This document shows, piece by piece, positions 1 through 64,000 of a DNA stretch of 64,000 bases. The first letter of the stretch is position 1. Each line of letters opens with the position of its first letter. This DNA comes from Allomuricauda sp. CP2A. Lineage in GTDB: Bacteria; Bacteroidota; Bacteroidia; Flavobacteriales; Flavobacteriaceae. The notes beneath the pieces are model-generated. The model did not search any database. It was given only the letters and a program-made list of their open reading frames with translations, and had not been told where the DNA came from. The position numbers and the translations under genes were made by a program. The stretch is from the NCBI RefSeq assembly GCF_001683915.1, contig NZ_LXTT01000026.1:186001-250000 (forward strand), written 5' to 3'.

Positions 1-493
1 TATCTTTTCTAAAACTTATGGTGGATGACAGCCTAATTTGGTCGTCTGTTTTTCTGAGCTTCCTCCCTTCCTGCGCATTCAACCCATACCTAAAGATGGC
101 TTCATTGTTCCAGTTCAAGTATCTGAATTTGTAGTTCCTGCCAAACCGCATACTGGCCAAGGCCGAAACTGAGTTGTCCCCACCTGCGTTCCAATTTACG
201 AAGGAAACCTCGTTGATGTTCATTCCAAACTCATTGATTTTCTCCCAAAATGAGGTTGGCTCAAAACGGCTGTACCACTTGCGAACTGGTTTTATGCGAT
301 TTAAAACAGCCCTGGGGTCGGTGAGCTTTGCCCCCCTTGTCACATATTTTAGTTTGACATCTTTAATGCGTATTACCTTGAAAGTATAATCTGTACTGTC
401 GGATTTAAGCTCAAAAACCTTATATGGGGCAACTTGCGCTTTGGCCGACAGGAAAACAGTAAGGAACAGAATTATAAAAAAGTTTAATCGCAT
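1..493 (-). CDS. DUF3078-type secreted protein, C-terminal part cut by window edge
   Basis: The reading frame starts at the ATG at 493-491 and stays open to the left edge (164 codons visible). The N-terminus is a signal peptide (MRLNFFIILFLTVFLSAKAQ). Later comes FVNWNAGGDNSVSALAS, which resembles the NW-AGG-NS-S motif of DUF3078 proteins, a Bacteroidota family thought to be outer-membrane beta-barrel-like; the role is unknown. The start overlaps the stop of dxs by 10 bases, so the two are probably co-transcribed, dxs first. The family call rests on this motif and the signal peptide only. Confidence 0.8.
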   Translation of the reverse strand, partial: MRLNFFIILFLTVFLSAKAQVAPYKVFELKSDSTDYTFKVIRIKDVKLKYVTRGAKLTDPRAVLNRIKPVRKWYSRFEPTSFWEKINEFGMNINEVSFVNWNAGGDNSVSALASMRFGRNYKFRYLNWNNEAIFRYGLNAQEGRKLRKTDDQIRLSSTISFRKD

Positions 494-2262
494 TGGTTTA
501 AGGTTGATTTTATATAGGAATGTAGGGCATCAAAATCTATACCAGCAAGCCTGTGGGTCTCCTCCATTGTTCCGTGTTCCACAAAATTATCCGGAATCCC
601 AAAGACTGTAACAGGTTTGTGGATCCGCTCTTCATTTGCATATTCCAACACTGCGGAACCAAATCCACCCATCTTGCAGCCGTCCTCTACAGTTATGATA
701 TGATCGTACTTTTTAAAAATAGTGCTTAGGCACTTTTTATCCAAGGGTTTTACAAAGCGCATATCGTAATGGCCTATGGTTTCCGGATGATCTAGAGTGT
801 CCAATACCCGAACAATTTCATTTCCAATATGACCCATGGTGAGGACCGCTATTTTTGATCCTTCCTTTAAACAACGAGCTGTACCTATTTCAATGGGCTC
901 AAAGTTGTTTTTCCAATCCAAAGTCACGCCACGTCCTCTGGGATATCGAATGGCAATGGGGCCCTTTAACCCTATTTGGGCCGTATACATAATGTTTCTG
1001 AGCTCCATTTCGTTCATGGGAGCGAAGAGGATAAGGTTGGGGATACATCGCAAATAGGCCATATCAAAAACGCCATGATGGGTTGGGCCATCCTGGCCCA
1101 CCAATCCAGCACGATCCAAACAAAAAATGACCGGAAGATTTTGAAGTGCCACGTCGTGGATCACTTGGTCATAGGCCCGTTGCAAAAAGGTGGAGTAGAT
1201 GTTGCAAAAGGGAACAAGCCCCTGTGTGGCCATCCCTGCGGCAAGGGTAACGGCGTGCTGCTCTGCAATGCCCACATCAAATGCCCGATCGGGCATTTTG
1301 TCCATCATATATTTTAAGGAACTCCCGGTAGGCATTGCTGGAGTGATGCCCACTATTTTTTTATTTTTTTCGGCAAGCTCCACCAAAGTAATCCCAAAAA
1401 CATCTTGATATTTGGGTGGTTGTGCCTCTTGGGACTTTTTGAGCCGCTCCCCTGTTACCTTATCAAATCTACCGGGAGCATGGTAGACGACTTGGTCTTC
1501 TTCCGCCTTTTTTAGGCCTTTTCCCTTAGTGGTGATGATATGAAGGAGTTTGGGACCTTCAATATTTTTCAATCGCTGCAATTCATGGACCAAAGCTTTT
1601 ACATCATGTCCATCCACAGGTCCTGAATACTTCAAGTTCAAGCATTCAAAAATATTCTCATCCTTGGCAGTCCCAGCTTTTACATTGGTGAGATACTTTT
1701 TTAGGGCGCCCACACTGGGGTCAATTCCGATGGCGTTATCGTTAAGGACAATAAGGGCATTCACATCCGTGACACCAAGATGGTTGAGCCCTTCAAAGGC
1801 CATTCCACTCGCAATGGAGGCATCACCCACCACCGCAATATGTTGTTTGGAAAGTTCCCCTTTTAATTTTGAGGCCATGGCCATTCCCAAAATAGCGGAA
1901 ATGGCGGTTGAGCTGTGCCCGGTGCCAAAATCGTCATACTCACTTTCACTTCGTTTGGGAAAACCACTAATCCCACCCAGTTGTCTGTTGGTGTCAAAGA
2001 TTTCCTTTCTGCCCGTCAAGATTTTATGGCCATAGGCTTGGTGACCCACGTCCCAAATGAGCTTATCCAGAGGGGTATCAAAAACATAATGCAGGGCTAT
2101 GGTAAGTTCCACAACCCCCAAACTGGCCCCTAAATGCCCCTCTTTGGTAGATACAATATCAATGATAAACTCCCTAAGCTCTTGGGCAAGTTTGGGCAAC
2201 TCATCCAAAGCCAGTTTTTTGAGATCTTGAGGGGAACCGATATGTGTTAAAAGCTTTTCCAA
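484..2262 (-). CDS. dxs: 1-deoxy-D-xylulose-5-phosphate synthase
   Basis: Cytoplasmic thiamine-diphosphate enzyme that condenses pyruvate and glyceraldehyde-3-phosphate, the entry step of the MEP isoprenoid pathway. It would feed the polyprenyl synthase and lycopene cyclase encoded 14 kb away. Visible features are the N-terminal DLKKLALDELPKLAQELR, STKEGHLGASLG, the ThDP-binding GDASIASG...LNDNAIGID region and the transketolase central/C-terminal domains (GIAEQHAVTLAAGMA). I chose the TTG at 2262, which begins LEKLLTHIGSP and gives 592 residues, the usual family length. Another in-frame TTG at 2295 would add 11 residues (PIIGTFVFYS) that do not look like the family. No ATG is available nearby. 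Divergent from tadA. Confidence 0.95.
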   Translation of the reverse strand: MEKLLTHIGSPQDLKKLALDELPKLAQELREFIIDIVSTKEGHLGASLGVVELTIALHYVFDTPLDKLIWDVGHQAYGHKILTGRKEIFDTNRQLGGISGFPKRSESEYDDFGTGHSSTAISAILGMAMASKLKGELSKQHIAVVGDASIASGMAFEGLNHLGVTDVNALIVLNDNAIGIDPSVGALKKYLTNVKAGTAKDENIFECLNLKYSGPVDGHDVKALVHELQRLKNIEGPKLLHIITTKGKGLKKAEEDQVVYHAPGRFDKVTGERLKKSQEAQPPKYQDVFGITLVELAEKNKKIVGITPAMPTGSSLKYMMDKMPDRAFDVGIAEQHAVTLAAGMATQGLVPFCNIYSTFLQRAYDQVIHDVALQNLPVIFCLDRAGLVGQDGPTHHGVFDMAYLRCIPNLILFAPMNEMELRNIMYTAQIGLKGPIAIRYPRGRGVTLDWKNNFEPIEIGTARCLKEGSKIAVLTMGHIGNEIVRVLDTLDHPETIGHYDMRFVKPLDKKCLSTIFKKYDHIITVEDGCKMGGFGSAVLEYANEERIHKPVTVFGIPDNFVEHGTMEETHRLAGIDFDALHSYIKSTLNQCD

Positions 2263-2345
2263 TGAATAAAAAACAAAAGTACCTATAATCGGCAAAATTA
2301 TTTTATGTGTAGCTTAGCCATCTCAAAAAATCTTTACAAATAATT

Positions 2346-2795
2346 GTGGAAAATCCGTTTGATGACACTTATTTTATGAAGAAGGCCCTTCAGGAGGCCG
2401 AAATAGCTTTTGAAAATGGAGAAGTGCCCGTTGGGGCGGTCATTGTGGTGAACAACAGAATTATTGGAAGGGCCCATAACCTTACGGAGCGATTGATGGA
2501 TGTTACGGCACATGCCGAGATGCAGGCCATTACCGCCGCATCCAATTTCTTGGGGGGTAAATATCTGCAAGGGTGTACACTGTATGTCACGCTGGAGCCT
2601 TGCCAAATGTGTGCAGGGGCACTGTATTGGAGCCAGATTTCAAGGGTGGTCTATGGCGCTTCGGATTTGGAGCGTGGCTTTAGTGTCATGGGGAGCCACT
2701 TACATCCAAAAACAGAGGTTGTTGGAGGGATTTTGGAAAATGAAGCGGCAGAATTGCTGAAACGCTTCTTTATACAACGAAGAAACTTGAACTAA
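2346..2795 (+). CDS. tadA: tRNA-specific adenosine deaminase
   Basis: Zinc deaminase expected to convert A34 to inosine in the wobble position of tRNA-Arg(ACG). The 149-residue protein has the cytidine-deaminase zinc motifs: HAE at 56-58 (zinc His and catalytic Glu) and PCQMC at 85-89 (two zinc Cys). The start is a GTG at 2346; an ATG at 2376 (MKKALQEAE) is an alternative that would remove ten residues. It is divergent from dxs with an 83-base gap and convergent with the cold-shock gene across a shared terminator. Confidence 0.92.
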   Translation: MENPFDDTYFMKKALQEAEIAFENGEVPVGAVIVVNNRIIGRAHNLTERLMDVTAHAEMQAITAASNFLGGKYLQGCTLYVTLEPCQMCAGALYWSQISRVVYGASDLERGFSVMGSHLHPKTEVVGGILENEAAELLKRFFIQRRNLN

Positions 2796-2797
2796 AA

Positions 2798-2820
2798 AAC
2801 CCCCGGAAAAACCGAGGGTT
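2798..2820. terminator. Hairpin terminator between tadA and csp
   Basis: AACCCCCGG and CCGAGGGTT pair (one mismatch) around an AAAAA loop, with A/T runs on both sides. The hairpin lies just after the tadA stop and between two convergent genes, so it probably works for both strands. Confidence 0.7.
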
Positions 2821-2845
2821 GGTAAAAAATCAAAATAAAATATTG

Positions 2846-3040
2846 TTATCCGATTACCTGCACTTGTGCAGCAACCCTTCCTTTTCTTCCTTCTTCTTCC
2901 TCGTATTCTACTTTGTCGCCTTCGTTCAATTCCACTCCGTTCAATGCAGTTACATGAACAAAGATGTCTTTTCCTGTTTCGTCGTTTGTAATGAACCCAT
3001 AACCTTTGGATCCATTAAAAAATTTTACTGTACCGGTCAT
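2846..3040 (-). CDS. Cold-shock domain protein
   Basis: A 64-residue single cold-shock domain that binds single-stranded nucleic acid. RNP1 is KGYGFI (12-17) and RNP2 is DIFVHV (25-30), and the whole protein matches the compact CspA beta-barrel. The acidic EYEEEEGRKG loop is common in Bacteroidota versions. It is a stand-alone gene with about 80 bases of AT-rich leader separating it from the gene at 3120. CspA-type genes often have regulatory leaders, but I see no clear structure here. Confidence 0.93.
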   Translation of the reverse strand: MTGTVKFFNGSKGYGFITNDETGKDIFVHVTALNGVELNEGDKVEYEEEEGRKGRVAAQVQVIG

Positions 3041-3119
3041 TAAAAAAATAATTTGTTAAAATACTAAAGTATACTTTTTTGTGACGCTTTGGATGAATAT
3101 AGTATTAAATCTTGGAAAA

Positions 3120-3383
3120 TTATTGATTCCCAGTATTTTTGCCCTCCTTATCCCGCATTTTCTTAATATTGTCTTTGTTGAGCATGTAATCTTTCATGTT
3201 TTTACGCTTACTTTCCTTGTACAGGAAAAGGGGCATGGCCACCAAAAAAAGCCCCACAGTTCCCAAACCAATATATTTTTGGGCTGAAGCAGCCTGTTCT
3301 TCTTCAAGGGAAAAACCATAAACAATCGAGGAAAACGAGAGCAGGGTTATAAGTACAATAATATGTTTTAGCTTGATTTTCAT
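3120..3383 (-). CDS. Small membrane or secreted protein downstream of the ClC gene, function unknown
   Basis: I do not recognise a family. The 87 residues show an N-terminal hydrophobic segment resembling a signal peptide (MKIKLKHIIVLITLLSFSSI), then a second hydrophobic stretch (GLGTVGLFLVAMPLFLY) followed by a strongly basic/charged tail (KESKRKNMKDYM...KMRDKEGK). It probably has one membrane helix with the charged tail in the cytoplasm. The start overlaps the stop of the chloride-channel gene by 4 bases (ATGA), so translation is probably coupled and the products may act together. Confidence 0.75.
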   Translation of the reverse strand: MKIKLKHIIVLITLLSFSSIVYGFSLEEEQAASAQKYIGLGTVGLFLVAMPLFLYKESKRKNMKDYMLNKDNIKKMRDKEGKNTGNQ

Positions 3384-5164
3384 TGGCTGTAATTGATCAA
3401 TTTTCTGCGATAGGCTGTCAATAATTTCGATTTTGAGATAAATCCTTCATATTTTCCATCTTTAATGACGGGCAGGTTCCAAGCGCCACTATCCTGAAAC
3501 TTTTTCATCACCTGTTTCATGGTATCCTTGCCATAGAAAATATGTTCGGGAGGAGCGTGCATCAGATTTTTTACATAAACGGTATCATAAAGTTCTGTGT
3601 CAAACATGAATTGTCGAATATCATCCAATACGATAATCCCGATGAGTTTTCTTTCATCATCCAAAACAGGAAAAATGTTTCGTTTGGACTTTGAAACGGA
3701 TTGGTGCAGCATTTCACCCAAGGACATATTTGGGTGAACGGCCTTGAAGTTTTTTTCGATCACATCGTCAATTTGCATGAGTCCCAATACCATTTGATCT
3801 TTATTGTGGGAAAGCAATGCGCCAATTTTCGCCAATTCCTTGGTGTAAATGGTATAATCCAAGGCGTTTTTTGTGGTTAGATACGAAATGGAAGCCGTTA
3901 TCATCAAGGGAACAAAAAGCTCGTAGCCTCCAGTGATTTCAGCAATCAAGAAAATGGCGGTCAAGGGGGCGTGGATTACCCCTGCGATCAAACCCGCCAT
4001 GCCAATGAGCGTGAAATTACTTTCGGAAACGGAAAAACCAAGCCCCAGATTGTTGATGACCTTGGCCACCACATTGCCCAGTGCACTTCCCATGACCATG
4101 GTAGGAATGAATATTCCACCGGCTCCGCCAGCAGCAAAGGTTGTGGTCATGGCTATGGCCTTGAAAATGGTGATTCCGAACAAGAGGGCAATCACTACCC
4201 AGATGTTGTTGGTATGCGCATCAAAAGGAGTCTTGCCCAATGCTTTCAAATGGTCGCCTTCCAATAGACTGTTGATAAAACCAAAACCCTCACCGTATAG
4301 CGGAGGAATGGCATAGAGCATGATCCCAATGGCAATACCTCCCACCAGGAGCTTGTATTTTGGACTTTTGAACCGCTTGAAAAACGTAAGAATGGCAAAA
4401 TACATCTTGGTAAAATAGATGGAGGCAAATGCAGTGCCCACACCCAACAAAATATAAAAAGGGGTATCCTTTAACTCAAAGCCTTCAGTTAATGAGAAGC
4501 TGAAAAGTACCTCGTTCCCCAAAAAGAAATAGGAGGTAAGCACCCCGGAAATAGAGGCCAGCAACAGGGGCAGCATGGAAAGCATGGTCAAATCCAGCGT
4601 AAAGACCTCCACGGCAAAAATGATGGCCGCAATGGGGGATTGAAAAATGGATGAAATGGCCCCCGCCGAAGCACAGGCCACCAAAAGGGATCGTGTTTTG
4701 GTATCAATATGAAACAAGCGGCTCAAGTTGGAGCTTATGGCAGAACCGGATTTTACCGCTGGGCCCAACAATCCTACGGAACCCCCGAAGCCAACGGTAA
4801 GTGGTGCGGTAATCAAGGGAGTGTAGATGTCCTTGACTCCCAATAGCCCCCCTTTTTTGGAAAGTGAAAAGATGATGGACGATACGGCATGTTGAAGCGG
4901 TTTCTTTTGGACAAACTTCACATAGAGAAAAACAAAGGTCAGCCCTATGGTGGGAAGGATAAAGTACAACTGGTTCTCTGAAAATATGATTCCCATTTTT
5001 AAGAGGGATTCAATGAAATAGGTGATGTTTTTTAGCGTGACCGCCACCAATCCCGCCAAAAACCCAACGACCAAGCTCATGAGATGGACAAAGGTTTTGT
5101 TGGAGATATTTTTATATCGCCATTTCAGAAAACGGGTCAGAAATTTTTTGCTCTTGTTGGGCAT
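3380..5164 (-). CDS. ClC-family chloride channel or transporter with C-terminal CBS pair
   Basis: Integral membrane protein of 594 residues: the ClC core (about 30-430) followed by two CBS domains (about 450-590), which usually bind adenine nucleotides. The GxFxP-type motif is present (GGIFIPTMVMGSALG). The GREGP motif, which normally carries the gating glutamate, reads GLLGP (131-135), so Leu133 stands where Glu is expected. I place the start at the ATG at 5164 (MPNKSKKFLTRF). A farther ATG at 5221 would read through the aspS terminator hairpin (5191-5216) as protein. The gene is followed by a 4-base overlap with a small membrane protein. Confidence 0.9.
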   Translation of the reverse strand: MPNKSKKFLTRFLKWRYKNISNKTFVHLMSLVVGFLAGLVAVTLKNITYFIESLLKMGIIFSENQLYFILPTIGLTFVFLYVKFVQKKPLQHAVSSIIFSLSKKGGLLGVKDIYTPLITAPLTVGFGGSVGLLGPAVKSGSAISSNLSRLFHIDTKTRSLLVACASAGAISSIFQSPIAAIIFAVEVFTLDLTMLSMLPLLLASISGVLTSYFFLGNEVLFSFSLTEGFELKDTPFYILLGVGTAFASIYFTKMYFAILTFFKRFKSPKYKLLVGGIAIGIMLYAIPPLYGEGFGFINSLLEGDHLKALGKTPFDAHTNNIWVVIALLFGITIFKAIAMTTTFAAGGAGGIFIPTMVMGSALGNVVAKVINNLGLGFSVSESNFTLIGMAGLIAGVIHAPLTAIFLIAEITGGYELFVPLMITASISYLTTKNALDYTIYTKELAKIGALLSHNKDQMVLGLMQIDDVIEKNFKAVHPNMSLGEMLHQSVSKSKRNIFPVLDDERKLIGIIVLDDIRQFMFDTELYDTVYVKNLMHAPPEHIFYGKDTMKQVMKKFQDSGAWNLPVIKDGKYEGFISKSKLLTAYRRKLINYSQ

Positions 5165-5190
5165 GGGGTCAATGATACACTTAAATGTAT

Positions 5191-5216
5191 TAAAAAATCC
5201 CGCTTTAGGCGGGATT
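5191..5216 (-). terminator. Rho-independent terminator after aspS
   Basis: On the minus strand AATCCCGC pairs perfectly with GCGGGATT around a CTAAA loop, followed by a run of T (plus-strand A at 5192-5197). It begins about 10 bases after the aspS stop. This also decides the start of the next gene, because the hairpin would otherwise be translated. Confidence 0.85.
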
Positions 5217-5225
5217 GACATGCTT

Positions 5226-6974
5226 TTAAAGATCTAACTTTAGATGAAGCTCCTTTAACTGTTCCTCATCAATGGTTGCAGGGGCATCGATCATTACGTC
5301 CCTACCGCTATTGTTCTTGGGGAAGGCAATGAAATCACGAATGGTCTCCTGTCCACCCAAAATGGCCACCAATCGGTCCAAGCCAAAGGCGATTCCACCG
5401 TGTGGCGGTGCACCGTATTGGAACGCGTCCATTAAAAACCCGAATTGGGCCTTGGCCTCCTCAGGGGTAAAGCCCAAATGCTTGAACATGGTTGCTTGCA
5501 CTTGCTTGTCATGAATACGGATGGATCCTCCACCTATCTCGTTTCCGTTGAGCACCAAATCATACGCATTGGCTTTTACGGCACCGGGGTCGGTCTCCAA
5601 AAGTTCCAATTGGCCGGGCTTTGGCGAGGTGAACGGGTGGTGCATGGCGTGGTAAGCCCCGGTTTCCTCATCCAATTCCAACAATGGAAAATCCACTACC
5701 CAAAGCGGGGCAAATTCATCTGGTTTTCTGAGGCCGAGTCGGGTTGCCAACTCCATACGAAGGGCACTGAGCTGTGCTCGGGTCTCATTGGTTTTACCTG
5801 AAAGCATACAGATTAGGTCTCCCGGCTTTGCTCCGGTGACTTTGGCCCATTTTGCCAAATCTTCCTGATCATAGAATTTGTCCACAGAAGATTTAAAGGT
5901 GCCATCTCCGTTACATTTTACATAAACCATACCCTTGGCGCCTACTTGTGGGCGTTTTACCCAATCCACCAAAGCATCAATTTCTTTTCGGGTATATTCA
6001 GCTGCTCCGGGAACGGCGATGCCCACCACCAACTCGGCAGTGTTGAAGACATTGAAATCTTTGTGTTGTGCTACGGCGTTCAGCTCCCCGAATTGCATTC
6101 CAAAGCGGATATCAGGCTTGTCATTCCCATACAATCGCATGGCATCATCAAAAGTCATTCTTGGAAATTCCTCCACTTCCACCCCTTTGATTTCTTTCAA
6201 CAAATGCTTGGTAAGGCCTTCAAAGGTATTGAGGATGTCTTCTTGCTCCACAAAGGCCATTTCGCAATCTATCTGGGTAAACTCAGGTTGGCGGTCCGCA
6301 CGAAGATCCTCATCCCTAAAACATTTCACAATCTGAAAATACTTGTCCATGCCACCCACCATCAGCAATTGCTTAAAGGTTTGGGGCGATTGCGGCAGGG
6401 CATAAAATTGGCCCTCGTTCATTCGGCTGGGCACCACAAAATCGCGGGCCCCTTCTGGAGTGGATTTAATGAGATATGGTGTTTCCACATCAATAAAACC
6501 TTGATCAGAAAGGTATTTACGGACTGCCATAGTCACCTTGGACCTGAAGATGAGGTTGTTTTTTACCGGGTTTCTTCGGATGTCCAGATAGCGATACTTC
6601 ATGCGGATATCCTCACCGCCGTCAGTTTCATCCTCAATGGTGAAGGGAGGCAGTAGGGATTTGTTCAGGATAGTGAGTTCACTGACCAAAACCTCGATTT
6701 CCCCAGTGGGAATATTAGGGTTTTTGGATGTTCGTTCAATGACCTGTCCCTTGGCTTGGATAACGGTTTCTCTTCCAAGCTCCCGGGCTTTTTCCAAGAG
6801 CTCCAGAGGGGTGCGTTCCTCATCAAAAACCAATTGGGTGATGCCGTAACGATCCCGAAGATCTACCCATACCACAAAACCTTTGTCCCGTAGCTTATGG
6901 ACCCAACCACTCAATACAACTTCCGACCCGATATGTGAAGCCCTCAAGGCTCCACAAGTATTGCTTCTGTACAT
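5226..6974 (-). CDS. aspS: Aspartyl-tRNA synthetase
   Basis: Class II aminoacyl-tRNA synthetase that charges tRNA-Asp. The 582 residues cover an OB-fold anticodon-binding domain ([19 protein letters not shown]), the class II core with motif 2 ([18 protein letters not shown]), a bacterial insertion (GAD-like, about 290-420), and motif 3 ([13 protein letters not shown]). I chose the ATG at 6974 because MYRSNTCG is the usual family N-terminus; a TTG seven codons upstream (6995) is less likely. A single gene with its own terminator. Confidence 0.96.
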
Positions 6975-7238
6975 CTTATTAGTTCTGGAGGGCAAATTTA
7001 ATAGGAATACCGAAATCTAAGGTTACATATAGGGATTTTCTGCTGGGACACCATTATTTTAAGGGATTGCCACAAAACTTTATGACTTTATTGGGTGATG
7101 TTTAGGTAACTTTTTCTTAACTTTAAATTTACATTGGGATGGTCATATCCTGAAAAACGGATGTTTTTATCGATTAAATGTATTTAGTGCTATAATCCAA
7201 AGCAACATTAAAATTCTGAAATACAATATATTACGATT
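6975..7238. other. Gene-free AT-rich stretch between aspS and the MORN gene
   Basis: This part holds the aspS promoter and the upstream leader region of the MORN gene. I see no open frame, tRNA or strong hairpin in it. The repeat array and promoter that follow are listed separately. Confidence 0.6.
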
Positions 7239-7293
7239 TTAATGTTAAGTTAATGTAAATTAAACGTTAGATTAATGTTTAATTGATGTAAAA
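7239..7293 (+). repeat. Five tandem 11-bp units upstream of the MORN gene
   Basis: Units begin at 7239, 7250, 7261, 7272 and 7283: TTAATGTTAAG, TTAATGTAAAT, TAAACGTTAGA, TTAATGTTTAA, TTGATGTAAAA. The core is TTAATGT; unit 3 is the most diverged. The 11-bp step keeps all copies on one face of the helix, and the array ends 7 bases before a promoter -7 element. This is most easily read as a transcription-factor binding array. Confidence 0.65.
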
Positions 7294-7299
7294 TTTAAA

Positions 7300-7307
7300 T
7301 ACATTTG
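7300..7307 (+). promoter_or_regulatory. Bacteroidota -7 promoter element (TACATTTG) of the MORN gene
   Basis: A perfect match to TAnnTTTG, 45 bases before the ATG of the MORN-repeat gene. No clean TTTG -33 element sits at the standard distance; the 11-bp array occupies that place, which fits activator-dependent transcription. Confidence 0.6.
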
Positions 7308-7351
7308 TATCGTTATTGATTGATAAAGAATGTTTTAAAAACCCATAAACT

Positions 7352-7702
7352 ATGAAGAAAGCAATATTTATTTTGGCAGTGATGTTTTCGGTTTGTATGT
7401 ATCCGCAAGGTACAGAACCGACTTTGGAAAAAGTGGGGAAAATGGTAAAAGCTACATATTTTCACGAAAACGGTGAAATAGCACAAACAGGCTATTTAAT
7501 GAAAGGTAAACTACACGGCGAATGGCTGATGTATGATGTAAATGGTAAAAAACTTGCCTCTGGCACGTATGATAATGGAACAAGAGTAGGAAAGTGGTTC
7601 TTTTGGGAAGGTGATATTTTGAGAGAAGTGGATTTTACTGACAATCGTATTGTCAATGTAAAAAACTGGAACCAATCTGAAGTTGTTGCCGTTGACAATT
7701 AA
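7352..7702 (+). CDS. Small secreted MORN-repeat protein
   Basis: A 116-residue protein with an N-terminal signal peptide (MKKAIFILAVMFSVCMYPQG) and three consecutive MORN-2-like repeats: YFHENGEIAQTGYLMKGKLH, then GEWLMYDVNGKKLASGTYDN, then GTRVGKWFFWEGDILREVDF. Such proteins are periplasmic or surface located, and some are annotated as YwqK-type antitoxin-like proteins. No toxin gene is adjacent here. It is a single gene with an unusual upstream repeat array and its own strong terminator. The function is unknown. Confidence 0.85.
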   Translation: MKKAIFILAVMFSVCMYPQGTEPTLEKVGKMVKATYFHENGEIAQTGYLMKGKLHGEWLMYDVNGKKLASGTYDNGTRVGKWFFWEGDILREVDFTDNRIVNVKNWNQSEVVAVDN

Positions 7703-7721
7703 GGCCTAAACAAGTTTTAAG

Positions 7722-7758
7722 AAAAAGCCCCGACCATTAATGGTCGGGGCTTTTTTTT
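7722..7758. terminator. Strong bidirectional terminator
   Basis: A perfect palindrome: GCCCCGACCATT (7727-7738) and AATGGTCGGGGC (7739-7750), flanked by A5 and T8. It separates the convergent MORN and RND-pump genes and would end transcription from either side. Confidence 0.92.
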
Positions 7759-7780
7759 GGTTTCTACAACAGCTTGCTTG

Positions 7781-10700
7781 CTATTCAGTCACTACTTCTG
7801 GAGTACTGTTCCTGGCCTTCCAATTCTGGATCCTTATTTTAAGCCTGTAACTAATATTAAATAGTACGGGCACAATGATCAAGGTTAAGAATGTGGCCAC
7901 GATCAAACCAAAAATAACCGTCCAAGCCAATGGTCCCCAAAAGATAACATTGTCACCACCCATATAAACTTGCGCATCAAAATCGGAGAACAGGCTAACA
8001 AAGTTGATGTTCAGTCCTATGGCCAATGGGATCAAGCCCAAAACCGTTGTGATGGCCGTTAAGATTACCGGGCGCAAACGTGCTTTACCTGCTTTGATGA
8101 TCACATCGGTAACATCTTCCCGGCTCAATAGGTCATCATCAGAAATACCAAGATTTACCTTTTTTCGATCAATTAGGATTTGGGCATAATCCAACAATAC
8201 CACACCATTATTTACCACAATTCCCGCCAAGGAAATAATTCCCATCATGGTCATCATGATCACAAAGGGCCACCCGGTTATGATCAATCCGCCAAATACC
8301 CCTATAAAACTTAGGAATATGGCCATCATAATTATCGCTGGTTTGGAAACGCCCCCAAACTGGAAAATCAAAATAAGCATGATCAATCCCAGACCAGAGA
8401 AGAACGCGCCCATTAAAAATGACATTTGTTTGTTCTGTTCCTCTATCTGCCCAGTGTAATCGATTTTAACCCCTTGGGGGAGATCTTTGAACTCCTGCAT
8501 TTCATTCTGAATTTCGGCAACAATGGCTGCCGCATCGGTAAACCCAGGTTTTAGAGCGGAATAGACCGTGACGACCCGTTTGGTGTCAACGTGTTTAATG
8601 GCACTAAACGAAGAGGTATTCTTCTGATTGGCCACAGCCGAAACCGGAATCTCCTTTATCTGACCGTTGGATGGGTCCCTAAAAATGATGTTTTGGTTGA
8701 ACAAGGCACTGGTATTGTAACGCAAATCTTCATTAAAGCGAACATTAATGTCATAATCTTCACCGTCCTTTTTGTAAATACCGGCCTTATCCCCAAAAAT
8801 GGACCTACGCAATTGCTGGCCAACTTGGGCCACGGAGACGCCCAGCTCACCCGCTTTGGCCCTATCAACTTCAACCTGCATACCGGGCTTGCTCTTGTTT
8901 ACATCAATTTTCAACTCTTCAATCCCAGCTATGTTTTTGCTGTTGATGAAATTGCGCATCCGCTCTGCGGTACCTATCAAGGTATCGTAGTTCTGCCCCT
9001 CAATTTCTATGTTGATGGGGTATCCTGCTGGTGGACCAACGGCATCCTTTTCAACAGAAATGGTCACCCCGGGGTAAACGCCCGAGAGCGTATCCTGAAT
9101 CTGTTGACGCAGCTCTTCGGTGTCCAATCCATCCCTGTATTTGAATTCGCGCATGGATAGGGTAATCTTTCCACGATGGGGCATTTCGGCGGCGGAACCT
9201 CCCTCGGTGAAGGGGTTTTCTGCTCCCTTACCTACTTGGGATACACTGGATTGCACTAAATAGTTAAAATCTCCCTTGTTGTACTTGCTCCTTCCGGTGA
9301 CCCCGTAGACCCTTTCCTCAATACTTTTTGTGATGGTATTGGTCTTTTCTATGTCAGTTCCCTGCGGATATTCTATGTACACATAAATTTCATTGGGGGT
9401 GTTGTCCGGAAAGAACTCCACTTTTGTACGCTGTGATGCCAATGACATTCCGAAGAAAACAAAGGACAATATCAAGAGGAGACTAGTAAGCCCAAAATAC
9501 CAATAGACGTTTTTGCCTCTAAGTGCTTTTTTTAATTGGCGTTCATAAAAGTTCTCTAAACGGACCAAACTATTGGTCTGGAAACGTCGCGCCCAAGGCT
9601 TCAAGAAATATTTGTATACCCAGAACATGATTCCAATAACAATCATTAAGGTACCCAATCCACGAACGGGACCTCCCACAATATAGATGAAAAGGCCAAA
9701 ACCACCCAGAATCAAGCTAAGCCGAATCAATTGCTTTCGGGTCAATTCTTTTTCACCAATCTGCATAAACTGCGATACCAGCATGGAGTTCATGAATATG
9801 GCCACGAACAATGACGAACCCAACACTACCGATAAGGTAATAGGGAAGAAAATCATAAACTCACCCATGATCCCCGGCCAAGTGCCCAAGGGAACAAAGG
9901 CCGCTACAGTGGTTGCTGTGGATATGATAATGGGTATGGCAATTTCCCCAATCCCTTTTTTAGCGGCTTCTTTACGCGACATGCCCTCTTGCTCCATCAG
10001 TCGGTATACGTTTTCAACCACAACAACCCCGTTGTCCACCAACATACCGAGCCCCATGATCAATCCGAAGAGAATCATGGTATTCAAGGTATACCCCAAT
10101 GCCGTAAGGATCATGAAGGACATGAACATGGACATGGGTATGGCAAAACCAACAAATAGGGCATTTCTAAAGCCCAAGAAGAACATCAACACGGTCACCA
10201 CCAATATGATCCCGAAAATGATGTTGTTTACCAGGTCATCCACTTGGTTCAGGGTTCTACTGGAAGAATCGTTGGCAATGGTGACCGTAAGGTCTTTGGG
10301 AAAGTAATTCTCCCTGGCCTCATCCACCAATTCCCGAATCAGGTCGGATGCCTCAATGGTATTTTTACCCGACCTTTTTTTAATGTCCAACATGACCACT
10401 GGAGAACCGTGTTCCCTAGCATAGGTGGTCTTGTCTTCCTCAGTGAACGAAACGGTTGCAATATCCCGCAGATAAATAGCCCCGTTCTCTGACTTGACCA
10501 CGAAGTTTTCCAGTTCTGATGGTTCATCAACTTCGCCCAAAATACGTATGGTCCTTCGTTGGCCACTGGTGATCAAGTTACCGGCGGACATGGTCATGTT
10601 TCCATTGGAAATGGCCTGGATAACGTCATCAAAGTTCACTCGGGAAGCCATCATTTTATAGACATCCACCGCTACCTCAACCTCCTTTTCCTGTGCACCA

Positions 10701-11275
10701 CGGATATCTACCTCCTTGATTTGAGGCAAATCTTCAATCTCATCCTCTAAATATTCGGCAAACTCTTTTAGTCTTTCAACAGGATAATCCCCCGTGAGGT
10801 TCACGTTCATTATGGGGAAAGATTCCGCCAAGTTCAGATCAAAAACATTGGGCTCTACCTTTGCCCCATTAAAAATGGGCCAATCTTCACCTGCTTTTTC
10901 GGTGTCGACCTCGTCCTTTACTTTTTGTTTTGCATTTTCAACTGTGATTTCCTCATCAAACTCCACAACGATCATGGAGTAGTCTTCTTGGGAGGTTGAT
11001 GTAATTTCCACCACATTGCTGACATTCTTGAGCACATCTTCCAGTGGGTCGGTGATCAACCGCTCCATATCCTCGGCAGTGTTTCCGGGATAGATGGTAC
11101 TTACGTATATTTTGGTCTCTTCCACTTCGGGAAAATCTTCCCGAGGCATGGAAAAATAGGAAGACAGACCTATGATAAAGAACAACCCGATCATCACATA
11201 GATCACAGACGGATTATCTATGGCCCATGATGAAAGGCGAAATTCTTTATTTGCGTTCTTTTTTGCTTTTTCCAT
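7781..11275 (-). CDS. RND efflux pump permease (AcrB/HAE1 type)
   Basis: A proton-driven inner-membrane pump of 1164 residues, slightly longer than AcrB. It shows an N-terminal helix followed by a porter domain (FPEVEETKIYVSTIYPGNTA), a TM4 region with LVDNGVVVVENVYR (the AcrB Asp-Asp pair reads Asp-Asn), an inserted helix pair around residues 510-570, a second porter domain, and the closing helix bundle (NNGVVLLDYAQIL). I use the ATG at 11275; a TTG at 11284 sits directly after the adaptor stop. It is the last gene of the tetR-tolC-adaptor-pump operon and ends at the shared terminator. The substrate cannot be read from the sequence. Confidence 0.94.
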   Translation of the reverse strand: MEKAKKNANKEFRLSSWAIDNPSVIYVMIGLFFIIGLSSYFSMPREDFPEVEETKIYVSTIYPGNTAEDMERLITDPLEDVLKNVSNVVEITSTSQEDYSMIVVEFDEEITVENAKQKVKDEVDTEKAGEDWPIFNGAKVEPNVFDLNLAESFPIMNVNLTGDYPVERLKEFAEYLEDEIEDLPQIKEVDIRGAQEKEVEVAVDVYKMMASRVNFDDVIQAISNGNMTMSAGNLITSGQRRTIRILGEVDEPSELENFVVKSENGAIYLRDIATVSFTEEDKTTYAREHGSPVVMLDIKKRSGKNTIEASDLIRELVDEARENYFPKDLTVTIANDSSSRTLNQVDDLVNNIIFGIILVVTVLMFFLGFRNALFVGFAIPMSMFMSFMILTALGYTLNTMILFGLIMGLGMLVDNGVVVVENVYRLMEQEGMSRKEAAKKGIGEIAIPIIISTATTVAAFVPLGTWPGIMGEFMIFFPITLSVVLGSSLFVAIFMNSMLVSQFMQIGEKELTRKQLIRLSLILGGFGLFIYIVGGPVRGLGTLMIVIGIMFWVYKYFLKPWARRFQTNSLVRLENFYERQLKKALRGKNVYWYFGLTSLLLILSFVFFGMSLASQRTKVEFFPDNTPNEIYVYIEYPQGTDIEKTNTITKSIEERVYGVTGRSKYNKGDFNYLVQSSVSQVGKGAENPFTEGGSAAEMPHRGKITLSMREFKYRDGLDTEELRQQIQDTLSGVYPGVTISVEKDAVGPPAGYPINIEIEGQNYDTLIGTAERMRNFINSKNIAGIEELKIDVNKSKPGMQVEVDRAKAGELGVSVAQVGQQLRRSIFGDKAGIYKKDGEDYDINVRFNEDLRYNTSALFNQNIIFRDPSNGQIKEIPVSAVANQKNTSSFSAIKHVDTKRVVTVYSALKPGFTDAAAIVAEIQNEMQEFKDLPQGVKIDYTGQIEEQNKQMSFLMGAFFSGLGLIMLILIFQFGGVSKPAIIMMAIFLSFIGVFGGLIITGWPFVIMMTMMGIISLAGIVVNNGVVLLDYAQILIDRKKVNLGISDDDLLSREDVTDVIIKAGKARLRPVILTAITTVLGLIPLAIGLNINFVSLFSDFDAQVYMGGDNVIFWGPLAWTVIFGLIVATFLTLIIVPVLFNISYRLKIRIQNWKARNSTPEVVTE

Positions 11276-11284
11276 TTTGGTCAA

Positions 11285-12469
11285 TTAGTTTTTTGCAGTT
11301 GTAGTTGTGTCCAGTACTTTAACGGTTTGCCCATCCCTTACACTACGGGCACCCTCAACGATAACTTGGTTCCCAGCTGAAATGCCTTCAAGAACTTCTA
11401 GAAAATCACCTTGGGTCTTACCGGGGGTAATGATTGATTTTTTTGCGATTACCGTTCCATCGTCCTCGGAAATGATGTATACATATTGTTCGCCTTCCGC
11501 ATTTTCCGAAACAACGCTTTCCGGAATAAGAATGGCATTTTCATTGGTATAATCATTGATTCTTACCTGTGCGGTCAAATTGGGTTTAATATGTCCGTTG
11601 GTATTGGGAACAGGTATTTCTGCCACAAAAGAACGATTACTGGGGTTGATAAAATTACTCGTCTGGCGCACTTTGGTCGAAACTGTTTCGCCCAATACCG
11701 GAAAGTAAGCATCAACACTTTTACCGGGGGTTACATTGGGCAAATGCGCTTCGGGCACTTCCACATCTATGTACATATCCGATAGGTTCACGATCCTGAA
11801 AATTTCGGAACCGGGACCCGGACTTACCACGGTACCCTGATCTTTGATCACATCGTCAATGATTCCTGAAAACGGAGCCCGTATGGTAGATTTGGCCACT
11901 TGGCTTTCCAACTGCTTTACGGCACTCTGTTGGGCCTCATAGTTGGTCTTGGCCTGTAAGAACTGGATTTCGGAACCAATGTTTTGCTCCCAAAGTCTTT
12001 TTTGGCGTTCAAAAGTGGTCCTACTCAGTTCCGCTTGGGTCCGTAACTGTGCCAGTTGACTGGAAAGCCCGCCGTCATCAATGGAAGCAAGTACCTGCCC
12101 TTTGCTCACTTTTTGCCCTTCTTTTACATACACACGGTAAAGGGTACCGGCCATTTCTGGATAAATAAGTACGTTTTGATTTGTCATAACATCACCCTGT
12201 AATTCCAAAAAGTGATGAAATTCTTCAGGTTGTACGGTGAGTGTGGAAACCAAGGGCAATTTGGAGTTGTCGTCCAATTCTGCAATGGCTTCATCCAATT
12301 GCTTAACCTGTCCTTCCAGAGCCTTCAATTCTTCGGTAAGGGAGTTTCGTTTGGCCCGTATGACCTCCAAGTCTTTGCTCTCCAAAACGCTTTCAACCGT
12401 GTTCTTGCCCTCTCCTCCGCAAGAAGACAAAACCGCAGCTGTCAAAAATATATATAGGATGTTTTTCAT
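11285..12469 (-). CDS. RND periplasmic adaptor lipoprotein (HlyD/MexA type)
   Basis: The membrane-fusion subunit that joins the pump to the TolC-type channel. The signal peptide ends in a lipobox (VLSSC, Cys at 17), followed by a coiled coil (about 35-65), a biotinyl-lipoyl half-motif (VYVKEGQKVSKGQVLASID), a long alpha-hairpin rich in Gln/Glu (about 130-185), the second lipoyl half (IRAPFSGIIDDV) and beta-barrel domains. 394 residues is a normal length. It is 25 bases downstream of tolC and nearly abuts the pump gene. Confidence 0.93.
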   Translation of the reverse strand: MKNILYIFLTAAVLSSCGGEGKNTVESVLESKDLEVIRAKRNSLTEELKALEGQVKQLDEAIAELDDNSKLPLVSTLTVQPEEFHHFLELQGDVMTNQNVLIYPEMAGTLYRVYVKEGQKVSKGQVLASIDDGGLSSQLAQLRTQAELSRTTFERQKRLWEQNIGSEIQFLQAKTNYEAQQSAVKQLESQVAKSTIRAPFSGIIDDVIKDQGTVVSPGPGSEIFRIVNLSDMYIDVEVPEAHLPNVTPGKSVDAYFPVLGETVSTKVRQTSNFINPSNRSFVAEIPVPNTNGHIKPNLTAQVRINDYTNENAILIPESVVSENAEGEQYVYIISEDDGTVIAKKSIITPGKTQGDFLEVLEGISAGNQVIVEGARSVRDGQTVKVLDTTTTAKN

Positions 12470-12494
12470 GATGATATGATGTTTTTCTTTGTTG

Positions 12495-13826
12495 TTATTG
12501 ATTTAGTATGGTTTCCAGTTCAGTCTTTTTGTTGATGACATCCACCATGGATTGCAAATATTCTTGTTGGGTGGTGTACAATTGGGTCTGGGCCTGCCGC
12601 AACTCAAAACTGGTGGCCAACCCTTCAGAATATTTGATTTGATTTTTATTTTCAATGCGCTCGGCAAGCTCAAGGTTTTCTTTTGAGGTGCCATACTGTT
12701 CAACGGCCAGAATGTAATCGCTTTTGGCACTTTCCAATTGAAGCCGAATTTGTTCTTGCGCCTCGGTCAATTGGGTTTTGGCCTTTTCCAGGGCAATTTT
12801 GGCCCGTTGTGTACTGGCACTTCGTCCAAATGAGCTAAAAATGGGGATACTCAGGTCCACACCCAATACGGAAGACCCAAACCATTGCTGTCCACTGCTC
12901 AAGAAATTAAAGCTATCACTAAAGGAATTTCCCCCGTAGTTGACAAATGCATTGAGGGTGGGCAGGGCTCTACTTTTGGCCAGTTTTAACTCAAAAAAGC
13001 GTTGCTCCGTAAGATTGGTGGCCAATTTATAATCCACATTGTTTTCAATATTGAAATCAGTGTCCAACAGGCCCAGATCAATTTGTTTTTGGGTCAGGAT
13101 ATCAAGATCCTCGGTCAAAACCGTGGGAGTTTCCGTGGGGAGTCCCAAAACTAGATTGAGCATCTGCAAAGTGATTTTTTCCAAACGCTTGGCATTCTTC
13201 AATTGGTTGTCCACAGAAGAGAGTGTAATCTGCAATTGATCCACGCTTTCCTCATCGCCCAGACCGTTTTCATAGATTCGTCTGGTCTCATAAAGGTTCT
13301 TCTCAAGGGTGGCCTTGTTCTTTTCCGAGATCAACACACTTTCTTGGGCCAAAAGTACATTGCCATAGGCTTCCACCACAGCTTTTCTGACATCGAGGTC
13401 CGTTTTCTCCTTGTTGTTTTGGCTGTAGTCCAGAAAAGTCTTGGTGGCCTGTACGCCCACAATGTACGATCCGTCAAAAATCTGCTGTTTCAATGTTGCC
13501 GAGGCCGAAGCGGATTGGGGCTGGCCAAAGACCACTTCTTGGTATGTTCCCGGCTCCCCGCCAAAAAATTCTGCCGGTATCTGCGATACGGGCTGTTTTA
13601 ATTGGTTCTGATAACTTATTGCTCCAGAAATTTGGGGGAGCCCGGTTGCAATGGTCTCCCATTTTTGCTTTTGGGCATCCACTAAATCCCTGGAGGCGTT
13701 TATGGAGCTATAACTATGCTCTAAAGCATACTGAATGGCTTCATCAAGACTGAAACTTGGAATAGAGTCCTGTGCTGATGAGAACCACGGCAATAGTAAT
13801 AATAGACTGATTAGGGTTGTTCGCAT
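12495..13826 (-). CDS. TolC-family outer-membrane efflux protein
   Basis: A trimeric outer-membrane channel for the RND pump. The 443 residues begin with a signal peptide (MRTTLISLLLLLPWFSSAQ). Two OEP repeats follow (about 25-215 and 240-440), each with long helical hairpins, for example AKIALEKAKTQLTEAQEQIR and YSEGLATSFELRQAQTQLY. The ATG directly follows the TAA of the tetR-type gene, so the regulator and the pump components form one operon. Confidence 0.93.
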   Translation of the reverse strand: MRTTLISLLLLLPWFSSAQDSIPSFSLDEAIQYALEHSYSSINASRDLVDAQKQKWETIATGLPQISGAISYQNQLKQPVSQIPAEFFGGEPGTYQEVVFGQPQSASASATLKQQIFDGSYIVGVQATKTFLDYSQNNKEKTDLDVRKAVVEAYGNVLLAQESVLISEKNKATLEKNLYETRRIYENGLGDEESVDQLQITLSSVDNQLKNAKRLEKITLQMLNLVLGLPTETPTVLTEDLDILTQKQIDLGLLDTDFNIENNVDYKLATNLTEQRFFELKLAKSRALPTLNAFVNYGGNSFSDSFNFLSSGQQWFGSSVLGVDLSIPIFSSFGRSASTQRAKIALEKAKTQLTEAQEQIRLQLESAKSDYILAVEQYGTSKENLELAERIENKNQIKYSEGLATSFELRQAQTQLYTTQQEYLQSMVDVINKKTELETILNQ

Positions 13827-14432
13827 TTATTCTTGATTTGAATTGATGATTGAGTTCAATATTTTTCTTCCTTTTGGGGTGACGATTCCCCTTAGGTGAT
13901 ATTCCAGATAATAGTCCATGAGTTGTGGCATGGAGAATATCTGCACGGGGAAAAGTTCATTGTCCTTGATACAGCTTACCCCGGAAAAATAGATTCGGGA
14001 GATGAATTCCACATTAAGGTTGTCCCGGTAAATTCCCATTTCCATACCCCTGTTTACATTGTCCATGACGCACCCCAACATTACCTCGTACTGTCGCTGC
14101 TTTAGGTTGCGGCTCAGTTTGGGATAGTACTTCTGTAATTGGTATTGGGGGGATGATTTCTCGTCCTTTAAATGCAGCATCACAAATTTTTTGATCTCAT
14201 AGAGTTCCTCAATGGGGTTTTTTTGCTGTGCAATGATCTCATTTATACCTTCAGAAATAACACAGAACAGATTGGTGATGCTTTCCTCCACCAGTTCTGT
14301 CTTATTCTGAAAATGGGAATAAATCGTCTTTTTGGAAATCCCCATCTCATTGGCCAAATCGTCCATGGTCACACTCTTAAAACCCAGGTTTAAGAACAGC
14401 TCCGTTGCCTTTTGTATAATCTTTTCCCTCAT
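13827..14432 (-). CDS. TetR-family transcriptional regulator of the efflux operon
   Basis: A 201-residue protein with an N-terminal TetR helix-turn-helix (KATELFLNLGFKSVTMDDLA, then EMGISKKTIYSHFQNK) and a helical ligand/dimer domain. The ATG at 14432 starts MREKIIQKA, the usual TetR opening. A TTG 13 codons upstream would add a hydrophobic tail and is unlikely. First gene of the operon, with no gap before tolC, which suggests self-regulation of the pump. The ligand is unknown. Confidence 0.93.
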   Translation of the reverse strand: MREKIIQKATELFLNLGFKSVTMDDLANEMGISKKTIYSHFQNKTELVEESITNLFCVISEGINEIIAQQKNPIEELYEIKKFVMLHLKDEKSSPQYQLQKYYPKLSRNLKQRQYEVMLGCVMDNVNRGMEMGIYRDNLNVEFISRIYFSGVSCIKDNELFPVQIFSMPQLMDYYLEYHLRGIVTPKGRKILNSIINSNQE

Positions 14433-14653
14433 AATGAGCGGCAAAAGTAATTCAGGAAACTTTAAAAACAAAAAAAGTTTCCAAGGTTTTACAATTTTTT
14501 AACGGAGGCGTAAACCGTTGTTTTCAATGGGGCCAACCGACGATATAATGACGATAATGGAAATCTTTTTTGGACTGGATCGTAGTTTTGGACCGTAAAC
14601 TCCAAAAAAAGGATTTGTACTGACGCTTGTAGCGTTCTTGGATGATGTTCTTT

Positions 14654-15079
14654 TTACTCGGTATCATGATTGTCGTTTTTGATTCGTTCCACGTATGCTT
14701 TATAGGCTTCTTCGCCTTCTTCCTTCCAAAATTGCTCGTAGTGTTTCCATTCTTCAAAATCCCTTCGCATGGAGCTACATCGATGTGTCGCTTTAAACTT
14801 CTTCTTGTGACTGGATTTGTCCTTATTTTTTCCACCTCCGCCACAAAAGCCAAACAACAACTTGGCTAGGACAAAAATGCCCAGGGCTTGCCAGTAGGTT
14901 ATGGTAGTGAGGCCAAAGATGTCGGGCATGAGCCAGTTCCATAAACGCATCAGCACATAATTGGCCAATAAAAACAGGGCTACGCCCAAGATGATCATGG
15001 CAATGACCTTGACCACCTTTTTTACATAGTGCTCTACTTTTCGCTCCATTTTTTTCTCGAAGTCTTTTGAATGTTCCAT
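14654..15079 (-). CDS. Two-helix membrane protein paired with a sigma factor
   Basis: I do not recognise a named family. The 141 residues show a charged N-terminus with a short amphipathic region (KDFEKKMERKVEHYVKKVV), two hydrophobic helices (about 24-47 and 62-80), a glycine/lysine linker (GGGGKNKDKSSHKKK) and a charged C-terminal helix (RDFEEWKHYEQFWKEEGEEA). It starts 2 bases after the sigma-factor stop, so it is co-expressed with it. The position is that of an anti-sigma factor, but no known anti-sigma domain is visible. Confidence 0.8.
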   Translation of the reverse strand: MEHSKDFEKKMERKVEHYVKKVVKVIAMIILGVALFLLANYVLMRLWNWLMPDIFGLTTITYWQALGIFVLAKLLFGFCGGGGKNKDKSSHKKKFKATHRCSSMRRDFEEWKHYEQFWKEEGEEAYKAYVERIKNDNHDTE

Positions 15080-15081
15080 AA

Positions 15082-15627
15082 CTACATGCTTTTTAATTCT
15101 TTTATATTTTCTAGATTTTGTAATAATAATGACATGGCACGATGCCTTCTTGACATCAAGGTGCCCGTTGGAATACCGGTTTTTGATGCTATTTCTTTAT
15201 AGGTATAGCCTTCAAAGTCTATGGCGATGATGATGTCTCTATAGGCAGGTTTCAACTCCGTTACGGCATTTTTCAATGCTTTTTCCAGTTCTGGGGAATA
15301 GGAATTGTCCGCATCGCCATAAAACAATTCTGCAAAATCCTGCCATTGGCGATCAATATCATCACTGGAGTACTTGTGCTCCTTCCTACCGCGCATAATA
15401 TCAATGATCCTGTTTCTGATGGCACTGTACACAAACCCCCCAATGTTATTGATGGGTAGAATATCATCGGCCTTGGCGAAAACCCGCAACGCAACGTCCT
15501 GTACAATGTCCTCCGCATCACGTTCCGAGGTATCCCGGATCTTGGACTGCACATAAGACCTCAATGAATGGTATTCTTCATTGAAAAATGTGGTCAGGTT
15601 ATTTCTGTTCTCTGTTTTGGCGGCCAT
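15082..15627 (-). CDS. ECF-type RNA polymerase sigma factor
   Basis: A 181-residue sigma-70 family factor. Region 2 includes FNEEYHSLRSYVQSKI, DAEDIVQDVALRVFA and GFVYSAIRNRIIDIMR. Region 4 includes YRDIIIAIDFEGYTYKEIAS and GIPTGTLMSRRHRAMSLL. There is no region 3, as expected for ECF factors. It is expected to redirect RNA polymerase to a small regulon, probably controlled by the membrane protein encoded right after it. Its own target promoter cannot be named from this window. Confidence 0.92.
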   Translation of the reverse strand: MAAKTENRNNLTTFFNEEYHSLRSYVQSKIRDTSERDAEDIVQDVALRVFAKADDILPINNIGGFVYSAIRNRIIDIMRGRKEHKYSSDDIDRQWQDFAELFYGDADNSYSPELEKALKNAVTELKPAYRDIIIAIDFEGYTYKEIASKTGIPTGTLMSRRHRAMSLLLQNLENIKELKSM

Positions 15628-15787
15628 TCAAAAAAGGACTGGTTGCTTTCTTTATCTGTAAAGACGAAGCTTTTCAAATCTATTGCATTTTTAGGGCAAT
15701 TTTTTTTCAAGATGGGCATTTGCCCTCTAGGATGCTTTTGTTTTTCAGGGATTTATCGGGTTATACTATTTTTTGGTTTTTTGCACG

Positions 15788-15795
15788 TATTTTTG
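15788..15795 (+). promoter_or_regulatory. -7 promoter element (TATTTTTG) close to the polyprenyl synthase start
   Basis: A perfect TAnnTTTG that ends 5 bases before the ATG at 15801. If it is used, transcription would begin at or very near the start codon and give a leaderless mRNA. Confidence 0.45.
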
Positions 15796-15800
15796 ACGCT

Positions 15801-16784
15801 ATGGCAGATATCGATATCATTGGTCAGTATAGGGAGCAGTTTGTTACATATCTTGAGGCTAAAACCCAATTGGGGGAACCCAAGAACCTCTATGAACCCA
15901 TTCAATATATATTGGAATTGGGAGGCAAACGGATGCGCCCCATACTCACTTTGATGACAGCACAAGCCTTCGGCGGAAAAATTGCGGATGCCTTGGATGC
16001 TGCATTGGCAGTGGAAATGTTCCACAATTTTTCGTTGGTGCATGATGATATTATGGATGATGCACCACTTCGACGCGGAAAAACAACAGTACATGAAAAA
16101 TGGGATGTGAACACGGGAATCCTTTCTGGGGACGCCATGTTGATTCTGTCCTATCAGTTTTTTGAAAGCTACCCAGCGGAAACATACAAAGAACTCACGA
16201 AGCTGTTCAGTAAAACCGCATTGGAAGTATGCGAAGGCCAACAATACGATGTGGATTTTGAGACCCGGGACGATGTTACCATTCCCGAATATCTTAAAAT
16301 GATAGAGTACAAGACCTCTGTTTTGGTCGCGGCCGCCATGAAGATGGGAGCCATTGTGGCCCAAGCCTCCAAAAAGGATGCTGACGCCATTTACGAGTTT
16401 GGACGCAATCTGGGCATTGCCTTTCAGTTGAAAGATGATTATTTGGATGCTTTTGGTGACCCCAAAACCTTTGGGAAGCAAATTGGTGGAGATATTAAGG
16501 AGAATAAAAAGACCTATTTGTTCCTAAAATCCTTGGAAAAAGCGTCCAAAGATGATCAAGATGGCTTGTTGCATTTGTATTCCATAAAACCTGAAGATTC
16601 CACAGCGAAAGTGGAGGCGGTAAAGACCATTTTTAAGGAAAGCGGGGCAGTGGAGGAAACCAAAAAAGCCATCCAAGATTTTACCCAAAAAGCATTTGAT
16701 GCTTTGGCTGAAACAAAACTTACCGATAAAAACAAAGCCTTGCTAAAGCAGTTTGGCGAAAGTTTGATGGAGCGAACCGTTTAA
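15801..16784 (+). CDS. Polyprenyl diphosphate synthase (trans-isoprenyl chain elongation)
   Basis: Cytoplasmic prenyltransferase that extends allylic diphosphates with isopentenyl diphosphate. It has 327 residues. The first Asp-rich motif is DDIMD (82-86), followed by LRRG (90-93); the second is DDYLD (212-216). Phe77, five residues before the first motif, points to a short-chain (C15-C20) product by the rules known for this family. The convergent lycopene cyclase supports a role in carotenoid precursor supply, though menaquinone side chains are also possible. The ATG at 15801 fits the family N-terminus; the frame is open farther upstream, but that part lacks family-like sequence. The stop overlaps the cyclase stop by 4 bases. 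Confidence 0.92.
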   Translation: MADIDIIGQYREQFVTYLEAKTQLGEPKNLYEPIQYILELGGKRMRPILTLMTAQAFGGKIADALDAALAVEMFHNFSLVHDDIMDDAPLRRGKTTVHEKWDVNTGILSGDAMLILSYQFFESYPAETYKELTKLFSKTALEVCEGQQYDVDFETRDDVTIPEYLKMIEYKTSVLVAAAMKMGAIVAQASKKDADAIYEFGRNLGIAFQLKDDYLDAFGDPKTFGKQIGGDIKENKKTYLFLKSLEKASKDDQDGLLHLYSIKPEDSTAKVEAVKTIFKESGAVEETKKAIQDFTQKAFDALAETKLTDKNKALLKQFGESLMERTV

Positions 16785-17923
16785 AACAGTCGTTTGAACA
16801 ATGCTCTGATAAACGGCATCGGTTTGGGAGCGGTCACAATTTTTAGCTCTTCCCACAGATTGGTCTCGTTTTCTAGGAATTTCAAAATCAAGGAAGCCTT
16901 TCTTCTTTTGAACATGGATTCAAAAATGTCGTGTCCCAAGTGATTGTTCTCGTACAAAATGTCCAGCAAAAGCATATCGTAGAACAGAAACCTGCTTTTT
17001 TGATGAAACTTGGACAATGGTTTCCCAGCTTTCAGATGGCGTACCAATTTGGGCACTTGCTGGCTCGTGTTATAAAACGTGTAGCCTGTACTGGGTTTGG
17101 CCCATCCACCTGCAACACCGATGTGGAAAATATGGTCGGTGTTGTGTTGATGAAACGGATAACAGGTCATGGGAATACTACCAAACTCGGTTTCTACAAT
17201 AGTGTATTGGGTATTGTTATATTTTTCTTTGATGTAATTTTTGATAGCCTCTTCGTACTCGGTCTTCTCCAAAAGATGTTCGGAAAATAGGGTGTATTCC
17301 ACCAAAGCTTCGGTGTCGGAAATTGGCAGCACATACATAAATCGCGTGTTGCCCTTTTGCGGAATAGTAAAATCCATGAAAGTGACTTCATCTGGATTGA
17401 AGACTGGTTCCTCTGTTTTAACGAACCAGCCCAAAAAATGCTGTTGCAGAACGGGGAACTCCTTTTGGCCCAAAGGAATTGATGCATCATACAAACTGGA
17501 AAACACCTTTTTGCCCGTGTGGGTCTGCGATGGGGTAGTGACCCAAACCTCGTTTTCTTGCTCTTCAATATGGGTCACTTCTTCCTGAACCCAAGTAATG
17601 TTTGGATAGGCTTTTACCTTTGGTAAAAAGTGGTTGTAAAAGTCAATACCTCGGAGCATTTTATAGGTGTAGGGCGCAATGGGAGTGGATTTTTGAAGCT
17701 GCTGTCCGCCCACATAAATGTTGTCCCAAGTTTTGTGGATCAAATCATCAAATGGACCATTTCCCCGTTCCCAAAAACACCAAGTTCGATCGTTTTTGGA
17801 CTTGTCGTCCTTGTCAATTACCAAAATGGATTTGGAGGCAAAGAATTTGTCCTTGCCCAAGGCATCGGCCAACAAAAGGCCAGCAGCTCCCGCTCCTATA
17901 ATGATGTAATCGTAGTTGGGCAT
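16781..17923 (-). CDS. crtY: Lycopene beta-cyclase (CrtY type)
   Basis: A flavoprotein that cyclises the ends of lycopene to beta-carotene, in the route to yellow pigments such as zeaxanthin. The 380 residues open with a dinucleotide-binding fold (YDYIIIGAGAAGLLLADAL), then DRTWCFWERG, a characteristic CrtY motif. GVAGGWAKPSTGYTF near residue 275 matches the conserved C-terminal GxxGG/ST-Y segment. Other carotenoid genes are not in the window. Convergent with the polyprenyl synthase with a 4-base overlap. Confidence 0.92.
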   Translation of the reverse strand: MPNYDYIIIGAGAAGLLLADALGKDKFFASKSILVIDKDDKSKNDRTWCFWERGNGPFDDLIHKTWDNIYVGGQQLQKSTPIAPYTYKMLRGIDFYNHFLPKVKAYPNITWVQEEVTHIEEQENEVWVTTPSQTHTGKKVFSSLYDASIPLGQKEFPVLQQHFLGWFVKTEEPVFNPDEVTFMDFTIPQKGNTRFMYVLPISDTEALVEYTLFSEHLLEKTEYEEAIKNYIKEKYNNTQYTIVETEFGSIPMTCYPFHQHNTDHIFHIGVAGGWAKPSTGYTFYNTSQQVPKLVRHLKAGKPLSKFHQKSRFLFYDMLLLDILYENNHLGHDIFESMFKRRKASLILKFLENETNLWEELKIVTAPKPMPFIRALFKRLF

Positions 17924-17983
17924 GGGTTCAAAGATAGGGAAGGGGGCAGATATTTGTTGATAGCCCTATCAAATTCTTCCTAG

Positions 17984-20245
17984 TTAAAAAACCGTATACC
18001 GCAATCCAAAGAACCCACGGATGCCTTGGTTGGGGCCGTACACGTAGGCGGGGTCAAAAGTAAGGGCGTAGGGATTGTTCGGTGTAGCCACGGCATTGCC
18101 AGAACTGTCAAAAGTCACTTCTTTGTCAAATGGGTCGTTGGCTCGGGCAATGATAAAGGGATTGCCCCGGTTCGGCGTCCAATCCAACAGGTTTTTGATA
18201 CCTCCGTAAACTTCAAAATTATTTAACCCTTTGTAGGTAAACTGGATGTTTTGGATGCTCCACGTAGGCGAATATTCCTGTCTCGGGTCCAGGTCACCCA
18301 AAAGCGGCAATCGCATGGGGCCGTATAAATTTCCCGTATAGTCCGCTGTCAATTTTAGCGAGTGAAAGGTGTACGATAAATTCCATGTAGCGGTAATACT
18401 TTCGGTTAGAATCTGTTGTTGGGTCACTCCATTTTCAGTGCTGCTCACATCCTGCCAAGTGGCGCCTACCATAATCTTAAAACTGCTCGGGAATGCAACA
18501 TCCAAATTGGCACTCACCCCTTGCGAAACTGATTTTCCATCCAGATTATCATAAATGATTTGGTTGGGATTGGTCTCGTAATCGGGCAGGATTACGTTGG
18601 AAAAACGGGTGTAAAACACAGAAGCGTCTAGACCGATGAAGGTGCCGTTGTCGCTGTAAATTTTCTTCAAATAGTTGAGATTGACGTTCACGGAGCGTTC
18701 GGGTTTTAACTCTTCAGCAATAATCACTTCCCGCGAACCTGTGAGGGCCGCATGTTCCTCAGTAAACAAGTTGACTACACGAAACCCCGTTCCTGCATTC
18801 ACCCGAAAAATATCGTTATCGGAAATTTTCCATTTGTAAGCAGCTCGGGGTGTGAAAATATTGCCGTGTCTTTGGTCATAATCATATCGAAGCCCGCCCA
18901 AAAAGGAATGTTTGGGCGCAAAACTGTATTCATCCTGCGCAAAAAGGCTCGGAATCCAAATGTTATCGGCCTCAGTGGTCGCGGGTGTATTGTCGTCATA
19001 ATAATTGTAACGAATCGCACTTCCGAACAGCAAATCGTGATTGCCCGCGGTTTTGTCCCAAGTCAATTGGGCAAAACCTATTCGCTGGTCGGCCAAATAT
19101 TCCGTATCGCCATACACCGAGTTCTGGTTGTGGTCGTTATAAGAGAAAGACAAGAGAAACTTTTCGTCCAAAGGCAACTGATACTTTCCCAGCACTTCCC
19201 ATCTGCGGGTGTAGATGCTTTCGCCATAAATTTCATCGCCACCGCGAAACTCTGGTGTCCATTGCATTTCGCCACCCCAACGGTCCTCATAAAAAAAGCG
19301 TCCCGCCAAAGAGAACAAACGGTTATTACTTCGCTCAAAATCCCACTTTTGAAAAATGGATATACGATCTTGTAGCGTCAAATCGGTAAAATTGTCGCCA
19401 TTATTGTCTACGGGAACGTCATAATTAAAGTAGTTGAGTCCCAAAAGCAGGTTTGTTTTGTCTCCAACCGAAATTTTGCTTCCCACATCCAAATTGTACT
19501 CGCCCCAACCCGTGGCAAAGCCATCGGCAAAAAATTCGGGAGCGCTCAATGCATTTTTGGTAATGATATTGATCAAACCACCAACCGCTTCACTTCCGTA
19601 AAGTGAAGAAGCAGGACCTTTTACAATTTCAATCTGCTCAATCAATGAATTGGGAATACCCGTAAGGCCATAAACCGTTCCCAAACCACTTACAATGGGC
19701 ATCCCGTCGATAAGAACCAAAGTGTATGGCCCCTCTAACCCGTTGATGTGAATATCTCCCGTGTTGCACACATTGCAATTGATCTGCGGACGCACCCCGT
19801 TGACGTTCTGGAGTGCATCAAAAACGCTCGCCGTAGGGTTCTTTTTTAGAAAAGTAGGGGAATAGACCTCGACGGGTACGGGACTTTCCAATCGGCTAAC
19901 GGGTTTAAGGGTGCCCGTGACCACGGTTTCATCCAAACTTTGTGCAGAGGGTTCCAGTTGTATGTTGATGGTTTTGGATTCATTGGTGCTTACGCTGATT
20001 TTGGTTTGATACGATTGATACCCCAAAGAGGTTACCAACAATACATAGTCGCCTGGCTCAACGTTTGCCAACTCAAATAGACCATCAATATCCGTAGCAG
20101 CTCCCATTTCGGTTCCTTTCAACACCACATTTGTCAAGGGTATTGGTTCTCCGTTGTCCGTCACCTTGCCGCTTATCGAAGCTGTTTGTGCAAAACCGAA
20201 TGTTCCGATCAATCCGATTAAAAATGGTTTAATGAGTCTGCTCAT
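17984..20245 (-). CDS. TonB-dependent outer-membrane receptor, probably for a metal
   Basis: A 753-residue receptor: signal peptide (MSRLIKPFLIGLIGTFGFAQ), a carboxypeptidase-regulatory-like domain (about 22-105), the plug domain (about 120-225, with LVLIDGMPIVSGLGTVYG and GPASSLYGSEAVGGLINI) and a 22-strand-type barrel ending GLRYTVF. The plug contains a Cys-x-x-Cys (INCNVCNTGDIHINGLEG), a possible metal site. It is divergent from a DtxR/MntR-like repressor and a ZIP transporter, and a dyad covers its -7 element. This argues for metal uptake (iron, manganese or zinc), but the metal is not decided by the sequence. Confidence 0.92.
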   Translation of the reverse strand: MSRLIKPFLIGLIGTFGFAQTASISGKVTDNGEPIPLTNVVLKGTEMGAATDIDGLFELANVEPGDYVLLVTSLGYQSYQTKISVSTNESKTINIQLEPSAQSLDETVVTGTLKPVSRLESPVPVEVYSPTFLKKNPTASVFDALQNVNGVRPQINCNVCNTGDIHINGLEGPYTLVLIDGMPIVSGLGTVYGLTGIPNSLIEQIEIVKGPASSLYGSEAVGGLINIITKNALSAPEFFADGFATGWGEYNLDVGSKISVGDKTNLLLGLNYFNYDVPVDNNGDNFTDLTLQDRISIFQKWDFERSNNRLFSLAGRFFYEDRWGGEMQWTPEFRGGDEIYGESIYTRRWEVLGKYQLPLDEKFLLSFSYNDHNQNSVYGDTEYLADQRIGFAQLTWDKTAGNHDLLFGSAIRYNYYDDNTPATTEADNIWIPSLFAQDEYSFAPKHSFLGGLRYDYDQRHGNIFTPRAAYKWKISDNDIFRVNAGTGFRVVNLFTEEHAALTGSREVIIAEELKPERSVNVNLNYLKKIYSDNGTFIGLDASVFYTRFSNVILPDYETNPNQIIYDNLDGKSVSQGVSANLDVAFPSSFKIMVGATWQDVSSTENGVTQQQILTESITATWNLSYTFHSLKLTADYTGNLYGPMRLPLLGDLDPRQEYSPTWSIQNIQFTYKGLNNFEVYGGIKNLLDWTPNRGNPFIIARANDPFDKEVTFDSSGNAVATPNNPYALTFDPAYVYGPNQGIRGFFGLRYTVF

Positions 20246-20270
20246 GAATTTAAGTTGATGTAAAATTAAA

Positions 20271-20286
20271 TTTAGACAAAACTAAA
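20271..20286. promoter_or_regulatory. Dyad over the -7 element of the TonB receptor gene (candidate DtxR-family operator)
   Basis: TTTAG (20271-20275) and CTAAA (20282-20286) form an inverted repeat with a 6-base centre. On the minus strand the perfect -7 element TAGTTTTG occupies 20284-20277, inside the dyad. A bound metal-loaded repressor would block the promoter. The repressor gene lies 50 bases away on the other strand. Confidence 0.55.
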
Positions 20287-20310
20287 AATAGGTTTTGATA
20301 AATAAAAATG

Positions 20311-20318
20311 TATTTTTG
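20311..20318 (+). promoter_or_regulatory. -7 promoter element (TATTTTTG) of the metalloregulator gene
   Basis: A perfect TAnnTTTG 17 bases before the ATG at 20335. A TTTG at 20294-20297 is closer than the usual -33 spacing, so the upstream element is uncertain. Confidence 0.5.
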
Positions 20319-20334
20319 AAAAAATATTTTTTTG

Positions 20335-20991
20335 ATGACCCGATCAGAAGAAAACTATTTGAAGACAATCTTCCATTTGGGGGGAGGCGATTCCAAGTCC
20401 ATAACCACCAATGCCATTGCGGAGCAAATGGAGACAAAGCCGTCTTCCGTAACCGATATGGCCAAGAAATTATCGGAAAAAGGATTGGTGGATTATGTCC
20501 GGTACCAAGGTGTTTCGTTGACCGGTGCAGGGGTAAAGACAGCTTTGTCCATCATTAGAAAGCACCGATTATGGGAAGTTTTTTTGGTGGAAAAATTGGA
20601 TTTTACTTGGGATGAGGTACACGAGGTAGCCGAGCAATTGGAGCACATCAAAAGTGAAAAGTTGATTGACAAAATTGACGAACTCTTGGAATTTCCCAAA
20701 TATGACCCACACGGCGACCCCATTCCCACCAAGGACGGAAAGTTTCAGGAACGTGATGAAAAATTACTCAGCGAAATGCCCATCAATTCCAAAGGAATAT
20801 GTGTGGGGGTAAAGGATTCCTCCGTACCCTTTCTTAAATTTTTGGACAAGAACAAAATCGCTTTGGGAAACACGATCAAAGTAATGGACAAAGAAGATTT
20901 TGATAATTCCCTGCGTATTCAAATGGAGGGCAAGGAAATGCGCATATCACACCAAATAGCGTCTAACCTTTACGTAAAAAAGAACGATTGA
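20335..20991 (+). CDS. DtxR/MntR-family metal-dependent repressor
   Basis: A 218-residue regulator. The N-terminal winged helix (YLKTIFHLGGGDSKSITTNA, then MAKKLSEKGLVDY) is followed by the metal-binding dimer domain (RKHRLWEVFLVEKLDFTWDE, VAEQLEHIKS, PKYDPHGDPIPT) and a C-terminal SH3-like/FeoA-like domain (about 150-218). The conserved His/Glu/Asp pattern HRLWE...EVHEVAEQLEH is intact. The start is the ATG at 20335, just after a TTG. It overlaps the ZIP gene by one base and is divergent from the TonB receptor, so it very likely controls both sides. Confidence 0.93.
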   Translation: MTRSEENYLKTIFHLGGGDSKSITTNAIAEQMETKPSSVTDMAKKLSEKGLVDYVRYQGVSLTGAGVKTALSIIRKHRLWEVFLVEKLDFTWDEVHEVAEQLEHIKSEKLIDKIDELLEFPKYDPHGDPIPTKDGKFQERDEKLLSEMPINSKGICVGVKDSSVPFLKFLDKNKIALGNTIKVMDKEDFDNSLRIQMEGKEMRISHQIASNLYVKKND

Positions 20992-21812
20992 TGAAAGAAG
21001 TAATACACTATTTTCAGGAAATAGACCCGGTATTGGCAGCGTTGTATGCGACGCTTTTTACATGGGGACTGACTGCTGCCGGGGCAGGCCTTGTATTTTT
21101 GTTCAAAAGTCCAAAGAGGGCTTTGATGGATGGAATGTTGGGCTTTACGGGAGGTGTTATGGTCGCTGCGAGTTTTTGGAGTCTTTTGGCACCAGGCATT
21201 GAAATGAGTCCCGGTGACGGTTTTGTTAAGGTGATTCCAGCAGCTGTCGGCTTTTTAATGGGTGCTGCCTTTATTTTTGGGCTCGATAAAATTTTACCCC
21301 ATTTGCACATCAATTTTAAAATGGACGAAGCGGAAGGCGTAAAGACGCCCTGGCACCGCACCACGCTACTGGTCTTGGCCATTACCTTGCACAATATTCC
21401 CGAAGGATTGGCGGTAGGTGTCCTATTTGGGGGTGTTGCTTCTGGCTTTGAGGGCGCAACCATTGGTGGTGCTGTAGCTTTGGCCTTGGGTATCGGTTTG
21501 CAAAATTTCCCTGAGGGTTTTGCCGTTGCCGTACCAATGCGCAGGCATGGCCTCAGTCGAAGAAAAAGTTGGATGTACGGTCAGGCCTCGGCCTTGGTAG
21601 AACCCATTGCAGGGGTATTGGGGGCTTGGGCCGTTCTTACTTTTGAGCCAATACTTCCTTATGCCCTTTCGTTTGCCGCGGGTGCCATGATTTTTGTGGT
21701 GGTGGAGGAGGTGATTCCCGAGACCCAACAAGACAAATACACCGATATCGCCACAATGGGCTTTATCGGTGGATTTATAATTATGATGACACTGGATGTA
21801 GGACTGGGGTAA
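20991..21812 (+). CDS. ZIP-family metal transporter
   Basis: An inner-membrane importer of divalent metals (Zn, Mn or Fe) with about eight helices over 273 residues. The two ZIP signatures are HNIPEG (from His134) and QNFPEG, about 40 residues later. The ATG at 20991 overlaps the repressor stop (TGATG), so the two are translationally coupled. Together with the TonB receptor it would give a two-membrane uptake route. Confidence 0.93.
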   Translation: MKEVIHYFQEIDPVLAALYATLFTWGLTAAGAGLVFLFKSPKRALMDGMLGFTGGVMVAASFWSLLAPGIEMSPGDGFVKVIPAAVGFLMGAAFIFGLDKILPHLHINFKMDEAEGVKTPWHRTTLLVLAITLHNIPEGLAVGVLFGGVASGFEGATIGGAVALALGIGLQNFPEGFAVAVPMRRHGLSRRKSWMYGQASALVEPIAGVLGAWAVLTFEPILPYALSFAAGAMIFVVVEEVIPETQQDKYTDIATMGFIGGFIIMMTLDVGLG

Positions 21813-21815
21813 ATG

Positions 21816-22943
21816 CTATCCCCCAATCAAATCAAAAACACCCTTGGTCAAGAACTGATCAGTTTCGGTTAGTCCTGTTGAGATGATTTCGGTATGCCCA
21901 CCATAGGTATTGCCTTGTTTTACGGCAACACGTTCAAAGGTGTATCCCCCCCCTTCTTTATTCACCAATTTAAGTACGTAGGAGGTGCCCTCTGATTCAA
22001 TTACCGCTTCTTCCGGTAAAGAGAGGGTTTTGATGGTGTCCGTCATAATTTTGGCATCCACGAACATGCCTGGGAGGAAGTTTGCCTCTTCCTCGTGTTC
22101 CAAGTGCCCATGTACCTTAATGGATCTTTTGGCATCGTCAATTGAGGTGCCCACCAAATAAACTTCTGCATTAAAGGCTTCTTCGGATGCTTCTGGAATC
22201 CTGAACTGGATTTTCTGCCCTTTTTTCACCTTTAGGATATCCTTTTCAAAAACCGTGAGCTCCAAGTGTACATGTTCATTGCTCACAATCTCCAAAATCT
22301 CGGTAGCTGGGGAAACATAGCTTCCCTTGGCCACATTCATTTTTGTGATGCTTCCCGAGATAGGGGCATAAATGGCCGCTTGTGATGTAATGTTGCCCTG
22401 CTCTACATTACTGGGTGATATGTTCAGCATTTGCAATTGCTCCCGCAAGCCTTGGTAACGGGCCTTGGCTGTTTCATAATTACTCTTGGCCTGAAGAAAG
22501 TTCTTTTGCGAGGCGATTTTTTCTTCAAAAAGGGTTTGGTTTCTTTCAAACTCGGCTTTTAAATAATCCAATTGAGTGAAAATCTCTAGATATTCTTGCT
22601 GCATCTTTAGGAATTCCTGACTTTCCAGAACCACTAAAAGCTGTCCCTTTTTTACTTGGTCACCGACCAATAATGCGGTTTTTTTTACGAAACCACCCAT
22701 AAAGGCCGTTACACTAGCCCGGTTTTCGGGCGGTACATCTATCATCCCAGAAGTCTCCACCATTTTGGGGAAGGTTCTTTTTTCCATTGGACCAATAGTG
22801 AGGTCATTGGTGTCGAATTGATCTTGTGTGACCACGATTCCTGTTTCTTCTTCTTGCCCTTCGGAAACAGATTCTTTGTTGTTTTTATTGCCACAGCCCA
22901 TCAATAGAAGGAAAACAGCGGCTATTTGAATTATATTTTTCAT
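21816..22943 (-). CDS. Periplasmic adaptor lipoprotein of a heavy-metal RND system (CzcB/CusB type)
   Basis: A 375-residue membrane-fusion protein. The lipobox is LLMGC (Cys at 17), followed by a beta-barrel piece, a lipoyl half (LLVGDQVKKGQLLVVLESQE), an alpha hairpin (about 105-160), the second lipoyl half (IYAPISGSITKMNVAKG) and C-terminal domains. It follows the pump/channel gene with a 2-base gap, so pump and adaptor are co-translated. It is convergent with the ZIP gene, three bases from its stop, with no room for a terminator. Confidence 0.92.
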   Translation of the reverse strand: MKNIIQIAAVFLLLMGCGNKNNKESVSEGQEEETGIVVTQDQFDTNDLTIGPMEKRTFPKMVETSGMIDVPPENRASVTAFMGGFVKKTALLVGDQVKKGQLLVVLESQEFLKMQQEYLEIFTQLDYLKAEFERNQTLFEEKIASQKNFLQAKSNYETAKARYQGLREQLQMLNISPSNVEQGNITSQAAIYAPISGSITKMNVAKGSYVSPATEILEIVSNEHVHLELTVFEKDILKVKKGQKIQFRIPEASEEAFNAEVYLVGTSIDDAKRSIKVHGHLEHEEEANFLPGMFVDAKIMTDTIKTLSLPEEAVIESEGTSYVLKLVNKEGGGYTFERVAVKQGNTYGGHTEIISTGLTETDQFLTKGVFDLIGG

Positions 22944-22945
22944 TG

Positions 22946-25900
22946 TTATAATGTTATTGTCAAGTAATTAATGGCGATTACAGTTTGATTGTATTGGTTG
23001 AGCACATCCAAATAATTGAGTTGGATGTCGTATGCGTTTTCCAAACTTTGAATGTATTGGAAAAAGTCGATTTCCCCGTTTTGAAAGTTTCCAGAGGCCG
23101 CTTTCAAAATCTGATCGGAAAGTTGACCGCCTTCATCTTCGTAATAGGACAGTTCCTTGGCCTGTTGTTCCAATTGTCCCAACAAGGTTTTGTAACGCTG
23201 GTTCATCGCAACGGTAATTTCGGTATTCTGCATTTCCGTGATTTTGGTCTGGATCTTGGACGATTTCACCTTGCTACTGTGTCCAAAAAAGAAAAGGGGA
23301 ATACGAACACCCAGCTGAATACCGTAGAGCGATGTTCCCAAGCCCTTGTTGGTCCCTTGAAAATACTCCAGGTTCAGGTCGGGCAGCAATCTATTTTCCT
23401 CCAGACTCTTTTGGGCATTGCTCAGTTCTTGGCGGTTGTCCAAAAAGGAAGTTTCCGTTTCCAACATTCCTTGCGCATTCAACACCCTAAGTTTTTGTGG
23501 TTCTTCATCCACAATTTCCAAGGTGTCCTCAATTTGCACCAAGCTCACAATCTGATTATAGGTGGTGAGTAGTTGCTGCTTTATTTTGGAATAGGTGTTC
23601 ATGATTTGCCGTTGCTTGGCCGTAGCCGTTACCTTTTCCAGATAATTGGTCTCCCCGAGTTCAAAACGTCGGTTGGCTGCGTGCGCAAATTTGCTGTAAA
23701 TACTATCCAACGTACTATAAAGCTTTGCTTTTTGGTTCAAGGTCTGGTATTGGTAGTACGCAATACTCAGGTTTTGGTACAGTTGCTTCTTTTTTATTTC
23801 GAACGATGATTTTTGAAGCTCATAGTTCGATTTTTGAAGCCTATTTTTTGCACCGTACACTGTAGGAAACTCAAACTGCTGCTGTGCCCCAAAAACTTTA
23901 AGTGGGGCTCCGTTCAAGGCTAGATTGTTCTCATCATATTGGTAGTAAACATCCGTTTTGTCAAACATAAAAGCGGTTCCTTTGAGGGTTTCCGCCTGAT
24001 CTACCAGTAAGGATTCTGCTCGGATTCCCTTATTGTTTTCAAGGCAAAGAGCCATTAAATCTTCCAAATCCAATTTGGTTTGGGAAAATCCTGAAACTGA
24101 AATCAACAGCAGTATGACGGTCAATGTGTTCTTTTTCATCATTTTACGTTCTTTCCTTCTTTTTCTCATCCCACGGAATTTAATGTTGTGGGTGTACGCA
24201 TATAAAACAGGCAATACCACCAAAGTGAGTAGGGTTGCCGTTACCAATCCACCGATGACCACTGTGGCCAAAGGTCGCTGTACCTCGGCCCCGGCATTGG
24301 TGGAAACCGCCATGGGCAAGAAACCTAGGGCAGCTGCAGAGGCGGTCAACAACACGGCACGGAGCCTATCTTTGGTACCTTGTTTGATCAAATCTTCCAT
24401 AGAATTGAAATCACTGCCCTTCAGTTCCTTAAAATGTTCAATGAGCACAATGCCGTTCAGTACCGCGATACCAAAAAGAGCTATAAATCCAACTCCAGCG
24501 GAAATGCTAAAAGGCATGTCCCTTAACCAAAGTAATAGAACCCCTCCAACGGCAGATAATGGAATGGCCGAGAAAATGAGCAAGGCTTCTTTAACAGAAC
24601 CAAAAGCAAAATAGAGCATGATAAAGATGAGCAACAAGGCAATGGGTACGGCAACCATCAACCTGGCTTTCGCATTTTGAAGATTTTCAAACTGGCCACC
24701 GTAGGTGATGGTGTAGCCAGGTGGTAATGTGATGTTTTCGTTGACCAAGAGTTGCACATCGTCCACCACAGATTGAAGGTCTCGGTTCCTTACGTTGATA
24801 CCGACAACGATTCTTCTTTTTGTATCGTCACGGGAGATTTTTGCCGCACCTTTTTGGTAGGTGATATCAGCCAGCTCGCTCATGGGAATTTTTCCACCGT
24901 TGGGAATATCAACATAAAGGTTTTTTAAGTTGGAAATATCCTGACGGTTTGCAGCATCCAACCGAACGGCCATATCAAACTGTCGTTCGCCCTCAAATAC
25001 ACTACCTACCACTTTTCCTGCGAATCCCATCGAAATCATTTCGTTGAGGTCTGCTATGTTGAGTCCGTGGCGTGCAATTTTGGCCCTGTCAAAGGAAACG
25101 TTCATTTGCGGAAGACCTTCCACTTTTTCCACAACAATATCGGATGCTCCCTCCACATTTTGGATGAGATCTTTGATTTCGTTGGCCTTTTTGTTCAAGG
25201 TTTCCAAGTTTTCCCCAAAAATCTTGATGGCAATATCGGCCCGGACCCCGGTAATCAATTCATTGAATCGCATTTCAATGGGTTGGGTGAATTCAACCTC
25301 CATTCCCGGAATTACGGTGAGGGCTTCTTTGAATTTGTCCGCTAATTCATCCTTGGTTTTGGCCGAAACCCATTCATCTTTAGGTTTTAGAGTGATAATT
25401 ACATCGCTTTCTTCCATGGACATGGGGTCGGTGGGCACTTCCGCGGCACCGATACGGCTTACTACTTGTTTTACTTCGGGAAACTGATTCAATAAAATTT
25501 TCTCGATCTTGGTGGTCGTCTCAACCGTTTTTGCAAGCGATGTACCCGTCTTTAGTATGGGTTGAATCACAAAATCACCTTCATCTAAAGTGGGCACAAA
25601 TTCGCCTCCCATGGAAGAGAACAGTAAAACAGCTCCCACCAACAATGCGGCCGCTAATGAAAGCACCAATTTTTTACTTTTCATAGCCCATTCGATGACA
25701 GGCCCATATTGCTTATTGATCCAGTTGACCAAACGTGTGGAGATGCTTTTTGCAGATTCTTTGGATGGCTTCAGGAACATGGCCGAAGCAACGGGCACAT
25801 AAGTAAAACACAAAAGAATTGCCCCTAACAAGGCAAAGCTAAACGTTAGGGCCATAGGCTTGAACATTTTGCCCTCTACACCGCTCAGTGAAAGAATAGG

Positions 25901-27295
25901 GATAAATACAATCAAGATGATAAGCTGCCCAAAGACTGCGGAGTTCATCATTTTCGTGGCACCTTCCAATGTTATGGTATCCTTGATGGCTTGCGTTTCA
26001 TTTTTCCCCAGATTGGCAAGCTGTACTTTCTTTTGGGTAATTTGGAAAGCAATGTATTCCACAATGATGACCGCACCATCTATAATGATACCGAAATCAA
26101 TCGCACCAAGGCTCAACAAGTTGGCATCCACACCAAAAAGGTTCATCAAGGTCAGTGCGAACAGCAAACATAGTGGAATTACCGATGCCACTACAAGGCC
26201 CGAACGCCAGTTGCCCAAGAGCAAGACCACCACAAAAATGACGATCAAGCAACCCAATATCAAGTTCTCGGTCACGGTAAAAGTGGTTCTGCCAATAAGC
26301 TCGCTTCGATCCAGAAAAGGGTTGATGTAAACGCCTTCGGGCAGTGATTTGGAAATGGCTGCAACTCGTTCCTTAACGGCTTCGATTACCCGTTTGGAAT
26401 CTGCATCCTTCAGCATCATAATTTGCCCCAGGACTTTTTCACCCTCACCGTTTCCGGTTATCGCACCAAAGCGCGGGGCACTACCAAAACCTACTTCGGC
26501 AAGGTCCTTAATATATATAGGGATGCCATTTCTGGTGGTTACCACAATGTTTTCAATATCGGAGAGGCTGCTCACCAAACCTTCGCCTCGAATAAAATAG
26601 GCTTGGTTCACTTTTTCGATATAGCCACCACCGGTAACACTGTTGTTTTTTTCCAATGCCGTGAAAACCTCCCTGGCGGTAATATTGAAGGCGTTCAATT
26701 TTTGGGTTTGAATGGCCACTTCGTATTGTTTGAGATGACCTCCCCAGGTGTTGACCTCCACAACACCGGGAATTCCGGAAAGTTGTCGTTTTACGATCCA
26801 ATCTTGGATGGTCCTGAGTTCCGTTGCATTGTATTGATCCCTATATCCGGGCTTCACATCCAAAATGTATTGATAGATTTCGCCCAATCCAGTGGTGATC
26901 GGCCCCATTTCTGGGCTTCCAAATCCTTCAGGTATTCGGCTTGATGCAGATTTTATCTTTTCTGCGATAAGTTGTCTGGGCAAATATGTCCCCATATCAT
27001 CCTCAAAGACGATGGTGACCACCGAAAGGCCAAACTTGGACACGGAACGGATTTCCTTAACGCCCGGTAAATTTGCCATTTCAAGCTCAACAGGGTAAGT
27101 GACAAACTTCTCCATATCTTGTGTGGACAAGCTTCTTGATGTTGTTATTACCTGAACTTGGTTGTTGGTGACATCGGGAACAGCCCCAATGGGTATTTGT
27201 GATAGTGAGTATAACCCAACTAGGGCTATAGCCGCTGTAAAGAGAAGAACAATGAACTTGTTCCTTATACTAAAGTTGATAATTTTTGAAAACAT
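22946..27295 (-). CDS. Heavy-metal RND pump (CzcA/CusA type) fused to a TolC-like outer-membrane protein
   Basis: One 1449-residue reading frame. Residues 1 to about 1040 form a complete CzcA/CusA pump: the N-terminal helix, VPDVTNNQVQV, the TM4 motif DFGIIIDGAVIIVEY carrying the proton-relay Asp, and the closing helices. A basic linker (RGMRKRRKERK) leads to Met1052-Met1053, which begin a second signal-peptide-like segment (MKKNTLTVILLLISVSGFSQ). A TolC/OEP-like domain of about 375 residues follows, with helical repeats (for example ANRRFELGETNYLEKVTATA). Pumps normally end in the cytoplasm, so the second half needs its own export or separate translation. The metal (Cu/Ag or Zn/Co/Cd) is not clear. 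Confidence 0.92.
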   Translation of the reverse strand: MFSKIINFSIRNKFIVLLFTAAIALVGLYSLSQIPIGAVPDVTNNQVQVITTSRSLSTQDMEKFVTYPVELEMANLPGVKEIRSVSKFGLSVVTIVFEDDMGTYLPRQLIAEKIKSASSRIPEGFGSPEMGPITTGLGEIYQYILDVKPGYRDQYNATELRTIQDWIVKRQLSGIPGVVEVNTWGGHLKQYEVAIQTQKLNAFNITAREVFTALEKNNSVTGGGYIEKVNQAYFIRGEGLVSSLSDIENIVVTTRNGIPIYIKDLAEVGFGSAPRFGAITGNGEGEKVLGQIMMLKDADSKRVIEAVKERVAAISKSLPEGVYINPFLDRSELIGRTTFTVTENLILGCLIVIFVVVLLLGNWRSGLVVASVIPLCLLFALTLMNLFGVDANLLSLGAIDFGIIIDGAVIIVEYIAFQITQKKVQLANLGKNETQAIKDTITLEGATKMMNSAVFGQLIILIVFIPILSLSGVEGKMFKPMALTFSFALLGAILLCFTYVPVASAMFLKPSKESAKSISTRLVNWINKQYGPVIEWAMKSKKLVLSLAAALLVGAVLLFSSMGGEFVPTLDEGDFVIQPILKTGTSLAKTVETTTKIEKILLNQFPEVKQVVSRIGAAEVPTDPMSMEESDVIITLKPKDEWVSAKTKDELADKFKEALTVIPGMEVEFTQPIEMRFNELITGVRADIAIKIFGENLETLNKKANEIKDLIQNVEGASDIVVEKVEGLPQMNVSFDRAKIARHGLNIADLNEMISMGFAGKVVGSVFEGERQFDMAVRLDAANRQDISNLKNLYVDIPNGGKIPMSELADITYQKGAAKISRDDTKRRIVVGINVRNRDLQSVVDDVQLLVNENITLPPGYTITYGGQFENLQNAKARLMVAVPIALLLIFIMLYFAFGSVKEALLIFSAIPLSAVGGVLLLWLRDMPFSISAGVGFIALFGIAVLNGIVLIEHFKELKGSDFNSMEDLIKQGTKDRLRAVLLTASAAALGFLPMAVSTNAGAEVQRPLATVVIGGLVTATLLTLVVLPVLYAYTHNIKFRGMRKRRKERKMMKKNTLTVILLLISVSGFSQTKLDLEDLMALCLENNKGIRAESLLVDQAETLKGTAFMFDKTDVYYQYDENNLALNGAPLKVFGAQQQFEFPTVYGAKNRLQKSNYELQKSSFEIKKKQLYQNLSIAYYQYQTLNQKAKLYSTLDSIYSKFAHAANRRFELGETNYLEKVTATAKQRQIMNTYSKIKQQLLTTYNQIVSLVQIEDTLEIVDEEPQKLRVLNAQGMLETETSFLDNRQELSNAQKSLEENRLLPDLNLEYFQGTNKGLGTSLYGIQLGVRIPLFFFGHSSKVKSSKIQTKITEMQNTEITVAMNQRYKTLLGQLEQQAKELSYYEDEGGQLSDQILKAASGNFQNGEIDFFQYIQSLENAYDIQLNYLDVLNQYNQTVIAINYLTITL

Positions 27296-27374
27296 GATTC
27301 ATAGAAATGATAGCATTATTAATATGGAATAAGGCCTGCTAAAAAGGTGTTCAGCAAAGCTGAAAAACTATGAA

Positions 27375-27773
27375 CTATGCGAATTTAGGCGGCTGGAAAG
27401 GGCCATCTCCCCAAATCAGGGAGTAGAATATTTGATAATGAAAATTGCCTTTAGTGGTAACGGGAATCTCAGAGCGTGAATTGATAAAATTATCTGACCC
27501 TAGAACAAAAACCAAAGGCTGCGCACATTGGGTTTGATGCTGAAAAGGTAGCTTCTCATGTTCTTTCTGTTCCTCTTGATGTTTTTCGCTGTGTGAAGCC
27601 TTGAGTTCCCCGTAATGCTTGGAAACAAAAACCATAAAATTATCACCATATTCCTCGTTGTGGAATTGGTAGTGCTCAACAAGTTGCCCAAGTTCAACCA
27701 AATCCTTAAAATGGATGTTGACGCTTTGGAGCAAAATGAGCAATGCGGTACCTATGATAACTATTTTATTCAT
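27375..27773 (-). CDS. Small His-rich protein heading the metal-efflux operon, function unknown
   Basis: I cannot assign a family. The 132 residues start with a hydrophobic segment (MNKIVIIGTALLILLQSVNI), probably a signal peptide or anchor. A His-rich stretch follows: HFKD, EHYQFHNEEY, KHYGELKASHSEKHQEEQKE, and FQHQTQC. The His content and the position 79 bases ahead of the CzcA-type pump on the same strand suggest a periplasmic metal-binding or sensing part of that system. No CxxC or known metallochaperone motif is seen. Confidence 0.75.
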   Translation of the reverse strand: MNKIVIIGTALLILLQSVNIHFKDLVELGQLVEHYQFHNEEYGDNFMVFVSKHYGELKASHSEKHQEEQKEHEKLPFQHQTQCAQPLVFVLGSDNFINSRSEIPVTTKGNFHYQIFYSLIWGDGPFQPPKFA

Positions 27774-27863
27774 CCTAGCACTGTAAAATTACGAATAATA
27801 CGTTGCAGGATAAACACTTGGGGTCAATTTAGAATGAGTCTCATTTTTAAAAACCATGAGGCC

Positions 27864-30800
27864 CTACTGGGCCTCGATAGTTGAAATTCCGTTATCTTTT
27901 AAAACAGTGTTTACTTTGGGCAGGTCTTTTTCAAGTATGTTGTTGAGTTTGGCCATATGACCGTCCAATTCCTCCGTGAACTCATCAAAAACCACATAAG
28001 CAGCATCCGTTGGTCTGGCATCACCGGTCTCAATACTGCGTTGCAACGCGTTGAATCTATTGTTCAGCTTTATGGGAAAGTTCAAAGGGTCCTGTCCCGA
28101 TTGGTTTTTGGTTTGATAGAGATCTTCTTCTATTTCGGTCAGGCTTTCCATAAAATCTTCGGATAGGTTTTTAAACTTTCTGCTGGAAACACCTTTGCCC
28201 AAACTATCCAATTGTTTGCGGATACTTCTGATTTTGATTACCGCTTCGTTGGCGGTGGTGGCTTTCTCCGTGATTTTGGAAGCCAATTCAAACTGTTCTT
28301 GAAGGTCTTGCGCGGTCACTCCCTTTAAATTTGGGTTCATCGTAATCTTGAAAGGAGCGGTTTCCACCACTTCATCACCTATTTTCATATTGATTTTATA
28401 AGTTCCCAATGGTGCTATTGGACCTCTATCGGCCTTGGCGCCCCAGATAATAATGCCGTCAAATGTAGTGGGGCCCGGGTAGCGAAGGTTCCATGCAAAG
28501 TTGTTCAACCCTTTTGCCGTGGTGGGTTTGGTGCTGGCATTTCCGCCCCACCAAGAGGACTCGGCCTTTTCTTCATATTTGGGTTTATTTCCTCCAAAAG
28601 AATCGATAAGATTGTCATTGGCATCCAAAATTTCAAAGGTAATGGTGTCCACTTGCTCCTGAAGGTGGTACTGGAAAGTGGCATCATAAATGCCCCTGAT
28701 GGCATCTGTGGGTTTGAATAGTGTTTGTTTTTTGTTCATCAATTCTTCTGAATATTCTCGGAACGGTTGAATATCATCCAAAATCCAAAAACCTCTACCA
28801 TGGGAGCCCAGCACCACATCGTTGTCCTTGATGACCAGATCCCGGATGGGGGTGTCAGGCAAGTTCAATTGAAGCGATTGCCATTGTTCACCATCGTTTA
28901 TGGAGAAATAAACCCCATGTTCGGTAGCTAGGAACAATAGCCCTTTCCTTTGGTGGTCTTCCCGAATGGCACGGGCAAAATGCCCGGATGCTATTCCGGT
29001 GATGATCTTGGTCCATGTTTTTCCATAATCATGCGTTTTGAAGACATAAGGCTCCCTGTCATCCACTTGGTACCTGTTGGCGGCCACATATAAGGTTCCA
29101 GGATTGTGAATGGATTCATCAATAATGCTCACCCTTGAAAACTTTGGCAAAGCTTCAGGAGTAATATCGGTCCAGTTTTTACCACCATCGCGGGTAATGT
29201 GGATTTTTCCATCGTCCGATCCTGCCCAGATGGTGTTGATATCATGATTGGATGGTGCCAAAGCAAACACCGTGGCATAGATTTCTGGCCCGTTCATGTC
29301 CATGGTGATCACACCTCCTGTTTTGCCCAAGGTTTCCGGGTCGGCATAGGTAAGATCTGGACTGATTTTTTCCCAAGTCTGCCCATCGTTGGTAGTCTTC
29401 CAAACGTGCTGCGAACAAGTGTACATTACATTGGGGTCTTTTGGTGCGAACATGATGGGGAAGGTCCATTGCCAACGTTCCGGGAGGGCACTTGCTGGCT
29501 CTCCGGAGAAAAACCGTGGATACACCTGAATATCCCTGACCTGTCCATTGCTCCGGTCATATCTTGTGAGCAAAGCTCCTTGGCTTCCCGCATAAAAAAT
29601 ATCTGGGTTGGTAGGGCTTTGGGTGATCCAACCACTTTCACCACCCCCCACGGCATAGTACCATCCGTGGTTGGGTCCGCGAGCTTGCATGAAATCCCAT
29701 CCATCGCTCGGCATGGCCAAGGTAGAATTGTCCTGTTGCGCTCCCACTACATGATAGGGGACATCGCTGGTGGCCATTACATGATAAAATTGTGAGGTGG
29801 GATAGTCCTGCTCGGTCCACGTTTTACCTCCGTTTATACTTACTACACCACCCCCATCGTTGGAACTTATCATCCTATCGGGATTATTGGGGTCGATCCA
29901 AAGATCATGATTATCGCTGTGGGGCACTTCAATTTCAGTGTCGAAGGTTTTGCCACCATCCGTAGATTTAAAGAAACCAACGTTCAACCCATAAACCACA
30001 TCTTTATCCTTTGGGTCGGCATAAATTCTGGAATAGTAAAAGGCGCGTTGCCTCAATTTGCGTTCGTTGTTGGTGAGTTCCCACGTTTTTCCTGCATCAT
30101 CCGAACGGAAAACACCGCCTTCATTGGCCTCTACAATGGCCCAAACCCGGTTGGAGTCCACAGGGGAAACCGTTACCCCAATTTTACCAATAGGCCCCTT
30201 GGGCATCCCCGGGTTTTGGGTAAGGTCGGTCCACGTTTCACCACCGTCGGTGGATTTCCATAATTTACAATCTGGTCCGCCACCCCACATTTTCCAAGCT
30301 TTCCTGTACACTTGCCATGTGCTGGCATACAAGATATTGGGATTATTTCGATCTATGATCAAATCAGCAGCACCCGCTTTGTCACTGACATACAATACTT
30401 TTTTCCAAGTTTTACCTCCGTCTGTGCTTTTGAACACGCCGCGTTCCTCATTTTCGCCATACGGATGCCCAAGAGCTGCCACATAAACAATATTTTCGTT
30501 GGTGGGGTCTACTCGAACCCTTGAAATGGCTTGGGTTTCTTCCAAACCAAGGTGGGTCCAAGTCTTTCCACCATCCGTTGTTTTATAAACCCCATCGCCT
30601 TGGGTAATGCTTCCCCGCAATTGGGTTTCGCCCATTCCAATGTAAACCACATCGGGATTGGTTTCAGCAACCGCAACGGCACCCACGGAGGAACTTGATA
30701 TCTGCCCATCGGTCACACATTCCCAAGTATTTCCACCGTCTATGGTTTTCCATAAACCGCCTCCAGTGGCACCAAAATAGTATTCGTTGGGTCTGGAAGG

Positions 30801-30986
30801 GCTTCCAGCACACCCCAAGGTTCTACCTCCACGATCGGGGCCGATATTCCGCCATTCAAAACCGCTATAAAAACTGGTGTCAACAGCTATGGTATTTTGG
30901 GCATTTTGTATTTGAACAAGAAACATTGAAAGGAGACAAGGGAGAAATACCCGCATCTTCATTGAGGTTGGTTGAGATTTCATCAT
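27864..30986 (-). CDS. Large secreted BNR/sortilin-like beta-propeller protein
   Basis: About 1040 residues. A signal peptide (MKMRVFLPCLLSMFLVQIQNA) is followed by some eleven Asp-box-like repeats such as KTIDGGNTW, KTTDGGKTW, KSTDGGETW, RSDDAGKTW, KTTNDGQTW and KTHDYGKTW, covering about residues 40-720. These are typical of sialidase/Vps10-type beta-propellers. A C-terminal region of about 300 residues has a beta domain and a helical end (about 900-1040). Such proteins are often called glycosyl hydrolases, but the catalytic residues of sialidases are not evident. I use the ATG at 30986; a TTG at 31013 and an ATG at 30962 are alternatives. Confidence 0.88.
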   Translation of the reverse strand: MMKSQPTSMKMRVFLPCLLSMFLVQIQNAQNTIAVDTSFYSGFEWRNIGPDRGGRTLGCAGSPSRPNEYYFGATGGGLWKTIDGGNTWECVTDGQISSSSVGAVAVAETNPDVVYIGMGETQLRGSITQGDGVYKTTDGGKTWTHLGLEETQAISRVRVDPTNENIVYVAALGHPYGENEERGVFKSTDGGKTWKKVLYVSDKAGAADLIIDRNNPNILYASTWQVYRKAWKMWGGGPDCKLWKSTDGGETWTDLTQNPGMPKGPIGKIGVTVSPVDSNRVWAIVEANEGGVFRSDDAGKTWELTNNERKLRQRAFYYSRIYADPKDKDVVYGLNVGFFKSTDGGKTFDTEIEVPHSDNHDLWIDPNNPDRMISSNDGGGVVSINGGKTWTEQDYPTSQFYHVMATSDVPYHVVGAQQDNSTLAMPSDGWDFMQARGPNHGWYYAVGGGESGWITQSPTNPDIFYAGSQGALLTRYDRSNGQVRDIQVYPRFFSGEPASALPERWQWTFPIMFAPKDPNVMYTCSQHVWKTTNDGQTWEKISPDLTYADPETLGKTGGVITMDMNGPEIYATVFALAPSNHDINTIWAGSDDGKIHITRDGGKNWTDITPEALPKFSRVSIIDESIHNPGTLYVAANRYQVDDREPYVFKTHDYGKTWTKIITGIASGHFARAIREDHQRKGLLFLATEHGVYFSINDGEQWQSLQLNLPDTPIRDLVIKDNDVVLGSHGRGFWILDDIQPFREYSEELMNKKQTLFKPTDAIRGIYDATFQYHLQEQVDTITFEILDANDNLIDSFGGNKPKYEEKAESSWWGGNASTKPTTAKGLNNFAWNLRYPGPTTFDGIIIWGAKADRGPIAPLGTYKINMKIGDEVVETAPFKITMNPNLKGVTAQDLQEQFELASKITEKATTANEAVIKIRSIRKQLDSLGKGVSSRKFKNLSEDFMESLTEIEEDLYQTKNQSGQDPLNFPIKLNNRFNALQRSIETGDARPTDAAYVVFDEFTEELDGHMAKLNNILEKDLPKVNTVLKDNGISTIEAQ

Positions 30987-31057
30987 GGAATTTTGAGTTG
31001 AGTCGTTAGTCAAAACCCCAATTTACTCAAACTTTTTGAATTGGATGGGTGCTCCCA

Positions 31058-31549
31058 TCATAGTTCTGGATCGTCATAATTGAGTCCAGGTGGATTAAAG
31101 AGTCCCCAACGGTCCAACGTGTAGTTCCAAGGGTCAAAAGTTTGTACCCATTCGGCAAATAAGATTCTGAATTCCTCAATTTCTTTTCGCAACAACTCAA
31201 GATACTCGGTATGTTTGAAACCCCACATTTCCAGCCCTGAACAGCCAGTCTGGATTTCGTGGGCGGCTTTTCTGATTAGGGTGGCGTTTTCCATACGGAT
31301 GGCATAGAGATCACCTCCCTCGGCCCCTGCAATTTTGGGGCAAATGAGCATGGCATCGTTCCGCAGTTGTTCGGCGTGGTGACGCAACAGGCCCAATTCC
31401 GTTTCTTCGAGAGACGCATACTCCTCCTCATCATTTACCAAGGAAGCAATTTTATCAGCTAGGTCAAAAATGAGCCACCCTTTTTTGTAAATGGGCATTT
31501 TTTCAAATTCCTCGCTGCTTTTGCCGGGTTCATCATTGTCTTCAAACAT
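31058..31549 (-). CDS. Conserved-looking cytoplasmic protein of unknown function
   Basis: Not recognised. The 163 residues lack a signal peptide and are largely helical and acidic. A Trp-rich C-terminus stands out (EWVQTFDPWNYTLDRWGLFN), and a central segment (DLYAIRMENATLIRKAAHEI) suggests a four-helix arrangement. It follows a second unknown gene with a 6-base gap and an SDR gene before that, so these three form one transcription unit. Confidence 0.75.
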   Translation of the reverse strand: MFEDNDEPGKSSEEFEKMPIYKKGWLIFDLADKIASLVNDEEEYASLEETELGLLRHHAEQLRNDAMLICPKIAGAEGGDLYAIRMENATLIRKAAHEIQTGCSGLEMWGFKHTEYLELLRKEIEEFRILFAEWVQTFDPWNYTLDRWGLFNPPGLNYDDPEL

Positions 31550-31555
31550 GGTTTT

Positions 31556-32032
31556 TTAGTGATTTAACTGTTGTAAAATTAGCCCGTAATCGTGCTGGAG
31601 ATCTTCATGAAGTGTGGGTATTTTTTTTCGGATGTAGTCCAATTGTCGGCTATACAGATTATGGAGTGCCATATTTTTGCGAATGGAAGGGGTAAAGGCA
31701 TTCAGTTTTTGGCAGAAATATAGGAGCAGTTCCACTTCCGTTGCCTTATTTCCAGAGTAGCGAATGTACTTTTTGATGGTGCGAAGTATTTTCCGAACAC
31801 TTTTTTTGATGTAGAAGTAGCTTTTGATGTTGATTTCAGCAAACATTCCATCCACCTCTTCTTTTACGGTTTCAATATAACCTTCCTCATTGTCAGCCTC
31901 AAAAAGCAAATAGGTGAGCAGTTCCTTGTTCTCTTTTTTGAATCGGGCCAAGCGCAAGCAGAGTTGCAACACCTCATCTTGGGATTTAAACTGGAGTTCC
32001 TTTTTCAATTGGGCAACGGTGGCAGCCTTCAT
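31556..32032 (-). CDS. Helical protein of unknown function
   Basis: Not recognised. The 158 residues are basic and fully helical in appearance. A HEAT-like opening (MKAATVAQLKKELQFKSQDE) precedes VLQLCLRLARFKKENKELLT and a basic middle (YFYIKKSVRKILRTIKKYIR). It lies 3 bases after the SDR stop and 6 bases before the gene at 31549, so the three are coupled. No catalytic motif is seen. Confidence 0.75.
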   Translation of the reverse strand: MKAATVAQLKKELQFKSQDEVLQLCLRLARFKKENKELLTYLLFEADNEEGYIETVKEEVDGMFAEINIKSYFYIKKSVRKILRTIKKYIRYSGNKATEVELLLYFCQKLNAFTPSIRKNMALHNLYSRQLDYIRKKIPTLHEDLQHDYGLILQQLNH

Positions 32033-32035
32033 AGA

Positions 32036-32794
32036 TTAACTTCTTAGGTATGATGCTCCGTTCACATCGATGATAGTCCCTGAAGAGTAGGCCGCTCCGT
32101 CCGAAGCCAAAAACAAAATGGCATGGGCCACTTCCTCTGGACGGGCCATTCGCTTAAAGGGGGATTCACGGAGGAGATTTTCACGTTCTTCAGGGGTGAG
32201 GGTCTTTGCTGCCATTTCGGTTTCTGTAAATCCAGGGGCAACGACCCCAACATAAATATTGTGTGGCGCCAATTTTTTGGCCAAGGATTGACTCATGGAA
32301 TTCAACGCAGCTTTGCTGGCCCCGTAAGCAGGCTTGGTGGGCTCGCCACGGAAAGCTCCCCGCGAGGAAACATTCACAATATGTCCGCCACCCGATTTTA
32401 TCATGGCCTGAGCACCCCAATAACAAAGATTGGCCGCAGCAAAGAGGTTGGTTTCAAAGGTCTTTTCCCAAGCGGTGGTCCAATGGTCAAAATCCACCGA
32501 ATCAATTTCATGAAAAATGGAAATCCCTGCGTTGTTCACTAACACGTCCAATTGGCCATAGGCTTTTACAAAATCTTCAATAAGGGCTTTGGTTTCCTTT
32601 TTTTGGGAAATGTCCCGTTTAAAAAGTTGATGGCCTTCCCCGGGCAGCTCCTTCAAAGTGAGTTGGGCCGCTTCATCATTGCTTCTATAATTGAGACCCA
32701 CTTTGGCCCCTTTTTGGGCAAAGGCGATGGCCGTGGCTTTTCCGATGCCTCGGGAGGCCCCAGTGATGAAAACATTTTTATTGGTAAAATCCAT
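32036..32794 (-). CDS. Short-chain dehydrogenase/reductase
   Basis: A 252-residue NAD(P)-dependent oxidoreductase of the classical SDR type. It shows TGASRGIGKA (cofactor binding), NNAG, the catalytic Ser (NVSSRG) and YGASK (Tyr-x-x-x-Lys), with an ending typical of FabG-like enzymes (SGTIIDVNGASYLRS). The substrate is not predictable. It is the first gene of a unit with two unknown proteins and is divergent from the S9 peptidase gene. Confidence 0.9.
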   Translation of the reverse strand: MDFTNKNVFITGASRGIGKATAIAFAQKGAKVGLNYRSNDEAAQLTLKELPGEGHQLFKRDISQKKETKALIEDFVKAYGQLDVLVNNAGISIFHEIDSVDFDHWTTAWEKTFETNLFAAANLCYWGAQAMIKSGGGHIVNVSSRGAFRGEPTKPAYGASKAALNSMSQSLAKKLAPHNIYVGVVAPGFTETEMAAKTLTPEERENLLRESPFKRMARPEEVAHAILFLASDGAAYSSGTIIDVNGASYLRS

Positions 32795-32887
32795 ACTATT
32801 AAATTGCTTTTCAAAGATAATAGGAAAGTATCGTCTTGAATCCTAAATGGAATTGCATTACTTTTAAAAACTTCAAAAATCAGAACA

Positions 32888-34927
32888 ATGCGTAAACTAC
32901 TTCTTTTACTTTTCCTTGGAATGATGGCTCAGTTTTCAACCGCACAGGACAAAAACTTTTCCTATCTCGACATTTTTGACCTTCAATATGCATCCGATCC
33001 ACAAATTTCACCTGATGGGGAGTGGGTGGTTTACCGAAGAATGGGTTTTGATATTATGAACGATGGTTCTGCTGGCAACCTTTGGTTGATCAAGGCTGAT
33101 GGGAGTCAAAACCAAAAACTTACGGCAAGGGAAGTAAATGAAAGTAATCCCCGGTGGTCCCCAAGCGGAGACCGTATTGCATTCACCAGCAGCACGGATG
33201 AAGGTTCGGAAATCTATATGTATTGGGTAGGGACAGGCAAGGTGGCCAAGTTGACGCAACTGCCTTTTAGTCCAAGTTCGTTGACATGGTCCCCAGATGG
33301 GACAGAACTGGCTTTTTCCATGAATGTTCCACAGGACCCGCCTGTCATTGCCAAGATTCCGGCCAAGCCGAAAGGGGCAAAATGGGAGGAAGCACCAAGG
33401 ATTACCGATCGTTTGTATCATGAAGCTGATGGTAGGGGATACATTGCGCCCGGATTCAACCACATTTTTGTTGTTCCGGCCAATGGTGGTGCTCCCCGTC
33501 AAGTCACTTCGGGGGATTGGCATCATAGAGGAACGCTGTCTTGGGGTAAGGATGGATCAAAAATTTACTTTTCGGCCAATAGGGTGGAGGATTGGGAATA
33601 CCGTTTCCGAAATAGTGAGATCTATTCCGTGGAAGTGGAAACCGGAAAAATTGAAGCTTTGACTGACCGCAACGGTCCAGATAGTGACCCGCAGGTATCG
33701 CCAGATGGAAAATATATTGCTTATGTAGGGTATGAGGATAAAATACAGGCCCACCAAACAGATAAGCTGCACATCATGAATAGTGATGGTAGCAACCAAC
33801 GTGTTATTTCCGAAGGTTTGGATCGCTCAGTTTCCGATATTCAATGGAATGCCAAGGGGGATGGATTGTATGTGTACTATGATGACAAAGGAAATGGCAA
33901 AGTGGGACTGATTTCCCTGGATGGAAAGACCACTAAGCTTGTAGATAATGTGGGGGGCACCACCTTGGGAAGACCCTATTCAGGAGGATCCTACAGTGTT
34001 TCAAACGATGGGACAATTGCCTTCACACAAACCCGACCTGAATACCCTGCTGATTTGGCCATCCTAAAACCACGATCCAAAAACCCAAATAGGATTACCA
34101 GTTTGAACAATGCGCTGCTCAATTATAGGGATTTGGGGAAAGTGGAGGAAATTTGGTACAAGTCTTCAGTGGATGGCCGAGATATTCAAGGGTGGGTGGT
34201 GTATCCGCCAAATTATGATGAGAATAAAAAATATCCCTTTATGGTGGAGAATCACGGCGGGCCCATAGCCAATTACGGCGACCGATTTTCCATTGAAATG
34301 CAGTTGTATGCCTCGGCTGGCTATATTGTATTCTATCCAAATCCAAGAGGGAGTACCAGTTATAGCGAGGAGTTTGCCAATTTGCTGTACAACAACTATC
34401 CCGGAGAGGATTACAACGATGTCATGGACGGAGTGGACTTTTGTATTCAAAAAGGTATTGCCCATGAAGACCAATTGTTCGTGACCGGAGGTAGTGCCGG
34501 AGGGATTATGTCGGCCTGGATCATTGGGAAGAATAATCGTTTTGAGGCAGCTGTGGTGGCCAAACCCGTTATGAACTGGATCAGTAAAACCTTGACGGCC
34601 GACAACTATTTTTATTATGCTGAAAACAGATACCCGGGCCAGCCATGGGAAAATTTTGAAGGCTATTGGAAATTTTCACCCCTTTCGCTCGTTGGTAATG
34701 TACAGACCCCGACGATGGTGATGGTGGGCATGAACGATTTGCGCACCCCGCCCAGTGAGGCCAAACAACTGTACCATGCGCTTAAACTTCGGAAAATTGA
34801 GACCGTTTTGGTTGAAATTCCGGGAGCGGGCCATGGCATTGCCAACAAACCGAGCAATTTAATGACCAAAGTGGCCCATACCATTGCCTGGTTCGATAAG
34901 TTTAGAACAGATAAAGAAAATGAATAG
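32888..34927 (+). CDS. S9-family (prolyl oligopeptidase/DPP-type) peptidase
   Basis: A 679-residue serine peptidase, probably exported (signal peptide MRKLLLLLFLGMMAQFSTAQ). An N-terminal WD40/TolB-like propeller (DPQISPDGEWVVYRR, NPRWSPSGDRIAFTS, DPQVSPDGKYIAYVG) precedes the alpha/beta-hydrolase domain. The triad is Ser536 (GGSAGG), Asp617 (GMNDLRTPP) and His649 (GAGHGIAN). The expected role is periplasmic or surface degradation of oligopeptides. It overlaps the next small gene by 8 bases. Confidence 0.93.
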   Translation: MRKLLLLLFLGMMAQFSTAQDKNFSYLDIFDLQYASDPQISPDGEWVVYRRMGFDIMNDGSAGNLWLIKADGSQNQKLTAREVNESNPRWSPSGDRIAFTSSTDEGSEIYMYWVGTGKVAKLTQLPFSPSSLTWSPDGTELAFSMNVPQDPPVIAKIPAKPKGAKWEEAPRITDRLYHEADGRGYIAPGFNHIFVVPANGGAPRQVTSGDWHHRGTLSWGKDGSKIYFSANRVEDWEYRFRNSEIYSVEVETGKIEALTDRNGPDSDPQVSPDGKYIAYVGYEDKIQAHQTDKLHIMNSDGSNQRVISEGLDRSVSDIQWNAKGDGLYVYYDDKGNGKVGLISLDGKTTKLVDNVGGTTLGRPYSGGSYSVSNDGTIAFTQTRPEYPADLAILKPRSKNPNRITSLNNALLNYRDLGKVEEIWYKSSVDGRDIQGWVVYPPNYDENKKYPFMVENHGGPIANYGDRFSIEMQLYASAGYIVFYPNPRGSTSYSEEFANLLYNNYPGEDYNDVMDGVDFCIQKGIAHEDQLFVTGGSAGGIMSAWIIGKNNRFEAAVVAKPVMNWISKTLTADNYFYYAENRYPGQPWENFEGYWKFSPLSLVGNVQTPTMVMVGMNDLRTPPSEAKQLYHALKLRKIETVLVEIPGAGHGIANKPSNLMTKVAHTIAWFDKFRTDKENE

Positions 34928-35351
34928 GAAAAAAAGACATTGGCTGTGGAACGTACTCATTGTTCTTACACTGATAGTCTGTTTGCTTGCCTTTGTGGCC
35001 CACTACAAAAATTGGTACAAAGTTGAAGAAGGGGAATTCAAGATTTTCTCAGGGATTTACCGTCAAAATATTCCAATTACGGAAATAGATAGTGTCCTAT
35101 TCGTGGAGAAACTGCCCGAAATGGAGCGCTCGTCCGGATTTTCATGGTTGGCCAAGGAAAAGGGCGTTTTCAAGGACTCCATTCATCAGACCAAGGTCTA
35201 TGTTTTTGTGGATGATCTACGGCAACAGAAAATTAAACTGGTGCACCACGATACCCTTAAAATGTACTTTAATGCGCAAGATAGCGTGGAGACCCAAAAA
35301 ATATATGCTATTTTGCAATCCAAAATGATGGACAGCCTCAAAAACCGTTAA
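34920..35351 (+). CDS. Small membrane-anchored protein of unknown function
   Basis: A 143-residue protein starting at the ATG at 34920 (MNRKKRHWLWNV), inside the last codons of the S9 peptidase gene. A basic N-terminus precedes one membrane helix (VLIVLTLIVCLLAFVAHY). The rest is a soluble, probably periplasmic domain of about 110 residues (EEGEFKIFSGIYRQNIPITE). The gene overlap implies coupling to the peptidase. No family is recognised. Confidence 0.75.
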   Translation: MNRKKRHWLWNVLIVLTLIVCLLAFVAHYKNWYKVEEGEFKIFSGIYRQNIPITEIDSVLFVEKLPEMERSSGFSWLAKEKGVFKDSIHQTKVYVFVDDLRQQKIKLVHHDTLKMYFNAQDSVETQKIYAILQSKMMDSLKNR

Positions 35352-35383
35352 TTGAAATTTTCATCACTAATAGTAACCTAGCT

Positions 35384-35791
35384 ATGAAAATGATTTTTAT
35401 TGGGATTTTGTGGTTCCCCATGTCGCTTTTGGCTCAAAACACAATTTCGGTCCATGTAAAAAATGTGGATTCCGCCCAAGGCGATGTTAATGTGGCCTTG
35501 TATGATTCGGATGAAACCTTTTTATCTTTTGATGGGGTTCTTAAGACTAGCAGTGCCCCGGCCCATAAAGGAATTGTGACTTTACAAATAGTGGATTTGC
35601 CCATTGGGGAATATGCTCTGGCCGTATTCCACGATGAAAACGGAAATGGCAAGTTGGACACCAATTGGTTGGGCATCCCCAAGGAAAAAGTAGCTTTTTC
35701 CCGAGCTAAAATGAAAATGTTTGGGCCACCCAAATTCAAGGAATGTACTTTTCGGGTGACCTCGGACCATGAGATCAGTATTGATCTATAA
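35384..35791 (+). CDS. DUF2141 secreted protein
   Basis: A 135-residue protein with a signal peptide (MKMIFIGILWFPMSLLAQ) and an immunoglobulin-like DUF2141 domain. Recognisable segments are QGDVNVALYDSDETFL, PIGEYALAVFHDENGNGKLD and NWLGIPKEKVAFS. DHDENGNGKLD-like motifs are typical of the family, whose function is unknown; it is frequent in Bacteroidota and Proteobacteria. It is probably periplasmic or surface located, 32 bases after the preceding gene. Confidence 0.88.
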   Translation: MKMIFIGILWFPMSLLAQNTISVHVKNVDSAQGDVNVALYDSDETFLSFDGVLKTSSAPAHKGIVTLQIVDLPIGEYALAVFHDENGNGKLDTNWLGIPKEKVAFSRAKMKMFGPPKFKECTFRVTSDHEISIDL

Positions 35792-35889
35792 ATCTTAAAA
35801 GTTGTCAATTCGATTTTTTTCACAAGTAAAAAAAACTTGAACTGACATTACTTTTTTACTTTCACATTGGATTAAAAAGCAATAGAACT

Positions 35890-36282
35890 ATGGAAACCAT
35901 TTTTTTGACGCAGCTTATGGGAGCCGTTTACGGTCTGTTGGCTGTACTATTTGGTGCTTTTGGCGCACATGCCCTAAAAAAGAAATTGACCCCTGAACTG
36001 CTCCATAGTTTTGAGACCGGGGTCAAATATCAAATGTACCATGCCATTGTGCTGTTGGTACTGGGCTTTAACCTCAGTTTTGACCGACCCCTGGATTCGG
36101 CCATCGCCAATTGCTTCATTTTTGGAACACTTTTGTTCTCTTTCAGCATTTATGCTTTGTGTTGGAGTGCTGCCAAAGGTGAAAAGATGCGATTCTTGGG
36201 ACCAGTTACTCCAATTGGTGGACTGCTTTTAGTGATTGGATGGGCTTTGTTGCTCTATTCTTTTATTGGGTCGTTGCTTTGA
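35890..36282 (+). CDS. DUF423 small membrane protein (YgdD-like)
   Basis: A 130-residue inner-membrane protein with four hydrophobic helices. Family signatures are GVLFGAFGAHALKKKL-like (here AVLFGAFGAHALKKKLTPEL), a segment containing ETGVKYQMYHAIVLL, and a C-terminal segment FLGPVTPIGGLLLVIGWALL. The function is unknown across the family. It stands alone between the DUF2141 gene and the convergent feo operon. Confidence 0.92.
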   Translation: METIFLTQLMGAVYGLLAVLFGAFGAHALKKKLTPELLHSFETGVKYQMYHAIVLLVLGFNLSFDRPLDSAIANCFIFGTLLFSFSIYALCWSAAKGEKMRFLGPVTPIGGLLLVIGWALLLYSFIGSLL

Positions 36283-36333
36283 TAAAAAAAAGGTTTATGG
36301 ATGGGAAGGGAAAGACATAAAATAGAATAAGCA

Positions 36334-36483
36334 TCAGCTGCAACCACAATTATCCTCTCCGCAGGATTTGGAACCCTTCTTTTTTCCGTGGATCAAGGAT
36401 TTGGGCAAGAGAAACTTCCAGACCAAATAGCCCACGGCCACTGCCAAAGTAATGTAGACCAAAATGTGCTGTACAGATTCCAT
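36334..36483 (-). CDS. FeoB-associated Cys-rich membrane protein
   Basis: A 49-residue protein with one membrane helix (ILVYITLAVAVGYLVWKF) and a short cytoplasmic tail ending in cysteines (CGEDNCGCS). It is the typical small third component at the end of Bacteroidota feo operons. The ATG at 36483 shares one base with the feoB stop (TAATG), so translation is coupled. It may help iron handling or FeoB assembly; the precise role is unknown. Confidence 0.85.
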   Translation of the reverse strand: MESVQHILVYITLAVAVGYLVWKFLLPKSLIHGKKKGSKSCGEDNCGCS

Positions 36484-38705
36484 TAACTTATGATTTGATA
36501 GGCCGCTAAAGCTACAAGATACGCAAATACACTCATAAATGCCAGTTGCAACAGGGGCCATTTCCAAGAGTTGGTCTCCCGTTTTACAATGGCCAAAGTG
36601 CTCATACATTGCATCGCGAAGGCATAAAACAGCATCAACGAAATCCCCGAAGCCATATTGAACAGGGGTTTGCCCGATGCATCCAATTCTGCAGCCATTC
36701 TATTTTTTATGGTCTCCTCTTCATCGCTTCCCACACTGTAGATGGTGGCCAAGGTTCCCACAAACACCTCTCGGGCCGCAAAGGAGGTCAAGACTGCAAT
36801 GCCAATTTTCCAATCGTAGCCCAAGGGTCTTACCAAAGGTTCAAATGCTTTTCCGGCCTGACCAATATAAGAGTGTTCCAACTTATAACTGGCAATCTCC
36901 TGGGCCTTTGCCCTTTCCGTTAAGTCGTTCGTTATGGCCTGAATGGAATCTTGTACTTGCTCGGAGTCAATGTTCTCGTTTTCTGATTCCACATCTTGCA
37001 CATAGGAATTGACATGGTTCTGAATGTAATTTTTACTGTAGGTGGACAGCCCTTGTTCCTCAATTCGTTCCGTAACAATGCGCTCCGCATTCCTGAAGTC
37101 TTCCGAATACCCATTGGATCCCAAAAACCAAAGGACAATGGAAATGGCCAAAATGATTTTCCCTGCACCCAACACAAAGCTTTTGGTTTTTTCCAATACG
37201 GTGTAGGCCACATTTTTTACCAAGGGTAATCGGTAGGTGGGCATCTCCACCATAAAAAGGGACCGACTTTTTATTTTCAAGATCTTGTTCAGGGCCATTG
37301 CAGATACCAGAGCCATGCCAAAGCCAATCAGGTATAGAAGCATTAAGGTCAATGCTTGATAGCTAAGTCCCAACAAAGAGCCTTCGGGAATCACAAGGGC
37401 GATCAAAATAAGATACACGGGCAATCGGGCCGAACAAGTGGTAAATGGCGTAACCAAAATAGTGATGAGCCGTTCCTTCCAATTTTCTATGGTACGTGTG
37501 GCCATGATGGCGGGGATCGCACAAGCATTCCCCGAAATGAGGGGAACCACACTTTTTCCGCTCAATCCAAATGGGCGCATTAATCGGTCCATTAAAAAGA
37601 CCACCCGGCTCATGTACCCGGATTCTTCCAATAGCGATATGAACAGGAACAAAAAGGCGATTTGTGGAATAAAAATGACAATGCCACCGATACCGGCAAG
37701 GATTCCTTCGGCCAACAGATCCGTGAAAACTCCGGGGGGCAAGGTATTTTTGATCCACTCACTGGCATTGGCAAACTGCGCATCAATAAAATCCATCGGA
37801 TAGGAGCTCCATTCAAAAATAGCCTGAAAAATCAGCAATAGAATGGCAAAGAAAATCACATAACCAAATATCTTATGGGTAAGGATTTTGTCTATGGAAG
37901 CACGCAGCCCTTTGGCGGCCATTATGTCGACCTTGTAGGTTTCCTTGAGGGTATTGTTGATGAACTGATAGCGCAACACCGTCTCCTTGTGCTGTAGTTT
38001 TTTGAGCTCTTCCTTGGATTTAGTGGAAAAGGAAGTGGCATCCTCAATTTGCTTTTTCTCTATGGGCATGAAGTTGACATCTTGGGTGATGACCAACCAT
38101 AATTTGTAGAGATCTTCCTTTGGAAAGGTTTTTTGCAACCGATCAAAATACTCAGGAGCGATCCTTGTTGTATTTACATTGGGAGCGGTGGACAAGCTTT
38201 TGTAGTCGGCAATGAGCTCTTTGATACGATCTATGCCCATACCTTTCCTGGTGCTGACCAGGGCAATTTTGGTGTCGAGTTTTTTCTCCATGGCCTCAAC
38301 GTCTATGGAGATACCTTTTCGCGACATCCGATCGGACATGTTGATGACCAAAATGGTGGGAATGCGTAGGTCTTTGATCTGTGTAAAGAGCAAAAGGTTT
38401 CTCTTTAGATTTTCCACATCACTGATAACGATGGCCACATCAGGATAATCCTTGTCATTTTTATTGAGGAGGAGTTCCACCACCACACTCTCATCCAAAG
38501 AGGTGGTGTTGAGGCTGTACGTTCCGGGAAGATCAAGAATATGGGCCTTTACCCCTCTGGGCAGTTTGCAGATGCCTTCCTTTTTTTCAACCGTGATGCC
38601 GGGATAGTTGCCCACCTTTTGTTTGAGGCCGGTAAGTTGGTTGAAAACTGAGGTTTTTCCGGTATTGGGATTACCGACCAGGGCAACGTTAATGTTTTTA
38701 CTCAT
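36483..38705 (-). CDS. feoB: Ferrous iron transporter FeoB
   Basis: A 740-residue inner-membrane Fe(II) importer with an N-terminal G domain. G1 is GNPNTGKTS (11-19), G3 is DLPG (58-61), and NMSD follows for G4. The helical insertion domain is about 150-280. Two Gate domains follow, with FIPQIAFLFLFISLLEESGY, CSARLPVYLILIALVIP and the Gate2 segment TSFAAREVFVGTLATIYSVG. It overlaps feoA by 4 bases and the Cys-rich partner by one. Confidence 0.96.
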   Translation of the reverse strand: MSKNINVALVGNPNTGKTSVFNQLTGLKQKVGNYPGITVEKKEGICKLPRGVKAHILDLPGTYSLNTTSLDESVVVELLLNKNDKDYPDVAIVISDVENLKRNLLLFTQIKDLRIPTILVINMSDRMSRKGISIDVEAMEKKLDTKIALVSTRKGMGIDRIKELIADYKSLSTAPNVNTTRIAPEYFDRLQKTFPKEDLYKLWLVITQDVNFMPIEKKQIEDATSFSTKSKEELKKLQHKETVLRYQFINNTLKETYKVDIMAAKGLRASIDKILTHKIFGYVIFFAILLLIFQAIFEWSSYPMDFIDAQFANASEWIKNTLPPGVFTDLLAEGILAGIGGIVIFIPQIAFLFLFISLLEESGYMSRVVFLMDRLMRPFGLSGKSVVPLISGNACAIPAIMATRTIENWKERLITILVTPFTTCSARLPVYLILIALVIPEGSLLGLSYQALTLMLLYLIGFGMALVSAMALNKILKIKSRSLFMVEMPTYRLPLVKNVAYTVLEKTKSFVLGAGKIILAISIVLWFLGSNGYSEDFRNAERIVTERIEEQGLSTYSKNYIQNHVNSYVQDVESENENIDSEQVQDSIQAITNDLTERAKAQEIASYKLEHSYIGQAGKAFEPLVRPLGYDWKIGIAVLTSFAAREVFVGTLATIYSVGSDEEETIKNRMAAELDASGKPLFNMASGISLMLFYAFAMQCMSTLAIVKRETNSWKWPLLQLAFMSVFAYLVALAAYQIIS

Positions 38706-38944
38706 AGGCCAGAGGTGTCTTCAACAATGTCCAGCTCAATAAGTTGTGCCAAAGATCGTCTAATGGCAATGTGACTTCCGCTTAAATTGATGTAAATGGG
38801 GTCTTTCAGTGGGGCAACTTGAACCAGTTCAACACTGTTGCCCGGCAAGCAGCCCAGTTCCAACAGTTTTATGGGAAGAACGTGCTCCGAAAAATCCTTT
38901 ATAATTCCCTTTTGTCCGTATATCAAATCCGCTACCGTTGCCAC
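38702..38944 (-). CDS. feoA: FeoA-domain protein of ferrous iron uptake
   Basis: An 80-residue SH3-like protein that supports FeoB in Fe(II) import. The FeoA pattern is visible: LLELGCLPGNSVELVQVAPL and IYINLSGSHIAIRRSLAQLI. First gene of the operon; its stop overlaps the feoB start by 4 bases (ATGA). Confidence 0.94.
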   Translation of the reverse strand: MATVADLIYGQKGIIKDFSEHVLPIKLLELGCLPGNSVELVQVAPLKDPIYINLSGSHIAIRRSLAQLIELDIVEDTSGL

Positions 38945-38983
38945 TAAACTTATTTAGATTGAATTTAATTAAGGGCAAAAATA
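38944..38983 (-). promoter_or_regulatory. feo promoter region with a CTAAA/TTTAG dyad
   Basis: On the minus strand TATTTTTG (38983-38976) is a perfect TAnnTTTG -7 element, 31 bases before the feoA start codon. Between it and the start lies CTAAA-N4-TTTAG (38944-38957). The same two pentamers, in the opposite order and with a 6-base centre, cover the TonB receptor promoter at 20271, so a shared metalloregulator is possible but not shown. Confidence 0.4.
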
Positions 38984-39030
38984 AGTAAAAAAGACAAAAC
39001 AGAATCCTAAAATGGAAAGAAAGGTTAGGT

Positions 39031-39705
39031 CTATTCCGCATAACTGTCCTTAAGGATTTTAAGGTCTTGGAGCAGTTTATTGATTTCCTCGGGATTGGTG
39101 CCGTCGTAAAAGCCCCTGATTCTTCGCTCTTTATCCACTAGGATGAAGTTTTCGGTATGGATCATGTCGTAGGGACCACCATCGCCATCGGTTTTTACGG
39201 CCAAATACGATTTTCGGGCCATTTCATAGATCTGTTTTTTATCACCCGTCACCAAGTTCCATTTGCTGTCCACCACACCTTTTTCCAACGCATACTTTTT
39301 TAGTTGCGGTACGGAATCGATCACCGGGGTAACGGAATGGGAAAGCAACAATACTTCATCATCATCTAGAATGGTCTCCTGAATGTCGGCCATATTCTTG
39401 GTCATGATGGGACATATACTGGGGCAGGTGGTAAAGAAGAAATCGGCCACGTAAATTTTGTCCTTGTAATCGTCTTGGGTGATGGTCTTGCCGTTTTGGT
39501 TGATAAATTTAAAATCCGCAATGCGGTGATATTTCTTTTTATAGTGGAGTGTGCTGTCCACCAAAGTGGGATCCACCATGGAAGGTTGGTACACCGGAAG
39601 CATCTTTTTGGGTTGTAGGGCATTGTAGAACAAATAGATGATCACGGCCGAAAGGCACAGCAAGACAATTCCAAAAAGCCTGTATTTTGCAAAAAAGGAT
39701 TTCAC
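39031..39705 (-). CDS. SCO-family copper/thioredoxin-like protein
   Basis: A 224-residue membrane-anchored protein (N-terminal helix IVLLCLSAVIIYLFYNAL) with a thioredoxin fold facing the periplasm. The copper-site cysteines Cys94 and Cys98 lie in TTCPSICPIMT and the third ligand is probably His183 (DMIHTENF). The family assembles the CuA centre of cytochrome c oxidase. The start is a GTG at 39705; no in-frame ATG lies close. It stands alone between feoA and rseP. Confidence 0.9.
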   Translation of the reverse strand: MKSFFAKYRLFGIVLLCLSAVIIYLFYNALQPKKMLPVYQPSMVDPTLVDSTLHYKKKYHRIADFKFINQNGKTITQDDYKDKIYVADFFFTTCPSICPIMTKNMADIQETILDDDEVLLLSHSVTPVIDSVPQLKKYALEKGVVDSKWNLVTGDKKQIYEMARKSYLAVKTDGDGGPYDMIHTENFILVDKERRIRGFYDGTNPEEINKLLQDLKILKDSYAE

Positions 39706-39824
39706 ATTACAAAATTACGCTCGCTGACAGGATTCATCAAGAGAAAAGCCAAGTTTTGTTGCCAAAACTTTCTTAAAACCTACTACCCTTTGTTTTGTGG
39801 TTTTTTTATCACTTTGTAAAAGTT

Positions 39825-39832
39825 TACTTTTG
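39825..39832 (+). promoter_or_regulatory. -7 promoter element (TACTTTTG) upstream of rseP
   Basis: A perfect TAnnTTTG ending 23 bases before the ATG of the site-2 protease gene, in a T-rich intergenic region with several TTTG runs upstream. Confidence 0.5.
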
Positions 39833-39855
39833 TGCGTTTTAACAAATGACTGCTG

Positions 39856-41211
39856 ATGAGTCCCATACTGATACAGACCATACAATTCTTTTTAAGCCTT
39901 TCCTTGCTCATTGTTCTTCATGAGCTGGGGCATTTTATTCCAGCAAAGATCTTTAAGACAAGGGTGGAGAAATTCTATCTGTTCTTTGATGTGAAATTTT
40001 CCCTTTTCAAAAAGAAAATAGGGGAGACCGTTTATGGAATTGGGTGGCTGCCTCTGGGAGGCTATGTGAAGATTTCCGGAATGATCGATGAGAGCATGGA
40101 CAAGGAGCAGATGCAACAAGATCCAAAACCATGGGAGTTCCGTAGCAAACCAACATGGCAACGATTGATTATAATGTTGGGGGGTGTTACCGTGAACTTT
40201 ATCTTGGCCGTGATTATTTATATAGGAATGGCCTATGCCTACGGAGATCAATATATTCCCATGGATAGTTTGCGTGATGGTGTTTGGGTGACCGAAAAGC
40301 AAATCGGGGATGAGTTGGGAATTCAAACAGGAGACAAGATCTTGGCCGTGGATGGAAATGAGATTGAATCTTTTGACAATGTTTTTGTGGAACTCATCAA
40401 TGGAAACAGCATCACCATTGAACGTGATGGTCAGAGCATTGAAAAGGAAATCCCAATCGACTTCATTGCAACCTTGCTCGAGGATGAGGACAAAATACGC
40501 TTCTTGAGCTTTAGGGTGCCCTTTGTGGTGAACAAAGTTCCCAAAAACTCCCATAACAAAACAGCAGGATTTCAACGCAAGGATGAGTTTCTCAGCATAA
40601 ATGGTTCAGAAGCCATTTACCGAGATCAAGTGATGGATTTATTGGAAGAAAATAAGGGGAATGACATTGACGTTGTGGTTCAGCGTGAAGATGGATCCCG
40701 TGCCAATGTGGTTGCCCAGGTAAATGAAGAAGGAATGTTGGGATTGGAAGTAGGTGGGTATACCATGCAGGACCTTCAGGAAGACGGCTTTTTTGAGATC
40801 AAGACCCAAAAATACTCCTTTATGGAGGCCATTCCTGCAGGAATAGATAAAGGTGTTACCACCTTGTCCAGCTATGTAAAGCAGCTCAAGAAGATTTTTA
40901 ATCCGCAGACAGGGGCATATAAGGGAGTAGGGGGATTTGCCGCCATCGGAAGTATGTTTCCAGGCACATGGAACTGGGCCGCATTTTGGTCCACAACCGC
41001 ATTGATCTCCATTATCTTGGCGTTTATGAACATTTTGCCCATTCCAGCTTTGGATGGGGGACATGTAATGTTCTTGCTGTACGAAATGATCACGGGCCGC
41101 AAACCCAGCGATAAGTTTTTGGAGTATGCCCAGATGATTGGGTTCTTTTTATTGATAGCACTGTTGCTCTTTGCCAATGGCAACGATTTGTATAAATGGC
41201 TTTTTAAATAG
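39856..41211 (+). CDS. rseP: Site-2 metalloprotease RseP
   Basis: A 451-residue intramembrane zinc protease (M50). HELGH is at 22-26 in the first helix and the third zinc ligand is in the LDGGH motif near 400 (PIPALDGGHVMFLLYEM). Two PDZ-like regions lie between (about 125-210 and 225-300). It cleaves membrane-bound anti-sigma factors or signal-peptide remnants; in this genome a target such as the membrane partner of an ECF factor is conceivable but unproven. Confidence 0.94.
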   Translation: MSPILIQTIQFFLSLSLLIVLHELGHFIPAKIFKTRVEKFYLFFDVKFSLFKKKIGETVYGIGWLPLGGYVKISGMIDESMDKEQMQQDPKPWEFRSKPTWQRLIIMLGGVTVNFILAVIIYIGMAYAYGDQYIPMDSLRDGVWVTEKQIGDELGIQTGDKILAVDGNEIESFDNVFVELINGNSITIERDGQSIEKEIPIDFIATLLEDEDKIRFLSFRVPFVVNKVPKNSHNKTAGFQRKDEFLSINGSEAIYRDQVMDLLEENKGNDIDVVVQREDGSRANVVAQVNEEGMLGLEVGGYTMQDLQEDGFFEIKTQKYSFMEAIPAGIDKGVTTLSSYVKQLKKIFNPQTGAYKGVGGFAAIGSMFPGTWNWAAFWSTTALISIILAFMNILPIPALDGGHVMFLLYEMITGRKPSDKFLEYAQMIGFFLLIALLLFANGNDLYKWLFK

Positions 41212-41288
41212 AAAACCGAATTTTTTGCTTGTAGTGTTTTAAAGAAACACATATATTTGCACCCGCTTAGGATAAAAATTCCTCTTTA

Positions 41289-41323
41289 CCTGCCTGCCGG
41301 CAGGCAGGGCTCAGAACTGAGCC
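41289..41323. repeat. Two adjoining perfect palindromes between rseP and tRNA-Asn
   Basis: CCTGCCTGCC/GGCAGGCAGG (41289-41308) is a perfect 20-bp palindrome. It shares its last base with GGCTCAG-AA-CTGAGCC (41308-41323). There is no T-run, so they do not look like a standard terminator. The GC-rich palindrome resembles dispersed repeats of flavobacterial genomes. Confidence 0.65.
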
Positions 41324-41392
41324 ATTTTCTTGACCGGCAACCAGTGTAAAGAAAAAGCGGAATTAAAATAGAGTTTAGAATAAGCGTAACAT

Positions 41393-41466
41393 TCCTCCTT
41401 AGCTCAGTTGGTTAGAGCATCTGACTGTTAATCAGAGGGTCCTTGGTTCGAGCCCAAGAGGGGGAG
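41393..41466 (+). tRNA. tRNA-Asn (anticodon GTT)
   Basis: A full cloverleaf can be drawn. The acceptor is TCCTCCT with AGGGGGA (one T-G pair) and the D stem is GCTC/GAGC. The anticodon stem TCTGA/TCAGA has loop CTGTTAA, with the anticodon at 41427-41429. The T stem CTTGG/CCAAG has loop TTCGAGC. The discriminator is G. CCA is not encoded (CAGA follows). Confidence 0.97.
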
Positions 41467-41472
41467 CAGAAC

Positions 41473-41502
41473 AAAAAGCCACACGAAAGTGTGGCTTTTT
41501 TT
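41473..41502 (+). terminator. Rho-independent terminator after tRNA-Asn
   Basis: AAAAAGCCACAC pairs with GTGTGGCTTTTT around a GAAA tetraloop, followed by more T. It starts six bases after the tRNA end. Confidence 0.92.
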
Positions 41503-41521
41503 GTTTGGGGGTGGGCGAGAA

Positions 41522-41567
41522 GTTTATCCTGAGCACCCGCCTGCCGGGCGGGCGGGTAGTCGAAGGG
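41522..41567. repeat. GC-rich palindrome inside a TCCTGAGC...GTCGAAGGG repeat
   Basis: ACCCGCC (41535-41541) pairs with GGCGGGT (41551-41557) around a GC-rich centre. The flanks TTTATCCTGAGC and AGTCGAAGGGA look like the two halves of a short dispersed repeat that the palindrome has split. It is non-coding. Confidence 0.6.
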
Positions 41568-41580
41568 AGCCCAAGAGGGG
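41567..41580 (+). repeat. Second copy of the tRNA-Asn 3' arm
   Basis: GAGCCCAAGAGGGG is identical to 41450-41463 inside the tRNA gene (T loop end, T stem and most of the acceptor strand). The copy begins 117 bases downstream. Nothing else of a tRNA is present, so it is either a tRNA relic or an attachment-site-like repeat. Confidence 0.6.
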
Positions 41581-41675
41581 AACGGATAAAGCCTGGTAGG
41601 TATTGTACTTACTGTGTTTTTTAATTTCCACACTCTTTTTTATCCAACATCAATAAAAGTAACTTGTTTTTTGGG

Positions 41676-42191
41676 CTACCAATCACCTTCATTTTTTTGG
41701 ATTTTAAAGAGTTGACAAATATTGGCATCAATAACACCTTCGTCTCTTTTCAAAAAAGCCTTTTTGTATTCCCCCTTACTATTAAGTGCATACCGTTCTA
41801 ATTGTGTTCTAGCACCAACGCCATCCCCTAATGCTTGAATTTCTGTGTTACTTATAAATGTTAGGTTCTTTACCGTAACCCTATAACGTTCTTCTTTAAA
41901 TTCAATAAGTACAAATCCGGTAATATCATCAGTATACATATAAAGGCTTCCACCAGAATTGGAGAGTTTTCTGTTTAATAAGAATTGGTTAATATTTGCT
42001 GTTATTTGTCTTTCAGTCTTTTTAATGTCTGAAAAGTTGCCACTTCTCATCATGTAAGAATACACCTCATCAATGTTTTTGTTATTAACAAATATTTTTT
42101 GCCATATTATATTTCCATTTTCAAGGGTCATGTTTTGGCTGAAAACAGATATTGATATTAAAAGGAGTAGAGAGGTAAAAAAGTTTTTCAC
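41676..42191 (-). CDS. DUF4468-like secreted protein
   Basis: A 171-residue protein with a signal peptide (MKNFFTSLLLLISISVFSQ) and one mixed alpha/beta domain. The order of segments (NIIWQKIFVNNKNIDEVYSY, then KTERQITANINQF, then YRVTVKNLTFI) resembles DUF4468 proteins with a TBP-like fold found in Bacteroidota. The match is from memory of the pattern, so the family name is tentative. The function is unknown. Single gene. Confidence 0.7.
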   Translation of the reverse strand: MKNFFTSLLLLISISVFSQNMTLENGNIIWQKIFVNNKNIDEVYSYMMRSGNFSDIKKTERQITANINQFLLNRKLSNSGGSLYMYTDDITGFVLIEFKEERYRVTVKNLTFISNTEIQALGDGVGARTQLERYALNSKGEYKKAFLKRDEGVIDANICQLFKIQKNEGDW

Positions 42192-42277
42192 GGCTTGATA
42201 ATTATATTGGTTTTGTAGAAAACCTGTCCTAAAGATGGGGGTGTCTACAGGGCAAGTTTATCTTATTTAAATACAAT

Positions 42278-43990
42278 TCAATTCTGTACCACTTCCGAAG
42301 GAATTCTTAGATCAAACAGGTGTTGGTTCACCCCTTTCATGCCCAGCTTGAACACCTTCACCTCCTTGCTCTGCAATTTACTGCCGTAATTTCTATAAAT
42401 GGTAGCTTTGATGTAGGTAGGGGTAACTTGCTTATTGCCATGGTAGGTGGCATTGATTTTCCAAGTGCCCAACAGCTCATTGTCCAAAAGGAAATCGGCC
42501 ATGGCATAGCCCAGTTCCTTTTCGGAGCGGATTCTGTCCGGCATGTTCTCCATGGTGTGCTTCCATTCAAAATATTGGTTCTCGGGGTTCACGAACTGTA
42601 GGTTGAACTCTGCCTCGGAGTCGTTCCAATCAAACACCAACCGGGTGCTGCGTTCATCGAAGTCCTTTTTACGTTTCTTGATCTTCAATGACCCGTTATC
42701 GAGGTCGAACAGGTTGTCCACCTCCCGTTGCATGATCGCGGCAAGCTCCAGACTGTCTTTGGGCAAAAGACCTTTATCCAAAAGATAGGAATGTCTGGCG
42801 TAGAGCGAAGCGGCGGATTCCGGCTTGTCCAGATTCCGGTAACTGTTGGCCATATCGATGAAACTTTGGGCATATTCTGGCCGCAGTTTGTACACCTTTT
42901 TATAGAGGGAATGGGCCTTTTCCTGCTGGCCTTGTGCTTCCAACACATAGGCCATGGCCTTTAATAGTACGGGATTGTTGTCTGTTAAATCAACGTAGTT
43001 GTCATAGATGGCATCCGCAAAGGCTTTGTCTTTTTCATTCTCGTAGAAATACCGGTACGAATCCAGATAAAAGAAGGCATGGTTGGCATATTTGGCCTGA
43101 TTTTTTTCAAATACGGCCCGGGCAGCTTCCGTGGACTCACTTTCCTTGAGTTCCTTTACATAACTGGGCAGGGACGCCCCCCCACCATCGGCATCCACCA
43201 CATCTTCGGTGAGATAGTTGTTTCTCAACTTTGCGTGGTCATAGGGTTTTCCATCGGCTTCTTTTGGTGTAACGGTGCCTGTCTTGGTATTGATAACGAC
43301 AACGCCCCTTACGCCAAAACCATAACGTGTCAACCCAGCAATTGATGAAATAAATGCTATTCTTCGAATATTGCCAAATATCGTACTACAAGCTATTCTG
43401 TCCAATATCACCCCATCCACATCAAAAACAACACCTCCGCCATATCTCATTGAAACTTCAAGTTCATCAGTATACGGGTTACATTTAGCAGAAATTCCAG
43501 CAAACCTTCCCGTCAGTAAAAAGTCCAATTGTGGTGCCGAACCTACCTCTTCTTCTCCCAAGATGCGAAGCGAGTAATTGGCAGTCTCCTTATTCAAATA
43601 CCCATAGGCAGATTTGATTATGTTTGGGTTGGAATCGTATTCCAACTCCAGTTCTTTTTGGCCTTTCAGCACTTTTTTGGAAACCGTGACCTCTTCCAGT
43701 TCCTCCACTTTCATTTTCATTTGTATGTTGAGGATTTTGGTGACGTCCTCTACGATAACCGAAAGGGTGTCCATCCCCATATAGGTGAACCTGAGTTCCT
43801 CTTTGGGCGATGCCATGATCTTATACATGCCTTCTGCGTTGGAAGTGGTGCGATCCCCAGTGGAAAGATTGGAGACATGAACGCTCTGCAAAGGATTTCC
43901 CCCATTGGTGATTTTTCCGTGGATGGTCTTTTGACCGTGGGAAAATGTGACGAAGAGTAGAAAAATACTCGTAAATGTGATTGATTTCAA
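42278..43990 (-). CDS. TonB-plug-like protein without barrel, with TPR and C-terminal beta domain
   Basis: A 570-residue protein. A signal peptide (MKSITFTSIFLLFVTFSHGQ) is followed by a carboxypeptidase-like regulatory domain (about 21-95, KTIHGKITNGGNPLQSVHVS). Next comes a plug-like region (about 150-235) with VVFDVDGVILDRI and RYGFGVRGVVVINTKTG, but no barrel. TPR-like helices follow (about 300-400, QQEKAHSLYKKVYKLRPEYA and QSFIDMANSYRNLDKPESAA). The C-terminal beta region (RLVFDWNDSEAEFNLQFVNP) recalls DUF2135. It is probably periplasmic. Related barrel-less proteins are known in Bacteroidota, with no assigned role. Confidence 0.8.
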   Translation of the reverse strand: MKSITFTSIFLLFVTFSHGQKTIHGKITNGGNPLQSVHVSNLSTGDRTTSNAEGMYKIMASPKEELRFTYMGMDTLSVIVEDVTKILNIQMKMKVEELEEVTVSKKVLKGQKELELEYDSNPNIIKSAYGYLNKETANYSLRILGEEEVGSAPQLDFLLTGRFAGISAKCNPYTDELEVSMRYGGGVVFDVDGVILDRIACSTIFGNIRRIAFISSIAGLTRYGFGVRGVVVINTKTGTVTPKEADGKPYDHAKLRNNYLTEDVVDADGGGASLPSYVKELKESESTEAARAVFEKNQAKYANHAFFYLDSYRYFYENEKDKAFADAIYDNYVDLTDNNPVLLKAMAYVLEAQGQQEKAHSLYKKVYKLRPEYAQSFIDMANSYRNLDKPESAASLYARHSYLLDKGLLPKDSLELAAIMQREVDNLFDLDNGSLKIKKRKKDFDERSTRLVFDWNDSEAEFNLQFVNPENQYFEWKHTMENMPDRIRSEKELGYAMADFLLDNELLGTWKINATYHGNKQVTPTYIKATIYRNYGSKLQSKEVKVFKLGMKGVNQHLFDLRIPSEVVQN

Positions 43991-44169
43991 AATCGTTGGA
44001 TTTTTAGTTTACAAAAGAACTTTTACGGAGGGGGAGACTTTTCCGACGAAGCGTGTAATAGACTCCATCTTCCAACAAGATAGTATTTTTTGCCTAGTTT
44101 TTTCCTATTTAGGGAAATATTAGCTCAATTTTAAATATTCAAGACCTTTTAAACAGGAAACGTTGATTG

Positions 44170-44421
44170 TTAAAAATCAAAAAAGTCTTTGATGCTGACT
44201 CCCAGGGCCTGGGCCATTAGGTTTAAATTTATTAGGGAAGTATTTATTTCTCCGCGCTCTATTCTTCCAACTTGATTTTTGGACATTTTGGAATCCGTTT
44301 CCAAAGCCGATTGAGATAGCCCGGCTTTTTCCCTTAAATCCCTTATACGCAATCCAAACTTCTTCAAGAAATCTACTTCTTCTTGGGTGTATTTTCTTCG
44401 CATGACCACAATTTGCATCAT
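44170..44421 (-). CDS. XRE-type helix-turn-helix regulator
   Basis: An 83-residue single-domain protein: FGLRIRDLREKAGLSQSALE, then SKMSKNQVGRIERGEI, then LNLMAQALGVSIKDFFDF is a standard Cro/C1-type HTH. Starts at 44421, 44418 and 44403 (MRRKYTQEE) are all in frame; a GTG at 44442 falls inside a palindrome that is better read as an operator. It stands alone and is probably self-regulated; targets are unknown. Confidence 0.85.
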   Translation of the reverse strand: MMQIVVMRRKYTQEEVDFLKKFGLRIRDLREKAGLSQSALETDSKMSKNQVGRIERGEINTSLINLNLMAQALGVSIKDFFDF

Positions 44422-44439
44422 GGATGGAAGATTATTAAC

Positions 44440-44451
44440 CACATATATGTG
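44440..44451. promoter_or_regulatory. Palindrome upstream of the XRE gene (candidate operator)
   Basis: CACATATATGTG is a perfect 12-bp dyad, flanked by TTAAC on the left and TTAA on the right. It lies 19 bases upstream of the XRE start at 44421, the usual place for an autoregulatory site. Confidence 0.5.
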
Positions 44452-44522
44452 TTAATTTAATAAATTTGAGTTATATTGCTCCTTGCAAATCCTGCATAAC
44501 CCTTAACTAAATTGTGCTTGTT

Positions 44523-44768
44523 ATGGCCAATATGCATGTTTTGGGGGAGATTAAACGGTTTTTGGACCAAAAGTCTTCTGGAATTCTTGAAATCACCTTT
44601 GCCCATCTGGAAATTCTAACCTACCACAACCAGAAATTGTTGAACAAGACCTTAAGGCAGAACAGTAGAATCCGCATTTATGAACACAGGTCCATGGCAT
44701 TGGCCCAGATGGAGGTCATGGATCATCTTGTCTTCCATTTTTCCTTGTGGTTTCCCACACCCGCTTAA
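44523..44768 (+). CDS. Possible small protein, unknown
   Basis: An ATG at 44523 opens an 81-residue frame (MANMHVLGEIKRFLDQKSSG). The first 45 residues look like a plausible helical protein, while the end (VFHFSLWFPTPA) does not. No family is recognised and no promoter or partner is clear. It may be spurious. Confidence 0.3.
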   Translation: MANMHVLGEIKRFLDQKSSGILEITFAHLEILTYHNQKLLNKTLRQNSRIRIYEHRSMALAQMEVMDHLVFHFSLWFPTPA

Positions 44769-44954
44769 ACCAGCCATTACCAGAGTAAGTCGCTGTTCCT
44801 GCCCAGACCCTTGTCCCATGGAATTCTTGAGATGGAAGCAGAGATCCTTCAATTGGAATTTACCATCGATACTCCCAATAAAAATGCAAGGGTTAATGTA
44901 AAACATAGGTATACCTGTGCATTGCCTTAGAAGTTTTGGTTAAAATTTTAGAGT

Positions 44955-45464
44955 TTAAACAAATAACAGAATCACGGTCAACAAGAAACCGGCTCCGGCA
45001 AAATACAGCCCATTTTTATAGATGGGGGCCTTGGGACGGAACATAAAAAAGGCCGATACCGCAAAGAACAAAAGCGCAACTCCAAAGAAAATGCCAAGCC
45101 AGAACAAAGGATGGCCGGAGTGCATTTTGTGCAATTTGTTCATATTGTCCAAAATCTTGGGCAGACGTTTTTCGGTGTAAGTGGCTTCCCCGGTTTTCAT
45201 GTTATAGGTTCCTCCATTAAAATACATGAGGTCCCCTTCGGTTTTATCAACCTTAAATCCCCGCTTGCGCAAAGCTGCACCCAAGGCCTCTTCCTGAAGG
45301 TTGGGTTCCAAGGCGGCCTGCATCTGCACTTCGCTTTTCATGTAATCGGTGTTCCTAAATGTGAGCACAATGCCGCTTATGGCATAAACGGCCATAATAC
45401 CGGCCAAAAAGAATCCCAGGTAACGGTGGATTTCCCGGAACATATTTTCTGATTTTCTTCCCAT
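44955..45464 (-). CDS. PepSY-associated membrane protein
   Basis: A 169-residue inner-membrane protein. An N-terminal helix with IHRYLGFFLAGIMAVYAISG is typical of PepSY-TM proteins (His in the helix start). A periplasmic PepSY-like domain follows (EEALGAALRKRGFKVDKTEG, YFNGGTYNMKTGEATYTEKR), then HKMHSGHPLFWLGIFFGVAL and a last helix. Some relatives take part in iron reduction or heme-linked electron transfer; the role here is open. Single gene, 105 bases downstream of yceI on the same strand. Confidence 0.85.
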   Translation of the reverse strand: MGRKSENMFREIHRYLGFFLAGIMAVYAISGIVLTFRNTDYMKSEVQMQAALEPNLQEEALGAALRKRGFKVDKTEGDLMYFNGGTYNMKTGEATYTEKRLPKILDNMNKLHKMHSGHPLFWLGIFFGVALLFFAVSAFFMFRPKAPIYKNGLYFAGAGFLLTVILLFV

Positions 45465-45569
45465 GATTTTACTGCTTTGAGGTCAAAAATAGTTTCATTA
45501 AAAGAAGAAGGACCAAAACCTTTTGGAGCGATTTGGCCCTTTCTTTCCGTTATTTTTTATGTTCTGTTT

Positions 45570-46130
45570 TTATTGTTGTGCCATTTCAAGGTTGATGGTA
45601 ATGGCCACTTCATCACCCAAAGTAGGGGTTTCGCCACCCACGCCAAACTCCAATCTGTTGACTGTACCGGTAATTTTAAGACCGGCCTTTAATTTTTGGC
45701 TTCGCTGATCGGTTATGATGCCGTTCACCTTTCCATCCAATGTAACAGGCTTGGTGGTTCCGTGCATGGTAAGATCACCTGTAAGCTTAAAGGTCTTGTC
45801 CCCGGTTTTCTCATAGCCAGTGCTTTTAAAGGTGATGGCAGGATGTTTTTCGGCGGCAAAAAAATCATCGCTTCTCAAGTGGTCGTCCCTTCTGGAATTA
45901 TCGGTGTCTATGCTGGTTGTTTTAATGTCAACGGTGAATTCGGCATCTTCAAAGGTGTCGGTTGCGGTTGCGGTGATGTCAAACTCTCCAAAATGACCTT
46001 CAACTTCAGAAATCATTAAATGGGTAATCCCAAAGCCTACTTTGGAGTGGGCTGGGTCAGATTTCCATGTGGACTGTGCGGAGACCGCCAAACCGAGCAA
46101 TAATGCCAAAGTCAATGTTATTCTTTTCAT
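45570..46130 (-). CDS. YceI-family periplasmic lipocalin-like protein
   Basis: A 186-residue protein with a signal peptide (MKRITLTLALLLGLAVSAQS) and a YceI beta-barrel that binds polyprenoid or fatty-acyl chains. Visible segments are WKSDPAHSKVGFGITHLMIS, DDFFAAEKHPAITFKSTGYE and KLTGDLTMHGTTKPVTLDG. The start at 46130 puts the signal peptide at the N-terminus; an ATG 15 codons upstream would add a basic tail. Divergent from the sensor kinase across 288 AT-rich bases in which I see no gene. Confidence 0.9.
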   Translation of the reverse strand: MKRITLTLALLLGLAVSAQSTWKSDPAHSKVGFGITHLMISEVEGHFGEFDITATATDTFEDAEFTVDIKTTSIDTDNSRRDDHLRSDDFFAAEKHPAITFKSTGYEKTGDKTFKLTGDLTMHGTTKPVTLDGKVNGIITDQRSQKLKAGLKITGTVNRLEFGVGGETPTLGDEVAITINLEMAQQ

Positions 46131-46418
46131 AATGTGTTTAAATTTAAGTGTTAGTGATTGTTTAATTCGTTTCAAGTGTTAAAGTAAATATTTAATTAAA
46201 ACCTTCATCTTCGTATGAAAGAAGAGCATCAATTTGGTAAAATTGGGCTGAACTTTAAACAATTTTCTGTGAACGACTTAGGTTGTCCCCTAATCAACTG
46301 GTTTGGAGAAAACTATGCTGAAAATGTTGTTCATGGGCTTAACTTTGTTGTTGGCGAAACAGTTTTCTTTCAGATAGTTTTTATGCATAGTTTTGAATCT
46401 TGATTTAATTGGAACGAA

Positions 46419-47417
46419 TTGATTTCTAGAAAAGAACTTCTTTTTCAAATTGTACTTCACATTATTGTGCTGTTGTTTTTCTCTTTTGACAAAAACAGGG
46501 AGGCCATTAATGTGGACAGGGCCATATTTCTTTTGTATTACAGTATTGCCACAGTCATTGTGACCTACTTTTTAATGCCAAAATACCTTTACAAAAAGAA
46601 ATATTGGCAATTCTTTGTTGCCTTCTTTTTGGTGGTCACAGCAGTAATTATGTTGGAGGAACTGTTACTTGAACCCCTCATGTTCCCCAATACAAGGCGG
46701 GCCGATTCTTTTCCCGGTGTATATGTAGCCCTCTTGGGTGTTTTGCCCGTAATGACCATTCTTTCGGGATGTAAGTTTGGTTGGGATGCCCTGCAGAAAC
46801 AAGCCGAGATCGATGAGCTCCAAACCACCATTCAAGAAAGTGAACTGCAGTTTTTGCGCTCGCAGATCAATCCACATTTTTTGTTCAATAATTTGAACAA
46901 CTTGTATTCGTATGCGCTCCAGAATTCGCCCAAGACCCCAGAGATCATTTTGGAGATGAGTGGCGTGCTTCGGTACATGCTGTATGAATCAAAAGAACAA
47001 TTTGTTCCCTTAAAAAAAGAAATAGAACAGTTGGGGAACTTTATCCGCTTGTATAAACTTCAGATTGAGAACAGGGGCCATGTAAATTTTGAAACGGTAA
47101 ATATAAAGCCCGGTTATAAAATTGCCCCCCTTATCTTGATTGTGTTCATTGAGAATGCTTTTAAGCATAGCCAGTCTGGGCAATCCTCCAACATTGAAAT
47201 AGATATTTCCGTAAAAATGACCGACTCTGTCTTGGAATTTCACTGTAAGAACAATTTTGAGGCGGTCCCCAGTTTGGATACCATTGCCAAAGGGATAGGA
47301 CTTCAGAACGTACAAAAAAGGTTACAGCTCTTATACCCCCATAAACACCAATTGGATATAAGTGAAGAGAATAAAAGTTATATTGTATACCTGAGGCTTG
47401 AACTCGAAAAAGCATAA
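46419..47417 (+). CDS. LytS-type sensor histidine kinase
   Basis: A 332-residue kinase: four membrane helices (about 5-125), a short coiled coil, then the His_kinase domain with the phospho-acceptor in RSQINPHFLFNNLNNLYSYA, and a C-terminal ATPase region (LILIVFIENAFKHSQSGQSS, AKGIGLQNVQKRL). The start is a TTG at 46419 because no in-frame ATG precedes the first helix. It lies six bases before the LytTR regulator gene, its evident partner. The signal is unknown. Confidence 0.92.
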   Translation: MISRKELLFQIVLHIIVLLFFSFDKNREAINVDRAIFLLYYSIATVIVTYFLMPKYLYKKKYWQFFVAFFLVVTAVIMLEELLLEPLMFPNTRRADSFPGVYVALLGVLPVMTILSGCKFGWDALQKQAEIDELQTTIQESELQFLRSQINPHFLFNNLNNLYSYALQNSPKTPEIILEMSGVLRYMLYESKEQFVPLKKEIEQLGNFIRLYKLQIENRGHVNFETVNIKPGYKIAPLILIVFIENAFKHSQSGQSSNIEIDISVKMTDSVLEFHCKNNFEAVPSLDTIAKGIGLQNVQKRLQLLYPHKHQLDISEENKSYIVYLRLELEKA

Positions 47418-47423
47418 AGGAAT

Positions 47424-48113
47424 ATGAGATGCATTATTGTTGAGGACCAACCACCAGCCCAACGTATTCTTCAAAAATTCATTGAGGACATCAACCACCT
47501 TGAATTAGTGGGTGTTTTTTCTGATGGGCTCCAGGCCATGGAGTTTTTAAACTCAGAAGCTGTGGACTTGATGTTCCTGGACATCCATTTGCCCAAAATA
47601 AATGGTATCGAGTTTTTAAAAAGTATACCGGAGGCCCCCGATGTAATCCTCACCACTGCATTTTCTGAATATGCCTTGGAAGGGTACAATCTTAATGTGG
47701 TGGATTATTTGTTGAAACCGTTCTCTTTTCAACGCTTTTTACAGGCTGTGAACAAGGCCAGCATGAAACAGGAACAGGCCGAAGCCAATTCAACGAACCA
47801 AGTCAATGAGATCTATGTTAAGTCCAGCCATGAGCATATCAAGGTCTCCGTCAATGATATTCTGGCCATCTCTTCGGATTCTGACTACACAGAAATCCGC
47901 ACAGACAAAAGAAAAGTACTTTCCAATGAACCTTTGCGCCATTGGGTGGATATTTTGGGACCGCCCCAATTTTTCCAAGTGCACAAATCGCATATCGTGA
48001 ACACCAAAAAAATAGACCGTATTTCTGGAAACCTGGTATATCTTGTTGATGGCTCAAAAATACCACTTGGACGAGCTTACAAAGATCATTTTCTGAAAAG
48101 TGTTTTGGGGTAA
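47424..48113 (+). CDS. LytTR-family response regulator
   Basis: A 229-residue regulator with a receiver domain (1-115; phospho-acceptor Asp in LMFLDIHLPKING, switch Lys in LLKPF) and a LytTR DNA-binding domain (about 128-229, with EIYVKSSHEHIKVSVNDILA, FFQVHKSHIVNTKKIDRI and PLGRAYKDHF). It works with the kinase encoded just upstream. LytTR proteins bind pairs of direct repeats about 21-22 bp apart. Targets in this genome are not known. Confidence 0.94.
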   Translation: MRCIIVEDQPPAQRILQKFIEDINHLELVGVFSDGLQAMEFLNSEAVDLMFLDIHLPKINGIEFLKSIPEAPDVILTTAFSEYALEGYNLNVVDYLLKPFSFQRFLQAVNKASMKQEQAEANSTNQVNEIYVKSSHEHIKVSVNDILAISSDSDYTEIRTDKRKVLSNEPLRHWVDILGPPQFFQVHKSHIVNTKKIDRISGNLVYLVDGSKIPLGRAYKDHFLKSVLG

Positions 48114-48151
48114 TGGTAACTTATGTCTTTATGATGAAGCCGCTCCATTAT

Positions 48152-48163
48152 GCAATCGATTGT
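48152..48163. promoter_or_regulatory. LacI-type operator upstream of the xylanase gene
   Basis: GCAATCGATTGT matches 11 of 12 bases of the palindrome GCAATCGATTGC. It lies 65 bases before the xylanase ATG and 13 bases before a -7-like TATCTTTC (48177-48184), a position suited to repression. Confidence 0.6.
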
Positions 48164-48228
48164 TTTAACTTTTGACTATCTTTCAAAAAAATAGTGATAA
48201 TCAGCTAACTGCACATAAATTTTAACGA

Positions 48229-49341
48229 ATGAAAACAAAATCAAACAGTACGGGTACAACCTATTTTACACTGACACTCCTTTTTTTGGCAGCCACAGTT
48301 TTTATGGGTTATTCCCAAGAGGAGCCTTCTGAAAAAGGCCTTAAGGATTATTATAAGGACCATTTTCCCGTGGGAGTGGCGGTATCGCCCAGGGCCCTTC
48401 AGGGTGAAAGTGCGGAACTGATCTTGAAACATTTCAACAGCATGACCCCTGAGAACGTTATGAAAATGGGGCCCATTCATCCCGAAGAAGATCGATACAA
48501 TTGGGAGTATGCAGATCAAGTGGCAGACTTTGCGGTGAAGCATAATATGAAATTACGCGGCCATGCATTGTGTTGGCACAACCAAGCTGGTGATTGGATA
48601 TTCAAAGATGAAAATGGCGGACAGGTGAGCAAGGAGGTACTGCTACAACGCCTCAAAGACCATATTACCACTGTGGTAAAGCGGTATAAAGGCAAGATTT
48701 ATGCATGGGATGTGGTCAATGAGGCCATTTCGGATAAAGAAGATGAGTTTTTAAGGGATTCTGAGTGGTACCAAATATGTGGTGAGGACTTTGTTATCAA
48801 AGCATTTGAATACGCCCACGAAGCAGACCCTGACCTAAAACTGTATTATAATGACTATAGTGCCGTGCACCCCATAAAGAGGGACAAGATCTATAAGCTG
48901 GTGAAAATGGTGCAAGATGCTGGAGTGCCTGTCCATGGAATTGGGATTCAGGGGCATTTTTCCATTTATGAGCCTTCTGAGCAAGAATTGCGGGATGCTA
49001 TAGAAAAGTACGCCTCTTTGGGGGTTGAGGTCCAGATAACCGAACTGGACGTTTCGGTGTATGAAAAAGAGCATAGCAGGAGAGACCCGCTGCCCAAGGA
49101 TGAGGACGATGCCTTTAAACCAGAACAAGAACAAAAGCAGATTGAACAATACGAGATGCTGTTCAGGGTTTTTAGGGACTTTGGCGATACGCTTACCGGG
49201 GTGACTTTTTGGAATATCTCGGACCGCTATTCGTGGCTGGATAATTTTCCCGTCCGTGGAAGAAAAAACTATCCCCTTTTGTTTGATGGGAAACTTCAGC
49301 CCAAAAAGGCCTATTACAAAGTAATAGATTTTGAAAAATGA
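48229..49341 (+). CDS. GH10 endo-1,4-beta-xylanase
   Basis: A 370-residue secreted enzyme that cuts the xylan backbone. The signal peptide spans about 1-29 (TYFTLTLLFLAATVFMGYSQ), followed by a single GH10 barrel with no carbohydrate-binding module. Landmarks are HFNSMTPENVMKMG, RGHALCWHNQ, the acid/base Glu165 (AWDVVNEAIS) and the nucleophile Glu272 (VQITELDVSV). GH10 products carrying methylglucuronate on the non-reducing end suit the GH67 enzyme in the same locus. It begins the glucuronoxylan locus and has its own operator and terminator. Confidence 0.95.
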   Translation: MKTKSNSTGTTYFTLTLLFLAATVFMGYSQEEPSEKGLKDYYKDHFPVGVAVSPRALQGESAELILKHFNSMTPENVMKMGPIHPEEDRYNWEYADQVADFAVKHNMKLRGHALCWHNQAGDWIFKDENGGQVSKEVLLQRLKDHITTVVKRYKGKIYAWDVVNEAISDKEDEFLRDSEWYQICGEDFVIKAFEYAHEADPDLKLYYNDYSAVHPIKRDKIYKLVKMVQDAGVPVHGIGIQGHFSIYEPSEQELRDAIEKYASLGVEVQITELDVSVYEKEHSRRDPLPKDEDDAFKPEQEQKQIEQYEMLFRVFRDFGDTLTGVTFWNISDRYSWLDNFPVRGRKNYPLLFDGKLQPKKAYYKVIDFEK

Positions 49342-49362
49342 GAAGCTAATTCATAGAATACT

Positions 49363-49393
49363 AAAAAAGCCCAGCTTGTCTCTGGGCTTTTTT
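49363..49393. terminator. Terminator between xylanase and symporter genes
   Basis: GCCCAG (49369-49374) pairs with CTGGGC (49382-49387), extended by flanking A6/T6. It serves the convergent xylanase and symporter genes. Confidence 0.88.
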
Positions 49394-49429
49394 ATTGATA
49401 TATGGTTTGTTCTTTCTTCCTGGCCAGTA

Positions 49430-51082
49430 CTAGCCTGTAAAGTAAGACAGAATCGCTATCACAATGACAACCAGCAATACGGAAAGTACAACATCTATGG
49501 TGCTGTAACTTCCTTTGGTATCTATACGGTCTTCAGGAGACAGTGTGCCGAAGGACAGTCCCTTGATCAACGCATAATTTGGTGGCGCAGTGGCCAAGGT
49601 CACCGCAATACACAATGCTACGGAAAATAGGAACATAAAAATGGCCATGTGTGCAAAATTCACCGTGGCAAAAGCAAACATGAAACCAGATACAGCTTCA
49701 CCAGATGCAATTTGTGGTTGATAATAGATTTCTGACCCCAAACGCAGTATCAGCAACACCAAACCAGCCATAAGCGTGGTAATGGCCGCTTTTGAGTTGA
49801 CCCTTTTCCATATAATCCCCAAAAGGAACACGGTGGTCACCGGAGGGGCAATATAGGATTGAACGTTCTGAAGGTATTGGTACATGACACCGCCTCCAAT
49901 TTTATCCATAATGGGAATCCAAATGATACCCAATACCACAATCATTCCGGTAGCTACCTTACCAATGGTCAATAATTGGCGCTCCGTTTTTTCTGGGCGC
50001 AGCTTTTTATAGATATCGATGGTGAAAATAGTGGAACATGAATTGAACACCGATGCCAATGAACTCATCAAAGCGGCCATAAGACCACCGGCTACCAAAC
50101 CTTTCAATCCAACTGGGAGAAGGGTCTTTACCAACATTGGAAAAGCCCTATCCGCACGTTCCACAGCAAAAACTTCTGGGTTTTGTATGGTCAATGCAAA
50201 AGCAATGATACCGGGAATCAAGAAAATTAAAATGGGCATCAATTTAAGATAGGCTCCAAAAATGGCTCCCCGTCTACCAATTTTAATGTTGTTGGCTGCA
50301 AGGGTTCGCTGCACAATATATTGATCGGTACACCAATACCAAATCCCCACAATGGTTCCCCCGAACAATAAACCTGTCCATGGAAAATCCGGGTCACTCA
50401 TGGGACGCCACATGTTAAAATGATCTGGACTCACGGAGGTCACGGTTTCATGGAGTTGTCCCCATCCACCTACTTCTTTAAGACCCAGATAAGTAATGAT
50501 CAATGAACCTAAAATGAGGATGATGGTCTGTAGGGTCTCGGTGTAGATCACAGCCTTCATCCCTCCAATAATGGTATAAATTCCAGTAAAGATCACTACG
50601 CCAATGGCTCCGTACCAAAACGGAATGCCCAATAGTTCAGAAACTACAATACCTCCGGCGTAAATGGTCACCGAAACCTTGGTCAAAACATAAGCGACCA
50701 ATGAGAAAATAGAAAGAAACCAACGAGAGCGACTATCGAATCGTTTTTCGAGAAACTCGGGCATGGTGAATGCTCCACTTCGAATATAGAACGGCAGGAA
50801 TAACCAACCGAGCAATAATACGATCCATGCATGAAGTTCGTAATGGGCCATGGGCGTACCCGATTCAAATCCCGTACCGGCAAGCCCCACCACGTGCTCC
50901 GAACCAATGTTCGAGGCAAAAATAGAGGCTCCGATTACGAACCATCCCACGTTTCGGCCAGCTAAAAAGTAGTCCTCGGTATCTTTGTTCTTTTGGGAAA
51001 CCACCCACACGGCCACACCGATCAGGGCCAAAAAATAGATGCCCAGGACAATCCAGTCCGGCCTTTCTAAAACTGATTCCAT
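49430..51082 (-). CDS. Sodium:solute symporter, probably for xylose
   Basis: A 550-residue inner-membrane transporter of the SSS/SGLT type with about 14 helices. Landmarks are DYFLAGRNVGWFVIGASIFA, SNIGSEHVVGLAGTGFESGT, the sodium-site region of the fifth to eighth helices and GLVAGGLMAALMSSLASVFN. SGLT relatives carry glucose, galactose or xylose. Its position as the third gene of the xylB-xylA unit makes xylose the likely substrate. It has a C-terminal hydrophobic helix and 32 bases separate it from xylA. Confidence 0.92.
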   Translation of the reverse strand: MESVLERPDWIVLGIYFLALIGVAVWVVSQKNKDTEDYFLAGRNVGWFVIGASIFASNIGSEHVVGLAGTGFESGTPMAHYELHAWIVLLLGWLFLPFYIRSGAFTMPEFLEKRFDSRSRWFLSIFSLVAYVLTKVSVTIYAGGIVVSELLGIPFWYGAIGVVIFTGIYTIIGGMKAVIYTETLQTIILILGSLIITYLGLKEVGGWGQLHETVTSVSPDHFNMWRPMSDPDFPWTGLLFGGTIVGIWYWCTDQYIVQRTLAANNIKIGRRGAIFGAYLKLMPILIFLIPGIIAFALTIQNPEVFAVERADRAFPMLVKTLLPVGLKGLVAGGLMAALMSSLASVFNSCSTIFTIDIYKKLRPEKTERQLLTIGKVATGMIVVLGIIWIPIMDKIGGGVMYQYLQNVQSYIAPPVTTVFLLGIIWKRVNSKAAITTLMAGLVLLILRLGSEIYYQPQIASGEAVSGFMFAFATVNFAHMAIFMFLFSVALCIAVTLATAPPNYALIKGLSFGTLSPEDRIDTKGSYSTIDVVLSVLLVVIVIAILSYFTG

Positions 51083-51114
51083 AATTGTTAGTTAGTTTGC
51101 TTAGTTATTGTTGT

Positions 51115-52440
51115 TTAGATGTACTGATTGATAATGTTCTCAAACAGTTCCTGCTTACCACTGTGCTTTTTAATGTCTTGGTTTGCCGATGCATGACCAT
51201 GAAGGTCTTCCAAAGTCAGCTTGCCATTTTCAAACGCTTTTCCGGTACCAGAATCGAATGAACTATATCGCTCTTTACGCATACTAATATAATTGGAATT
51301 TTCCAATATGTCATTTGCGGCCAATAAACCTCTTGCAAATGCATCCATTCCTCCAATATGGGCATGGAAGATATCCTCAAGGTCTGTAGAGTTTCTTCGG
51401 ATTTTGGCATCAAAGTTAACTCCACCACCTTGCAAACCTCCAGCTTGAAGAATGACGAGCATGGCTTGGGCAAGTTCGTACACATCAACAGGAAATTGAT
51501 CGGTGTCCCATCCGTTTTGGTAATCCCCACGGTTGGCATCAATGCTTCCCAACAAGTTGTTGTCCGCGGCTACCTGGAGCTCATGCTCAAAAGTGTGTTG
51601 CGCCAAGGTAGCGTGGTTCACCTCAATGTTCAATTTAAAATCATCCAAAAGGTCATATTTGCTCAAAAAGCCCAAAACAGTGGCCGAATCAAAGTCGTAC
51701 TGGTGTTTTGTGGGCTCCATAGGCTTGGGCTCAATAAAGAAGGTTCCCTTGAAACCTTGTTTGCGGGCATAGTCCTTGGCCATGTGAAGGAATCGGGCCA
51801 TGTGGTCCTGTTCGCGACCCATGTCGGTATTCAAAAGGGACATGTAGCCTTCACGGCCTCCCCAGAAAACATAATTTTCACCGCCCAATTTAATGGTGGC
51901 ATCCAGTGCGTTTTTCACTTGTGCCCCGGCAAAGGCGACCACATCAAAATCTGGATTGGTCGCAGCACCGTTCATATATCTTGGGTTGCTGAAGCAGTTG
52001 GCGGTACCCCAAAGGAGTTTTACTCCAGATGCCGCCATTTTCTCTTGGGCATAATCGGTAATGATTTGCAATCTTTTTTCTGATTCTGCCAAAGTGTTGC
52101 CCTCGTCAATCAAGTCAAAATCATGAAAACAATAGTAAGGCGCACCAATTTTGGTGATGAACTCAAAAGCGGCATCCATTTTGTCCTTGGCCTGTTGAAT
52201 GGGGTCAGTGCTGGTGAGCCATGGAAAATCCTGTGTCGGTGCCCCAAATGGGTCGCCCCCCACTCCTGTGAACGTATGCCAATAGGCAATGGCGAATTTA
52301 AAATGTTCCTTCATGGTCTTTCCACCGACCACTTTGTTCTCATCGTAATATTTAAATGCTAAGGGATTGTCCGATTTCTTTCCCTCAAAAGAGATTTTCC
52401 CTATACCTTTAAAATACTCTTTGTCTCCTTTCGTAATCAT
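51115..52440 (-). CDS. xylA: Xylose isomerase
   Basis: A 441-residue cytoplasmic enzyme converting D-xylose to D-xylulose, class II length. Motifs are YYCFHDFDL (catalytic His and Asp region), [40 protein letters not shown] with the metal-ligand Glu, [20 protein letters not shown] and the His/Asp end ([20 protein letters not shown]). It follows xylB with a 12-base gap. Confidence 0.97.
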
Positions 52441-52452
52441 AGTTTTAGTTAT

Positions 52453-53937
52453 TCAATTGTCAATATATTCCTCTAGTTGTTTTTTCCATTTATCGTAAGC
52501 TTCGCGGTACTTTTCCGCTGGGTCATCTGGCTGATAGCTCAACTGAACGGCATCGGTTGCCGTGGCCTCTCCAATGCTTTTAAAATCTCCAAAAGCAAAA
52601 GCCGCTGCCCTTGCAGCACCAACAGCCCCTGTGGTCTCTACGATATCGATACGGCTATTGGTCAGCGTAGCGATGGTCCTGGAGAAGATTCCCGCCCTGA
52701 ACAAGTTATCATTTCCAGCTTTAATGGAGGCAATATCAACCCCGTCATTTTTTAGGATTTCCATACCGTACACAAAAGAAAAGGCGATGCCCTCCAATGC
52801 AGCCCTAAAAATATGGGGTGCTTTGTGCACATTGAAGTTGAGGTTCAACATCCTAGATCCTTTGTTGCTGTTGTTCAACATGCGTTCCGCACCGTTACCA
52901 AAAGGCAAGATATAAAGTTCCTCTGAACCAATGGGCACCGTTTCGGCCTGTTCGTTCATACTATTGTAGGAAAGCGCATTGGTCAACTCGTTCCGAACCC
53001 AGCTATATTGAATTCCTGTGCCATTGATGCACAGCAATTTGCCGATCCTGATGTTTTCTTGGTCATGGTTTACATGGGCAAAGCTATTGATCCGTGTATG
53101 CTCTTGGGTATTCTTTTGGCCCGAGATGGCATAGACCACACCAGAAGTGCCTCCGGTAGCGGCTATTTCCCCGGGTTCCATAACATTCAGTGCCAAAGCA
53201 TTGTTGGGTTGGTCCCCGGCACGGTACATGATCGGAATTCCCTCAGGCAATCCAGATTCCAGCGCACCTTGTTTGCTGACCACCCCTTGTTCAGAAAAAG
53301 AAGGCCGTATCTCGGGGATGAGGGAAGGGTTAATTCCGGCATCTTCCAAAAGCCATGATGCGACATCATTTTCCTTAAAGTCCCACATAATTCCTTCGGA
53401 AAGTCCTGAAGGAGATGTTACACATGATCCAGAAAGTTTCAGGGCGATGTAGTCGCCAGGCAACATAAACTTGTGGATTTTTTTATAAGTGTCCGGCTCA
53501 TTGTCTTTGACCCATTTTAATTTGGAGAGCGTAAAATTCCCGGGGGAATTCAACAAACGCTCCACACATTTTTCTGTGCCGGATGCTTGGAACAACTGCT
53601 CGCCTATGTCAACGGCACGGCTATCGCACCATATGATGGAAGGCCGTAACGGTTGAAGATTTTTGTCAACGGTGACCAATCCGTGCATTTGGTATGATAT
53701 TCCAATACCTTTGATATCGTTCTTGGAAATAGTATTCTTGGAAATCAACTCGTGGGTGGCCGCACATAAATGTTTCCACCACAGCTCGGGATCCTGTTCT
53801 CCCCAGCCCAGGTTGATTGATATAATGGGCATTTCTTTTTTTGGATATTGGGCAATGTCCAATACGCTGCCATCAGCTGTATTTATAAGGGCTGCTTTAA
53901 TAGATGAGCTGCCAATATCGAAACCTATCCAGTGCAT
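52453..53937 (-). CDS. xylB: Xylulokinase
   Basis: A 494-residue FGGY-family kinase that phosphorylates D-xylulose to xylulose-5-phosphate. The N-terminal ATPase fold begins IGFDIGSSSIKAALIN. The substrate region QMHGLVTVDKNLQPLRPSI includes the MHG motif. The C-terminal half has GGTSGVVYAISGQ and KAGNDNLFRAGIFSRTIATL. First gene of the xylB-xylA-symporter operon, behind an operator that overlaps its promoter. Confidence 0.95.
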   Translation of the reverse strand: MHWIGFDIGSSSIKAALINTADGSVLDIAQYPKKEMPIISINLGWGEQDPELWWKHLCAATHELISKNTISKNDIKGIGISYQMHGLVTVDKNLQPLRPSIIWCDSRAVDIGEQLFQASGTEKCVERLLNSPGNFTLSKLKWVKDNEPDTYKKIHKFMLPGDYIALKLSGSCVTSPSGLSEGIMWDFKENDVASWLLEDAGINPSLIPEIRPSFSEQGVVSKQGALESGLPEGIPIMYRAGDQPNNALALNVMEPGEIAATGGTSGVVYAISGQKNTQEHTRINSFAHVNHDQENIRIGKLLCINGTGIQYSWVRNELTNALSYNSMNEQAETVPIGSEELYILPFGNGAERMLNNSNKGSRMLNLNFNVHKAPHIFRAALEGIAFSFVYGMEILKNDGVDIASIKAGNDNLFRAGIFSRTIATLTNSRIDIVETTGAVGAARAAAFAFGDFKSIGEATATDAVQLSYQPDDPAEKYREAYDKWKKQLEEYIDN

Positions 53938-53972
53938 AAATCAATATTGAATAATTTTTTGATACAATTTTT

Positions 53973-53998
53973 CAAATATAGGTATCGAAATCGATTGC
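53973..53998 (-). promoter_or_regulatory. xylB promoter with LacI-type operator
   Basis: On the minus strand TATATTTG (53980-53973) is a perfect TAnnTTTG -7 element, 36 bases before the xylB ATG. The dyad at 53987-53998 (plus-strand GAAATCGATTGC, 11 of 12 matches to GCAATCGATTGC) lies six bases upstream, between the -7 and -33 positions. Repressor binding there would block polymerase. The regulator gene starts 192 bases away on the other strand. Confidence 0.65.
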
Positions 53999-54138
53999 AT
54001 AAATTTATTTCTCCAATTATTTTGATGTAAAATGTCGTTTTTTAACAAATCTTTTTTTTCTGTTAGTAATAGTGGAGAGCGAACTAAAGGAAAAAAATTA
54101 TTCTAAAAGGAAACTAAAAGTTAAATTAGTACCTTGAA

Positions 54139-54169
54139 ATTCAAGTCTTTTTTGTTCTTTGACTTGAAT
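54139..54169 (+). promoter_or_regulatory. Inverted repeat in the leader of the LacI-family gene
   Basis: ATTCAAGTC (54139-54147) and GACTTGAAT (54161-54169) form a perfect 9-bp inverted repeat with a 13-base T-rich spacer. The left arm is part of a second dyad, TTGAA-A-TTCAA (54134-54144). It ends 20 bases before the ATG, so it may be an RNA hairpin covering the ribosome site or a protein-binding site. Confidence 0.5.
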
Positions 54170-54189
54170 AACCTAAGCGATTTTGACAG

Positions 54190-55248
54190 ATGAAGATTAA
54201 AAAGGAGGTTACCATTTATGATCTCGCCAAAGAATTGAACTACTCTCCCTCGACTATTTCAAGAGCTTTGAACAACCACAAGAGTATCAGTAAGAAAACC
54301 ATAAAGTTGATCAAGGAGGCAGCTGTGGAAATGGGATATCGGCCCAATAATTTGGCTGCGGGCCTCAGAAACAATAGAAGCAACACCATTGGCATACTTA
54401 TTTCCCACATAAGCAGGCCTTTTCAAGCGTCCCTGATCAGTGGGATAGAGGAAACGGCCAGAAAAGCAGGCTATAATGTCTTGATCAGTCAATCCAATGA
54501 TAAATATGAAAATGAGATCAGCAATACCAATGCCTTATATGATAGTAGGATTACGGGTCTGATCGTATCCTTGTCCATGGAAACCGTGGATATGGGACAC
54601 TTCCAAAAATTCATAGACAAGGGCATACCCATTGTTTTTGTGGACAGGGTCCCGGATAATTTCAATTCTTATAAGGTTGTAATTGACAATTACACAGCGG
54701 GGTATTCGGCAACCAAGCATTTAATAGAGCAAGGATGCACTAGAATAGCACATTTTGCCGGGGCGCAGCATAGGAATATTTATGAAGAGCGGAAAAAGGG
54801 ATATTTGGATGCCCTTCGGGAATATGGACTGCCCATAGAGGAAGACCTTATCATCCATTTTAAGACATTGAGTTTTGAGGAAGGGAACAAGGCCACCAAA
54901 AAACTTCTAAAAATGCCCAACCCGCCAGACGGTATATTTTCTTCAAATGATACCGCTGCGGTGAGTGCCATTATGTGTGCAAAGAAAATGGGAGTAAGTG
55001 TTCCCCAAGATCTTGCCGTGATAGGGTTCAATGATGACCCAATAGCTTCAATTGTGCAGCCCTCACTTTCCACCGTATCACACCCGGCCAATAAAATGGG
55101 CACTATCTCTGCAAGACGCATTCTAGACCACTCTGTTCAAAATTATGACAACGACCTGTCTGAAATAACGGTTTTGGGAACGGAAATCATAGTGAGGGAG
55201 TCCTCCTTAAAAAAGACACCTGTACTAGAACCCAAACAATCGCGGTAG
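54190..55248 (+). CDS. LacI-family transcriptional regulator of the xylan locus
   Basis: A 352-residue regulator: HTH (VTIYDLAKELNYSPSTISRA, with LAAGLR as hinge helix) and a periplasmic-binding-like sensor domain (about 65-340; IGILISHISRPFQASLISGI, IFSSNDTAAVSAIMCAKKMG, VIGFNDDPIASIVQPSLSTV). It sits between the xylose operon and the TRAP/uxaC operon, and matching 12-bp palindromes stand at the three promoter regions of the locus. The inducer is probably xylose, a xylo-oligosaccharide or a uronate. Its 3' end overlaps the convergent TRAP gene by 24 bases. Confidence 0.93.
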   Translation: MKIKKEVTIYDLAKELNYSPSTISRALNNHKSISKKTIKLIKEAAVEMGYRPNNLAAGLRNNRSNTIGILISHISRPFQASLISGIEETARKAGYNVLISQSNDKYENEISNTNALYDSRITGLIVSLSMETVDMGHFQKFIDKGIPIVFVDRVPDNFNSYKVVIDNYTAGYSATKHLIEQGCTRIAHFAGAQHRNIYEERKKGYLDALREYGLPIEEDLIIHFKTLSFEEGNKATKKLLKMPNPPDGIFSSNDTAAVSAIMCAKKMGVSVPQDLAVIGFNDDPIASIVQPSLSTVSHPANKMGTISARRILDHSVQNYDNDLSEITVLGTEIIVRESSLKKTPVLEPKQSR

Positions 55249-56511
55249 CCAGAGACTCAATTCTGGGAAAACACTCACCAATACCAGGCCAAGGATCATA
55301 GCCAAAAATAAGGGCAGAAGGGGGCGTATCACCTTTTGAATACTAGTTTTGGCCACACCAACCCCTATAAAAAGTACTGACCCAACAGGAGGTGTACATA
55401 GACCAATGCAAAGATTCAACACCATGATGATTCCAAAATGCACGGGATCAATGCCCAATGCCGTGGTAACGGGTAAAAAGATAGGTGTAAAGATGAGTAC
55501 GGCCGGGGTCATATCCATAAAAATGCCCACAATGAGCAAAATAATATTGATGATAATGAGCACCATGATTTTGTTATCGCTCAAGCCCAACAACGCCTCG
55601 GTAACCACCTGGGGGATGTTTTCGTAGGAGAGCACCCACGACATCGCCATGGACATGGCAATCAACAACATCACAATGGCTATGGTTGATGATGATTCCA
55701 CCAAAATAGACCGAATATTTTTAAAAGAAACCTCTTTGTACAGGGCAGCCAACACCAAGCAATAGATAACGGCCACAGAAGACGCCTCGGTAGCCGTAAA
55801 AATTCCGGCAACTATGCCTCCTATCACAACTACCAATAAAAATAGACTTGGTAGAGCTTTCACAAATGTGCTGAACACTTTTCTAAGGGAACTCCTGTCT
55901 GCGGTGGGGTATCCTTTTCGTTTGGCCCAGATGTAGGCCACTACCATCAATAAAAGACCTGTAAGGATGCCGGGCAGATAGCCAGCCAAGAACAAAGCAC
56001 CTATGCTCACCCCTCCACTCGCCACGGAGTAGATGATAAACACATTACTTGGCGGAATAACCAATCCTGTTGTGGCGGAAGTAACATTCACGGCCACCCC
56101 AAAACCCTTGTCATAGCCAGATTCTTCCATTTTGTCAGACATAAAACCACCGATTGCAGCTGCAGCTGCACCAGCTGACCCGGCAATGGCACCAAACAGC
56201 ATGGCGGCAACAATGTTCACATGGGCCAATCCGCCGGGAAGAGACCCCACCAGAGCTTTGGCAAAATCAATCAACCGTTCGGCGATACCCCCTTTGTTCA
56301 TGATATGTCCCGCTAGAATAAAGAACGGGATGGCAAGGATTGAAAAACTGTCCAAACCGGTTACAACACGCTGTGCAATGGTGGTAAGTGCCGGAAAGGT
56401 ATCCACACTCACCAACAGGGTCAGCAAGGATGAGATTCCCAAGCTCCATGCCACTGGAACCCTAATGGAAATCAATACAAGAAAGCTCAGTATCAGAATG
56501 CTAATTTCCAT
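55225..56511 (-). CDS. TRAP transporter large permease (DctM type)
   Basis: A 428-residue inner-membrane protein with about 12 helices, the ion-coupled channel part of a TRAP importer. Typical segments are FILAGHIMNKGGIAERLIDF, GAIAGSAGAAAAAIGGFMSD, VNVTSATTGLVIPPSNVFII and CIGLCTPPVGSVLFIGVGVA. It overlaps the small permease gene by 11 bases. Because uxaC is upstream in the same unit, glucuronate or an aldouronate is the likely cargo. Confidence 0.94.
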   Translation of the reverse strand: MEISILILSFLVLISIRVPVAWSLGISSLLTLLVSVDTFPALTTIAQRVVTGLDSFSILAIPFFILAGHIMNKGGIAERLIDFAKALVGSLPGGLAHVNIVAAMLFGAIAGSAGAAAAAIGGFMSDKMEESGYDKGFGVAVNVTSATTGLVIPPSNVFIIYSVASGGVSIGALFLAGYLPGILTGLLLMVVAYIWAKRKGYPTADRSSLRKVFSTFVKALPSLFLLVVVIGGIVAGIFTATEASSVAVIYCLVLAALYKEVSFKNIRSILVESSSTIAIVMLLIAMSMAMSWVLSYENIPQVVTEALLGLSDNKIMVLIIINIILLIVGIFMDMTPAVLIFTPIFLPVTTALGIDPVHFGIIMVLNLCIGLCTPPVGSVLFIGVGVAKTSIQKVIRPLLPLFLAMILGLVLVSVFPELSLWLPRLFGF

Positions 56512-56980
56512 TTTTCAAGTTTTTGATGATGACCACAAGGTCCAAAAGTTTATAATAGCAGATAAAGAGACCTGATATGGGCATAACTATATATACAAAG
56601 CCAATGGGCAGTTTCAGTGCCGGGGATGTTTGCCCCAGCTCAAAAGAGATATAGACATAGCGGAGCCCTCCAATTAAAAAGACTGTGATTGCAAACAGGA
56701 GCACAACAGAGGTAATAACAATGTCCAGGATTTTTTGGTTGCGTTCGTTTAAGTATTGTGGCAATAGATCAATGGCAATGTGCAATTTTTTGCCCGATGC
56801 ATAGGCAGCACCCAGAATACTCAACCAAATCAGGAGATATCGCGCCAATTCATCGGTCCAAGAACTCTGGCTGTCCAGAATATAGCGTGTAATGACCCCC
56901 CAGAACACATCCAAGACCATGATGCCCAATAAAATGGAGAGAGTCCATTCCAAAAAAAGGTCTATGCGACTTTTCATCAT
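56501..56980 (-). CDS. TRAP transporter small permease (DctQ type)
   Basis: A 159-residue protein with four membrane helices. SWTDELARYLLIWLSILGAA is the DctQ signature, and SGKKLHIAIDLLPQYLNERN follows. It pairs with the large permease and overlaps both neighbours (4 and 11 bases), so the three TRAP subunits are translated together. Confidence 0.93.
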   Translation of the reverse strand: MMKSRIDLFLEWTLSILLGIMVLDVFWGVITRYILDSQSSWTDELARYLLIWLSILGAAYASGKKLHIAIDLLPQYLNERNQKILDIVITSVVLLFAITVFLIGGLRYVYISFELGQTSPALKLPIGFVYIVMPISGLFICYYKLLDLVVIIKNLKNGN

Positions 56981-57954
56981 TTTACGCTCTTAATTTGTTT
57001 TGTGAGTTCATATAAGTGCTCATCTTTTTCTTTTAGTGCTTCAAACATGGATTCGGATTTTTCTTCAAAAAGGGATTTATCGGGGTAAGAAACCTCCACT
57101 CCCGCTTTTTTTACTTCATCCAAAGCCTCTTGTTCCGCTTTTTTCCAAAGTTTATGCTGAAATTCGGTAGCTTCTGTAGCGGCTTCTGTTATCCATTTTT
57201 TCTCTGATTCGTTCAATTTATCCCAAATAATGGTGCTGACCACCAGTATGTCCGGGACAGAGGTATGCTCATCCATGGATAAGTACTTGCAGACTTCATA
57301 GTGTTTTGAGGTATAAAAACTGGGCAAGTTGTTCTCTGCGCCATCCACAACCCCTTGTTGGAGGGAAGTGTACAGTTCTCCCCATGAGATCGGGGTAGGG
57401 GAGCCTCCAAATTGTTTGACCATTTCTATGGCAGTAGGGCTTTGCATGACCCGAATCTTTAACCCTTCCAAGTCTTCAGGTGCATCAATGGGTGTGTTTT
57501 TGGTGTAAAATGAACGATTTCCGGCATCGAAATAGGTCAATCCCTTCAACCAATATTTTTCGGAGCCCGAAAGAAGCTTCTTTCCAATGGGGCCATCATA
57601 TACCTTGAACCGGTGTTCATCATCACGAAACAAATATGGATAACCCAGCACCCTAAGGTCAGGTGAGAAGTTTTCCATCACCGCCCCAGAAACCTTGGTC
57701 ATCCCCAGACTGCCTATTTGAAGGAGCTCCAAGCATTGCTGTTCCGAACCTAGCTGGCCACTCGGATAAATCGCCAGTTTTAATTTTCCTTCCGATTTTT
57801 TGGCCACTAGATCGGCCATATAGACCATAGCCTCATGAACAGGGTGCGTAACGCCAAGACCATGGGCCAATTTTATGGTGTTTGCCGCTCTTTTATCGGG
57901 TTGACAGGAAAGCAGCAGCAGGAAAGAAAAAATGATAACTATCCGGAAGTTCAT
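56977..57954 (-). CDS. TRAP substrate-binding lipoprotein (DctP type)
   Basis: A 325-residue extracytoplasmic solute receptor. Signal peptide with lipobox LLLSC (Cys at 17), so it is predicted to be membrane-tethered rather than free in the periplasm. DctP motifs are IKLAHGLGVTHPVHEAMVYM, LAIYPSGQLGSEQQCLELLQ, the arginine segment GLKIRVMQSPTAIEMVKQFG (Arg contacts the carboxylate) and GVVDGAENNLPSF. It is 81 bases downstream of uxaC, in the same direction, and probably binds a uronate. Confidence 0.92.
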   Translation of the reverse strand: MNFRIVIIFSFLLLLSCQPDKRAANTIKLAHGLGVTHPVHEAMVYMADLVAKKSEGKLKLAIYPSGQLGSEQQCLELLQIGSLGMTKVSGAVMENFSPDLRVLGYPYLFRDDEHRFKVYDGPIGKKLLSGSEKYWLKGLTYFDAGNRSFYTKNTPIDAPEDLEGLKIRVMQSPTAIEMVKQFGGSPTPISWGELYTSLQQGVVDGAENNLPSFYTSKHYEVCKYLSMDEHTSVPDILVVSTIIWDKLNESEKKWITEAATEATEFQHKLWKKAEQEALDEVKKAGVEVSYPDKSLFEEKSESMFEALKEKDEHLYELTKQIKSVK

Positions 57955-58035
57955 AGAGCTTTTTTTTTTGAAAAAAACTCTTTAGCAACCAACTTTGATT
58001 TCATGCCTATCATAAATAAAAGTATAATTAATGGC

Positions 58036-59466
58036 TTATTTTTTTAAGGTAAGGTTTTCCACAAAACTTGGGAACTGAAAAAATTCCTTGGCATTGTTAT
58101 AGGTAATGTCCTGCACAATTTTTCCTATCCATTTCATGTCGTTGGGTATTAGCCCGGCTTTAATGTCATTGCCCAAAATGTTGCAGAGTACCCTTCTGTA
58201 ATACTCATGTCTAGGAAAGGATAAAAAGCTTCGGCTATCCGTGAGCATCCCCACGGAACAACTCAATAGTCCCATATTGGAAACAACATCCAGCTGGTCT
58301 TTTATGCCATCTTTTTGGTCCAGAAACCACCAAGCGGCCCCAAATTGGACCTTACTTTTTATATTGTCTCCAGTAAAATTCCCGGCCATGGTGGCAAATA
58401 CTTCATTGTCCGCTGGGTTTGAATTATAGAGGATGGTCTTAGGGAGACTGCCACTGTTGTTCAATCGATTTAAAAATCGGGCCAATTGTTCTGCCTGTGG
58501 ATAATCGCCAATACTGTCAACCCCGGCATTGATGCCAATTTTTGTCAGAATGGCCTTGTTGGTATCCCTAATGGGCCCCAGATGAAGCTGCATCACCCAG
58601 TTTTTTTCAGCATACAATTGCCCCAACAGATGAAGAATGGCAGATTTGTACTGTCTGATTTCTTTTTGCGAAATTGATTTTTCTTCAAACCTTTTGGAAA
58701 GGATTTGGTTGATTTCCTTTTCCGTATAGTCAAAACCATAGGCGTGAACGAGCCCGTGATCTGAGAGGCGGCACCCTTTTTCATGAAAATAGTCAACCCT
58801 TTTTTTAGCGGCCTCGCGCAATGATTCAAAATCTGTAACGGTAATGCCGGTCATTTTTGAAAGGGTGGACAAATAATCCGCAAAATCTACCTTTTCAATA
58901 TCGATCAGTCCATCTGGCCGAAATGTGGGAAGCATCGTCAGTGGACAATCAGACCCTGCCATTGTCGTGTGATGGGAGAGATCGTCCAACGGGTCATCGG
59001 TAGTGCATACCACCTCAACATTCATTCTATTGACCAGACTACGTGACGAGAAGGTGGGTTTTTTCAATTCAGAATTGCATTGCTCGTATATTTCTCCAGC
59101 CGTTTCGGGAGTTAAAGGCGCATCTATCCCAAAGTACCGACTTAGCTCCAGGTGGGTCCAATGGTACAAAGGATTTCGCAGCGTGTAGGGTACGGTTTGT
59201 GCCCATTTGTGGAACTTTTCTTCATCGGTGGCCTTCCCCGTAATAAACTTTTCGGGGATGCCCAAGGCACGCATGGCCCTCCATTTATAGTGATCGCCCT
59301 CTATCCAAAGCTGGGTAATGTTTTCAAACTTTTTGTCCTCGGCAAGTTCATTGGGTGGGAGATGGGAATGATAGTCAATTATAGGCTGGTTTTTTGCATA
59401 ATCATGATAAAGCGTTCTGGCATAATCTGTTTCCAACAAAAAGTCCTCATGGATAAATTTCTGCAT
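58036..59466 (-). CDS. uxaC: Glucuronate isomerase (uronate isomerase)
   Basis: A 476-residue cytoplasmic enzyme of the amidohydrolase superfamily that turns D-glucuronate into D-fructuronate. Landmarks are IIDYHSHLPPNELAEDKKFE (metal His pair HSH), CTTDDPLDDLSHH, MQLHLGPIRDTNKA and GAAWWFLDQKDGIKDQLDVV, ending in SRSFLSFPRHEYYRRVLCNI. It links the GH67 product glucuronate to the SDR and mannonate dehydratase encoded to the right. Confidence 0.96.
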   Translation of the reverse strand: MQKFIHEDFLLETDYARTLYHDYAKNQPIIDYHSHLPPNELAEDKKFENITQLWIEGDHYKWRAMRALGIPEKFITGKATDEEKFHKWAQTVPYTLRNPLYHWTHLELSRYFGIDAPLTPETAGEIYEQCNSELKKPTFSSRSLVNRMNVEVVCTTDDPLDDLSHHTTMAGSDCPLTMLPTFRPDGLIDIEKVDFADYLSTLSKMTGITVTDFESLREAAKKRVDYFHEKGCRLSDHGLVHAYGFDYTEKEINQILSKRFEEKSISQKEIRQYKSAILHLLGQLYAEKNWVMQLHLGPIRDTNKAILTKIGINAGVDSIGDYPQAEQLARFLNRLNNSGSLPKTILYNSNPADNEVFATMAGNFTGDNIKSKVQFGAAWWFLDQKDGIKDQLDVVSNMGLLSCSVGMLTDSRSFLSFPRHEYYRRVLCNILGNDIKAGLIPNDMKWIGKIVQDITYNNAKEFFQFPSFVENLTLKK

Positions 59467-59483
59467 GCTATGTTTTCTCTTTT

Positions 59484-59708
59484 TTATAAGTTAATCAATG
59501 GTCCCAGTGCTCTTTTTTGTGGTCCCCAGTCCAAAAGTCTCTGGAAAAACTGAGGCAGTATCTTGTTCCACCAGTTGCAAGGAGGAAACCAATGGTGCCC
59601 AATTTTGGTAGCGGTAGCGTTGTGCCTTGTGGGGTCTATCTTTTCTTCCAGGGAAAGTCTTGAAGTCAAATCGGTTGTATGCTTGAATATTGATTTGAAA
59701 AACTTCAT
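59484..59708 (-). CDS. Small unknown protein at the head of the uxaC-TRAP operon
   Basis: A 74-residue frame starting MKFFKSIFKHTTDLTSRLSL and containing an aromatic, His/Trp-rich middle (TKIGHHWFPPCNWWNKILPQ). No family is recognised and there is no signal peptide or membrane helix. It ends 17 bases before uxaC, in the same direction, and is the first frame after the operator region, so it would be expressed with the uronate genes. It could be a real small protein or just leader sequence. Confidence 0.45.
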   Translation of the reverse strand: MKFFKSIFKHTTDLTSRLSLEEKIDPTRHNATATKIGHHWFPPCNWWNKILPQFFQRLLDWGPQKRALGPLINL

Positions 59709-59773
59709 GGTTTGATTTTGATACGTATGGTTTTTATAAAATTGCTTTAAATTTCGTAAAAATATCGATTTTT

Positions 59774-59785
59774 GCAATCGATTGC
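59774..59785. promoter_or_regulatory. Perfect LacI-type operator between the uxaC and aguA units
   Basis: GCAATCGATTGC is a perfect 12-bp palindrome. On the minus strand it stands 9 bases before a -7-like TATTTTTA (plus 59757-59764) of the uxaC/TRAP unit. Two weaker relatives lie on the aguA side: GCAATTGATTGA (59833-59844) and a core AATCGATT (59855-59862), 23 bases before the aguA ATG. The divergent promoters are thus both covered. Confidence 0.65.
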
Positions 59786-59884
59786 GTTAAACATTTTGTT
59801 AATCTATGAATTTTTTACTTATTTTACTCGGTGCAATTGATTGATTTACCAATTAATCGATTTTTTTTTGTCAAATCCTAAACT

Positions 59885-62068
59885 ATGAAACACTCCACAA
59901 AGTTGAAAATAACATATTTTTTTGGCATTTTCCTGTTTGTTTCCGTTACATCCTTTTCAATGTCAAACGGATACGAACTCTGGCTAAATTACAACAAGAT
60001 TACCGATGAGGACGTATTAAAAGAATATCGCTCCAATATTCAAGCAGTTTCTTTGGTAGGAACCAGTGGCACCCATCTGGCCATAAAAAAAGAATTGCAG
60101 ATGGGGCTTGAAGGATTGTTGGACACCAAAGTGGTTTTTGAAAACTATAATAATGGAACAGGCAACCAATTGATAGTTTCAACATACGATGACCTGCCCC
60201 AAGATTTTAGGAACATTGTTAAAGTAGAGGGCCTTACCAAAGAAGGGTATATCATCAAAACCGTGCAAATGGATGGCAAATCCTATGTTGTGGTGTCTTC
60301 AAAAGAAGATGTTGGTCTCCTTTATGGGAGCTTCCATTTTCTAAGATTGTTGAAGATGCACACTTCTCTAGCGAACATCGATATTACGGAAATACCCAAA
60401 GTGGATATTAGGGTGTTGAACCATTGGGACAATATGGATCGGACCGTTGAACGCGGTTACGCCGGGTTTTCCATATGGAATTGGCACACCTTGCCCGGTT
60501 ACATTGACCAAAGGTATATAGATTATGCCCGCGCAAATGCTTCGGTGGGCATCAACGGAACAGTCCTGACCAATGTGAATGCCAATGCACTGATATTGAC
60601 ACCGCACTATCTGGAAAAGGTAAAAGCCTTGGCCGAAGTTTTTCGGCCGTATGGCATAAAAGTTTATTTAACGGCACGTTTCTCAGCACCGATTGAGATT
60701 GGAGGATTGGAGACCGCCGACCCCCTTGATCCAGATGTGATCCAGTGGTGGAAAGATAAAACCAAGGAAATTTACACCGTGATTCCAGATTTTGGCGGGT
60801 TTTTGGTAAAGGCCAATTCCGAAGGGCAGCCTGGGCCACAGAACTACGGCAGGAGCCATTTGGATGGGGCAAACCTTCTTGCCGATGCCTTGGAGCCCCA
60901 TGGAGGATTGGTCATCTGGCGTGCTTTTGTCTATTCGGAGCATGACCCTACGGATAGGGCAAAACAGGCTTATTCTGAATTCATTCCAGAAGACGGTAAA
61001 TTTAAGGACAATGTGTTGCTACAGGTTAAAAATGGAGCCATTGACTTTCAGCCCAGAGAGCCTTTTCATCCCATGTTCGGGGCCATGCCCAATACCCCTC
61101 TGATGATGGAATTTCAGATTACTAAGGAGTACTTGGGGTTTGCCACCCATTTGGCATTCTTGCCCAAACTCTATGAAGAAGTGTTGAAGTCGGATACCTA
61201 TAGAAAGGGAAAGGGGTCATTGGTGGCCAAGGTGATAGATGGTTCTTTGGACAATAAAAAGCTTTCCGGTATGGCCGGAGTATCCAATGTGGGTACAGAC
61301 ATCAATTGGACGGGACATCCTTTTGGCCAGGCAGATTGGTATGGGTTTGGACGATTGGCCTGGGATCCTTACATGGATTCCGAAGCTATTGCCGATGAAT
61401 GGCTCCGTGTCACCTTTACCAATGATGAAAAGTTTGTGGATCCCGTTAAAAAGATGATGATAGAATCCAGGGAGGCCGTTGTCAATTACATGAACCCGCT
61501 TGGATTGCACCATATTTTTGATACGGGGCACCATTACGGTCCCGGACCATGGGTGGGCAATCTTTCAAGGCCAGAATGGAATCCGGTGTATTACCACAAA
61601 GCAGACAGCGAGGGGGTAGGATTCGATAGAACAAAAACAGGCAGTGATGCACTGTCGCAATATGCCCCGGAAGTGGAAGAAATGTTCACACATCTGGAAA
61701 CCTGCCCTGAAGAATACTTGTTGTGGTTTCATCATTTGCCATGGGACTATACCTTAAAAAATGGAAGGACCCTTTGGGATGGTTTGGGGTTGAAATATCA
61801 AGAAGGCGTAGATCAGGTTCGTGATATGATCAAGACCTGGAAGGCCATGGAACCCCACGTTGATGATTTGCGTCATCATCAGGTTTCCATGCTATTGGAG
61901 ATACAGCTAAAAGAGGCCATATGGTGGAAAGATGCTTGCATGCTTTACTTCCAGACCTTCTCAAACATGGATTTTCCTAAGGAAATGGAGGCCCCAGAAC
62001 ACACATTGGAATATTATAAATCATTGAAATTTCCATACGCACCGGGTATCCGGCCAAGATGGAATTAA
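59885..62068 (+). CDS. aguA: GH67 alpha-glucuronidase
   Basis: A 727-residue enzyme that removes (4-O-methyl)glucuronate from the non-reducing end of xylo-oligosaccharides. An N-terminal signal-like segment (ITYFFGIFLFVSVTSFSMSN) suggests export to the periplasm. Three GH67 domains are present. By comparison with the known family triad, the acid is Glu313 (VKANSEGQPGP) and the bases are Asp387 (GAIDFQPREP) and Glu415 (FQITKEYLG). First gene of the plus-strand unit, 16 bases before the SDR. Confidence 0.95.
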   Translation: MKHSTKLKITYFFGIFLFVSVTSFSMSNGYELWLNYNKITDEDVLKEYRSNIQAVSLVGTSGTHLAIKKELQMGLEGLLDTKVVFENYNNGTGNQLIVSTYDDLPQDFRNIVKVEGLTKEGYIIKTVQMDGKSYVVVSSKEDVGLLYGSFHFLRLLKMHTSLANIDITEIPKVDIRVLNHWDNMDRTVERGYAGFSIWNWHTLPGYIDQRYIDYARANASVGINGTVLTNVNANALILTPHYLEKVKALAEVFRPYGIKVYLTARFSAPIEIGGLETADPLDPDVIQWWKDKTKEIYTVIPDFGGFLVKANSEGQPGPQNYGRSHLDGANLLADALEPHGGLVIWRAFVYSEHDPTDRAKQAYSEFIPEDGKFKDNVLLQVKNGAIDFQPREPFHPMFGAMPNTPLMMEFQITKEYLGFATHLAFLPKLYEEVLKSDTYRKGKGSLVAKVIDGSLDNKKLSGMAGVSNVGTDINWTGHPFGQADWYGFGRLAWDPYMDSEAIADEWLRVTFTNDEKFVDPVKKMMIESREAVVNYMNPLGLHHIFDTGHHYGPGPWVGNLSRPEWNPVYYHKADSEGVGFDRTKTGSDALSQYAPEVEEMFTHLETCPEEYLLWFHHLPWDYTLKNGRTLWDGLGLKYQEGVDQVRDMIKTWKAMEPHVDDLRHHQVSMLLEIQLKEAIWWKDACMLYFQTFSNMDFPKEMEAPEHTLEYYKSLKFPYAPGIRPRWN

Positions 62069-62084
62069 TCTTATAAACACATTA

Positions 62085-62825
62085 ATGGACAAAAAAGTAG
62101 CCATAGTAACCGGAGGTAATTCGGGATTGGGTTTGGCAACCGCAAAGAAGTTTTGCGATAACGGAATAAAAACTTACATCATTGGCAGGACAAAGGACCG
62201 GACAGAAGAAGCTTGTAAACAACTAGGAGAAAATGCCGTCCCGGTGATTTTTGATTTGACCCACCTTGAAGGCATTCCCGGAATGGTCGAGGATATTTTT
62301 AAAAAAGAAGGGCATATTGATGTTTTGGTGAACAATGCCGGAATCAATCTAAAGAAAGAATTTATCGAAGTAACCGATGCCGAATTCGAGCAAATCATCA
62401 AAACCAATGTGTTCAGTGTATTTGCCATTAGCCGGGAAGTGGTCAAAAAAATGAAGGAGACCGGAGGGGGTAGCATTGTGAACATCAGTTCCATGGCGGC
62501 CCAGTACGGTATGCCCAAAGTGATCGCCTATTCAGCCAGTAAAACGGCCATTGAGGGGATGACCCGCGCCATGGCGGTGGATTTGGCCCAATATAACATT
62601 AGGACCAACTGTATTGCGCCTGGTTTCATAAAAACCAAAATGACGGCCAAGGCACTCGACTCCGACCCACCCCGTAAAGAAAAAGTGTTCTCAAGAACCC
62701 CAATGGGGAAAATGGGAATGCCAGAGGATATAGCCGATGCAGTTTATTTCCTCGCTTCGGATGAGGCCAAATTTGTTACAGGAACCGTTCTCCCAGTTGA
62801 CGGTGGAAATAGTATAGGATTTTGA
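62085..62825 (+). CDS. SDR oxidoreductase, probable fructuronate/mannonate oxidoreductase
   Basis: A 246-residue classical SDR: TGGNSGLGLATAKKF (NAD binding), NNAGINLKKEF, the catalytic Ser in IVNISSMAAQYG and YSASK, ending TGTVLPVDGGNSIGF. The sequence only says SDR. Its place between aguA and uxuA, in a locus with uxaC but no visible long-chain UxuB, makes reduction of D-fructuronate to D-mannonate the likely task. It is 2 bases from uxuA. Confidence 0.88.
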   Translation: MDKKVAIVTGGNSGLGLATAKKFCDNGIKTYIIGRTKDRTEEACKQLGENAVPVIFDLTHLEGIPGMVEDIFKKEGHIDVLVNNAGINLKKEFIEVTDAEFEQIIKTNVFSVFAISREVVKKMKETGGGSIVNISSMAAQYGMPKVIAYSASKTAIEGMTRAMAVDLAQYNIRTNCIAPGFIKTKMTAKALDSDPPRKEKVFSRTPMGKMGMPEDIADAVYFLASDEAKFVTGTVLPVDGGNSIGF

Positions 62826-62827
62826 GC

Positions 62828-64000
62828 ATGAATGCCAACGATATGATGAAAATGCAACAGACCATGCGGTGGTATGGTCCCCATGATGCCATTACATTGG
62901 CTGATATTCGGCAGTGTGGGGTCACCGGAATTGTTACGGCCCTACATCAAATACCCGTTGGTGAAGTTTGGGAAGTCGAGGATATCAAAGAAAGGCAACA
63001 AATCATTCGTGATGAGGGATTGGAGTGGACTGTGATTGAAAGCCTGCCCGTTCATGAAGACATCAAACGAAAGGGAGGCGATTATCAAAAATATATCGCT
63101 AACTATAAAAAGAGTTTGGAGAACATCGCCCAATGTGGTCTAAAGGTGGTTGCATACAATTTTATGCCCATTTTGGATTGGGTGCGAACAGACCATGCCT
63201 ATCAGAACATTGATGGGACCAAGGCACTTTTGTTTGATGAAAGGGCCTTTATCTATTTTGATGTGTTCCTGTTGCAAAGGCCAGGGGCAGAATCGGACTA
63301 TTCAAAAGAAAAATTGGATGAGGCTAGGGCTTACGGGAACACCTTGGGTGAAGTAGACCGACAAAAATTGTACAAAAATGTGCTTTTGGGCCTCCCCGGC
63401 AGTGATGAAAGTTTCACCAAGGAAAAAGTGTTGGAATTGTTGGGAGACTACAAAGGAATCAATGATGATGACCTGAGAAAGAACCTGATTCATTTTTTAT
63501 CGGAAGTGGCTCCAGTGGCTGAGAAATTGGGGATTCAATTGGCCATCCATCCAGATGACCCACCATTTTCGGTATTGGGCTTGCCCCGGGTCGTATCCAC
63601 CGAAGATGACCTTGATTCCATTTTTAAGGCAGTGCCCACCAACGCCAATGGGCTTTGTTATTGTACAGGGTCGTTGGGCGCAAATCCGAACAACAACCTT
63701 CTTCGGATCATTGAACAACATGGAGACCGTATCCATTTTTTGCATTTAAGAAATGTAAAGCGGGAGGAGGGCAAACGGTTTAGGGAGTCCGAACACCTCA
63801 ATGGGGACAATCCCATGGAAGCCATTGTGGAACAGCTTTTATTGTTGATGCAGAGGAACAAAAAAAATCTTCCCATGCGACCCGATCATGGCTTTTTGCA
63901 TTCTTTTGAGCGGGAAGAAAAATATCCCGGGTATTCCTTGATCGGCAGGTTGAAAGGTTTGGCCGAGATCAGGGGATTGGAGCAAGGAATCGCCTATAAA
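62828..64000 (+). CDS. uxuA: Mannonate dehydratase, cut by the right window edge
   Basis: 391 codons are visible, with no stop before the edge; the family is about 390-400 residues, so nearly all is present. The enzyme dehydrates D-mannonate to 2-keto-3-deoxygluconate. Landmarks are MRWYGPHDAITLADIRQCGV, GIVTALHQIPVGEVW, a motif with AIHPDDPP (metal His), GLCYCTGSLGANPNNNL (metal Cys), IHFLHLRNV and MRPDHGFLH. The start at 62828 (MNANDMMKMQQT) lies 2 bases after the SDR stop; ATGs at 62843 and 62852 are alternatives. Confidence 0.95.
   Translation, partial: MNANDMMKMQQTMRWYGPHDAITLADIRQCGVTGIVTALHQIPVGEVWEVEDIKERQQIIRDEGLEWTVIESLPVHEDIKRKGGDYQKYIANYKKSLENIAQCGLKVVAYNFMPILDWVRTDHAYQNIDGTKALLFDERAFIYFDVFLLQRPGAESDYSKEKLDEARAYGNTLGEVDRQKLYKNVLLGLPGSDESFTKEKVLELLGDYKGINDDDLRKNLIHFLSEVAPVAEKLGIQLAIHPDDPPFSVLGLPRVVSTEDDLDSIFKAVPTNANGLCYCTGSLGANPNNNLLRIIEQHGDRIHFLHLRNVKREEGKRFRESEHLNGDNPMEAIVEQLLLLMQRNKKNLPMRPDHGFLHSFEREEKYPGYSLIGRLKGLAEIRGLEQGIAYK

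Follow-up and report, generated by a model that had tools for sequence, protein, structure and literature searches.

A LacI-family protein and a conserved palindrome as the predicted switch of glucuronoxylan genes in Allomuricauda sp. CP2A and its relatives

The 64,000-nucleotide stretch of the Allomuricauda sp. CP2A genome analysed here, referred to as the window, harbours genes for xylan depolymerisation, xylose use and uronate use around a LacI-family gene, and similar palindromes precede several of them. We asked whether these palindromes are operators of this LacI protein, and how far such a regulon would reach.

The locus and its palindromic sites

The gene calls in the glucuronoxylan locus are borne out by a Pfam domain search. 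A GH10 xylanase gene (48229..49341, plus strand; PF00331) is followed on the minus strand by a xylB-xylA-symporter unit, comprising the xylulokinase gene xylB (52453..53937; FGGY_N/C), the xylose isomerase gene xylA (51115..52440; AP_endonuc_2, a xylose isomerase-like TIM barrel, the name being taken from the sequence) and, in last position, a sodium:solute symporter gene (49430..51082; SSF), which by domain and gene order probably serves xylose uptake. The regulator gene (54190..55248, plus strand) encodes a LacI helix-turn-helix domain (PF00356, 46.2 bits) and a periplasmic-binding-protein-like sensor domain (PF13377, Peripla_BP_3, 118.5 bits); these domains, the orthologs and a tree underlie its proposed role as repressor of the regulon. 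Next on the minus strand lie a TRAP transporter dctP-dctQ-dctM (55225..57954; DctM and DctP domains, dctQ by position and sequence only), probably for uronate uptake, and the glucuronate isomerase gene uxaC (58036..59466; PF02614). The GH67 alpha-glucuronidase gene aguA (59885..62068, plus strand; Glyco_hydro_67N/M/C) heads an operon that continues with a short-chain dehydrogenase of uxuB-like role (62085..62825, plus strand; Pfam; sequence L014) and extends beyond the window end at 64000. From their sequences rather than from a domain search, we take the genes beyond to be a UxuA-like gene, a second GH10, an esterase and a CE15-like gene.

The initial annotation had reported one palindrome at three places, and all three are present as described. 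The perfect copy GCAATCGATTGC, the primary predicted operator O1, lies at 59774..59785, 99 bp before the GH67 gene. Copies with one mismatch are found before the GH10 xylanase (GCAATCGATTGT, 48152..48163, 65 bp from the start) and between xylB and lacI (GAAATCGATTGC, or GCAATCGATTTC read towards xylB, 53987..53998), 49 bp before xylB and 191 bp before lacI, which shares this site. The annotation placed O1 correctly between uxaC and aguA, but the site is to be read as a GH67 operator, the start of uxaC being 307 bp away. A weaker fourth site that it had not listed, the second predicted operator O2 (GCAATTGATTGA, 59833..59844, two mismatches), belongs with the other three. LacI-family operators are described as even palindromes centred on CG that mostly lie 30-140 bp ahead of the start codon (PMC4052901), and the motif GCAAYCGRTTGC at 65, 49 and 99 bp agrees with this description. 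The number of sites in the window at up to two mismatches, four, is not unusual (mean of shuffled sequences, 3.10; 37 of 100 reach four), and the palindromic core was picked after the window had been seen. This count being uninformative, the significance of the sites has to come from outside the window.

In the 4.27 Mb genome, GCAAYCGRTTGC, a degenerate motif learned from relatives, has exactly four exact copies, all of them intergenic and upstream of a gene. Their targets are GH67, a GH115 gene (contig C41), a GH43 gene (C14) and an FG-GAP/GDSL pair adjoining the locus. Within one mismatch, GCAATCGATTGC occurs at 13 places, compared to one for the reversed pattern; four are on the window's contig, three of these being the previously annotated sites. 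By context, seven of the 13 are intergenic and six lie inside open frames, one of the latter (C127) in a frame of only 102 aa that may be no gene. When one mismatch to GCAAYCGRTTGC is allowed, 27 places are obtained versus 15 for the reversed pattern. The 23 inexact copies are distributed over open frames of at least 100 aa (19, two of them short with 102 and 144 aa) and intergenic DNA (four, including the xylanase and xylB sites). Hence, the one-mismatch copies in the genome are mostly chance, and because 19 of the 23 lie in open frames we do not claim weak sites elsewhere. Two intergenic one-mismatch copies, C82:4858 and C145:9948, were left out, as they have no sensible target. Random copies inside genes had been named as evidence against the regulon; the exact motif escapes this objection, whereas the one-mismatch copies do not.

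Conservation of the operator together with the regulator

We surveyed 80 distinct loci encoding an orthologous LacI protein, the window itself being excluded. Of 54 GH67 genes with an upstream gap of their own, 50 are preceded by a site; for genes not belonging to the reference set the count is 15 of 348. As unit leaders, GH3 genes have a site in 32/39 cases and LacI genes in 26/79; the numbers are 0/14 for UxuA, 0/5 each for XylA and transketolase, and 1/12 for the symporter. Four GH67 genes lack the site by this gap-limited count, and the GH67 genes of L079 and L159 have none within 300 bp despite the presence of the regulator. In a blind test of all 4096 palindromic 12-mers on 20 GH67 promoters of other genomes, the motif ranked first at one mismatch (14/20; best unrelated palindrome, 4; shuffled maximum, 5) and at two mismatches was second to its own variant (18 versus 19). 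Moreover, 24 genomes with the ortholog, the own genome included, contain 52 exact sites versus 11 for the control pattern, six of these genomes being without any exact site, while 24 hand-picked genomes of the family without the ortholog contain 12 versus 9, and eight of these 12 adjoin other LacI genes. Of the exact sites in the loci of the ortholog genomes, 48 fall into 89 kb of non-coding DNA and four into 742 kb of coding DNA. The operator is conserved across the Flavobacteriaceae. In Saprospiraceae, Fulvivirga and Cytophagales bins it accompanies LacI proteins of the same clade, and in Bacteroidales bins those of a related branch.

The individual sites differ in their conservation. O1 and its near flanks are the same in L138 and L139. 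The xylB site is kept in L138, L141 and L142, and L070 has a site at a different distance; within 250 bp and one mismatch, a site is present in 7 of 24 xylB promoters (window included) and absent from 17. The predicted control of xylose use is retained, but as a lineage-specific trait. Given 7/24 xylB versus 50/54 GH67 promoters, the predicted regulon centres on the use of glucuronoxylan side chains; as judged from these sequences, alpha-glucuronidase is the constant core of the predicted regulon and xylose control appears limited to some lineages. The xylanase site is present but least certain: it carries one mismatch and leaves no footprint in L138 and L139, the closest kin, where none is possible since both lack a xylanase at that place. 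In relatives, additional site-bearing genes encode SusC-like receptors, GH3, GH11, transketolase and a second UxaC. Exact sites also precede DUF6807 genes in three genomes, in two of them beside Gfo/Idh/MocA oxidoreductases.

Taken together, the initial interpretation is partly supported. One operator and one LacI-family regulator for depolymerisation, uronate and xylose genes are retained, but the regulon is not compact: with exact sites before GH115, GH43 and FG-GAP/GDSL genes it is larger and dispersed, and relatives add more.

Promoter geometry and the proposed mechanism

All promoter boxes and start sites given below are predictions. In the xylanase promoter, the site at 48152..48163 covers the -33 region belonging to a candidate -7 box TATCTTTC (48177-48184). 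The xylB operator sits within the promoter spacer, the candidate -7 box TATATTTG (53973..53980, minus strand) following 6 bp behind it; this promoter has no clear TTG at -33. The 6-bp gap recurs in L138, L141 (TATATTTA) and L142. The GH67 promoter comprises a candidate -33 element TTTTG (59794..59798, plus strand) and a candidate -7 box TATTTTAC (59820..59827, plus strand), and O2 is situated where transcription is predicted to start, separated from the -7 box by 5 bp, a register shared by L138, L139, L146, L147 and L148. Nine of 52 GH67 promoters have a second operator (up to two mismatches), compared with a mean of 0.04 after shuffling. Among 21 rows of SusC-type promoters, 12 show a -7-like box at a distance of 18 bp behind the operator (at most 2 after shuffling), and in many the operator covers the -33 TTG. 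The xylB, SusC-type and O2 positions thus overlap the predicted core promoter or start site, as for a classical repressor, and the predicted site geometry fits repression.

The sites, their places before genes and their conservation together with the regulator are observed. From these sequence data we infer binding, repression, the effector and the promoter boxes, and we assign a probability of about 0.8 to the reading that the palindromes are operators of the LacI protein 54190, which represses the glucuronoxylan genes. When glucuronoxylan is lacking, the protein would most likely bind GCAAYCGRTTGC and block RNA polymerase. It would do so inside the xylB promoter and over the -33 region of the xylanase promoter, and at GH67 from two operators on either side of the core promoter, O1 a little ahead of -33 and O2 at the predicted start. 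The repressor would be released by a sugar made from the side chain, probably glucuronate or a uronate related to it, and this would open the whole pathway, that is, xylanases, GH67 and GH115 alpha-glucuronidases, GH43, and uronate uptake and isomerisation. In this lineage xylose use would open as well, and perhaps lacI's own promoter; autoregulation is common among LacI-family transcription factors.

With a small probability, the same protein may act on the same sites but serve at GH67 as an activator or dual regulator that binds O1 ahead of the -33 element. Within this branch, the centre of O1 in GH67 promoters is at about -52, upstream of -33, a position that an activator could use too, and in 17 of 51 rows TTTG follows 8 or 9 bp downstream of it. 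However, O2 at the predicted start, the xylB operator inside its promoter and the SusC operators over -33 are repressor positions, and most LacI-family regulators studied are repressors. Slightly less probable still is a division of labour, in which another LacI protein of the genome, for instance that encoded beside a second xylA (contig C20), binds the xylB and xylanase sites and 54190 serves GH67, GH115 and GH43 only. A LacI gene does adjoin the second xylA (L030), and xylB control is not general among the ortholog loci. On the other hand, the recognition helix of the C20 protein differs (VSVSTVSKAIH), the gap between the second xylA and its lacI is without such a palindrome, and the xylB site faces the 54190 gene, with which it is conserved in L138, L141 and L142. 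Chance palindromes in AT-rich intergenic DNA would agree with the two-mismatch count in the window and with the many one-mismatch copies in open frames, but are very improbable in view of the conserved GH67 promoters and the blind ranking; conservation excludes chance for 59774 and 53987, while 48152 could still be chance.

The regulator among LacI proteins and known systems

Among the seven LacI helix-turn-helix genes of the genome, only 54190 encodes the helix SPSTISRALN, and a PDB sequence search with the protein returned general LacI relatives only, CcpA first. Other LacI branches have different palindromes, such as ACAATCGATTGT and GCAAACGTTTGC. The same operator core is also used in other genomes by LacI proteins of other branches (L095, L096, L127-L136, L207-L217); therefore, the motif alone cannot name its protein, and we rejected an equation of one motif with one protein. 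In the LacI tree, built from roughly one half of the retained ortholog rows, linkage to xylan is not confined to one clade (12 changes). The LacI genes of L205, L207, L212, L214 and L216 adjoin GH67, GH115 or xylB, and their proteins fall, together with L096, L099 and L127-L136, into another well-supported branch. As xylan-linked proteins thus stand in more than one branch, we do not propose that the xylan role arose only once. At GH67 sites, YSP helices mostly go with T..A or T..G inner bases and LAT helices with C..A inner bases (20/23) and an outer A (8/23); this correlation follows the tree and was dropped as proof. Members of the branch next to the ortholog clade are located beside uxuB-like dehydrogenase genes. 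Most of these enzymes are only 28-38% identical to that of the window and could be other dehydrogenases.

For xylan loci in gut Bacteroides, the usual explanation invokes hybrid two-component or sigma/anti-sigma regulators. The LacI-family XylR-type regulators of Xanthomonas and Caulobacter govern xylan and xylose genes through a palindromic operator, as proposed here, and differ in phylum, in the operator and in leaving uronate genes to a separate regulator. For beta-1,4-xylan systems of Bacteroides ovatus, Prevotella bryantii and Xanthomonas, LacI-family or HTCS regulators are described (PMC12125979). UxuR/UxaR/KdgR, the LacI-family uronate regulators of Bacteroides, form one taxon-specific branch (PMC4052901; PMC3878776 Table 2) and resemble the present regulator in family, phylum and link to uronate catabolism; the comparison with UxuR (BT1434) draws on published descriptions and on the neighbouring tree branch. 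In the Bacteroides table, LacI uronate regulators list uronate pathways only, and xylose falls under the NrtR-family XylR (PMC3878776 Table 2). Unlike Bacteroides UxuR, confined to glucuronate catabolism, the sites here also precede GH67, GH115, GH43, GH10 and xylB and, in relatives, SusC-like receptors. In Gramella flava JLT2011, likewise a Flavobacteriaceae member, the xylan PUL legend lists lacI with aguA, xylA, xylB, xynA and susC, the induction ranges from 2.3 to 89.6 relative to glucose, and in passages on this PUL we found neither an operator nor a LacI target (PMC5306329). Judged by title and abstract, none of the literature matches listed for the operator strings concerns a bacterial sugar operator.

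A LacI-family catabolic regulon is a known and fairly ordinary kind of switch, here well supported. More tentatively, and with the odds rather against it, a LacI protein that senses uronates may have come, through rewiring in Flavobacteriaceae and their near kin, to control the entire glucuronoxylan pathway as a master switch. The signal for backbone depolymerisation would then be the minor acidic side sugar rather than xylose or xylo-oligosaccharides. This idea is weakened by the neighbouring tree branch being linked only to distantly uxuB-like genes; if true, the regulon would point to unknown genes for 4-O-methylglucuronate use (DUF6807). A LacI regulon with a readable operator provides a simple handle that predicts dispersed xylan genes and adds unknown genes, DUF6807 and GDSL/FG-GAP, to the xylan pathway, and it allows a direct test of which glucuronoxylan component the cell senses.

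Putative operator copies in the window and in the genome

A motif search of the window recovered the palindromic 12-mer at 48152 before the GH10 xylanase gene, at 53987 between xylB and lacI, and at 59774 before the GH67 alpha-glucuronidase gene aguA. Gene reading and Pfam matches confirmed the neighbouring genes named in the initial annotation. The window contains four matches within two mismatches, compared with a shuffle mean of 3.1, and the window alone therefore leaves the case unproven.

Allowing one mismatch, 13 places in the whole genome match the 12-mer (reversed control, 1). Six lie within open frames, one of them a 102-aa frame of doubtful standing, and seven are intergenic, including the three sites of the window. 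The others are a perfect site 60 bp before a GH115 alpha-glucuronidase gene (contig C41) and a site 162 bp before a GH43 gene (C14), a site with an FG-GAP/ASPIC gene on one side and a GDSL gene on the other, 11 kb beyond the window (C66:261264), and one without a clear target (C82); Pfam identified these neighbouring genes. When the motif was taken in the form shown by relatives, GCAAYCGRTTGC, four exact copies were found, all intergenic and upstream of GH67, GH115, GH43 and FG-GAP/GDSL. This form matches 27 places if one mismatch is allowed (reversed pattern, 15); of the 23 inexact copies among them, 19 fall in open frames. The expectation that operator copies avoid genes across the genome thus held for the exact copies, but not for most of the inexact ones. 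Since the xylanase and xylB sites both belong to the weaker one-mismatch class, they need other support.

Conservation of the putative operator in relatives

A search with the LacI protein (54190-55248) against 299 genomes of the family gave at least 27 matches, window included, that span almost all of the protein at 52-100% identity; below these, identity among the matches listed did not exceed 46%, except for a partial match of 52% in genome G159 (residues 35-288). The first locus set comprised 26 ortholog loci from 23 genomes (L061-L086) and 14 paralog loci (L087-L100). In a blind test, all 4096 palindromic 12-mers were scored against 20 GH67 promoters of other genomes (19 first-set loci and L122). 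With one mismatch, GCAATCGATTGC ranked first (14 of 20), followed by its variant GCAACCGGTTGC (11); the best unrelated 12-mer reached 4 and the shuffled maximum was 5. With two mismatches, GCAACCGGTTGC was ahead of GCAATCGATTGC (19 versus 18 promoters).

Exact sites number 52 in the 24 genomes with an ortholog, own genome included (18 genomes with sites; reversed control, 11), as compared with 12 in 24 ortholog-free genomes hand-picked from the family (nine genomes; control, 9), where eight adjoin other LacI genes and four lie within genes. By our own count, the same 52 divide into 48 in non-coding sequence (89 kb) and four in frames of at least 150 aa (742 kb) of the loci read. Outside the locus, the ortholog genomes other than our own contain 27 exact sites, two of them within genes (L118, L121). 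The identified genes that they precede include SusC-like receptors (one by Pfam, others by likeness), GH43, GH10, GH11 with CBM60, GH115 and GH67 enzymes, a transketolase, a second UxaC, an IlvD/Edd-type dehydratase, an aldehyde dehydrogenase, a 3-keto-disaccharide-hydrolase-type gene, the GDSL gene that also adjoins the window's locus and, in three genomes, DUF6807 genes.

The DUF6807 genes (L106, L112 and L117 in G175, G049 and G108) have exact operators 15-203 bp upstream, and Gfo/Idh/MocA oxidoreductases adjoin them in L106 and L117; possibly, they take part in (4-O-methyl)glucuronate use. The GDSL-type gene beside the locus (L014:13264) and a similar gene of another genome (L124:3985) each have an exact site upstream of the start, at 100 and 122 bp. 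In G175 an exact operator 205 bp before the transketolase gene (L102:4038) connects this regulon with the pentose phosphate pathway, and in G113 one stands 27 bp before the dehydratase gene (L125:4007), perhaps a sugar-acid dehydratase.

Named records with a LacI match gave at least 80 loci, the nearest proteins among the matches listed being those of Flagellimonas pelagia (92%) and Allomuricauda abyssi (89%), so that the window would probably derive from this group. Sixty-seven named loci (L138-L204) and the 26 first-set loci, minus 13 near-duplicates, made up a count set of 80 besides the window; 13 more distant loci (L205-L217) stood outside these counts. Gene classes come from BLAST comparison with the window's proteins and a few additional ones, and the counts cover genes preceded by a gap of 40 bp or more. 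A site within one mismatch precedes GH67 in 50 of 54 cases and GH3 in 32 of 39, mostly in a shared divergent promoter, as well as LacI (26/79), SusC-like (7/17), xylB (6/13), UxaC (3/4), UxuB (3/7), GH43 (4/11), GH10a (3/15), GH115 (2/13) and symporter genes (1/12); genes outside the reference set have one in 15 of 348 cases. No such site was found before UxuA (0/14), XylA (0/5) or transketolase (0/5) in these loci, and L079 and L159 have regulator and GH67 with no site within 300 bp. In three Bacteroidia or Bacteroidales bins (L207, L212, L216) an exact site lies between GH115 and a LacI gene whose product falls on a different tree branch from the orthologs.

The best-supported of the three sites is 59774, which recurs with its near flanks in L138 (F. 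pelagia) and L139. In L138, L141 and L142 the site at 53987 is kept, again 6 bp from the candidate -7 box of xylB, TATATTTG (TATATTTA in L141); L070 has a site at another distance. As 7 of 24 xylB promoters in all have a site in 250 bp, this site is a lineage trait. The xylanase is absent at the corresponding place in L138 and L139; the site at 48152 therefore rests on its place, a fitting candidate -7 box, TATCTTTC, and the equal variants found upstream of GH115 in L063 and L077.

A LytS/LytR-type kinase and response regulator pair (46419-48113) directly precedes the xylanase and is kept in L138 without it. The stretch 59467-59773 holds no GH3, which in F. pelagia stands between uxaC and the GH67 operator; this uxaC-GH67 gap contains an open frame of 72 codons on the minus strand (59493-59708) that has no Pfam match.

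Promoter geometry and the probable cognate regulator

PMC9723704 gives the -7 consensus as TAnnTTTG at -12 to -5. In 12 of 21 SusC-type promoter rows (shuffled maximum, 2), a relaxed -7 box begins 18 bp behind the operator, which would make the operator's TTG the -33 element. In GH67 promoters, TTTG follows the operator after 8-9 bp in 17 of 51 rows, with a -7 box behind it, and six rows have the spacing of SusC-type promoters instead. A weaker second operator within two mismatches (59833-59844 in the window) occurs in 9 of 52 GH67 promoters, against a shuffled mean of 0.04 and a maximum of 1. In the window, L138, L139, L146, L147 (with three mismatches) and L148, it begins exactly 5 bp past the -7 box, and therefore at the predicted start site; L064 has the same register, L061, L062, L141, L142 and L150 have a second match elsewhere, and the majority of the others lack one. 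This geometry favours repression, without being proof of it.

Among the seven LacI-type HTH genes of the genome, only that of the window has the recognition helix SPSTISRALN; the others have IATVSYVLS (two), ISTVSKALK, PSAVSKAMS, VSTVSKAIH and ASTISKALN (a 124-aa fragment). A second xylose isomerase gene (L030, C20) adjoins a LacI-family gene with a differing helix. Paralog branches of relatives show ACAATCGATTGT or GCAAACGTTTGC before their own genes. Some have the same operator core as the window's LacI, and the assignment of sites to the regulator therefore rests on synteny. One branch of about 40% identity (L096, L127, L128, L130, L134, L135, L136) has this core mostly between its lacI and a gene of about 1000 codons and SusC-like look; it is a separate regulon, its operator convergent or ancestral.

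A tree of 75 rows, which cover roughly half of the kept orthologs together with other proteins, groups the window's LacI with L139, L062 and L141. Also in the ortholog clade (98/91) are Saprospiraceae, Lewinella, Fulvivirga, Marinoscillum and a Cytophagales bin. With midpoint rooting, some members of the branch beside it adjoin uxuB-like dehydrogenase genes, most of which are only 28-38% like the window's. A third branch takes in five LacI proteins with a xylan link from more distant Bacteroidota. The xylan label changes 12 times on the tree versus a shuffled mean of 25.3.

Probable effector and extent of the regulon

Taken together, the regulator is most likely a LacI repressor with a uronate-type effector, because the constant target is GH67 and the units include UxaC, UxuB and a TRAP transporter. 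Ravcheev et al. 2014 (PMC4052901) and 2013 (PMC3878776) describe Bacteroides LacI regulators for uronates and place xylose under an NrtR-family XylR, and PMC5306329 reports, for Gramella flava, induction by xylan of the genes in a xylan locus that includes lacI. No Bacteroidota LacI xylan regulon was found in the portions consulted of the hemicellulase-regulation review PMC10766802, nor a description of the present operator among the matches listed from open-licence literature.

The initial annotation had proposed one compact regulon for the glucuronoxylan locus. A common regulon is supported, with GH67 as its constant target, but it is not compact, as sites also precede GH115, GH43 and FG-GAP/GDSL. 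It extends further than first proposed, with a xylose part that is younger or more labile.
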